Shown here: in pieces, positions 1-30,483 of the stretch | How positions within the stretch are numbered: position 1 is the stretch's first letter | Layout: each line of letters starts with the position of its first letter | Virus record (IMG/VR): IMGVR_UViG_3300046535_000434 | Coordinates: 1 to 30,483 of that record | DNA: 30,483 nucleotides | DNA from: a virus | Reading direction: 5' to 3' (one strand) | The notes under the pieces: model-generated | The model's input: the letters and a program-made list of their open reading frames with translations, nothing else | Databases searched by the model: none | What the model was told of the DNA's origin: nothing | Program-made: the position numbers and the translations under genes

Positions 1-1262
1 CACCCGGACGGGACAGCAGTGAACGCCACCGTCGACGAGTGGAGCGCAGCGGCCGAGACGAGCATCGCCCCGTTGGTCACCGTGGTGATCCCCGGTATGT
101 CGACCACGGTCCCCGACGTGTTGTTGTAGGACACGGTCGACCCGGTGACGTCGACCGGGGTAACCGAGTCCACCCCGGAGAAACGGGTCATTGCCCCGGT
201 GACCCGGTCCGCGGTCGCGTCGTGCGTCCACGTGTAATCAGCCGGTTCGGACCCGGTCGCAAACCGGCAGTACAGCCCGGAGAGCTCCCCGGCGGTCCCG
301 GTGCTAGGCGTGGTCTGCGCCGTACCCAGCAGGGTCCACCCGGATTGCGACGCGGTCAGGGTCCGCTGCGATGCGTTCGTGTCCTTCGTGACTGTGATCG
401 CAGCGACCAGCAACTCACCGGACGTCGTCCCCGCCGGGACAGGAACGACTACCGACGACGACGCAACATTTTCGTAGAGCGTCGGGGTGCCCTGCGGCGT
501 GATGGTCGACCCGCCACCGGGCACGGTCCGTGTGCCGGTAGCGGCCTGCGTGACATGCGGCAGAGTTTGATCCGCTGTACCGGTGACGTCGCCGGTAGCA
601 ACTGGCCCCAACCAACCCACCGTGGTAATAGCCAGATCGTCTAGCCAGAACGTCCCCGGCAGAGTCGCACCGCCCTGCACCGCGCCGAACTGATGCTGTG
701 TGACCTGCGCCCCGAGGTTCTGCGTTGCGGCCAGCGCCGACGACTCGTCCGCGGTAGTCCCGTCCGGGGTGGTCTTGAATATCCGCACATCAAATTGCCC
801 GACAGTTGTCGATGCCTTGATGTGCCACTCGACGCGGTTCCATGCGTTCAACGTCAGCGAGGCGGTTGACGTGAACAGGCTTGTATTTCCAGAACCCCCG
901 TCGAGTCGGACCTTCCCGGCAGTTGTTACCGCGACCCGGGCGACGTTCGTCCCCGCGTTCTGCGAACGGTAAAACAGCCACGTCGCGGCAGGGTTGGCGG
1001 TCAGGTAGATGTACGCGCGGCCCCAGAACTCCGTCTGACTACCGACCGCAGCGGCCCACTCCGCGTAGGTCGTCGACGACGCGGCCGGGGTGAGCTTCGC
1101 GGACAGGGCACCATGAGCGGCCCGCGCGTTGTCAAACGCAAACGGTGTTGCCCCACCGATGGACACCGAGTCGAATGCATCACCCGAAGCCCCGCCACTA
1201 TTCGCGGCGCTGATCGTGGTGGTGTTGGTGCCGCCCTCGAAACTATTGCTGACGGCGACCAC
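1..1262 (-). CDS. Tail fibre / minor tail protein with LamG-like N-terminal domain (partial, C-terminus off the window)
   Basis: The frame is open from a GTG at 1262 to the left edge, about 420 codons, with no stop seen. The start is set by an in-frame TGA two codons upstream and a GGGGTGA Shine-Dalgarno-like stretch just before the GTG. The N-terminus (NSFEGGTNTTTISAANSGG) opens a roughly 200-residue beta-rich, Ser/Thr/Gly-rich domain of the concanavalin A/LamG type, including EFWGRAYIYLT and NAWNRVEWHIKAS. A second beta-rich region follows. Such folds are common in receptor-binding tail fibres of actinobacteriophages. It is the last gene seen, downstream of the beta-helix spike. The structural role is inferred from fold pattern and position; which ligand it binds cannot be told. 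Confidence 0.75.
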   Translation of the reverse strand, partial: MVAVSNSFEGGTNTTTISAANSGGASGDAFDSVSIGGATPFAFDNARAAHGALSAKLTPAASSTTYAEWAAAVGSQTEFWGRAYIYLTANPAATWLFYRSQNAGTNVARVAVTTAGKVRLDGGSGNTSLFTSTASLTLNAWNRVEWHIKASTTVGQFDVRIFKTTPDGTTADESSALAATQNLGAQVTQHQFGAVQGGATLPGTFWLDDLAITTVGWLGPVATGDVTGTADQTLPHVTQAATGTRTVPGGGSTITPQGTPTLYENVASSSVVVPVPAGTTSGELLVAAITVTKDTNASQRTLTASQSGWTLLGTAQTTPSTGTAGELSGLYCRFATGSEPADYTWTHDATADRVTGAMTRFSGVDSVTPVDVTGSTVSYNNTSGTVVDIPGITTVTNGAMLVSAAALHSSTVAFTAVPSG

Positions 1263-1273
1263 GAGTCACCCCG

Positions 1274-1312
1274 CTACCTGGCCGGCCATACCGGCGCCGG
1301 TTGTGATTTCAT
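1274..1312 (-). CDS. 12-codon micro-ORF between spike and fibre genes
   Basis: An ATG overlaps the spike stop codon as TGATG and opens a frame reading MKSQPAPVWPAR before a TAG. The fibre GTG lies 11 nt further on. It could be a coupling leader that carries ribosomes to the fibre start, or simply chance. No function is proposed. Confidence 0.25.
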   Translation of the reverse strand: MKSQPAPVWPAR

Positions 1313-2268
1313 CAGACCGGGTTTCCGTTTGTGTCGGTGTTGTCGTGCCACGTGACGGGCATCTTGACGGACTTATAGGCTTTGCCGCCCTCGAACCGTG
1401 TCCCGCCCCCGAAAGTGTTCCCGCGGATCGTCACGTCGTTGATCAGTTGCCCGGTCGACCCTGGCACAGCGAACACCGTGTAGTTACCGCCCGTCAGCCA
1501 GCAATCCTCGATCAGGATCGGCCCGGACGGCTGCCCCCCCAAATCGTTCTTGAGGATCGCGCAACTATTCCCGTAGATACCTTCGGCCGGTGTCGCCACG
1601 TTGACATCGCAACGCCTCACGATGACGTTCTTACCGGACCCCTCGCATTGCATCCCGTCCGCGTGCGCGCCCGCTTCCGGGGTCAGGTGATGAATCCAAG
1701 AGTCCTCGAGCGTCACGTTGGAACCGAGCTTCACCCCGTCCTGCAGGGTGCTGTGGATGTTCAGGCGGCGGCCGGTCCAGGACCCGCCCATGATGCCGTT
1801 CTTGGCGCCGGTCAGTTCCGTGTCCTCGATGGTGACCGACCCGGCCCCGGACACTCGGACGCACCAATTAGAGCCGCTCGAGCTCGTCACCCGGCAGTTG
1901 CGAACCATGACGCCCGGGTGCGTGACGTTGATAACCCCGGCGATGTCCAGGTCTTCGATGACTTGCCCGGCCTTGGTGCTGGACACGGTGCCGGACTTTG
2001 CGAGGACGGTCCCGGCGGGTACGCCGGTGTTGTCCGGTCCGGGCCGGCTGACGGCGGGCGGGTCAACGGGTGGCGGATCCACAGGTGGCGGGTCGGGGAT
2101 CGGGTCAGGGTCCGGCGGCGGATCAACAGGACCCGGGTCGACAGGCGGGTCGACAGGACCAGGATCAACAGGTGGCGGATCCACCGGCGGCGAGCTCGGC
2201 GCGACCAGCGCCAACACCTCACCCCGGAACCGATCGAACACAGCGGCCAGATCAGATTCGATACCCAT
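1312..2268 (-). CDS. Tail spike with Pro-rich stalk and right-handed beta-helix domain
   Basis: 318 aa. The chosen ATG overlaps the upstream stop as TAATG. Residues 1-22 are a short amphipathic head (MGIESDLAAVFDRFRGEVLA). Residues 24-76 are a low-complexity stalk of PVDPPP and PVDPGP repeats. Residues about 90-318 show parallel beta-helix (pectate-lyase-like) periodicity, with recurrent turns such as VTIEDTELTGAKNG, NVTLEDSWIHHL and ILIEDCWLTGG. A HADGMQ motif sits where actinobacterial polysaccharide-lyase-like beta-helices carry an acidic cleft. The layout (anchor, rigid stalk, beta-helix) fits a receptor-binding or surface-glycan-degrading spike. Enzymatic activity is inference; it could be binding only. 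Confidence 0.82.
   Translation of the reverse strand: MGIESDLAAVFDRFRGEVLALVAPSSPPVDPPPVDPGPVDPPVDPGPVDPPPDPDPIPDPPPVDPPPVDPPAVSRPGPDNTGVPAGTVLAKSGTVSSTKAGQVIEDLDIAGVINVTHPGVMVRNCRVTSSSGSNWCVRVSGAGSVTIEDTELTGAKNGIMGGSWTGRRLNIHSTLQDGVKLGSNVTLEDSWIHHLTPEAGAHADGMQCEGSGKNVIVRRCDVNVATPAEGIYGNSCAILKNDLGGQPSGPILIEDCWLTGGNYTVFAVPGSTGQLINDVTIRGNTFGGGTRFEGGKAYKSVKMPVTWHDNTDTNGNPV
2041..2199 (-). repeat. Degenerate ~12-bp tandem repeats encoding the Pro-Val-Asp stalk of the spike
   Basis: The plus strand shows repeated GGATCAACAGG, GGTGGCGGATCCAC and GGGTCGACAGG units, which read as PVDPPP/PVDPGP in the minus-strand frame. Such repeats can expand or contract by slippage, altering stalk length. Confidence 0.7.
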
Positions 2269-2684
2269 TACTGCGCCGGCATGGTGATGACCCATGACGT
2301 GACGGAAATCGTTCCGCCCGCCACGATGGACACCGAGTCGAGGATCAGGTCAGCGGCCGACGTGCCGACCGAGCCGTCGATGATGGCCACGGCGTTGGAG
2401 TCCAGTGCCCGGAACCATGTCGCGGTGCCCGTCGCGTCCGCGGATGAGTCAGCGGTGATAGCCGATGCGGTGGCCACCCCGTTCGACCCCGTAGGGAACG
2501 CCGGATCAGAACAGGTCAGGGTGCCGAGCAGGACCTGCGCACCGACCGCGGTGCCCGGGCCGGCGGGTTGGGTGCCGGTGTAAATCTTGATCGTCGCAGC
2601 ACCCGCCCCAGCGTCTAGCAGGGTCGTCAGCGCGTTCACCATCGCGTTGCGGGCAGCATTGGAAATGATCGTGTTCAGTGCCAT
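2268..2684 (-). CDS. Conserved phage structural protein, probably tail-tip or adhesion-associated
   Basis: 138 aa starting at an ATG behind a strong GCAGGAGG ribosome site. The sequence (MALNTIISNAARNAMVNALTTLLD at the N-terminus) is an amphipathic helix followed by a beta-rich, Ser/Thr/Ala-rich body with TATWFRALDSNAVAIIDGSVG and ends in ISVTSWVITMPAQ. This pattern resembles small proteins seen in many phages near tail-fibre genes. No catalytic motif or membrane segment is visible. It begins a three-gene receptor-binding group and its stop overlaps the spike start. The exact function is unknown; the structural role comes from neighbours and composition. Confidence 0.7.
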   Translation of the reverse strand: MALNTIISNAARNAMVNALTTLLDAGAGAATIKIYTGTQPAGPGTAVGAQVLLGTLTCSDPAFPTGSNGVATASAITADSSADATGTATWFRALDSNAVAIIDGSVGTSAADLILDSVSIVAGGTISVTSWVITMPAQ

Positions 2685-2735
2685 GCGGTTGGCCTCCTGC
2701 TATGTCGCGGTCCGTCCGGTCCCGCTCAGGATAGG

Positions 2736-3179
2736 TCAAGCAGTTACCGGGACCAGTGACCCCAACAGGTCGCGCGTCACGATCGACCCGGGCACCCACT
2801 GGCCCCCCGCTGACTCACAAACAAGAAGCCCATCGTTGCGGACGTAGAACACGGCGGCCGATCCGACCTCCTGCCACCATGACCGGTGCTTGAGGGGTTG
2901 GGTCAGTTTGTGAATGACGATCCCCGCGGCTACCTGCGCCGCGAGGGTCCGCGGCAGGGTCACGACCTTCACCGAGTTTGGTAGCCCCTTGTGATCGTTC
3001 AGTTGCAACCGCATCGTGTCAGCGTCCACGACCTGAATCGCCAGGACCTCGGCGTATTCGGGGATGAACCATTGCACGATGTCCCCTGTGGTGATCCGTG
3101 TGACGTCCCAATCTTGGGATTCCCAGGTACCGGGTTGCCCGGGGATCGTCACTAGCCGGTCGTCGCCCCCGTGCGTCAC
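2736..3179 (-). CDS. Hypothetical protein downstream of the holin-like gene
   Basis: 147 aa, GTG start overlapping the stop of the holin-like gene as GTGA. A longer frame runs further upstream but lies inside the neighbouring gene and looks like out-of-frame sequence. The protein is a beta-rich soluble domain (GTWESQDWDVTRITTGDIVQ, then EYAEVLAIQVVDADTMRLQL) followed by an alternating region with KHRSWWQEVGSAAVFYVRND. It has no signal peptide, membrane segment or recognised motif. Being coupled to the lysis cassette and ahead of the receptor-binding genes, it could be either a lysis accessory or a small virion protein. I do not recognise a family. Confidence 0.65.
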   Translation of the reverse strand: MTHGGDDRLVTIPGQPGTWESQDWDVTRITTGDIVQWFIPEYAEVLAIQVVDADTMRLQLNDHKGLPNSVKVVTLPRTLAAQVAAGIVIHKLTQPLKHRSWWQEVGSAAVFYVRNDGLLVCESAGGQWVPGSIVTRDLLGSLVPVTA

Positions 3180-3469
3180 GGCCCGACCACGCCCACCGTG
3201 ACCGGTTGGGTGAGTGTGTTCGCCTTCCGGTACGCCCCGTAAGCGGCGAGGATCGGTGTCGCCACCGTCAGGATCAGGGACGCAATCACCCAAATTTGAG
3301 GGTCCACCGATGGCAGCGTGTCCGGCGCCGACTCCAACCACGTGGCCAGCAGTGCGAGCACCGCGGGGATAGCACCCCATATCACCGCGGAGACGGCCTT
3401 CTCCGGGTTTGTCGGCGGCGCAGGATCGCCCACAGCTAGGACGGTCCCGGCGGGCAGGGCATCAGCCAT
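3176..3469 (-). CDS. Holin-like protein with two transmembrane helices
   Basis: 97 aa from the second of two adjacent ATGs; that one sits six bases after GGGAG, whereas the first is only three bases away. It overlaps the stop of the upstream lytic-enzyme gene as TGATG. The N-terminal 20 residues are soluble and Pro-rich. Transmembrane helix one is about 26-44 (AVIWGAIPAVLALLATWL). Helix two is about 60-80 (IWVIASLILTVATPILAAYGAY). A Lys/Arg turn and a short tail follow. The two-helix topology next to cell-wall lytic genes is what is known for many actinophage holins, which permeabilise the membrane at lysis. The call rests on topology and context. Confidence 0.65.
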   Translation of the reverse strand: MADALPAGTVLAVGDPAPPTNPEKAVSAVIWGAIPAVLALLATWLESAPDTLPSVDPQIWVIASLILTVATPILAAYGAYRKANTLTQPVTVGVVGP

Positions 3470-4068
3470 CATTTGCTCCCTTGATCGGTGAACCAACGCG
3501 GATGGTAGTTGTCCACCATTCCCCGGACCCGCGTGACCCGGTGGAAGTAGTTCAGTGTCTCCGGCGCATTCCAGAACGCCACGTCCCGGGCCTCCCGGGT
3601 GATCGCCTCATCAAACCCGGGGATGGCCCACCGTTGAACACGCCAGCACCATTCGACGACGTCACCCGTCTTATCCGCGGCGGCCAACTGCCGGAGGGTT
3701 TCAGTGACGATCCATTCCGTGTTCATGCACTGGACGATGCTGCCCCAACCAGCCCACGGCCGAGCGGCCAGCGTCGTTGCTTCGGAGGGGGACGCCTGCG
3801 TCGGACCAACGGACACACCGTTGTGACCGACCCAACCGGCGGGCCAACCCCCGCGCTCGAGCTCCCGGCGGGACTCGACCCGCAGCACAGCGCGTTGCGA
3901 CTCTTTCAACCCCGGCGCGGTGCCATCGTTCGCCAGCACCCGCCAATCGGATTCGGCGTCGACGATCAGCATTATCGCGAACAGCAGATCGAACCGCCCG
4001 GGGTAGTGGTCCCGCCACGTCCGCACCGTGTCGTTCAGGACGAGGTCCCGCGGGTCGAGCCCCGACAT
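3469..4068 (-). CDS. Probable lysozyme/transglycosylase-like cell-wall hydrolase (putative endolysin component)
   Basis: 199 aa from an ATG lacking a clear Shine-Dalgarno, 23 nt after the amidase stop. Residues 29-45 (LFAIMLIVDAESDWRVL) resemble the helix carrying the catalytic Glu of SLT/lysozyme-fold enzymes; E39 is the candidate. VSVGPTQASP at about 86-93 resembles the conserved loop that follows in that fold. The C-terminal half is helical and Trp-rich (VVEWCWRVQRW, NYFHRVTRVRGMVDNYHP). It lies between the amidase and a holin-like gene, so a role in peptidoglycan cleavage at lysis is reasonable. The family assignment is uncertain because the motifs are degenerate; a non-enzymatic lysis partner remains possible. 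Confidence 0.5.
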   Translation of the reverse strand: MSGLDPRDLVLNDTVRTWRDHYPGRFDLLFAIMLIVDAESDWRVLANDGTAPGLKESQRAVLRVESRRELERGGWPAGWVGHNGVSVGPTQASPSEATTLAARPWAGWGSIVQCMNTEWIVTETLRQLAAADKTGDVVEWCWRVQRWAIPGFDEAITREARDVAFWNAPETLNYFHRVTRVRGMVDNYHPRWFTDQGSK

Positions 4069-4091
4069 GTCAATCGACGACGTCGGCGGGG

Positions 4092-4925
4092 TCAGCCTTT
4101 TGGGAGGGAGTTACCCATCCGTTCGCACTGTTCGCGGGCACTCTTGAGCTGATCCGCGTTCATCTCAATGGCGGTGCTGTGAGCGCCCCACCATCCCAAC
4201 GCCTCACCCTGCTGGAAATACCCTTGGCTAGGGATTTGGTAGAACACGCCCGGCCCGGTTGCATAGTCGAAGTTGTCGCAGCGGATCAATCTCGTGAGCG
4301 GCATGTTGTCGTCGTCCTCTTCGTTGTCGGATGGTGCTGCCCCGCCGGTACCTCCGGCGGGCTGGGGGTTAGGGGAAGGTGTGCCGCCCACGGCGGCGCC
4401 GGAGGTCCATTGCTGGACCATTTGCATGAATATCGCGTAGGGGAACCCCTGACCGGGGTCGGTATGGTTCGTCCCCCCGAGCGTTGCGGAGATGTCCGCG
4501 TGGGTACAGAACCCGCGTTCACCGTTCCTGATCTGCCCGAGTGACAGCCACCGGAGGGGGATGCCCTTCGCTGCGGCGACCTCCGCGGCCCGCTTCGCGT
4601 CCAACCGCACGGCGGCGAACTGATCGCCCGTCGTCCACTCCGCGAATGAGTAGCGCGCGTAGCCGACGACTTCTAGTCCGATACCTACTTGGTTCCCGTT
4701 GCCGCAATGCCAACCCACGGTGGAGAGGTTCAGCAGGTCCACCGTTTCCCCGGGGTCGGTCATGGAATGCGGGCTGACGCCGGCGTTCTGGATCCACCCG
4801 TTCGCGAGGTCCCACGCAAGCCCCCGGCGGGCCGGTGCTTCGAGGGAGTGAATGACGATCAGGGAGGGTTGCCCGGGCCGGTACCCGCCACCATGGGAGG
4901 GGGCCTGCACGAATCGATTAGCCAC
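4092..4925 (-). CDS. N-acetylmuramoyl-L-alanine amidase endolysin (Amidase_2 fold)
   Basis: 277 aa with a GTG start that overlaps the upstream stop; a longer frame from 5021 runs through the neighbouring gene and is rejected. The Amidase_2 domain spans about 12-165. Zinc ligands are likely H26 (LIVIHSLE), H142 (FCTHADIS) and D156 (HTDPGQGFP), and the conserved Glu is in GLEVVGYA. GWHCGN at 71-76 is another family hallmark. Residues 178-207 form a Pro/Gly/Asp-rich linker, and 208-277 a separate C-terminal domain that probably binds the cell wall. It has no signal peptide, so export would depend on a holin. The enzyme cuts the amide bond between MurNAc and the stem peptide at lysis. Confidence 0.88.
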   Translation of the reverse strand: MANRFVQAPSHGGGYRPGQPSLIVIHSLEAPARRGLAWDLANGWIQNAGVSPHSMTDPGETVDLLNLSTVGWHCGNGNQVGIGLEVVGYARYSFAEWTTGDQFAAVRLDAKRAAEVAAAKGIPLRWLSLGQIRNGERGFCTHADISATLGGTNHTDPGQGFPYAIFMQMVQQWTSGAAVGGTPSPNPQPAGGTGGAAPSDNEEDDDNMPLTRLIRCDNFDYATGPGVFYQIPSQGYFQQGEALGWWGAHSTAIEMNADQLKSAREQCERMGNSLPKG

Positions 4926-5121
4926 GGTCGGCCGCCTGCGTTTCGAGTTCCCGCGCGTCGAGCCGGTGAACGGCCTCGGCCACTGCTTCGGCGGGCACAG
5001 CCAACCGGCAGGGCGGTTCATCCTGCTCGGCCGCGCGGGCCTCCATCTCGTCCAGGAGCGCCGAATATTGCTCGTCGGTTAGGTTCCCCTCGGCGGAGGG
5101 GTCGTCATCGTTGAGAGGCAT
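4918..5121 (-). CDS. Small acidic hypothetical protein ahead of the amidase
   Basis: 67 aa, ATG start without a convincing Shine-Dalgarno. The product begins MPLNDDDPSAEGNLTDEQYSALLDEMEARAAEQ, an acidic helical segment, and ends in a helix rich in Ala, Glu and Arg. Its TAA overlaps the GTG of the amidase gene, so it is placed for coupled translation. It has no membrane segment or known motif. The position suggests a lysis-cassette accessory, but this is inference only. The frame is supported by tight packing and actinobacterial-type composition. Confidence 0.6.
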   Translation of the reverse strand: MPLNDDDPSAEGNLTDEQYSALLDEMEARAAEQDEPPCRLAVPAEAVAEAVHRLDARELETQAADRG

Positions 5122-5146
5122 ACAGGGGATGGTAACGCTAAGCGGC

Positions 5147-5473
5147 CTAGTCCTGCCGTTGCGTCACCCTATGGCGCGCCCGGTACTGTTCCCGCTCATA
5201 CCCACCGACGAGGGCAACCCCGGACGACATGACCAGTAGCCACATCACGGCGTTAACGTAGGGCGCCCATTCCCACGGTGGGATCACAGGGGTTGTTGAC
5301 CCGGCGATGACGAGGGACGCCCAACCGACCACGGCCACCGTCCCCAGCAGGTAGGCGATCGCCCGGGTGTCCCAGTACGTCCAGAACCGTGTTGACGTCA
5401 CATACCGCAGCAGCATGTAGGTGAACAGGATGGGTGTCAGTACCCGCCCGATGTCGTCGATAAAATAGATCAC
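5147..5473 (-). CDS. Three-helix membrane protein of the lysis cassette
   Basis: 108 aa, GTG start overlapping the upstream stop as GTGA. Three hydrophobic helices are visible: about 11-25 (VLTPILFTYMLLRYV), 37-58 (RAIAYLLGTVAVVGWASLVIAG) and 72-92 (YVNAVMWLLVMSSGVALVGGY). A positively charged tail (EREQYRARHRVTQRQD) follows, consistent with a cytoplasmic C-terminus. Small membrane proteins of this kind commonly accompany endolysin genes in actinophages and may act as holin partners or antiholins. That function is inferred from topology and location; nothing in the sequence proves pore formation. Confidence 0.72.
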   Translation of the reverse strand: MIYFIDDIGRVLTPILFTYMLLRYVTSTRFWTYWDTRAIAYLLGTVAVVGWASLVIAGSTTPVIPPWEWAPYVNAVMWLLVMSSGVALVGGYEREQYRARHRVTQRQD

Positions 5474-5667
5474 GATGCACGCCCCGTTACTTCATTCCAC
5501 CGATCACGAAAATGGTTGGCCGAGTCGATTCGGTCCCACCATTCGGCGGCCCTCTGCTCAACTTCCGCGAGTAGGTGCGCGTGCTTGCTTGTTTTCTCTG
5601 CGCGTGCTTCCGCTTCGGCGGGGTCGATCCATTCCCGGCCTTCAGGGTCATCCGGTTTGGTTGCCAT
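5470..5667 (-). CDS. Small hypothetical helical protein
   Basis: 65 aa, ATG start lying inside the end of the upstream coiled-coil gene (20-nt overlap). A GTG one codon earlier is possible but adds nothing. The product is charged and helical (WIDPAEAEARAEKTSKHAHLLAEVEQRAAEWWDRI), with a coiled-coil-like heptad pattern through residues 17-45. It has no Cys and no membrane segment. It is coupled on both sides, to a membrane-anchored coiled-coil protein upstream and a three-helix membrane protein downstream, so it may pair with one of them. No family is recognised. Confidence 0.65.
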   Translation of the reverse strand: MATKPDDPEGREWIDPAEAEARAEKTSKHAHLLAEVEQRAAEWWDRIDSANHFRDRWNEVTGRAS

Positions 5668-6166
5668 CACTACCCACGTTAGGCGGTAACTGTTCGTTCA
5701 GGGGGGATGCACTCAGCACGTGCGCGACGGTTCGTAGGGCGGTGTCAGTAGTTCGGAGTCTAGCCCCGGTAAGGGTTTTGTACGCCTCGTCGGTCAGGTT
5801 GAACGCTGACCAAACCTGATCGAGTTGCCTAGCCATCTGCCCGAGCCGGTAGTCCCGGTCCGCCCTGACGTCGTCCAGTTGCTGATCCCGGTCGGCCACC
5901 CTCGCATCGGCGGCGGCCTTCGCGTCGACGATGCGTGACTCAGCCAGTTGGTTCGCCCGGTCCCGTTCCGCTTGATGCTCGGCGGCCTGCTGCGCCAACC
6001 GTTCCCGTAAACCCTCAACCTGACCCTGCCATTGCGCGATGTGCTCATTGTGGGAACTGATCGTGATGAGTTTGTTTTTCAGGATCGCCCGGAGCGCCCA
6101 CGCCCCGCCGGCTAGGGAGCCAAGCGCGCCTAGTGCGGCGATGATGACGCCAACGGTCGGCTCCAC
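5648..6166 (-). CDS. Membrane-anchored coiled-coil protein (spanin/Rz-like topology)
   Basis: 172 aa with a GTG start behind GGAGGGGGCGA. One N-terminal hydrophobic helix (about 5-28, VGVIIAALGALGSLAGGAWALRAIL) is followed by a long charged heptad-rich region at about 37-125, with LRERLAQQAAEHQAERDRANQL and DRDQQLDDVRADRDYRLGQM. A polar, less ordered tail completes it. This N-in/C-out anchor plus coiled coil recalls i-spanin (Rz) architecture, but spanins are known from Gram-negative hosts with outer membranes. In an actinobacterial phage it may bridge to an outer mycomembrane or be a lysis regulator. The function is unproven. Confidence 0.68.
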   Translation of the reverse strand: MEPTVGVIIAALGALGSLAGGAWALRAILKNKLITISSHNEHIAQWQGQVEGLRERLAQQAAEHQAERDRANQLAESRIVDAKAAADARVADRDQQLDDVRADRDYRLGQMARQLDQVWSAFNLTDEAYKTLTGARLRTTDTALRTVAHVLSASPLNEQLPPNVGSDGNQTG

Positions 6167-6217
6167 ACTCGCCCCCTCCGTTGGTGACCGGCTGTGCCCG
6201 CTCTATCACTGCCAGTA

Positions 6218-6239
6218 TCCGACACGTTGGGGTGTCGGA
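6218..6239 (-). terminator. Hairpin between the tail module and the lysis cassette
   Basis: A perfect 8-bp inverted repeat (TCCGACAC / GTGTCGGA) with a six-base loop lies in the 80-base gap between the last tail gene and the coiled-coil gene. There is no T-tract after it on the minus strand, so it is better seen as an attenuator or mRNA-processing hairpin than a strong intrinsic terminator. Confidence 0.4.
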
Positions 6240-6246
6240 GCGACAA

Positions 6247-6549
6247 CTACGGGACCGAGTCCTGCCCGTCGATCACGGCCCCCTCCGGCCCGAACGTAAC
6301 CCAAACCTTGTGCGACACAGTCGGCGTATACCCCATCAGGTAACGGCACGTCGCAACGGTCCCGTTCGTCAACGTCACAGACGCGGTCGTCGAACCCCCG
6401 GTGTATGCGGTGATCGTCCCCCGCTGCCGGTACGTCAACCGGCGCCCACCGAGGAACGCCTGCACCGTGGCTTCCAACTGCCGGACCCGCTCCGTCAGTG
6501 CTTGCACGTTCGCCAGATCGCTAGCGGGGTTCACACCCGGGGCTCTCAT
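6247..6549 (-). CDS. Small minor tail protein with coiled coil and beta domain
   Basis: 100 aa, ATG start overlapping the upstream gene as ATGA. Residues 13-35 (LANVQALTERVRQLEATVQAFLG) form a short coiled coil suited to trimerisation. Residues 40-95 form a beta-rich domain (GTITAYTGGSTTASVTLTN, then VWVTFGPEGAVIDG) with OB-like character, seen in small proteins next to phage baseplate hubs. It is coupled to the Gp37-like hub gene and is the last of the contiguous tail genes. A role in the tail tip is inferred. Confidence 0.7.
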   Translation of the reverse strand: MRAPGVNPASDLANVQALTERVRQLEATVQAFLGGRRLTYRQRGTITAYTGGSTTASVTLTNGTVATCRYLMGYTPTVSHKVWVTFGPEGAVIDGQDSVP

Positions 6550-7715
6550 AGGTTCATCAGGGTAGGGACCACCGTCTCAGCTTCCCCGGTCTGATCGACC
6601 GTCGTAACCATCCCTGTGATTCGCATATCCCTGGCCACCGTCCCCTGTTTGCCCATCCTCGTTTTCAGTAGCACAGCATCCCCAACCCCGTATGTGCCGT
6701 AGACCGGTGCCCGCCGGCCAACGAGGGAAATGTCCACCCCGACAGTTGGGTAACGGGACGCAGCCAAGCGGCCGGCGGCCTTAGCGTCGAGTGTCCCCAG
6801 ATCGGACGCCTGATCGGTAAACACCGATTCCAGGTAGGGCAAACCATTAACCGGGTCGGAGTTCAACACGTCGGCATCCCCGGTGACCCGCGTCCCGGCC
6901 TGCTCCGAGCCGAGCACCGCAACCCGGTTAGCCATGCCTGTGCCGTCCGCTGCCATCGTCACCGCGGCGACGTTCCCCCCGGGATGTTCAAACACCTTCC
7001 GCCCCTCGTTGCCCTGCTGCACCCCGACCGTTGGATACCCGATGTCCCACAGCACGTACGGGGTGCCGTCGTCCTGCCGGCGGTACAGCAACCGGTATTC
7101 CGGTCCGGGGAGCGTGCTCGTTCCCGGTTCGTCCCCGAGCTCGGTCAGGTTCTTGATCATCTGCCCGATGACTTTCCGGGCGATCCCGGGGTATCCGTCG
7201 TCGGTGTTTCCCGGTGTCTCGAGGCGGTCCCGGAGCACCCCGGATTTAGCGGTGTTCAACTGCCACCAGGGGATGGCGGACGACACAGCCCACGACTGCG
7301 TCACCTGCGTTGGGGTGAACAGGGTTGGTTTGCTCATGGCGGCCCGGAGTAGGTCCCGGAAGATGTCGTTCTGATCGATCTGCGTGAATGACAGGGTGTT
7401 CCTGATGGTGCGGCGCCATAGGACGGCGTCGACCCGGTCCGCGTGAATGTCGAGCATCCCCGAAGATGAGTTCCACTTATAACCGGTGAACACGTAGGCG
7501 CCCATCGGGTTTCCGTTCAGGCATGGCCAGAACACGCGGCGCCAGAAATCATCTTCCGGTTTCGTCGACAGGAATATCCGGGTGTCCAACGATATTGAGC
7601 CGTCGAGGACACCTCCGGACCGCAACGTGTCGCTGAATTTGAACCCACCCATAGGCACCCGGGCGATGTGCTGCCCGGTTCCCCACCGGGTGACCATCAG
7701 CGACCATCGGGCCAT
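6546..7715 (-). CDS. Minor tail protein, baseplate hub (Siphovirus Gp37-like)
   Basis: 389 aa, ATG start four bases after the previous stop. The N-terminus (MARWSLMVTRWGTGQHIARVP) and the central pattern LDIHADRVDAVLWRRTIRN, then YRLLYRRQDDGTPYVLWDIG, match the Gp37-like family found after Dit in actinophages, which forms the hub or tail-associated protein connecting tail tube and fibres. A late segment, YPTVGVDISLVGRRAPVYGTYGVGDAVLLKT, is a typical beta domain of this family. No enzymatic motif is obvious. Position after Dit supports the call. Confidence 0.8.
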   Translation of the reverse strand: MARWSLMVTRWGTGQHIARVPMGGFKFSDTLRSGGVLDGSISLDTRIFLSTKPEDDFWRRVFWPCLNGNPMGAYVFTGYKWNSSSGMLDIHADRVDAVLWRRTIRNTLSFTQIDQNDIFRDLLRAAMSKPTLFTPTQVTQSWAVSSAIPWWQLNTAKSGVLRDRLETPGNTDDGYPGIARKVIGQMIKNLTELGDEPGTSTLPGPEYRLLYRRQDDGTPYVLWDIGYPTVGVQQGNEGRKVFEHPGGNVAAVTMAADGTGMANRVAVLGSEQAGTRVTGDADVLNSDPVNGLPYLESVFTDQASDLGTLDAKAAGRLAASRYPTVGVDISLVGRRAPVYGTYGVGDAVLLKTRMGKQGTVARDMRITGMVTTVDQTGEAETVVPTLMNL

Positions 7716-7718
7716 GAT

Positions 7719-8714
7719 CTAGTAACCCCACGCAATGCCGTTGATGGTGAGGAACCCCAACCCCAGGCCCGCCAGGATGGCCGCGCTAAGAGGGACCACG
7801 GCGCCACCGGAGAATGTGTAAGCCCGCCACCGGGTGTTACTGGCAGACACCGAAATCAGGGTGAACCATATAGGGGAGTTCACGGTCTGAATGCTGTACG
7901 TGAGGGCGGCACCAACGCAGGTATTGGGGAACGGTGTTGACCCGGTGACGACCCCACCGACGAGCGTCCCCACCCCAGCGTCGAAGTCACCGTTACTGTC
8001 CGGGGCCACGTTGCCTAACATGATGCGGGTCATCAGCCCGTATTGGTAGGCCCCGGCACCGACCATCAGGCCGAGTAGGTTGTCCGGGGTTACATACGGT
8101 TGGAACGGTGCGAGCTCGGCGGCGGCCTCCGCAGCCGAAGCCACCGGAACCAGCCCCCCCGGTGCGACCGTCATAATCCCGTCCGTGCCGGCCAGTTTCG
8201 TCACGACCAGGCCGGCGCCGTTCGCGTTCACCCTGATCTGCGCTATCTCCTGCCACTGCCCGTTAGTGGGGAGCCCTGTTGTGGTCGACGGTCGGGCCGG
8301 TGACGCGGCGGCGGTCCCTGCCACTCGTTTGATTTGGCAGGACGTCCCGGCGCCGGTCGCGTCATCGCAGATGACCTCCGCGACGAGGACGTCTATCCGC
8401 GGGTTTGTGGGGTCAGATGTGATCGTGTCAATAACTGTGTCGGTGGTGAGGGTGACCGAGTGGGATCCTTGCCCGTTCGCGGCGGCGACAACGATCTGAC
8501 CGGCCTTCATCGTTACCGACGTCGCGGAGGTGACGGTCACGTCGCAGGGGTTGCCCTGCGCGGGGATGATCCCCCCGCGGCGCCCGAGCTTCCCAGTGCC
8601 ACCGACAACGGACCCGGCGCCCATCCCTAGGCGGAGTGCTTTGCCGGTGTACGCCTCACCATCACCCGGTGATCCGAGGATGAGGGTCGAGCCCTGCGGG
8701 ATCGTGGCAGCCAT
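7719..8714 (-). CDS. Minor tail protein (phage baseplate/fibre-type, beta-rich)
   Basis: 331 aa starting at an ATG behind AAAGGGGAAA. The N-terminal half is beta-rich and includes PAQGNPCDVTVTSATSVTMKAGQIVVAAANGQGSHSVTLT and the DPTNPRIDVLVAEV motif common in phage proteins that read out a domain boundary in baseplate upper proteins. The middle carries a hinge rich in Ala and Pro (AAASPARPSTTT), and the C-terminal 100 residues are hydrophobic and glycine-rich. The protein sits between Dit and the Gp37-like hub. It is probably a baseplate or host-recognition component. The C-terminal GSTPFPNTCVGAALTYSIQ region looks like a receptor-binding head, but this is inference. Confidence 0.75.
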   Translation of the reverse strand: MAATIPQGSTLILGSPGDGEAYTGKALRLGMGAGSVVGGTGKLGRRGGIIPAQGNPCDVTVTSATSVTMKAGQIVVAAANGQGSHSVTLTTDTVIDTITSDPTNPRIDVLVAEVICDDATGAGTSCQIKRVAGTAAASPARPSTTTGLPTNGQWQEIAQIRVNANGAGLVVTKLAGTDGIMTVAPGGLVPVASAAEAAAELAPFQPYVTPDNLLGLMVGAGAYQYGLMTRIMLGNVAPDSNGDFDAGVGTLVGGVVTGSTPFPNTCVGAALTYSIQTVNSPIWFTLISVSASNTRWRAYTFSGGAVVPLSAAILAGLGLGFLTINGIAWGY

Positions 8715-8726
8715 AGTGTTTCCCCT

Positions 8727-9587
8727 TTACCAATCGGTTTCGTAGTAGGCCACGGTCAGCGTCCGCGGACCGGTCGCACCGGGTAGGCCGATGGCCTGCA
8801 CATTGTTGGCGCCCACAGCTAGTCGCATATCGACCAGCAGATCAGACAACGGATCAGTGAACCGTGTCTCACCGTTCAGGCTGATCGATCCGTCACCGGT
8901 GTTGATCGTCAGAATGTCGGTGTCCGTCATATTCACGTTCACCCGGATAGTGCGGCCGGTTGTCATGTTCGCCACCCCCGGTAGGTTCTGCGCCCCGGCG
9001 AGCTCGAACACCGCATCGGCCGGTGCGGTCCCACCGTTGTAAACCACCCCGGCGCCCGACGCTGTGCCTGCGGGGAACGTGATCGGCGGGGTGATCGGGA
9101 ACGTAACCCCAGCGCCCGGGGCACCGAGGTTGAGGACCACCCGGTTGAACGCCCCGAGCTTGAACGCTGACGAACAGTCCAGCAGGAACTTCCACGGGAA
9201 GGACCCCTGCCCCCAATCGTTCGACATGCTGATATCCGCGGCTAGCAGCTTCCCCCACACGGTGCGGGTCTGCCCGGCCACGGTGACCGTCATGGCCTCT
9301 TCGGCCAGCGGGTCAGCGTTGGGGACCATGATTCGGCGGAACTCAGCCACCACCGTGTCACGGTCGGCGCGTTGCGAAACGAACCCGGACACGATTACCT
9401 GGCGGCCCTCGTGGTGGACGGGTGCGTTTGCGTTTCCGTGGCCACCGAAGCGGGGTTGCTTGTCCATCTGCGCCCCGGGCAGGGACAGCCAACCGGTTAA
9501 ACCGTTCTCCGGGTTGAGTAGGCGAACGGTGCCGCGGCCGAACGACAGGCCCCGGAACGCGACGGTTGTCAGCGATAGGTCGGCCAT
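8727..9587 (-). CDS. Distal tail protein (Dit-like)
   Basis: 286 aa, ATG start overlapping the tape-measure stop as TGATG. The N-terminal half has the Dit hallmarks: a beta strand opening (LSLTTVAFRGLSFG), a LPGAQMDKQPRFGGHGN loop, GRQVIVSGFVSQRADRDTVVAEFRRIM and a final WKFLLDCSS. The C-terminal 120 residues form a second beta domain with VVYNGGTAPADAVFELAG and DTDILTINTGDGSISLNGETRF, the galectin-like extension known in siphovirus tail proteins. Dit forms the hexameric ring that joins the tube to the baseplate. Position directly after the tape measure agrees. Confidence 0.88.
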   Translation of the reverse strand: MADLSLTTVAFRGLSFGRGTVRLLNPENGLTGWLSLPGAQMDKQPRFGGHGNANAPVHHEGRQVIVSGFVSQRADRDTVVAEFRRIMVPNADPLAEEAMTVTVAGQTRTVWGKLLAADISMSNDWGQGSFPWKFLLDCSSAFKLGAFNRVVLNLGAPGAGVTFPITPPITFPAGTASGAGVVYNGGTAPADAVFELAGAQNLPGVANMTTGRTIRVNVNMTDTDILTINTGDGSISLNGETRFTDPLSDLLVDMRLAVGANNVQAIGLPGATGPRTLTVAYYETDW

Positions 9588-12500
9588 CAGTTCACCCCCA
9601 TGTATGCGGCCCGGTTCAGCAGGTCGGTAGCGTCCCGGTACTCCCCGACACGGACGTCACCAAATTGGATCACGGTCCGCGGGCCTGTGTTGGCCTGTGC
9701 GGTCACAGCGGACCCGGCCGGTGCCATCGCACCAGGTAAACCCCCGTTGCGTTGGAGTAGCCACATCGCGGCGGCCTGCGCCCCCCCAGCGGTCAACGCA
9801 TCCCGGAACCCATAGGTACCGGCCTGCCCACCGAGCTTGTTGACGTCGTTGCCGTCCAGTACGTGTTCCCCGCGGTGCGCGATGATCGGCTGATTGTCAA
9901 CGGTGTACGGCCCGGTGTCCGGTGTCGCACCACCACGCCGGAAACCCCCGCCCAAATGTGGAAGCGGGATCGGCGCGCCGACAAGTTTCGACTCGATCAC
10001 CAACTGTTTGTAACCGGGGATCAGCTCAATCGCCCGACGAATATTATTCGCCACCTCCTGCGCCCCCCCGGACACCGTGATGTCCGTGTTATGCGACCCC
10101 GGGATCTGATTCACCGCTTGTTTGACGTCGTCGGCGGTGCCGATCACCCCGTCCCCGCCGGCCTCCCGCATCCGCGCCACCGTCTCACCCGGGATCCCGA
10201 ACAACGACTGCGCGACGGCGGCGGCCTTCCCGGACAGCCGGTCAGCCTCCGGTTGCGCATTGATGAACGCGGTCCGGGCCTCTTCGATTTTCTGATTCGC
10301 GGCGTTCGACGATGCCTGCACGTTGTCGTACCCACCGGCCAGGGTGAACGCTGAACTCGCATTCGCTATGGCGGCGTCCCGGGCTTTGATATTCGCGGTT
10401 CGCATGTCCTCTTCTGATTGGGTGACCTCGGCGGCGGCGTCGTCGACCCCGCGGTGCGCGTCGGCTAGGTCGAGTTGAGCGGCGGTCACCTGCTCGGCGG
10501 TGGTCCGGGTGTCCGTGTTCTCGTCCCCTAGGTGGGCTGTGACGTCCGCTAGCTTCGCCTCCGCATCGGTCACTTTCAGGGCGGCGGCGGTGACGCCGTC
10601 GTGAGCTGCCGAGTTGTCCCGCTGCGACTGTGCGATCCCGCGGAACGCGGCGGCGGCGAGGTCCGCGGCCTGCTGCGCGGTGACGGTCCCACCGTTCACC
10701 GCGATCAGTGAGGCGATCAGGAATTGGGTTGCTGTGTCAGCGTCGGACGCAGCACCCCCGAGCGCCTTCGTCGCGTCCGCTAGGTTCTTCATCGGGTCGC
10801 CGGCATCCGCTGCGGCGTCCCCGGCCTTACCTGCCCCACCGGCGGCGTCCTCGAGCTTCACCGCGGCCTTGCCGGACTCGTCCGCTACCAAACCCATATC
10901 CGATGCCAGATTCCCGGACACCCCCAGCACTGCGTCGAACTGCCCCGAGGCGTACTGACCCGCATCACCACTTGCGAGGATGTCCGAGGCGACCTGCCTC
11001 GAGTTCCCCGACAACTCGATCCCCTTAGCAACCATCCTTGACCAGGCACCGGACCCCGTTAGGGCGGCCTCCGCAGCGTCGAGGATCGCCGTATGTACCC
11101 GGTCCTGTTCCGGGCCGAGCCCTTTCAACGCCCCGGTGTAATCCGTGACGACCCCGCCCATCGCCTTATACGCCTGCAGATGCCCGGACTCCGCGGCACC
11201 GTTGCGGAGCACCTCGTCAGCGTTCGCGGCCAGTTTCCCGGTCGCCTCGTCGATCACCCCCGCGAAATTCGACACCGTCGTCTGCGCGGCCTCCGTCTTA
11301 GACATGAATATGCCGATCGCGGCGGTAACCCCCAGGATGGCGATACCGATCGGCCCACCGAACGAGGTCAGCATCGCGGCGCCGACCGCGCGCATCCCAC
11401 CGGCCATCCCACCGAGCGACGACATGATCATCGGGATAACGAACATCAGGCCCTTGAGGAACCCAACCACCTGCGGCCCAACGGTCACCCACAGGGCGAA
11501 CGCGGCGGCCCCGGCCTGCACCGGCCCGGGGAGTTGCGAGAACCACGACACAACGTCCGCGATCACTTCGACCATCCCACCGAGGATGCCGATACCGACA
11601 CTGAGGAGTTCTTGGAATGCCTGCCACGCGGGCATCAGTTTGTTACCGACGCTCACCTGCAGTTCCTCGAACTGCGCGGCCAGGGTCTTTGACGTGTTCG
11701 ACGCTGAATCAGCCGTGCGAGCGAAATCACCCACAGCCCGGGCGCCGTCCGCGGTGACGATGGCCAGAGTAGCGGTGGCCCTCTCCGCGGCGGTGAGCTC
11801 GGACGCGGTCTTTTTCCCTGACGCGGCCAACGCCTCGTGTTCGACCCGGGTGCCGTTGATATTCGGGATGATGGCCTGCAGTGAGTCGTACTCACCCCGG
11901 AGCGCCCCGCTGATCCGGTCGAGTACGTCCCCCGTTTCTAGGTCGTTGAACGACCCAAGGTCCGCGGCGAGTTGAACCGTGCTCGTTGACATGTCGGCGG
12001 CGGCGTCCGCAGCGAACCCGATCTGCGAAAACATGTCCCCGAACGATGTTGCAGCACCCACAGCGGCAGTCGACGACAGACCCATCGAGGTTGCCGCGGT
12101 CTTAGACCATGCTTCGATCTTCCCGAAATTGGACCCGAAGATGATCCCAGCCTTGGACATCGTTTCGCCGGCCGAGGATGCGGCGTCGATCGATTCCTTG
12201 AAGAATCCGAGCAACGCTTTACCACCGGCGATGATGCCGGCGGCGGCGATCATTTTCTTGACACCGTCCATGAACTCGCCACCGATGTCGTGGCCGAGGC
12301 GGCTAAAGAACCCGCGGGACTCTTCCACCCCGGACCGCGCACCGCGGCCGAGTGCCTGCCCTGCCTGCGTCCCGGCCTGACCAGCGGCGGCGGGGATACC
12401 CGCCATCTGCCGCTCCACAGCCGACGCGAATTGCCCCGTTGAGTTCCGCCACTTCCCGGCGGCGTCCTGCCACAACCCGGACGTTGACCCGGCCGCAGAC

Positions 12501-12625
12501 CCGATCGCACCGGTAACCCCAGCCATGCCCCTGGCGGCTTCCGCCGGTGCCTGCCGCATCGCGTTGGTATAGGCGGCGTCGTCGAGCCGCATCGTTGCGA
12601 CCAGTTCACCCACATTGATGCTCAT
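9587..12625 (-). CDS. Tail tape measure protein
   Basis: 1012 aa, the longest gene, starting at an ATG that overlaps the chaperone stop as ATGA. The N-terminus (SINVGELVATMRLDDAAYTNAMRQ) is typical of the family. A hydrophobic cluster at about 335-450 includes VQAGAAAFALWVTVGPQVVGF, MFVIPMIMSSLGG and GPIGIAILGVTAAIGIFMSK, able to insert in the host membrane during DNA ejection. Residues about 675-760 form a coiled coil (AEAKLADVTAHLG, VDDAAAEVTQSEEDM). The C-terminal AHRGEHVLDGNDVNKLGG motif is common to actinophage tape measures. It sets tail length and aids genome delivery. No lytic-transglycosylase or peptidase domain is apparent. Confidence 0.95.
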   Translation of the reverse strand: MSINVGELVATMRLDDAAYTNAMRQAPAEAARGMAGVTGAIGSAAGSTSGLWQDAAGKWRNSTGQFASAVERQMAGIPAAAGQAGTQAGQALGRGARSGVEESRGFFSRLGHDIGGEFMDGVKKMIAAAGIIAGGKALLGFFKESIDAASSAGETMSKAGIIFGSNFGKIEAWSKTAATSMGLSSTAAVGAATSFGDMFSQIGFAADAAADMSTSTVQLAADLGSFNDLETGDVLDRISGALRGEYDSLQAIIPNINGTRVEHEALAASGKKTASELTAAERATATLAIVTADGARAVGDFARTADSASNTSKTLAAQFEELQVSVGNKLMPAWQAFQELLSVGIGILGGMVEVIADVVSWFSQLPGPVQAGAAAFALWVTVGPQVVGFLKGLMFVIPMIMSSLGGMAGGMRAVGAAMLTSFGGPIGIAILGVTAAIGIFMSKTEAAQTTVSNFAGVIDEATGKLAANADEVLRNGAAESGHLQAYKAMGGVVTDYTGALKGLGPEQDRVHTAILDAAEAALTGSGAWSRMVAKGIELSGNSRQVASDILASGDAGQYASGQFDAVLGVSGNLASDMGLVADESGKAAVKLEDAAGGAGKAGDAAADAGDPMKNLADATKALGGAASDADTATQFLIASLIAVNGGTVTAQQAADLAAAAFRGIAQSQRDNSAAHDGVTAAALKVTDAEAKLADVTAHLGDENTDTRTTAEQVTAAQLDLADAHRGVDDAAAEVTQSEEDMRTANIKARDAAIANASSAFTLAGGYDNVQASSNAANQKIEEARTAFINAQPEADRLSGKAAAVAQSLFGIPGETVARMREAGGDGVIGTADDVKQAVNQIPGSHNTDITVSGGAQEVANNIRRAIELIPGYKQLVIESKLVGAPIPLPHLGGGFRRGGATPDTGPYTVDNQPIIAHRGEHVLDGNDVNKLGGQAGTYGFRDALTAGGAQAAAMWLLQRNGGLPGAMAPAGSAVTAQANTGPRTVIQFGDVRVGEYRDATDLLNRAAYMGVN

Positions 12626-13346
12626 GCGGCCACGCTTCCCATCATGTCGGCGTCAGTCGGCGGTGCGGGCACCCCATCAGCGGGGTGCGTGTTCTTCTCG
12701 TCGGCGTCGATGGAACACCCCAACAACGACTCCGGGTACGCCAGCAACGCACACAGGCGGGTTTCAAACCAACGCCACGACCGACCCCAGAACACCGCCT
12801 CGAGGTCCACCCCCAGCAGGTGATGAAAGTCAGCGACAACCAGCGCCCACCGTTCAACGACGGTCACCCAGTTGATCGGCCTGCCGGGGTTGTCTCTCGC
12901 TTCCGCTTGGCACCCCGGGACGTGCTGATAGTTCTCCCAGAGTTGCGCGTCGGGGTTGAACTCGCCGGAGCCACACCAAACGTTGCAATCCTTCCGGCCG
13001 CTTGCATCAACCCCTCTATCGCTTTTGGGTCGTGCCCCAACTCCCACACTGTTTCAGCGATCAACCGGCCGCGTTGATGATCCGTGATCGCAGTCAGATA
13101 GACCCGGTCCAGTGCGGCGAACGGCACCCCATCAGCTTTCATCTCGTCGTAGACAGGGCCGAGGATCCGCCGGTACGCGGCCTCTTCGTCCCCGCCTGCT
13201 AGTTCTTCGATGGCGGCCTGTTCGTTGTCGACGACGGCCTTCCGCAGCAACAGCCCGGTTGCGATGTTCACCGGCGGTATCTCGTAGAGCTTCCCGTTCA
13301 CCGGTAACCGCAGCGGACCGACCGCGAACTCGAGGTAGTCCTTCAC
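12622..13346 (-). CDS. Tail assembly chaperone long form, made by -1 frameshift (fusion of two frames)
   Basis: The second frame (12622 up to about 13047) lacks its own credible start and encodes a helical Trp-rich tail: ERWALVVADFHHLLGVDLEAVFW, then RSWRWFETRLCALLAYPESLLGC. This is the usual second part of actinophage tail chaperones. With a -1 slip on C CCA AAA at 13023-13029, translation leaves the short chaperone after its Lys108 and continues SDRGVDASGRKD, giving 108 + 133 = 241 aa. The pair corresponds to the lambda gpG/gpGT arrangement, in which the long form recruits tail-tube subunits to the tape measure. The frame relationship is seen; the slip itself is inference. Confidence 0.72.
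12864..13346 (-). CDS. Tail assembly chaperone short form
   Basis: 160 aa with a GTG start four bases after the major tail protein stop. Residues 1-110 are a compact domain: YLEFAVGPLRLPVNGKLYEIPP, a helix LLRKAVVDNEQAAIEELAGG, then AYRRILGPVYDEMKADGV and a helix ending WELGHDPK. The last ~30 residues (SSTPTRNSGRTISTSRGAKR and beyond) look like out-of-frame reading of the overlapping second frame. Location between major tail protein and tape measure is diagnostic. The chaperone coats the tape measure during tail assembly and is not normally in the virion. Confidence 0.82.
   Translation of the reverse strand: MKDYLEFAVGPLRLPVNGKLYEIPPVNIATGLLLRKAVVDNEQAAIEELAGGDEEAAYRRILGPVYDEMKADGVPFAALDRVYLTAITDHQRGRLIAETVWELGHDPKAIEGLMQAAGRIATFGVAPASSTPTRNSGRTISTSRGAKRKRETTPAGRSTG
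13023..13029 (-). other. Candidate -1 ribosomal slippery heptamer CCCAAAA
   Basis: In the short chaperone frame this reads C CCA AAA G, the canonical X_XXY_YYZ pattern with Pro in the P site and Lys in the A site. A -1 slip enters the frame that continues to 12622. It is the only canonical heptamer I find in the 184-base overlap. Confidence 0.6.
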
Positions 13347-13350
13347 CGGT

Positions 13351-14097
13351 CTAGACGTGGACGAACGCGACAGCGTTGGACGTCCCAGCAGGGTTGACCA
13401 CGGTCACCGGCTGCGACCCGGTCGTTGCCAGGGCCTGCGCGATGATCGTCTGATCGTTGACGATGGTGTACGCACCGGCGGCGACGACACCGGCACCGAA
13501 CTTGACCGACGTCACCGAGGTGAAATTGGAGCCCTTGATGGTGACGTTGGTCCCGGTCGCAACAGCACTGTTCGGCGTCACAGAGGTGATAACGGGTGCG
13601 GTGGCCACAGCAACCGGGTTGGCAATCACGGTGGGCTGACCCTGGTTCGTGATCACGACCTGCACCTTTTGGAGGTCCTGCTGCCCACCACCCTGCGGTG
13701 ACCACTCCACAACACCGAAGCCCTCTTCGCAGTTGTCGGTCCTGCCGTACCGGTCGAACGCGCGCCAGTGAACCAACAGCGGCGGGTCGTTCTTGGCGAT
13801 CAGCCGGAGTTCCTCCTGCCCGGCGTCGAACACCGCGGGGTAAACCTTCCGCTCAAATTCCATCTCAACCATCCGGCCAAGGGAGGTCACGGCCTGCGAC
13901 GTCCAACGCCCGGTATCGGCGTCGGAGTTGTCGGTCTTACCGGTTTCCTGCCCGAGTTTGATGGACTTCATACCGAAGCACGTTGTCCAGGACCCGGTAC
14001 CGAGGACGGCGCCCCGGGCGAGGTCGACTTGGAACACCGTTGCAAGTGCCGGCGTCGACTGCCCTACGACGGATGGTGTGATGACGGGTGCGCCCAT
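13351..14097 (-). CDS. Major tail tube protein with C-terminal IPT/TIG Ig-like domain
   Basis: 248 aa, ATG start behind a strong CAGGAGGCACAGCT ribosome site. Residues about 1-155 carry the tube-protein fold, with FGMKSIKLGQETGKTDNSDA and a long strand region VEMEFERKVYPAVFD. Residues 167-247 are an IPT/TIG immunoglobulin-like domain: PVITSVTPNSAVATGTNVTI, GSNFTSVTSVKFG and SQPVTVVNPAGTSNAV. Ig-like decorations on tail tubes are known in siphoviruses, project outward and may bind host-surface sugars. It is followed four bases later by the chaperone gene, the standard order. Tube role is well supported; the binding role of the Ig domain is inference. Confidence 0.9.
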   Translation of the reverse strand: MGAPVITPSVVGQSTPALATVFQVDLARGAVLGTGSWTTCFGMKSIKLGQETGKTDNSDADTGRWTSQAVTSLGRMVEMEFERKVYPAVFDAGQEELRLIAKNDPPLLVHWRAFDRYGRTDNCEEGFGVVEWSPQGGGQQDLQKVQVVITNQGQPTVIANPVAVATAPVITSVTPNSAVATGTNVTIKGSNFTSVTSVKFGAGVVAAGAYTIVNDQTIIAQALATTGSQPVTVVNPAGTSNAVAFVHV

Positions 14098-14118
14098 AGC
14101 TGTGCCTCCTGATTCGGC

Positions 14119-14141
14119 CCCGGGCAGTCATTCCGCCCGGG
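14119..14141 (-). terminator. GC-rich hairpin just before the major tail protein gene
   Basis: CCCGGGC and GCCCGGG form a perfect 7-bp stem around a nine-base loop in the 55-base gap between the tail terminator and the major tail protein. No T-tract follows, so it may protect or process the tail mRNA rather than end it. Confidence 0.4.
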
Positions 14142-14152
14142 TGATGCTGGGG

Positions 14153-14572
14153 TCATACCAACGCGGGGCGGGCTGCCCTCACGGTGTAATTCTCGGACGC
14201 TTCGGGTCGACCGAGGTCACCTATCCCGAGGTCCGTTCCGTACTGGTAATGCACCCAGCTAACCGGGCATCCGTTGATCGTTTCGTTTCGGATCGTACCC
14301 AGCACCCGGGCGATGGTTTCGGAGGTGTCCCCTAACCATTGGGTGTCACCGGTGCGGTTCGACCTGATGAGGCACGTAACCCGGATGTCGACGGCACCGG
14401 CGCCGGTCGCGTTCAGCCGGCCCTCTTGGTCTGCGTCGTCGGGCCCGTTGATCAGTGCCACCGTCAGGACCACGGTGTTGTCCGTGACGGCGGCGGTCGG
14501 CGCCGGGACGGTCAGCCCGGCGGCCCGCAGCTTCCCCCGCAGCCCGACCGCTAGGTCGTTTAGGAAACTCAT
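14153..14572 (-). CDS. Tail terminator protein
   Basis: 139 aa, ATG start overlapping the previous gene as ATGA. The N-terminus SFLNDLAVGLRGKLRAAGLTVPAP is helical and the remainder is beta/alpha: NTVVLTVALINGPDDADQEG, then VDIRVTCLIRSNRTGDTQWLG and ARVLGTIRNETINGCPVSWV. Length and the alternation match tail terminators (gpU-like / minor capsid Gp-type), which cap the tail tube and dock to the head. Position directly ahead of the major tail protein supports this. Confidence 0.75.
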   Translation of the reverse strand: MSFLNDLAVGLRGKLRAAGLTVPAPTAAVTDNTVVLTVALINGPDDADQEGRLNATGAGAVDIRVTCLIRSNRTGDTQWLGDTSETIARVLGTIRNETINGCPVSWVHYQYGTDLGIGDLGRPEASENYTVRAARPALV

Positions 14573-14934
14573 TGCAACGTCGATCGGATCGGACCGGCCA
14601 GCAGTCGTTCAGCCACAGCGGCGGATTGTGCGGCCGGATCACTGAGGTAGTGGTCGGACCGGCCGGCGTCGTGGTTCATCGGTTTCTCATGCTGGATCAC
14701 GGCGTATGCGGCGGCGGCGCCCCGCCCGTACCCAACGGCGGCGGTCATCGTGCCGGCGTCGACAGCGGTGGTCCCCGAGTTCTGTAGCGTGCCCTCTTCG
14801 ATTGGGACGATCCTCGACGACTGCTCTAGGACGTACTCAGCCCAATCCCCCAGGCCCTCCAACGCGGCCTCCCGGGTCTGCGCGGCGATGATGGCCAGGC
14901 GACCGGCGAACGCTGCGACACCGTCCCCGCTCAT
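14569..14934 (-). CDS. Neck / tail completion protein (HK97 gp10-like)
   Basis: 121 aa; the ATG overlapping the upstream stop as ATGA is preferred to a GTG two codons earlier. The sequence has the family's features: an N-terminal helix (AGRLAIIAAQTREAALEGLG), then VLEQSSRIVPIEEGTLQNSGTTAVD and a strand AVGYGRGAAAAYAVIQHEK, followed by a charged NHDAGRSDHYLSD segment. The VPIEEGTLQNSG motif resembles the 'VPVDTGRLRNS' signature of HK97 gp10-like proteins. These sit in the connector between head and tail. The gene order connector, stopper, gp10-like, terminator is canonical. Confidence 0.78.
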   Translation of the reverse strand: MSGDGVAAFAGRLAIIAAQTREAALEGLGDWAEYVLEQSSRIVPIEEGTLQNSGTTAVDAGTMTAAVGYGRGAAAAYAVIQHEKPMNHDAGRSDHYLSDPAAQSAAVAERLLAGPIRSTLQ

Positions 14935-15266
14935 TCGCACATCGCCGTGACCCCGTCCACATCAGGATCCCCGACGACGAGCGAATCGAGGGTGATCACC
15001 GTTGTGACCCTTTCGGCGGGTCGGTGCGGTGCGATCGGGAGGGTGACCCGCGACCCCGGCAACAGGCGAGCGCCATCGGTGGGTGAGGCGAGTATCTGTG
15101 TTCCGCTGATCGCGTCGTTACCGTCCGACGACCGAACGAGCTTCGTCTGTTCCGCGATCAGGCAAGAGATGACAACCGGGCTGGCGAACGCTGACCCGCC
15201 CCACTCCGCGTTAGCCCCCACCAGGGTTTCAACGATCACGGTGTGTGCGTACAGGGATTCGGTCAC
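14931..15266 (-). CDS. Head-tail connector / stopper protein (head closure)
   Basis: 111 aa with a GTG start overlapping the upstream gene as GTGA. It is a small beta-rich protein: YAHTVIVETLVGANAEWGG, then SPVVISCLIAEQTKLVRSSDG, TQILASPTDGARLLPGSRVT and VTTVITLDSLVVGDPDVDG. Size, fold pattern and place between the connector and the gp10-like gene fit a head-closure (stopper) protein that seals packaged DNA before tail joining. No motif is diagnostic by itself. Confidence 0.65.
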   Translation of the reverse strand: MTESLYAHTVIVETLVGANAEWGGSAFASPVVISCLIAEQTKLVRSSDGNDAISGTQILASPTDGARLLPGSRVTLPIAPHRPAERVTTVITLDSLVVGDPDVDGVTAMCE

Positions 15267-15697
15267 CAGCCACGCACCCCCACGACCCTCGAGCTGATCA
15301 GGCCGGCGTCCGCGAGTATGTCGAACGCTGCCACGGTCAACCGGTCAATGTCCGGTACTTCTGTCCCGGCGGCTGCGGTGGCGGGTTTGTACTCCACGGA
15401 CCGCGGCCCCAACGTCACTTTCGTAACGGTCTGTTCCGTGGCCTCGATGATCAGCCCTGTGTCGGGGTCAACCCCGGCCAGGGTCCACGCCGTGACCTGC
15501 TCACAAACCGCGTCGGATAGCGCCTCGATCAGGTCGTCGTCCACCGGTAGCCCACTCGGTTGCGTAGCGTATTGGGCCAACCGTGTGGCACGAGAAACCA
15601 GGCGGGATGCGGCACGTAGGTAACGGTCTACATCATCCGGGTGAACCAGCGCCGGAGAGTAGCCGGCCAGTGCGGCGGTCGTGGCGTATCTGATCAT
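15263..15697 (-). CDS. Head-tail connector (adaptor) protein
   Basis: 144 aa, ATG start behind CAGGAGGG. The N-terminal half is helical (DDVDRYLRAASRLVSRATRLAQYATQ, then IEALSDAVCEQVTAWTLAGVD), as in gp6/gp15-like adaptors, with a beta hairpin in TVTKVTLGPRSVEYKP and a C-terminal helix LTVAAFDILADAGL. Adaptors attach under the portal and begin the neck. It follows the capsid genes after a 115-base gap with a large hairpin, and starts a chain of coupled neck genes. Confidence 0.75.
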   Translation of the reverse strand: MIRYATTAALAGYSPALVHPDDVDRYLRAASRLVSRATRLAQYATQPSGLPVDDDLIEALSDAVCEQVTAWTLAGVDPDTGLIIEATEQTVTKVTLGPRSVEYKPATAAAGTEVPDIDRLTVAAFDILADAGLISSRVVGVRGW

Positions 15698-15723
15698 CGC
15701 GCTTTACCCTCCTGTGATAGCGG

Positions 15724-15773
15724 TGGGACAGGGAGAACACCCCGGCTTAGAGTGTTCGGCGGTCCCTGTCCCA
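15724..15773 (-). terminator. Large two-part hairpin between capsid and neck genes
   Basis: An outer 11-bp perfect stem (TGGGACAGGGA / TCCCTGTCCCA) encloses, after a five-base bulge on one side, an inner 6-bp stem (GAACAC / GTGTTC) with an 11-base loop. It fills the gap before the adaptor gene. There is no T-tract. It could reduce read-through from capsid to neck genes or stabilise the capsid mRNA. Confidence 0.5.
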
Positions 15774-15811
15774 TCGCCCCTGTCCCCGGGACTGATCAGG
15801 TTCCCGGCGCC

Positions 15812-16189
15812 TTATTCGATGCGGATCGTCTTACCCTTGTCCGGCCCGTCCAGGATGTGACGCACACGGACCGGCAGGCCCCGCGCGTCCAACTGCTCGT
15901 ACTCTTCGACCCTGACGTCCCCGTCAGCGACGTCCGAACGAACCAGCACCGGATCCGGCACCGGTACAGCCCCGAGGATCGTCCCCGCGGCCAACGCCTC
16001 CGGGGATGGTGCCTGCGGGCTGATCGTCGACGCCCGCTCTGTGGGGTCCGTCGTGTCGGCCGGTGCGTCCCCCGGTGCGTTCGTAGCCGGTGCGTGGACG
16101 TCGGTGTCCAAGCGGGTTTCTTCGACCACCGGTGCGGCCTTCACGTCGTCGGCCTTCGGCTCGTCGGTGGTTTTCTTCGCGGTTGCCAT
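15812..16189 (-). CDS. Hypothetical head-region protein with low-complexity N-terminus
   Basis: 125 aa; the ATG has GGAGTAGGAAC upstream and an earlier in-frame start is less convincing because it overlaps a hairpin. Residues 1-60 are Lys/Ala/Asp/Thr-rich and probably disordered (ATAKKTTDEPKADDVKAAP, APGDAPADTTDP). Residues about 70-125 form a small domain with ILGAVPVPDPVLVRSDVADGD and RVRHILDGPDKGKTIRIE. It lies directly after the major capsid gene, where decoration or head-completion proteins are found. No family recognised; a capsid-associated role is inferred from position. Confidence 0.65.
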   Translation of the reverse strand: MATAKKTTDEPKADDVKAAPVVEETRLDTDVHAPATNAPGDAPADTTDPTERASTISPQAPSPEALAAGTILGAVPVPDPVLVRSDVADGDVRVEEYEQLDARGLPVRVRHILDGPDKGKTIRIE

Positions 16190-16242
16190 GATGTTGTTCC
16201 TACTCCCATACGGTTGGATACGGTTGCCGGATTGGGTGATGA

Positions 16243-16278
16243 GTGCCCGCGGCTGATCCGACACAGGCCCGCGGGCAC
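16243..16278 (-). terminator. Strong GC-rich hairpin just after the major capsid gene
   Basis: A perfect 10-bp stem (GTGCCCGCGG / CCGCGGGCAC) with a 16-base loop lies seven bases downstream of the capsid stop. No T-tract is present. Hairpins at this point can attenuate transcription or protect the abundant capsid mRNA from 3' exonucleases. Confidence 0.5.
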
Positions 16279-16285
16279 CCACCGA

Positions 16286-17239
16286 TTACGACGCGAGGAT
16301 GCCCGTCAGCCGTGCCGCGGCCTTCCCCCCGAACACAGCCAGACCGCAGTAGAACTCGATCCGGGTGCGGTAAACGGGCTGTGACTGCAACAGCCCGAGG
16401 TCGTCGACCATGACGCCACCGTTCGTCAACCCGGTGACGCCACGGTCGGACTCGTCGTTGCCGTACTTCACGGCGTAGACCGACGACGCGATCGAGGACG
16501 CGCCCTGCGTTTCTGTCTGCGGCAGGATCCGGGCACCGGCGAGGTTGTCCCCCGGGTCCAGGATCGGGATGCCGTTATACGACAGGACCCGCTTCTGTGT
16601 GACGTCCTCACGCACACTCTCGAACCCACCGGCGTACCGGGCGGCGGAACGAATCCGGGGAAGGATCGCACTATTGGCGTAGATCGCGCCGTTCTGCCCA
16701 TTGATCCCCGGCACCGCGGCCAACAGCAGGTCGAACTGATCGAGGAACGCCATCGCCAACGCCTGCGTCCCGGAGATAGCGATCCCGTTCGTACCGGCGG
16801 AAATGACCTGCGCACCGGTCAAACGCTTCTTGAGCCCGTCGAAACCCTTGGTATCAACGGTCACGTCACCGTTAAAGAAATGATCCGAGAACTTGTAGCT
16901 GGCGGCCTTAACCTTGAGCTTCGTTTGCTCGGCGCGCTGATCGTTCAGGTTCCCCCGGGTCTGCACGATGAACCGGTCAACGTCGGCGTCACCACCGAGG
17001 ATGACAAGCGACTCCGTGGCCTGGTTGAACGTGCCCGTCGATTCGACGTACGCCTCGTTGACCAGCCGGAACGCCACCCCTGGCAGGGTCGACTCCTGGT
17101 TGTAGGCGTAGGCGTTGCCCTGAATGGTTTTCAGGGGGATGCGGTCCAGGATTGGGGACTCCTGAACGAACGTCTCGAGCACCCCCCGCTGTAGGTCGTT
17201 CTGCGAGATGACGGCGGATTGGGCGAGGGTTACGGCCAT
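16286..17239 (-). CDS. Major capsid protein (HK97 fold)
   Basis: 317 aa, ATG start behind AAGGGACACC. The N-terminal arm AVTLAQSAVISQNDLQRGVLETFVQESPILDRIPLKT is the typical start of this actinophage capsid family. The E-loop and P-domain region show AYNQESTLPGVAFRLVNEAYVESTGTFNQATESLVILGGDADVDRF. The A-domain has AMAFLDQFDLLLAAVPGINGQNGAIYANSAILPRIRSAARY, then RVLSYNGIPILDPGDNL and a C-terminal YCGLAVFGGKAAARLTGI. The protein forms the icosahedral shell. Scaffold upstream and neck genes downstream support it. There is no separate protease, as expected where a distinct scaffold is used. Confidence 0.93.
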   Translation of the reverse strand: MAVTLAQSAVISQNDLQRGVLETFVQESPILDRIPLKTIQGNAYAYNQESTLPGVAFRLVNEAYVESTGTFNQATESLVILGGDADVDRFIVQTRGNLNDQRAEQTKLKVKAASYKFSDHFFNGDVTVDTKGFDGLKKRLTGAQVISAGTNGIAISGTQALAMAFLDQFDLLLAAVPGINGQNGAIYANSAILPRIRSAARYAGGFESVREDVTQKRVLSYNGIPILDPGDNLAGARILPQTETQGASSIASSVYAVKYGNDESDRGVTGLTNGGVMVDDLGLLQSQPVYRTRIEFYCGLAVFGGKAAARLTGILAS

Positions 17240-17251
17240 TCGAGGTGTCCC

Positions 17252-18013
17252 TTACTTGTGAGGGCCGGCGGCGTAGGCGCCTGCCATGAGGTCCTGTCCG
17301 TGGAGTTTCGACAGGTCTGGGTTTCGTTGGTCACCGGCCCCGCCGGGGTGTTCCAAACTGCCACCGGCCGCGCCGCCCGCGCGTGCCCGTAACGTTTGAT
17401 CAGATGTTAGCGCGTCCGTGATCTTTGCCTTGATGTCCGTCTCTGCCGTGTCGGACGCCGGGTCAATCGACGACACAGCCCGCATAAACGAACGAGAGTC
17501 CAACAGGCGGCCGACGTCGACACCCATCCCCGGGGCGAGCGCGGTCCGGTAAATCGCCAACTCCCGGTCCCGCTCCGTGTTCGCAGCGGTCAACGCTTCG
17601 ATCTGCTGCGTGAGTTTCGCGGGGTCCGCCTTCTCATCCGGGGTGATCCCCAGTGCCGCGGTGATCTTCGCGGTCAGTTCCTTCTGCGCGTCGGCGGCGG
17701 CGGCGGCCCTAGCTGCGTCCCGGGACTTCCCACCGGCCGACGCGGCCTCCTTCTGCAACCCGGCGATGATGGCCTTTAGCTCGGTCGGGTCGTCCGTGTT
17801 GATCCCCGTTGCGCCAGCGCCAGCACCCGCACCCTGCGCTCCCGTCTGGCCTGCTCCTGCGCCGCCCTGGTCACCTCCGGTGTCACCTCCGGCGCCGGCC
17901 CCAGTGCCACCGTCCCCGCCTGCGTCCTCTGCGCCTTGCATGAGCCAGATTGGTCGGCCATCTTTCCGCCTCCCGATCATCGTTTTCGGTACGGGCAGGA
18001 TCGTTCGGTGCAT
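17252..18013 (-). CDS. Capsid scaffolding protein
   Basis: 253 aa, ATG start behind CAGGGAGTCACA. After a short lead (MHRTILPVPKTMIGRRKDGRPIW), residues 28-72 are almost only Gly, Ala, Asp and Gln. Residues about 75-155 are helical with coiled-coil character (TELKAIIAGLQKEAAS, KLTQQIEALTAANTERDREL). The C-terminal tail has GGSLEHPGGAGDQRNPDLSK, a likely capsid-binding end. Low complexity plus coiled coil directly upstream of the capsid gene is what is known for scaffolds, which guide shell assembly and leave before or during packaging. Confidence 0.85.
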   Translation of the reverse strand: MHRTILPVPKTMIGRRKDGRPIWLMQGAEDAGGDGGTGAGAGGDTGGDQGGAGAGQTGAQGAGAGAGATGINTDDPTELKAIIAGLQKEAASAGGKSRDAARAAAAADAQKELTAKITAALGITPDEKADPAKLTQQIEALTAANTERDRELAIYRTALAPGMGVDVGRLLDSRSFMRAVSSIDPASDTAETDIKAKITDALTSDQTLRARAGGAAGGSLEHPGGAGDQRNPDLSKLHGQDLMAGAYAAGPHK

Positions 18014-18058
18014 TGTGACTCCCTGTGTCGGTTGTGATCACAGGGTAAGCCCGTCGCA

Positions 18059-18268
18059 CTATTCCGGTAGCGGATCGTCGGTCAGTGTCGGCAGCGCGTC
18101 GCGGTTCGCTTCGGTCCACGCCCGAGCCATCCGCGCCGACGTCAGCCCACCGTTGGGGTCGAACGGGCATTTCGTGGCCCCCTCACCCCGGAGGTAACGC
18201 AACGCGGCGGCACGCCCGAGTTGACGCGCGTAGGCGTCCAACGTCGGGCCTAAACCATCAGCGGCCAT
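18059..18268 (-). CDS. Small hypothetical protein between minor capsid and scaffold
   Basis: 69 aa, ATG start overlapping the upstream stop as TGATG. It is helical at the N-terminus (LGPTLDAYARQLGRAAALRYLRGEG) with a CPFDPNGGLTSARMARAWTEANRDAL stretch and an acidic proline tail. A single Cys and no membrane segment are present. The frame is well packed but I recognise no family. It may assist head assembly, given its place in the head module. Confidence 0.6.
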   Translation of the reverse strand: MAADGLGPTLDAYARQLGRAAALRYLRGEGATKCPFDPNGGLTSARMARAWTEANRDALPTLTDDPLPE

Positions 18269-18462
18269 CAGAGGTCACTAAACCTATGGACCAGCACTAA
18301 TAGGCTGCCTTGCACCGTCCCCCAGTGCTGCCCGCTACCCATGTCGATTAGGCGAACAAGATCCGCGCCCGGCGTGGCGGTTACCAAATAGAGCGCGGTT
18401 CCTGACCTGTATCTGACGACATCCCCAACACCGAACGCGACTAAAGTCTCCATACCCATCAT
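18268..18462 (-). CDS. Small beta-rich hypothetical protein (SH3-like)
   Basis: 64 aa from the first of three close ATGs (codons 1, 2 and 4); which is used is unclear, as the ribosome site is weak. The strand pattern, VGDVVRYRSGTALYLVTATPGADLVRLIDMGSGQHWGTVQGSLL, is that of a small SH3-like or tudor-like barrel. It is the first gene after the operator-like site at 18467-18491 and is not coupled to the MuF gene, which suggests separate regulation. No function can be assigned. Confidence 0.62.
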   Translation of the reverse strand: MMGMETLVAFGVGDVVRYRSGTALYLVTATPGADLVRLIDMGSGQHWGTVQGSLLVLVHRFSDL

Positions 18463-18466
18463 CCTA

Positions 18467-18491
18467 CACTAGGTCGGTTAGTGTCACACTA
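18467..18491. promoter_or_regulatory. Operator-like site in the head module (CACTA-N7-TAGTG plus overlapping palindrome)
   Basis: CACTA-GGTCGGT-TAGTG at 18467-18483 has the same 5-7-5 inverted layout as the operators in the two early promoters. It overlaps a 13-base palindrome TAGTGT-C-ACACTA at 18479-18491. It lies in the 21-base gap between the MuF gene and the next small gene. I see no -35 box at the right distance, so it may be an operator without a promoter. Confidence 0.5.
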
Positions 18492-20364
18492 GGAAATCGT
18501 CCGCCCCACGTTCCCGGCGTTCCGTCCCCGTTATGACCTGCTGACGGTACTGCTCCAACGTCGGCCGCCCGTGCTGATCCCACCATTGTTTGAGCTCGTC
18601 GCTGGCCCACTTCCGTGCCCGCGCCTCCGGCCCGGTGAACAGTTTCCGCGCGTCGATCTGCCTCGCCCCGTCCGCGGCGAACTTAGCGTTATGCGCCTCC
18701 GCAGCCTTCGACAACATATGACCCCGGGTGTCGTCCTCCGCGGCGTTCCACAACCGATGCACCTCGTCGGCGTAGTCGTTGCGGATCATCTCGTCGAGGG
18801 TCTTACCGCGCGCCCCGCTAGCTTTCAGCCGTTGGAATGCCTCCTGCTTTAGCTGTGTTTCGATGGGCACCCCCAGCACGTCGAACACAGCGGAGTGCGG
18901 GTCCTCCCCGGCGTCGATCCGCCGGCCCACTTCATCCCACTTGGATTGCATCGCGGCTTCCCGGGTGTCGGCCCGTTTCTGCCGTTGCGCCTCAACAGCC
19001 AGGCGGCGCCGCTCCACCCTCTGCGCCTCACGCATCGGCGCCTCATCGCGGCGGTCGAGCTCGGCACCGATCCGGTCAGCCCCCGGGTGGTCCTCTTCAT
19101 ACGCGGACCGCAACACCACCTCGAGGTCAGCATCGGTGGCGGCCCGGAGCTCCCGCGAGTTCCAATCCCTGATGTCGGCCGGCGGTGTCCGCGGGGTCCG
19201 CTTCGGTTTCGGCTGGACGAGCTCGGCGGGAACCTCCGGCACCCGCGGGGCCACCGGCCGCGGTGTTGGCGTACTGATCGACGTCCGATACCCGAGGTCC
19301 TTCCGCCCGTTCGCGTCCCGCCACATCTTGAAATCAGCCTGCGCCGCCCTCAACTTCCGGTTAGCCGCGGTCGCGGCCGGTGACCCCTTACCCCCCACCG
19401 TGCTGGCGGTCTGCGCCTTCCGTTTCAACGCCCTAATATGGCGCTCCCGGTAGCGTTGTTGCTGCCTGACCTTGTCCCCTTCGGGGTCCTCCGTGTCCGT
19501 CAGCGGCGGCGTGATCCCCGGCAAATACGCAACGGTCCGGTGCCGGCAGTTCGGGTGGAACAGGCCGGCGGCGGTGGCTTGTGCGAGCGTCCCCGACACG
19601 GTGTAGGACGTATCGGCGGCGGTGTACGTCCCGGCCTTCGTCGCACCGGTCAGGCTGAGGACCTTCCCCTCCCACGGACGGCATTTCTCGCACTCTTCCG
19701 GTGCGTCGCTGATCATCACGAGGTCCCGGCCTGCGTCGACGAGCCGATCCCGGTGCCCTTGCATGATGGCCTGTGACGCAGCGGTGCGGCCCACCATTTC
19801 CGCGTAGGACGTCATTGACCACGCACGGCCGCCACGGTCGACGAACCCCGTCACGCCACGGTCCGCCCACGTTTGCATTGCATCCCACGACGCTTCACGG
19901 CGGGTCATCGTCCCAGTGAGCATCCGCCCGGCGGTCTGCTGCACAACGTCCCGGTAGATCGCTTCCTGCTGCGACCTGATCACTAGCCCGGTGTCCCGTA
20001 ACTGTTGCCCGGCGGCGAGGGTGAGTGCTTGCACAGCGCGGGTGTCGACCCCACCGAACGCCCCACCGGTTGACCCGCCGAGGCGGGCGAGGTCCACCCC
20101 TGCGATCGACGCACCCCGGTTGTATCCGGCGAGCACAGCATCCGCGGCGGCGGCGGTCCCTGCCTTATCCAGCCCTTTGACGAGTTGCGCGGTCTGCGCC
20201 CGCAACCGTTGCACCGCGATTAGTTGTTGCTCCCGCCACGACGGGGTGTCGATCCCCTTCGTTACGGTCCGGCCGATCATGTCCAACAGTTGCAGTTCGG
20301 CGTCGGCGTAAACCTCCAGCAGCCCTTTGCCTAGGAGTCTCGCGTCATCCGGTGATACCGGCAT
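18484..20364 (-). CDS. MuF-like minor capsid protein with long C-terminal extension
   Basis: 626 aa, ATG start overlapping the portal gene by 20 bases. The N-terminal ~290 residues fit the phage minor capsid protein 2/MuF group: helices with LQLLDMIGRTVTKGIDTPSW, IYRDVVQQTAGRMLTG and MVGRTAASQAIMQGHRDRLV, then the paired Cys of EECEKCRPWEGKVLSL at about 225 and GLFHPNCRHRTVAYLPG at about 270. These Cys/His residues likely bind metal. Residues about 300-626 are a Lys/Arg/Ala-rich helical extension with coiled-coil segments and a final Trp-rich block (WASDELKQWWDQHGRPTLEQ). MuF proteins sit near the portal and may enter the host cell. The extension's function is unknown; a toxin-type activity is not shown. 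Confidence 0.85.
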   Translation of the reverse strand: MPVSPDDARLLGKGLLEVYADAELQLLDMIGRTVTKGIDTPSWREQQLIAVQRLRAQTAQLVKGLDKAGTAAAADAVLAGYNRGASIAGVDLARLGGSTGGAFGGVDTRAVQALTLAAGQQLRDTGLVIRSQQEAIYRDVVQQTAGRMLTGTMTRREASWDAMQTWADRGVTGFVDRGGRAWSMTSYAEMVGRTAASQAIMQGHRDRLVDAGRDLVMISDAPEECEKCRPWEGKVLSLTGATKAGTYTAADTSYTVSGTLAQATAAGLFHPNCRHRTVAYLPGITPPLTDTEDPEGDKVRQQQRYRERHIRALKRKAQTASTVGGKGSPAATAANRKLRAAQADFKMWRDANGRKDLGYRTSISTPTPRPVAPRVPEVPAELVQPKPKRTPRTPPADIRDWNSRELRAATDADLEVVLRSAYEEDHPGADRIGAELDRRDEAPMREAQRVERRRLAVEAQRQKRADTREAAMQSKWDEVGRRIDAGEDPHSAVFDVLGVPIETQLKQEAFQRLKASGARGKTLDEMIRNDYADEVHRLWNAAEDDTRGHMLSKAAEAHNAKFAADGARQIDARKLFTGPEARARKWASDELKQWWDQHGRPTLEQYRQQVITGTERRERGADDFLV

Positions 20365-21928
20365 CGGTGCCCCCGTCGAGCGGACCGGTGATCGTCGTCG
20401 CGTCGAGGTTGTTCCGGGCAGCGGTGCCCTCCCTGATCTGCCGAACTTCGTCCGCGACCTGCGCGTCCGTCCAATCCGGGTGACCCATCCTAACGATGGT
20501 CATATCCGACGCGGCCTCCGCAGCCCGCAACGCCTGCTGTGTCTGCGCCAACTGGATCGGGGTTTCCTGCGCACCCGGCGGGAACTCCAACGTCAGCAGG
20601 TCGTCGGCTACCGGGCCGAGCCGGGCGGCCTGATCCATCGCTAGCGCTTTACGCAGGATGGTTTCCAACCCCGGCCGTTCCTGGTTCAACACTGCATCCC
20701 GGGTCCGCATCGACCTAGAGTCTTTCGACAGGACACCGGTCGCGGTTTGCGCGTTCCCGTTCTCATCCTCCCCGAACGTATTAGCCGAGAACGACCCGGC
20801 CCGCAGGATCAACTCGGTAAGTTCCTGACACGTCGCCCGGTGCTCATCAACCCGGATATTGAACTGAACCTGACGGATCGGGTCCACCCCAGTGTCAGCA
20901 CCCAACGCCCGCGGCATCGCCAACGGTGTGATCAGGCGGCGGTCCATGTCGAACAGGGCACCCAACCCCGGACCCTTCCCCGACGTTTCCAGCAACCAAT
21001 CCGCGATGATCAGCCTTGAACGGCCGAGGTCGACGTCACGCATCCACGACGAATAGGCGTCGTCCAGTTTCGACAGCGACCCCTCGACGCCTTGGAAAAC
21101 AGAGCGGCCGAGGTCACGCCCGATCGGGTCGGTACGCCACAACCGCTGCGGGGTCCTGCCCGGGATATGGACGACGTCCAGGCCCGGGGTGCCTGTGTCG
21201 ATCAGCCCATCAGGGAACGCCTTAGCCAACTCGAGCAGGTCAGGGTGTGCGGTGAGTTCCATCCGCCGGCCCACCTTGTCCCTAGTGCCTTGGAACAATC
21301 CGTGGCGGATCACCCCAACACCTGTGGGGTCGAGCTCGTGGGACTCGAAGTGACGCCAAACCATGTTCCCGGTTTGGGTGGCCCCGAGTTCCCACCAGAA
21401 CGCCACGGACCGCAACCGGCCCCGGGAAAACACTGGCCACGCCCCGTCGTAGGCGACCTGTTCGAACACGCACCGGTCCGCACCGTTGGGGATCACGGCT
21501 TGCACGTACCGGCCACCGAACGCTGCGCCGAGCTCCACCCCCCCGGCCATCGACGTCAGTAGCCCGTCCCGGGTGTACTCATCAACCCGGGCCATCGTCG
21601 CAGCCGATGCGGAGGTGATCACCGGCGGTTCGGAGTACAGCAGTTCCGCCGTAGCAGCGCACAGATCGGACGCTAGGGGGACATGTAACCGGTCGTCCGC
21701 CTCACCCTGCACGATCGGGTTGCCCCAAATGATGCGGCCCATCACCCCCCGCAGACCGCCGGAGAATTGCGCCGGCCGGTTCAGTTGCTGCGCTATCGGG
21801 GTTGCCCCATACGCTGCGGTGAGTTGGTCAACGTCGCCGGAGTACCACGCGGACCACTTGTGGAACTCGGACAGCAACCCGGCTAGGGGTCGCGGCGGCC
21901 ACTCTTGGTCAACGATTGGCAGCGGCAT
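20345..21928 (-). CDS. Portal protein (SPP1 Gp6-like)
   Basis: 527 aa, ATG start behind GAGAGGAACC. The N-terminus (SEFHKWSAWYSGDVDQLTAAYG) carries the WYSGD hallmark of this portal family. The middle has LYSEPPVITSASAATMARVDEY, then GVELGAAFGGRYVQAVIPNG and the wing YSSWMRDVDLGRSRLIIADWLLE. The stem and crown region shows RVDEHRATCQELTELILRAG, TATGVLSKDSRSMRTRDAVLNQ and TILRKALAMDQAARLGP. Twelve copies form the ring for DNA entry and exit and bind the terminase. It directly follows the large terminase, the standard order. Confidence 0.93.
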   Translation of the reverse strand: MPLPIVDQEWPPRPLAGLLSEFHKWSAWYSGDVDQLTAAYGATPIAQQLNRPAQFSGGLRGVMGRIIWGNPIVQGEADDRLHVPLASDLCAATAELLYSEPPVITSASAATMARVDEYTRDGLLTSMAGGVELGAAFGGRYVQAVIPNGADRCVFEQVAYDGAWPVFSRGRLRSVAFWWELGATQTGNMVWRHFESHELDPTGVGVIRHGLFQGTRDKVGRRMELTAHPDLLELAKAFPDGLIDTGTPGLDVVHIPGRTPQRLWRTDPIGRDLGRSVFQGVEGSLSKLDDAYSSWMRDVDLGRSRLIIADWLLETSGKGPGLGALFDMDRRLITPLAMPRALGADTGVDPIRQVQFNIRVDEHRATCQELTELILRAGSFSANTFGEDENGNAQTATGVLSKDSRSMRTRDAVLNQERPGLETILRKALAMDQAARLGPVADDLLTLEFPPGAQETPIQLAQTQQALRAAEAASDMTIVRMGHPDWTDAQVADEVRQIREGTAARNNLDATTITGPLDGGTDAGITG

Positions 21929-21968
21929 CGGTGGTTCCTCTCGGCGGGTTGCGTCTTAGGGTATTGGG

Positions 21969-23210
21969 TCAGGCTGCGCGGACTAGTGAACGCCATGAAT
22001 GGTGCGTGGTTTGGATGGCGTACCGGCCACCGTCCAGCGAGTGATCCGCGGACTTAATCACCGCGTCTTTCCCTTTCGCGGCCTGATCGGGATCCCACGA
22101 ATAACCCGGGGCCTCATCAATGAACCCCGAACAGCGGTCAGCGACTTTCAGCCGGTCAGTCGACAGCATCGACGACATGAGCTGAATCCCTGGCAGCACC
22201 CGGTTATCAGCGTTCGTCAGCCTCCCGAACCGTTGCTCAATCATCTCCGCCTGCAAGGATGCCGCGGACGGGTCGACGATCACCCACTCGATCGGCGGTT
22301 CGTCCCGGGTGCCGTCCTTCGGGAGGTGCGGTTGGGCCATCCAATCCCCCAGGCCCTTGACTAGGCGTGTGTCCGTCCAACGCCCGTCGACCCTGCCGTC
22401 ATGCCGCCACTCGTCAACCAAATACAGCCTCGAGTCCAGCCCGAGCCCGAGGAGCAGGGCGGCGGTCGGGTTGTTCGTGCCGTAGTCCACCCCAACCCCG
22501 AGTAGGCGTTGCATCGTCGGGAGGGTGCCCCACGGTATGACCATGCGGATCGGGTCCCAGTCCGCGAACACAGCACCCTCCGCGGCGACCCACTCCCCCA
22601 AATACATGCGCCGGTACCACAGCCCGGTCAGTTCCCGCCGGTACCTGGCTTTGCGGGATTCACTGATCCCGGGGTTGTCGTCCATCGTGAAATGCCAGAT
22701 ATGCCACCCCGGCAGCAGACCTTTGCGGACACGGTCCATGTAGAGCCGTTTCAGCCAGTGCCCCGGGGTGTCCGGGTTCGTTGTGGCGAACAGGCGGGCC
22801 TCGTCGGACGACAACCGGCCGAGGAGGGTTTGAAACGCAACCTCGTCCATCAGGGTCAGTTCGTCGACGTACGCACCGGCGAGGGTGAGCCCACGGATAC
22901 GCTCCTCAGCTTTGGAGTCGCCGGTGCCGATCAGTTCGATTTCCCGGCCGAGGATGTGCGCGGTCGTCGACTTCCGCCGGAACTGCACACACTCGGGGTG
23001 CAGTTGTTTGAGCGGGGATAGGACGTTACGACCGATCGTGTCCAGGGTCAGCCCGAGCACCGCGATATGCCCGGCCGGTGCGGTCCGCACATACTCCAAG
23101 AACGCGATTAGGGACGCGATGGTTTTCCCGGATCGGATGGCCCCGTTCCATAGGTTCACGACCCCGTTCGCGTGACGGATCGACGCCCATTGTTTCGCGG
23201 ATAAACCCAT
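21969..23210 (-). CDS. Terminase large subunit
   Basis: 413 aa, ATG start overlapping the holin stop as TGATG. The ATPase domain has Walker A GAIRSGKT (23-30), Walker B AGAYVDE (111-117, D116/E117) and coupling motif FATTNPDTPGHW (141-152). The RNase H-like nuclease domain has D242 in VGVDYGTNNPTAALL, D313 in WVIVDPSAAS and the D389/D393 pair in SADHSLDGGRYA, together the metal-binding acidic residues. It pumps DNA into the procapsid and cuts the concatemer. All catalytic residues are present, so it should be active. Confidence 0.95.
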   Translation of the reverse strand: MGLSAKQWASIRHANGVVNLWNGAIRSGKTIASLIAFLEYVRTAPAGHIAVLGLTLDTIGRNVLSPLKQLHPECVQFRRKSTTAHILGREIELIGTGDSKAEERIRGLTLAGAYVDELTLMDEVAFQTLLGRLSSDEARLFATTNPDTPGHWLKRLYMDRVRKGLLPGWHIWHFTMDDNPGISESRKARYRRELTGLWYRRMYLGEWVAAEGAVFADWDPIRMVIPWGTLPTMQRLLGVGVDYGTNNPTAALLLGLGLDSRLYLVDEWRHDGRVDGRWTDTRLVKGLGDWMAQPHLPKDGTRDEPPIEWVIVDPSAASLQAEMIEQRFGRLTNADNRVLPGIQLMSSMLSTDRLKVADRCSGFIDEAPGYSWDPDQAAKGKDAVIKSADHSLDGGRYAIQTTHHSWRSLVRAA

Positions 23211-23416
23211 CAGGTTGCCCTAGGTGCGGCGGCGATTGATGTCAGCAGGCTAACGAGGGCGGCGGCGGCGGACACGTTCAGCAGTTCCGGCCAGTTCACC
23301 CCGGTGATCCCAACAGCGTTGGAACCGACGAGGGCAACGGCGGTTGCTGCGGCGGTCCTAATTGCCCGGTCGGCAGCGTCGACCCACATATCGGGGTTGG
23401 CATACCGTGATCGCAC
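23210..23416 (-). CDS. r1t-type holin
   Basis: 68 aa, GTG start. No clear Shine-Dalgarno precedes it; an ATG nine codons in (MWVDAADR) is an alternative. The sequence MWVDAADRAIRTAAATAVALVGS, then NWPELLNVSAAAALVSLLTSIAA, follows the r1t holin family closely: a helix, a short hinge with VGITGVNW and a second helix ending SLLTSIA. Two transmembrane helices are predicted. Such holins oligomerise in the membrane and trigger endolysin release. Unusually, it sits just before the large terminase, some 18 kb from the endolysin genes. Confidence 0.75.
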   Translation of the reverse strand: MRSRYANPDMWVDAADRAIRTAAATAVALVGSNAVGITGVNWPELLNVSAAAALVSLLTSIAAAPRAT

Positions 23417-23451
23417 ACGGTCAGTATGCGATGGTCACGCGCGGTTGCTAG

Positions 23452-23826
23452 TCACGGATGGCGCCGCTTGCTCGGTCGCTGCCCCGGCTGTGGTGTCGAC
23501 CAGGACTCCCGCGGGAACCGCAACCGGTGCCGGCGGCGTTGCTCCGCCTCGATCACGGCGGCGGCCCCGTACCGGCGGCCTTCCATCGCCACTGTGTGAT
23601 GCTCGACCAGTTCAGCATCCGTGGCGGCACGCAACGCCTGCTGTACGTCCCCGGTGATGGTGACCGGCCGAGGGGTTTCCATGTCGTCGAATGCTTCGAC
23701 GACCTCCCGTAACTGATGGACGTCGGTCGGCCAACCATTCGCGTTCAGTTCGGCAGCTGCGCGGGCGAGCTCGGCGGCCACGATGTCATCACCACGGGTC
23801 GACGCCACCCGGCGCGCCGGATCCAT
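23452..23826 (-). CDS. Hypothetical helical protein with basic C-terminus
   Basis: 124 aa from an ATG that overlaps the upstream stop as TGATG; an earlier start would lie in the neighbouring gene. Residues 15-60 are helical (DIVAAELARAAAELNANGWPTDVHQLREVVEAFDDM), and about 62-100 a second helical block with GDVQQALRAATDAELVEHH. The last 25 residues are strongly basic (QRRRHRLRFPRESWSTPQPG, then RPSKRRHP), which suggests nucleic-acid contact. It has no recognised domain. It is part of the coupled small-gene run between the terminase genes. Confidence 0.62.
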   Translation of the reverse strand: MDPARRVASTRGDDIVAAELARAAAELNANGWPTDVHQLREVVEAFDDMETPRPVTITGDVQQALRAATDAELVEHHTVAMEGRRYGAAAVIEAEQRRRHRLRFPRESWSTPQPGQRPSKRRHP

Positions 23827-24131
23827 CACGACTCCGTCCGGCACTGATCGAGGAACACCACAGCCTGCGCGTGAGCACCCACAATCAACGTCGGGTCAGC
23901 CAACGGGGTGATCCCCGGCCCCGACATCCGCTTAAGGGTTTCCGCGATCTGCGCGAACCGTTCCGCGGCCTCACCACACGCACCGGCCCCCGGCTTAAGG
24001 TGTTCCGTCTGCCCGGTGACCAGGAACGTGGCGGCGATTCCGATCAGCAGCCCGACGACGGCGCCACCGATCACCCCCAGCATGTCCCGTTTCGCGTGCG
24101 GGCCTTTCGTTTCTGCCATGCGGTTTATCAT
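23826..24131 (-). CDS. Single-pass membrane protein
   Basis: 101 aa; the first ATG overlaps the upstream stop as ATGA, and a second ATG four codons on is also possible. A cytoplasmic-type basic N-terminus (ETKGPHAKRDM) precedes one hydrophobic helix at about 17-38 (LGVIGGAVVGLLIGIAATFLV). The remaining 60 residues are soluble and helical with two cysteines (GACGEAAERFAQIAETLKRMSGPG and AHAQAVVFLDQCRTES). The topology suggests an N-in/C-out protein whose domain faces the cell wall. No family recognised. It lies two genes upstream of the r1t-type holin and could modulate it, but this is speculative. Confidence 0.62.
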   Translation of the reverse strand: MINRMAETKGPHAKRDMLGVIGGAVVGLLIGIAATFLVTGQTEHLKPGAGACGEAAERFAQIAETLKRMSGPGITPLADPTLIVGAHAQAVVFLDQCRTES

Positions 24132-24319
24132 TCGCCCATTCCTTCGGATCGTGGGTCATCCGACCACGGTTTGATTACCGGGGCCGGTTTTGGTCGGGGG
24201 GTTGCGAGTGCTGCGACTGCGAGCTCGGCCAGTGTGTACGCCAGCCGGAGAGGTATGTCGTGCCCCTGTCTGGCCCATACGGCGATGATGTCCCCGATGG
24301 CCTTGTCAGGGTCAGCCAT
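24128..24319 (-). CDS. Small hypothetical protein
   Basis: 63 aa from the ATG that overlaps the upstream stop as TGATG (an upstream start four codons earlier lies inside the neighbour). The N-terminal 42 residues are helical and moderately hydrophobic: DPDKAIGDIIAVWARQGHD, then LRLAYTLAELAVAALATP. The tail is Pro-rich and charged (RPKPAPVIKPWSDDPRSEG). It is not clearly a membrane protein. No known family. The frame is supported by tight coupling to both neighbours. Confidence 0.55.
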   Translation of the reverse strand: MADPDKAIGDIIAVWARQGHDIPLRLAYTLAELAVAALATPRPKPAPVIKPWSDDPRSEGMGE

Positions 24320-24666
24320 CACACGTCCCACAGGTGAGCCATGAGCAGATGAGCCCGGACCATGCTGGCTAGGTCTGTAGCCGGCGGATGGCAGAACTCC
24401 AGATCAAAGGTTTGCGACCAGTCGCATAGCCAGCAGGACACCCGAGTGACCCCGTACCGGGTCCTAACGCGGATCGGTGGGAACCGGTGCGGCGACCGGT
24501 GCGCGAGCGGCAACGGGCACGGGATAGCTGCGGTGCTGTGTCGGTACCCGCATCGCTGGCGGTCGGACATCGGCCGGACCTGTTCAGCGTCCAACGGGAG
24601 CACGTCCCGCGGGTCCTCATCCGGGTGCCACTGCACCGGCAACCGGAGCGCATCCCTGATTCTCAT
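24319..24666 (-). CDS. Putative C2H2-type zinc finger protein
   Basis: 115 aa, ATG start overlapping the previous stop as ATGA. Residues 78-111 fit a C2H2 pattern: C78-x2-C81 in VSCWLCDWSQTFDL, then H106-x4-H111 in MVRAHLLMAHLWDV. A second cluster, C39, H43, C50, H56 and H60 (RCGYRHSTAAIPCPLPLAH), may bind another metal. Single C2H2 domains are common in small actinophage regulators and structural adaptors. Whether it binds DNA, RNA or protein is unknown. It is coupled to a ribbon-helix-helix gene. Confidence 0.6.
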   Translation of the reverse strand: MRIRDALRLPVQWHPDEDPRDVLPLDAEQVRPMSDRQRCGYRHSTAAIPCPLPLAHRSPHRFPPIRVRTRYGVTRVSCWLCDWSQTFDLEFCHPPATDLASMVRAHLLMAHLWDV

Positions 24667-24845
24667 AGCTTGATCCCCCTAGGTGATGGTGCCGGCATGT
24701 GTTGCAGCCCGTAGGCGAGGGCCATCCGCGCGACGTCCGACGTTGACAGGTGGAACTCGGCGGCCTTCCGGTCGATCGCCTCACGACCAGCCGTCGTGAC
24801 ACGGATCGACACTCTGGCGTCCCGGGCCTTCGTTTGGTCAGGCAT
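24663..24845 (-). CDS. Ribbon-helix-helix DNA-binding protein
   Basis: 60 aa, ATG start overlapping the upstream stop by eight bases (ATGCCTGA). Residues about 11-17 (RVSIRVT) form the beta ribbon, about 19-31 (GREAIDRKAAEFH) the first helix and about 35-48 (STSDVARMALAYGL) the second, the classic CopG/Arc-type pattern. Such proteins dimerise and insert the ribbon in the major groove, usually as repressors. It could regulate this operon or help form a DNA-packaging complex. The target is not known. Confidence 0.72.
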   Translation of the reverse strand: MPDQTKARDARVSIRVTTAGREAIDRKAAEFHLSTSDVARMALAYGLQHMPAPSPRGIKL

Positions 24846-24984
24846 CGCCCCGCCAAACCCGGAGCCGTTCCCCCCGGTCAGCGATCAGCGCGGCGCCGAG
24901 CCGGCCGGACAGCGGTGACCCGCCGGCCACGTAGGCGCCGAGCACGATCAGCCACGACCCCACGAACTCCCGGACCCTGGTCAT
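24838..24984 (-). CDS. 48-aa small protein with one hydrophobic helix
   Basis: ATG start overlapping the upstream stop as ATGA, and TGA overlapping the ribbon-helix-helix start. The sequence begins MTRVREFVGSWLIVLGAYVAGG, so residues about 7-22 could span a membrane; a Gly/Leu-rich helix and basic end (RGERLRVWRGDA) follow. The frame is intact and coupled on both sides, which argues it is a real gene despite its length. Similar 40-50-aa membrane peptides are common in actinophage operons. No function can be given. Confidence 0.55.
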   Translation of the reverse strand: MTRVREFVGSWLIVLGAYVAGGSPLSGRLGAALIADRGERLRVWRGDA

Positions 24985-25154
24985 CGTTCACCGTTGGCGA
25001 TGGCCAGCAGAGCCCGGTTGGTGCCCTCGATCGCGGCGTAATCCCGCGGGGTGAGTTGGTCGGCGTACTTCTCCATGTGGTCGGCTAGCCGGTCCGCGGT
25101 GACCCTCGCGGGGTGACGGGCGGCGAGTCGGTCCTGTTCGGTTAGCGGTTCCAT
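24981..25154 (-). CDS. Small hypothetical helical protein
   Basis: 57 aa from an ATG that shares one base with the stop of the secreted-protein gene (TGATG). It is fully helical and charged: EPLTEQDRLAARHPARVTADRLADHM, then TPRDYAAIEGTNRALLAIANGER. It lacks Cys, membrane segment and known motif. It is the first gene after the secreted protein, so the two are translationally coupled, but nothing indicates a shared function. Confidence 0.58.
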   Translation of the reverse strand: MEPLTEQDRLAARHPARVTADRLADHMEKYADQLTPRDYAAIEGTNRALLAIANGER

Positions 25155-25552
25155 CAGAACAGCCTGCAACCGGCGGAGTAGTAAACCCCGAACTGACTCA
25201 ACCGGTCATTAAGACCAGCCGGGAAATTGATGATGTAGTTGGACGAATTGACGCAGTAGTTATAGGTGTTCCCCGCCAGGGACCGCAGCCTCACGGCATT
25301 GCAGTGCCGGGTCGTCGACGACGCCACATACGACACCGACGACGAGTACAGCGGTTGCGTTGAGGGCCACGAATACCCGGCCGAGTCGCAATCCCACGGC
25401 GTGTATTTCCGCTCGAACAGGGCACCCTGCCCCGGCCAGTAGTGCTCCCATATGGATAGTTCACCGGACGCTGCGGCGGCGTTGGGTGCGGCCATGATCG
25501 TCAGGCCGGCGGCCAGTGCGAGCACAGCGAGGATTGCTTTGATGCGGTTCAT
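25154..25552 (-). CDS. Secreted four-cysteine protein, resembles peptidase inhibitor I36 / crystallin-like family
   Basis: 132 aa starting at an ATG behind GGAAGAGGCACC; an in-frame extension to 25624 has no good ribosome site. Residues 1-28 are a signal peptide: basic start (MNRIK), hydrophobic core AILAVLALAAGLTIMAAP, and a likely cleavage after NAAAA. The mature part has four Cys (54, 84, 100, 129), so two disulfides are possible, with many Tyr/Ser/Asn. LNDRLSQFGVYYSAGC resembles the conserved 'NDRxSS' end of Streptomyces-type I36 inhibitor domains. It sits between the terminase genes, where no secreted protein is expected. A role outside the cell (host-surface, protease or competing-phage target) is inferred; homology is weak by eye. 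Confidence 0.72.
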   Translation of the reverse strand: MNRIKAILAVLALAAGLTIMAAPNAAAASGELSIWEHYWPGQGALFERKYTPWDCDSAGYSWPSTQPLYSSSVSYVASSTTRHCNAVRLRSLAGNTYNYCVNSSNYIINFPAGLNDRLSQFGVYYSAGCRLF

Positions 25553-25586
25553 GGTGCCTCTTCCGTTGGTCGGGCTGATTGTGTGT

Positions 25587-25605
25587 GCGCCGGTACCCTC
25601 GGCGC
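25587..25605 (-). other. Short hairpin in the leader of the secreted-protein gene
   Basis: GCGCCG / CGGCGC form a 6-bp stem around a seven-base loop, about 35 bases ahead of the chosen start. It may influence translation of the secreted protein. The 108-base gap around it holds no other gene that I can support. Confidence 0.3.
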
Positions 25606-25660
25606 TCCGCGTTGCTTTCCCCATCGCCCCGTTAGGTGGTCGACCGCGGCCCGTACGTTT

Positions 25661-25843
25661 CTAGCGGTGGAACCCTGCGGCCTTGATCGCGCCCACAGCC
25701 TCCGGCAGTTCGTAACGGTCGATGAACACCCCCAGGATGCGGGTCAAACGGTCAGTGTCCGTGTCGTCGAGGCGGGCCTGTTCCGCGGCCCAACGCTGCC
25801 ACCCCGGTGCGTGCTTGGCCCGGTGAATCAGTGTCTCCGGCAT
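25661..25843 (-). CDS. Small hypothetical protein after the small terminase gene
   Basis: 60 aa from the ATG behind GGAAGGGGTTGGGG. A TTG start eleven codons upstream is weaker and would overlap the GTACC repeats. The product is helical: PETLIHRAKHAPGWQRWAAEQARL, then TDRLTRILGVFIDRYELPEAVG and a basic end AAGFHR. No domain is recognised. It is the only gene separated from both neighbours by clear gaps, each holding structured DNA, so its expression may be set independently. Confidence 0.6.
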   Translation of the reverse strand: MPETLIHRAKHAPGWQRWAAEQARLDDTDTDRLTRILGVFIDRYELPEAVGAIKAAGFHR

Positions 25844-25867
25844 GATCCCCAACCCCTTCCAAATCGT

Positions 25868-25905
25868 GTACCCCAAATGTACCCCACGGGTACCAAATGG
25901 TACCC
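25868..25905. repeat. Four GTACC repeats spaced one helical turn apart, with a 7-bp hairpin
   Basis: GTAC occurs at 25868, 25879, 25890 and 25900 on the plus strand, spacings 11, 11 and 10 bases. The units read like two copies of a ~21-base repeat. The last two form a perfect inverted repeat GGGTACC-AAAT-GGTACCC (25888-25905). The element lies just after the small terminase stop. The phasing puts all sites on one face of the helix, as for a protein-binding array. Confidence 0.65.
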
Positions 25906-25909
25906 ACGA

Positions 25910-26392
25910 TTATTCGGGTGAATCCACCGGCGACACAGTCATCGGGTCGTCAGGATCCGCCCCCACCGGAGCCGTCCGCAACAACTGATCCAACAAGGAC
26001 ACGACGGGGCCGAGCCCCTGCCCCTCGCTGTAAACGTCGACGTACCTAGCTTGCTGCGCCAGGATGCGGGTCAGCGAGAGGACGTGCTTCGACAGTTGCC
26101 CCGCGGTCAGGTTCCCCCGGGCTTGGTCGTCCCCGATACGGCGCATCACCGAACGCGCGGCCAGCTCGAGCCGGTCCATGTGGATTCGTGCGAGCTCGTC
26201 CGCGGCCGGTTTCTCCCGGCGTGCCAGCGCGGCCTTGATCGCTTCGCCCACAGCACCGCGGGATTTGTACCCGATTTCCCGGGCTATCTCGTCGTACGTC
26301 CAGCCGAGTACGCGCAGCTCGAGCGCCCGCGCTTGGCGTGCTGCGCCGGTCAGCCGGTGCGGGTTCGTTGGGAGTGCCACGCCTCGAGCCAT
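25910..26392 (-). CDS. Putative terminase small subunit (helix-turn-helix)
   Basis: 160 aa; the chosen ATG has AAAGGAATCAGGACG before it, while a longer frame runs out of phase through upstream genes. Residues about 25-56 form a helix-turn-helix (ELRVLGWTYDEIAREIGYKS, then GAVGEAIKAALARRE). A helical middle (LARIHMDRLELAARSVMRRIG, then LSKHVLSLTRILAQQARYVD) could drive ring oligomerisation, and the C-terminus is acidic (GADPDDPMTVSPVDSPE), suited to contact with the large subunit. Small terminases recognise cos or pac DNA. The gene lies 2.7 kb upstream of the large subunit rather than next to it, so the call is moderately sure; a generic regulator is the alternative. Confidence 0.68.
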   Translation of the reverse strand: MARGVALPTNPHRLTGAARQARALELRVLGWTYDEIAREIGYKSRGAVGEAIKAALARREKPAADELARIHMDRLELAARSVMRRIGDDQARGNLTAGQLSKHVLSLTRILAQQARYVDVYSEGQGLGPVVSLLDQLLRTAPVGADPDDPMTVSPVDSPE

Positions 26393-26427
26393 CGTCCTGA
26401 TTCCTTTACGTCCTGTGCCGGTTAGGT

Positions 26428-26664
26428 TCAGGGTAGGTCGTGGAGCATGTCCCAGAGCCGGTCGGTTTGTGCGCGTCGTTCGGCGTCGAGGTCGTCGAGT
26501 TTGGATCGGTCCGCGGCGGCTTGTACGTCGTCGAGCCATCGTCGGTGTGCGCGGCGTGCTGCGCGTCGGTCCGCGGTGAGTGCCCGGTATGCCCAGATGT
26601 TCGCGGCGACGATCGGTGCGAGTGCGGTGCCGGTGAGGATGATGGTTGCGGCGGTGTCGCTCAC
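26428..26664 (-). CDS. Membrane-anchored helical protein
   Basis: 78 aa with a GTG start overlapping the upstream stop as GTGA; the much longer frame upstream is out of phase with the real neighbour gene. Residues about 5-25 (AATIILTGTALAPIVAANIWAY) form one hydrophobic helix, and the rest is a highly charged helix with coiled-coil pattern (ADRRAARRAHRRWLDDVQAA, then SKLDDLDAERRAQTDRLW). It is the last gene of the coupled small-gene chain before the small terminase. No family is recognised. Confidence 0.65.
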   Translation of the reverse strand: MSDTAATIILTGTALAPIVAANIWAYRALTADRRAARRAHRRWLDDVQAAADRSKLDDLDAERRAQTDRLWDMLHDLP

Positions 26665-26900
26665 TTCCCACCACCCGGGGCGGCGGGATTGAACGGAATC
26701 GGCCCGGTCTTTGTCCCGATCTGGACGACACCACCCGGCGCGACCGAGACCGTGGCGTCCAACAGTGCACCGAACGCAGACCCCGCCAACTGCTCCCGCT
26801 CCGGTGTCGCCGTCGCGCAGGGGAAGCAGACCCACGATCCACCCGGCCCGTATGGGCGCAGCTCCCGGTCAGTCGGGCCGCAGTAATGGCAGGCGCTCAT
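26661..26900 (-). CDS. Small zinc-ribbon-like protein
   Basis: 79 aa, ATG start overlapping a micro-ORF stop as ATGA. Two Cys pairs, C4-x2-C7 (ACHYCGPTDREL) and C25-x2-C28 (WVCFPCATATPE), form a zinc ribbon. The rest is a hydrophobic, Gly/Pro-rich tail (AGSAFGALLDATVSVAPGG). Small zinc-ribbon proteins are frequent in actinophage early operons; they may bind nucleic acid or host proteins. No specific role can be given. Confidence 0.65.
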   Translation of the reverse strand: MSACHYCGPTDRELRPYGPGGSWVCFPCATATPEREQLAGSAFGALLDATVSVAPGGVVQIGTKTGPIPFNPAAPGGGK

Positions 26901-26962
26901 CGGTCAACCACCCAGCGTTTGTCAGGCATTCGGCTGTCCTCCGGGGCGGGGCGGGCGGTCAC
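26897..26962 (-). CDS. 21-codon micro-ORF linking two coupled genes
   Basis: A GTG overlaps the upstream stop as GTGA and opens VTARPAPEDSRMPDKRWVVD plus Arg; its TGA overlaps the zinc-ribbon ATG as ATGA. Its neighbours obey the same rule, so this frame closes what would otherwise be the only break in the coupled chain. It may be a peptide gene or only a ribosome bridge. There is no separate Shine-Dalgarno. Confidence 0.4.
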   Translation of the reverse strand: MTARPAPEDSRMPDKRWVVDR

Positions 26963-27201
26963 CACGAGAAGCTCATTCCGCCAGCCTCAGCTACCTCACG
27001 GCCATTGTTCCCAGCGTTCGCCACGTCGCACGGCCACAGGTGCTGGATACCGTCGTCCCAACACACAGAACAGATCCACGAGTGCGGCGAACCGAGCCCA
27101 TCCCAGTGCGGCTGATGGAACCTCGCGGGCAACGCCATCCGCTCGGCGTAGGTCATCTCCGACACAGACGGACCAGACGGAGGGGCGGGGCGGGAGGTCA
27201 C
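26959..27201 (-). CDS. Small Cys/His protein, possible zinc-binding
   Basis: 80 aa with a GTG start overlapping the upstream stop as GTGA. After a Pro/Ser-rich lead (TSRPAPPSGPSVSEMTYAERM), a possible metal site appears: H32, H40, C44-x2-C47 and C58 in FHQPHWDGLGSPHSWICSVC, then HLWPCDVANAG. The C-terminal 20 residues are Gly/Ala-rich and unstructured-looking. A zinc-binding adapter or regulator is possible. The frame begins further upstream in the raw sequence, but the overlap rule and composition favour this GTG. Confidence 0.6.
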   Translation of the reverse strand: MTSRPAPPSGPSVSEMTYAERMALPARFHQPHWDGLGSPHSWICSVCWDDGIQHLWPCDVANAGNNGREVAEAGGMSFSW

Positions 27202-27395
27202 GATGTGCCGCCGGTGGTTTGCAACTCGCGGTCGTTCGCGGTGACTAGTGCGGTTCGGTGGGTCCATCCGGCTGTGCTGATGGCTTGTGCCAGTAACTCC
27301 GGGGTGCATTGGTTTCCCACGGCCCGGCAGTCCGCGATGACACGGCGGATCGTGCCGGCCAGGGTTTCCGGGGATTTCCTGTTCGTCGAGCTCAC
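27198..27395 (-). CDS. Small hypothetical protein
   Basis: 65 aa with a GTG start that overlaps the HNH stop as GTGA; the longer open frame extending to 27965 is an out-of-phase shadow of the HNH gene. The protein is compact and helical (SPETLAGTIRRVIADCRAVG, then TPELLAQAISTAGWTHRTAL), with a polar end (NDRELQTTGGTS). A short helix pair of this kind may be a DNA-binding or protein-binding domain, but I recognise no family. Confidence 0.6.
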   Translation of the reverse strand: MSSTNRKSPETLAGTIRRVIADCRAVGNQCTPELLAQAISTAGWTHRTALVTANDRELQTTGGTS

Positions 27396-27811
27396 TGCAC
27401 TGTCCTTTCGTAGAGTCCGAGCCTGCGGGCGATCTGTTCCGCTTCCCCGCAGGACGTGGCGGCGTACCGGGGTCCGATCGGGAGCCACGTCCCGCCGGCG
27501 GTGGGTAGTTGCCACCCGTTGAGGGTGAGCACCGGTGTTGTGAATGCTTGTTGGAGGGTTGGGACGCACCAACCGGTGACGTCCCGCGCTTCGGTGCGTT
27601 GCGACTCGGTGTGCCGGTGATGGAAGCCGCACGCGCTGATCAGGTTCCTGGGGTCGTTCACCATCGGGTCCGTGGTGCCGCCCATCCCCCGCCGGTACCG
27701 GTGATGCACGTCCTGGTAGCGGTTGCCACACCACACGCACACACCCCCGTCGCGGTGGATCACGATGCGGCGGGCAGCGGCCAGGCCTCCGCGGCGGTCG
27801 GCGGCGGTCAC
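27392..27811 (-). CDS. HNH endonuclease
   Basis: 139 aa with a GTG start overlapping the upstream stop as GTGA; an earlier ATG at 27892 would lie inside the neighbour. The HNH core has C25-x2-C28 (GVCVWCGN), H36-H37 (YQDVHHRYRRGMGG), N56 (DPRNLISAC), C61, and H64/H65/H67 (CGFHHRHTES). The pattern is intact, so it is likely an active metal-dependent nuclease with a structural zinc. In cos phages HNH proteins assist the terminase in cutting cos DNA. It lies 1 kb upstream of the putative small terminase, consistent with that. A free-standing homing endonuclease is the alternative. Confidence 0.85.
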   Translation of the reverse strand: MTAADRRGGLAAARRIVIHRDGGVCVWCGNRYQDVHHRYRRGMGGTTDPMVNDPRNLISACGFHHRHTESQRTEARDVTGWCVPTLQQAFTTPVLTLNGWQLPTAGGTWLPIGPRYAATSCGEAEQIARRLGLYERTVQ

Positions 27812-28002
27812 GGTAGAGCCTCGCAGTCGTCCATACACGGCCCGTAGTGCATGACACCCGGCCGGAACTCGCACGTTGTGAGCGGCGCCCATGGTGCCGG
27901 CATCGGCTTAACGTTGGGGTCGCCCCGTAACGGGTGGTCGTCTGCGGGGTCGAACATCGGCCCATCGTGGGCGGCGTCGGACTCGTCGTAGTCGTAGCTC
28001 AT
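27808..28002 (-). CDS. Small acidic hypothetical protein
   Basis: 64 aa from the ATG that overlaps the upstream micro-gene stop (ATGA). The N-terminus is very acidic with alternating Tyr/Asp (SYDYDESDAAHDGPMFDPADD), and the C-terminus carries a Pro-rich stretch (KPMPAPWAPL) and two close Cys (YGPCMDDCEALP). It might mimic DNA charge or bind a host protein, but this is speculation. It is coupled to the HNH gene. Confidence 0.55.
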   Translation of the reverse strand: MSYDYDESDAAHDGPMFDPADDHPLRGDPNVKPMPAPWAPLTTCEFRPGVMHYGPCMDDCEALP

Positions 28003-28112
28003 TCGAATACCTCCCCACAGTCGGTGCATTGAAAGTCGTCCGGGCCGATCTGCCTCATCCTGCGATGCTCACATTCCGGCAGGTCCGTTTCGTCGTCGTC
28101 GAGCTCGCTCAT
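27999..28112 (-). CDS. 37-aa zinc-knuckle-like protein
   Basis: A small intact frame with ATG overlapping the upstream stop as ATGA and TGA overlapping the next ATG. The sequence runs MSELDDDETDLPECEHRRMR, then QIGPDDFQCTDCGEVFE. C14, H16, C30 and C33 (CEH...CTDC) form a possible zinc site of the Zn-ribbon kind. Genes this short are easily missed, but coupling on both sides supports it. Confidence 0.55.
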   Translation of the reverse strand: MSELDDDETDLPECEHRRMRQIGPDDFQCTDCGEVFE

Positions 28113-28468
28113 CGGGTGCCAGCCAGTTCGGCCCGGAGCTCATCCCGCAGGCTGACGAGCTCAGCGATACGCGCGGACCGGTCGTAGTCCCAACCGTGCG
28201 CCTTCTCAGCCCTGCGGAGCGCGGTTAGCTCGGTGTTCAGCCGGCTAGCGGCGAGTGTCGCGCACCCGCAGGTGTTCCGGTCCTGTTCCTGTTCGACCGC
28301 GGCGTCGAGCACGGCCAGTAGCCGGAGCGGGGTCAGGTCACGGACGGATTCGGCGCGCCCGTTTATGCGGACGTCGTAGTCGTGGCCGTCCTCGATGGAC
28401 ACCCGGAATACGGCTACGGCTTTGCCCATGAGGTCCCGCTGACAGGCCGGTGTGTGTTGGATTCGCAT
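28109..28468 (-). CDS. Hypothetical protein of the second promoter's first position
   Basis: 119 aa; the ATG lies behind AAGAAGGAGACACA, and this start, not the longer upstream frame, is used because it sits at the end of the promoter leader. The product has a beta-rich front (GKAVAVFRVSIEDGHDYDVRI), helices (LRLLAVLDAAVEQEQD) and a Cys pair TCGCATLAAS, then a charged C-terminal coiled coil (ALRRAEKAHGWDYDRSARIA, then VSLRDELRAELAG). No family recognised. As the first gene behind P2, it may be a main product of that unit. Confidence 0.68.
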   Translation of the reverse strand: MRIQHTPACQRDLMGKAVAVFRVSIEDGHDYDVRINGRAESVRDLTPLRLLAVLDAAVEQEQDRNTCGCATLAASRLNTELTALRRAEKAHGWDYDRSARIAELVSLRDELRAELAGTR

Positions 28469-28526
28469 TGTGTCTCCTTCTTGGTCGGTAACACTCACAC
28501 TGGTCTGGCTAGTGCGGGGTGTCAAG
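28469..28526 (-). promoter_or_regulatory. Promoter P2 with operator, copy of P1
   Basis: Minus strand: TTGACA (28520-28525), 17-base spacer, CAGTGT (28497-28502). The spacer and -10 hold CACTA-N7-CAGTG (28498-28514), an imperfect inverted repeat. A 22-base leader stretch (28474-28495) with the AAGAAGGAG ribosome site is identical to that of P1. The RusA gene's TGA stop lies inside the -35 box. Confidence 0.72.
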
Positions 28527-29058
28527 GGTGGATAGCCCATCGAACCCACGTCCCCGGCACCGGCCCCCGATACGCCAACACATCGAACCGGCAACACTGC
28601 CCGTCATCAGCCCACACGTGCCCGAGGGTGAGGACGTCGAACAGTGCCCGTAGGCATTTGTCCTTGTCGGGTTTCACGGTGTGCCAGGGGAGGTGAACGC
28701 ACCCCGTGCGGCAGGACGGGAACGGGTCGCCCATCGCCTCATGGATCAGTTGCCCCTCCTCCCCGGCGGTGATAGCCCGCTCGGCTCGGCGGATCGTCGC
28801 CTTGTCCTCACCCCGCAGCGGGAACACGAACCGCACCGATAGGACCGCCGGGACATGCTGCGCGAACAGCGGCCCCGCGGCTGTGAGCCCGGGGTAAGCG
28901 TCACGGATCGCCAGCGCGGCGGCGGCCCGCCACGCTTTCAGGGCCGGCCCGTTGTCGTCGATCACGGACGCCCGAGGTTTCCCATCCTTGTAGAACACCC
29001 GCCCGGGTTTCTTGGATCCCTGCGGCACCGGCACCCCAGGGATGAACAGGTCCGTCAC
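28522..29058 (-). CDS. RusA-like Holliday junction resolvase
   Basis: 178 aa with a GTG start overlapping the upstream stop as GTGA. The RusA core is clear: N-terminal strand FIPGVPVPQGSKKP, then the acidic motif VKPDKDKCLRALFDVLTLGH followed by VWADDGQC. D131, D133 and D152 correspond to the three metal-binding Asp of E. coli RusA. The usual DxDN is DKDK here. An insert at about 84-128 contains a Cys pair (SCRTGC), not usual in the family. The enzyme resolves branched DNA before packaging. The extra insert may bind metal or a partner. Confidence 0.88.
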   Translation of the reverse strand: MTDLFIPGVPVPQGSKKPGRVFYKDGKPRASVIDDNGPALKAWRAAAALAIRDAYPGLTAAGPLFAQHVPAVLSVRFVFPLRGEDKATIRRAERAITAGEEGQLIHEAMGDPFPSCRTGCVHLPWHTVKPDKDKCLRALFDVLTLGHVWADDGQCCRFDVLAYRGPVPGTWVRWAIHP

Positions 29059-29237
29059 GGTGCGACCCGGGTCCGGTCGAGGTGCGCCGGTATGTGCCGG
29101 ACCGGTTCCCCGGTGTACGTGTTAACGCACTCAGCACCCGCAGGGCGCTCACAGAACGGGCAGGCCCGGGTGAGTGCCTCCCGGCGTTGCTCCGCGAACA
29201 GCAGGCGCCCGTAATGGTCCGGTCGGTTCTCACCCAT
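29055..29237 (-). CDS. Small zinc-finger-like protein
   Basis: 60 aa, ATG start overlapping the upstream stop by eight bases. The core CPFCERPAGAECVNTYTGEP, then VRHIPAHLDRTR fits a phage-type finger: C-x2-C (ACPFC), a third Cys eight residues on and His residues near the end (RHIPAH). Such small fingers in actinophage early operons probably bind DNA or host proteins. It is coupled to the RusA gene downstream. Function is inferred only from the motif. Confidence 0.65.
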   Translation of the reverse strand: MGENRPDHYGRLLFAEQRREALTRACPFCERPAGAECVNTYTGEPVRHIPAHLDRTRVAP

Positions 29238-29433
29238 CGGACGGCCTGACCAGGGTCACGCGCACCCATTCGTCATCCGGCCAATCGTCCCACCGGATCA
29301 GTTCCCACGCTCGGTCCCCGGGGTGGTTCGGGTGGTACTTCCCGTTGAGGGTTGGCCAGGTGTCGCGGTCCATGTGGGACATCAGGGTGCCCGGGCGGCC
29401 GGCGATGGCCACCCGGAGCCGCCCGTCAGGCAT
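29230..29433 (-). CDS. Small hypothetical protein rich in Trp and Asp
   Basis: 67 aa, ATG start overlapping the upstream stop by eight bases (ATGCCTGA). A beta-type opening (DGRLRVAIAGRPGTLMSH) is followed by a Trp-rich section (DTWPTLNGKYHPNHPGD, AWELIRWDDWPDDEWVRVTL). It is short, acidic and soluble with no known motif. Conserved packing supports it as a gene. Confidence 0.58.
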   Translation of the reverse strand: MPDGRLRVAIAGRPGTLMSHMDRDTWPTLNGKYHPNHPGDRAWELIRWDDWPDDEWVRVTLVRPSDG

Positions 29434-29728
29434 GGCCGTCGAGTGTGCGGTTCACGGCGTAGGCGAGGTGCGCGGCGTTCGCCGCACCGCCTAACGCTTC
29501 GATCAGGTTCCACAGGGATTCGATGCGGAGCCATGCGGGTTCACCGGTGCGTGCGTTGGGGTTGGCGGCCCGGAGCGCGACCCATTCGAGTTCAACCGTG
29601 GAACGCATGTCGAGGACGGCGGTGCGGATCGTCCAGGGGTCGAACGCGGCGGGGACGTCGTCCTGCGGTCCGAACCGGTCCTGATCGGTGTCGAACGCAT
29701 CAGCGGCGATGGTGTTGTGGTCGGTCAT
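29426..29728 (-). CDS. Hypothetical protein, first gene behind P1
   Basis: 100 aa, ATG behind AAGAAGGAGCCACACC. The front is acidic (AADAFDTDQDRFGPQDDV), followed by a helical core (IRTAVLDMRSTVELEWVALR, then AWLRIESLWNLIEALGGAAN) and a final helix AHLAYAVNRTLDGHA. The pattern suggests a compact helical bundle. It is the first gene of the P1 transcript and so likely well expressed. Many early phage proteins of this size inhibit or redirect host machinery, but no evidence for that is in the sequence. Confidence 0.68.
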   Translation of the reverse strand: MTDHNTIAADAFDTDQDRFGPQDDVPAAFDPWTIRTAVLDMRSTVELEWVALRAANPNARTGEPAWLRIESLWNLIEALGGAANAAHLAYAVNRTLDGHA

Positions 29729-29788
29729 GGTGTGGCTCCTTCTTGGTCGGTAACACTTACACTAATCGCGCTAGTGCGGGTTGTCAAG
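29729..29788 (-). promoter_or_regulatory. Promoter P1 with operator
   Basis: Minus strand: TTGACA (29782-29787), 17-base spacer, TAGTGT (29759-29764). A perfect inverted repeat CACTA-N7-TAGTG (29760-29776) covers the end of the spacer and the -10 box, so a bound protein would block RNA polymerase. The leader (29736-29757) is identical to P2 over 22 bases. The TGA stop of the upstream winged-helix gene lies inside the -35 box. Confidence 0.78.
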
Positions 29789-30335
29789 GGGAGCGGTCCG
29801 GGCACTTCCACGGTTTCATGCCATGTGCACAGACCGGTGCCGGCATCGGCACCTCCGCGCGAAGCGAAGCGAGCAGCGGATCAATCGGAGCAAATCTGAT
29901 CTTCGCCTCTAAGGACGGTTTCTCTGATGGTTCTAAGGACGGTTTGTCGGCCACCAGTGACCGGCCTAAACCCCGATCCTGTCCCCCCTGATTGTCGATC
30001 CTGTCCCCCCTAACCTCTGTAGGCCGGTCAGGCTGTCCCCCCTGATTGTGGATAACTCCGGGTATGTCCCATACCACTGGGCGGCGGTTCGCGGGTACGT
30101 GCGCAACCATCTGCTGGTCCCCGCGGATGATCACCCCGGCCGATTCCATCTCGACCAGGCGGCGCCTCACGGTGCGTTCGCTCACCCGCGCGTACCGGGC
30201 GAGCGTCGCTTGTCCCGGCCATGATGCGGTGCCGTCATGGTGCGCATGGTTGGCCAGGCCGAGCAGGATCAGGGTTGCCTCGGCGTCCGTCGTCGGTGCG
30301 TAGCGGAGTGCCCACGCCATAGCTTCGATGCTCAC
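29784..30335 (-). CDS. Winged-helix DNA-binding protein, replication-initiator type
   Basis: 183 aa with a GTG start that overlaps a micro-ORF stop as GTGA. The N-terminal ~75 residues are a winged helix: SIEAMAWALRYAPTTDAEAT, a helix LILLGLANHAHHDG, then ASWPGQATLARYARVSERTVRR and the wing VEMESAGVIIRGDQ. This resembles N-terminal domains of actinophage replication initiators and Rep-type proteins. Residues 96-123 contain NQGGQPD and NQGGQD repeats, and 131-143 KPSLEPSEKPSLE; the C-terminus has CAHGMKPWKCP, a possible metal site. The repeats come from direct DNA repeats and may mark an origin within the gene, as in lambda O. Confidence 0.75.
   Translation of the reverse strand: MSIEAMAWALRYAPTTDAEATLILLGLANHAHHDGTASWPGQATLARYARVSERTVRRRLVEMESAGVIIRGDQQMVAHVPANRRPVVWDIPGVIHNQGGQPDRPTEVRGDRIDNQGGQDRGLGRSLVADKPSLEPSEKPSLEAKIRFAPIDPLLASLRAEVPMPAPVCAHGMKPWKCPDRSP
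29908..29945. repeat. Two copies of a 14-bp repeat with 24-bp period
   Basis: TCTAAGGACGGTTT occurs at 29908-29921 and 29932-29945. It is AT-richer than the neighbourhood and encodes KPSLE twice. Next to the G-tract repeats it could serve as the unwinding region of an origin. Confidence 0.6.
29979..30043. repeat. Three copies of CTGTCCCCCCT inside the winged-helix gene
   Basis: Exact 11-base copies start at 29979, 30001 and 30033 on the plus strand (AGGGGGGACAG on the coding strand), with start-to-start distances of 22 and 32 bases. Flanks extend the similarity: GATCCTGTCCCCCC twice and CCCCTGATTGT twice. They may be iterons bound by the encoded protein. Confidence 0.68.
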
Positions 30336-30370
30336 AGGGGGTCGCCTGCGCTACGATTGTTCTTGTTCAC
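30332..30370 (-). CDS. 12-codon micro-ORF with good ribosome site ahead of the winged-helix gene
   Basis: GTG preceded by GAAGGGCAATAC opens VNKNNRSAGDPL, and its TGA overlaps the GTG of the winged-helix gene. That gene has no Shine-Dalgarno of its own, so translation of this peptide could deliver the ribosomes. A leader-peptide role is inferred. Confidence 0.42.
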   Translation of the reverse strand: MNKNNRSAGDPL

Positions 30371-30462
30371 GTATTGCCCTTCGATAGTTGGGATGCCCGT
30401 TCACGCGGCCCTCTCGTTCTCTCGTCGGTGCGGTTTCGTTCCCTTGGTCGGGTGGTGAACAT
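30367..30462 (-). CDS. 31-codon basic micro-ORF at the window edge
   Basis: ATG opens MFTTRPRERNRTDERTRG, then PRERASQLSKGNT and a TGA that overlaps the next micro-ORF GTG. Ten of 31 residues are Arg or Lys. The ribosome site is weak. It continues the same coupling pattern, so it may be the first of three linked frames, or part of a 5' leader. Confidence 0.35.
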   Translation of the reverse strand: MFTTRPRERNRTDERTRGPRERASQLSKGNT

Positions 30463-30483
30463 CGTAGGGCCGGTTACCTGTTG

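Follow-up and report, generated by a model that had tools for sequence, protein, structure and literature searches.

The genome of an uncultured actinobacterial phage carries a short palindrome, CACTA-N7-TAGTG, that overlaps the -10 hexamers of two promoters and recurs at corresponding positions in a related phage, where a further copy overlaps the promoter of a gene for a small helix-turn-helix (HTH) protein. We read the palindrome as the operator of an autoregulated Cro-like repressor that would turn down three co-directional promoters; we infer both the identity of the repressor and the repression, and place the probability of this reading at roughly 60%. The DNA analyzed, called the window here, is a virus record of 30,483 bp (IMGVR_UViG_3300046535_000434) whose genes are nearly all encoded by the minus strand, and no DNA relative of it was found among sequenced phages.

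The two promoters lie in cassettes A (29731-29790) and B (28469-28528), which form a direct repeat of 60 nt on the minus strand with 88% identity. A sequence-only reading of the window had described each as TTGACA, a 17-base spacer, TAGTGT or CAGTGT, and an identical 22-base leader, and all of these elements are present to the base. In cassette A the -35 hexamer is at 29787-29782, the -10 hexamer TAGTGT at 29764-29759 and the leader, which includes a AAGAAGGAG Shine-Dalgarno sequence, at 29757-29736; in cassette B, TTGACA is at 28525-28520, CAGTGT (a poor hexamer) at 28502-28497 and the leader at 28495-28474. The inverted repeat noted over the -10 region is likewise as described, perfect at 29760-29776 in A (29759-29777 in its 19-nt form) and one base short of perfect at 28498-28514 in B, where it reads CACTA-N7-CAGTG. 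The gene for a replication-initiation (O-like) protein (29784-30335, minus strand) ends in the -35 hexamer of A, and that for a RusA-like resolvase (28522-29058, minus strand) ends in the -35 hexamer of B. As both upstream genes have their TGA stop inside TTGACA, the palindromes are not part of the coding sequence upstream, and constraint from coding neighbors, a possible source of conservation raised with the original description, does not account for them. The initiator gene also contains two 21-nt repeats (95% identical; ACAATCAGGGGGGACAG in the coding orientation) at 29979-29999 and 30033-30053, a possible replication origin by analogy with the origin iterons in lambda O, and a tandem 17-nt repeat, TCTAAGGACGGTTT(C/G)TC, is found near its end at 29908-29924 and 29932-29948.

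Relatives were sought by protein-guided scans of IMG/VR. The closest, G001 (IMGVR_UViG_3300046736_000044; 39,290 bp), is complete as judged by its 127-nt terminal repeat, carries essentially all of its genes on one strand and is colinear with the window at about 77% nucleotide identity (about 71-80% in most blocks), with a terminase that is 86% identical over its alignment. A second relative, G002 (39,835 bp), is more distant, with 77% terminase identity. Prophage relatives identified by terminase, at 38-50% identity in actinobacterial genomes and lower elsewhere, were too distant and were set aside, and no comparable promoter was found after the initiator gene in contigs L009 and L010. In G001 the palindrome is perfect at 17977, 22737 and 25963, with a one-mismatch copy at 36928. 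Judged by position, the last three of these are orthologous to A, B and a further window site, C, and a weaker site, D, is also shared at a matching junction; the fifth, P, at 17977, falls within 8-9 kb that are absent from the window. The genes that follow the promoters are orthologous as well. A 100-aa open reading frame (ORF) of unassigned function after promoter A (29426-29728, minus strand) has a 48% identical orthologue that also follows site A in G001, and a 119-aa ORF of unassigned function after promoter B (28109-28468, minus strand) has a 52% identical one, which in G001 is preceded by an additional 44-aa ORF. Across A, B and C, the 5-nt arms agree between window and G001 at 28/30 positions and the 7-nt spacers at 8/21; with 6-nt arms the comparison is 33/36 against 8/21 (Fisher p = 2.6e-5). 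Arms that are kept while spacers drift are expected of a protein-bound operator.

The palindrome is in clear excess over chance. On the window coding strand, perfect CACTA-N7-TAGTG occurs twice against an expectation of 0.003, and three times against 0.026 when up to one departure is allowed. Units of the form TTG..-N-CACTA-N7-YAGTGT number 2 in the window and 0 in 1000 dinucleotide shuffles, while complete units of promoter and palindrome number 3 in G001 and again 0 in shuffles. The hexamer ACACTA occurs five times on both strands of the window, four of them within operator sites. NrdR boxes, ACAC(A/T)A...T(A/T)GTGT, resemble the palindrome in their half sites but have these separated by 4 nt.

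A search of the genome for CACTA-N7-TAGTG had been recommended; two sites within the window had been overlooked. Operator C (18467-18483) is a perfect copy with 6-nt ACACTA arms and no TTGACA, located between a minor-capsid ORF (18484-20364) and an ORF at 18268-18462; the operator is kept in G001 although the next gene differs, the window having an extra 64-aa ORF there. Candidate operator D (5135-5153), GGACTA-N7-TAGCGT, lies just ahead of an ORF at 4918-5121 and was found with a half-site matrix as an orthologous weak pair, with 12/12 arm and 3/7 spacer positions kept in G001 (10884-10902). Its 12.3 bits rank next below A, B and C in the window, and next below those three and P in G001; as the best background score in G002 is just as high, D is treated as no more than a candidate. 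Both C and D are near late-gene starts and have no clear promoter or recognizable -35 element. The pair A/B, which had been treated as a unit, is thus not the whole set: at least two more sites lie in the window, and a fifth, P, in the region missing from it.

At P, A and B the elements follow one order: TTGACA (TTGCAC at P), 5 nt, CACTA, 7 nt and YAGTGT, with a 17-nt spacer between -35 and -10, such that the right arm of the palindrome is the -10 hexamer. A blind search for -35/-10 patterns on the G001 coding strand returned P, A and B only, each with the operator. Over the whole coding strand of the window, A is the sole match to a sigma-A-like pattern. A stricter consensus scanner, applied to 10500-30483, reported 1 site against 2.2 expected by chance and flagged neither A nor B, since their -10 hexamers match TATAAT at just 3/6 (A) and 2/6 (B) positions. 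These scans agree with the earlier remark that the rest of the window has almost no promoter-like sequence. From B to the late genes there is no further sigma-A-like promoter, so the A/B pair may govern most downstream genes, as had been proposed; P is probably the main early promoter.

The coincidence of the right arm with the -10 hexamer, and the constant distance from -35 to arm at A, B and P, would also fit a simpler situation in which no regulator is involved and CACTA-N7-TAGTG is merely the spacer and -10 that a strong kind of phage promoter favors. We regard this as improbable: the left arm, for which no function in sigma-A promoters is known, is conserved no less strictly than the right one, both arms are kept at C and D though a -35 is lacking there, and a promoter is not expected to show dyad symmetry. 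An operator bound by a protein is the reading that we carry forward.

The leader has a different history from the operator. The sequence AGTGTTACCGACCAAGAAGGAG, identical at 29757-29736 and 28495-28474, is longer than any other exact repeat found on the window coding strand. The identity of its two copies and its absence from G001 could be taken to mean that the cassette pair is a recent duplication devoid of regulatory meaning. G001, however, has the operator and -35 element at both junctions with different leaders, so these are older than the copying of the leader; the duplication-only reading is thereby largely refuted, and we give it very little credence. The best match to the 22-nt leader in G001 is 16/22, site B of G001 has no comparable leader, and viral contigs searched with the leader gave no match. 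Since it is absent from G001, the leader probably spread from one cassette to the other once the lineages of window and G001 had parted, the operator and -35 element being older. It is not conserved in G001 and resembles a recent, local copy more than a component of the switch. In G001 the ATG follows the -10 hexamer by 6 nt at P and by 7 nt at B, which suggests that transcripts from these two promoters are leaderless.

The likely regulator of the operator, judging from gene position and predicted fold, is an 81-aa Cro/CI-type protein of G001. P overlaps the promoter of its ORF (18001-18246), which opens the early block and has its ATG 6 nt past the -10 hexamer; unassigned ORFs, an ERF recombinase, a methyltransferase and a putative processivity factor follow in the block. 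The protein matches PHROG 3642, annotated "HTH DNA binding protein", while its HTH match is under the Pfam gathering score and a sequence search of the PDB gave no match. Its model (pLDDT 87) is predicted to adopt a lambda-repressor-like domain (XRE fold) and matches TP901-1 CI-MOR, CylR2, P22 c2 and lambda CI, with VIA Z values of 8.5 to TP901-1 CI-MOR chain B and about 7 to P22 c2 and lambda CI; matches in BFVD are Cro/HTH proteins of actinophages. As in the XRE circuits of TP901-1 CI-MOR, lambda CI and P22 c2, a palindromic operator lies over the regulated promoters including the candidate's own, and lambda-class operators are about 17 bp long. Unlike lambda-class circuits, a single autoregulated gene would be at work, with no divergent repressor/cro pair.

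The stretch with the HTH gene is missing from the window, and the link between operator and HTH protein is read from one relative, G001. No homologue of the HTH protein of G001 or G002 was detectable among isolates, and in an ERF alignment of 80 mostly distant loci, PHROG 3642 was present in 3/20 records tested. At the same place in G002, the first early gene encodes an HTH protein 27% identical to that of G001. Palindrome and half-site matrix scans of G002 gave no strong copy of the CACTA-N7-TAGTG operator, and in this genome the HTH gene and one other junction instead share a different promoter element, GTAACATAGTT. In a comparison resting on these two genomes, a divergent HTH protein with a different element is as expected under joint divergence of the operator and the first-gene HTH protein. 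At G002 1223, 28638 and 36392 (contigs L023 and L024), GTAACATAGTT-N3-ATG occurs at two junctions and TTGACA-16-TAATCT-N6-ATG at the third, all with a leaderless look.

Another protein might bind the operator in place of the HTH protein. A 60-aa NikA-like protein, probably of the ribbon-helix-helix type, is encoded within the window itself (24663-24845, minus strand), is 86% identical in G001 and was not detected in G002, where the operator is missing too. Its gene, however, adjoins no operator, whereas the promoter of the HTH gene carries one, and its family match is weak (E 2e-4, under the cut-off); we consider it an unlikely binder.

A host transcription factor may also be envisaged, with the palindrome serving as the phage's sensor of host state. 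Scans of viral contigs with the promoter-operator pattern returned G001, three probable chance matches (L025, L121 and L123) and an unrelated phage, G024 (60% GC), which also has a duplicated TTGACA-N5-CACTA-N7-TAGTGT cassette, as a common host factor could explain. There the palindrome occurs in just 2 of several related GATTTGACA...GGCTA promoters and looks incidental, and we hold a host factor to be quite improbable. G024 was also set aside as evidence, since no protein that it encodes matches the HTH protein or the NikA-like one and the palindrome is missing from most of its related promoters. The cassette pair of this 62.7-kb phage, TTGACAGGATTCACTAGCTAGGCTAGTGT, is 239 bp apart (L122 2528-2544 and 2767-2783; G024 25831 and 26070), and its larger GATTTGACA...GGCTA promoter family shares GACGAACCGACG(A)AGGAG-like leaders.

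Returning to the Cro-like repressor, we propose that A and B are phage promoters of the sigma-A type and that the palindrome lying over each of them, (A)CACTA-N7-TAGTG(T), 17-19 bp long, would be bound by a dimer of the small Cro/CI-type product of the first early-operon gene. By keeping RNA polymerase from P, its own promoter, and from A and B, the HTH protein would switch down the early and middle operons as it accumulates. C and D may act as weak sites or as roadblocks to transcription. The earlier suggestion that a single repressor could shut both cassettes holds insofar as a shared operator overlaps both -10 hexamers and is kept at the corresponding G001 junctions; we infer that the regulator represses, that repression follows from binding by the HTH protein and that it sets timing, and the labels "early" and "repressor" are used in this sense. 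Neither tyrosine (PF00589) nor serine (PF00239) recombinases were found in the window (G000), the complete G001 or G002, and no divergent repressor/early promoter pair was found in G001, where essentially all genes are on one strand. With no integrase in three genomes, lysogenic immunity is unsupported and a Cro-like timing role is preferred. A bolder and rather doubtful extension is that, in a lytic-type lineage without lysogeny genes, one autoregulated Cro-like protein could act as a genome-wide timer, the palindrome serving as operator at P, A and B and as a promoterless roadblock between late genes at C and D, a palindromic analogue of stoperators.

This kind of system is already known; the novelty lies in the particular operator, in how many sites it has and where they are placed, and in the candidate regulator. 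The closest working analogue is the repressor of phage BPs, gp33, which acts at five loci (four promoters) through an operator between the -35 and -10 of the early promoter (PMC4557955). Both systems have few dispersed loci and a short palindrome between -35 and -10 (A and B in the window; P, A and B in G001). BPs has an integration-dependent switch, divergent Prep/PR promoters, a 12-bp palindrome, CGACATATGTCG, as half site and experimentally proven binding (PMC4557955), whereas the present lineage has no integrase, one direction of transcription, another operator sequence and predicted binding only. The stoperators of Cluster A (L5, TipsytheTRex) and Cluster CA are more numerous, with about 20-26 copies of an asymmetric 13-bp site bound by a monomeric repressor (PMC9283540, PMC5721134). 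They share with our sites a placement in short intergenic gaps, some of them promoterless in the late operon, but the sites here are palindromic and number 4-5 per genome. TGTCAAG was rejected as an L5-type stoperator, having just 3 occurrences and being the reverse complement of CTTGACA.

Similar dyads are described in phages without a recognized lysogeny module. In the parts of these accounts consulted, Cluster O has 17-bp repeats, TGTTCGG-N3-CCGAACA, with invariant arms, a variable center and predicted leaderless SigA promoters (PMC4351075), Microbacterium cluster EG has 18-bp intergenic inverted repeats (PMC7302621), and the repeats occur in 8 to 34 copies with no candidate binder named there (PMC4351075, PMC7302621). 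As far as those parts describe them, these resemble our sites in being intergenic dyads of 17-18 bp, and in Cluster O also in their conserved arms and variable center; they differ in that the arms here are other ones, copies are fewer, and the sites overlap the -10, one of them over an HTH gene promoter. Cluster K SAS/ESAS elements have a 13-bp consensus in many copies at start sites (PMC3203893). Cassettes A and B are alike in having a repeated leader at the ribosome-binding site with an inverted repeat just upstream, and unlike in that the window has just two copies of the leader and G001 has none.

Operators of uncultured actinophages are seldom paired with a candidate regulator, and here synteny and two-genome footprinting make such a pairing testable. 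The result gives a likely -10/-35 and operator definition for the lineage of the window and G001, and the comparison of G001 with G002 hints that the operator sequence changes in step with the HTH protein of the first early gene. Two further features of these genomes were observed. An r1t-holin-like gene (PF16945) at 23210-23416 lies immediately upstream of the large terminase gene, an unusual position for a holin, and a 284-aa ORF of G001 (23122-23976; L022 3122-3976) contains a long AARVAAGVAAWDAA-type repeat.
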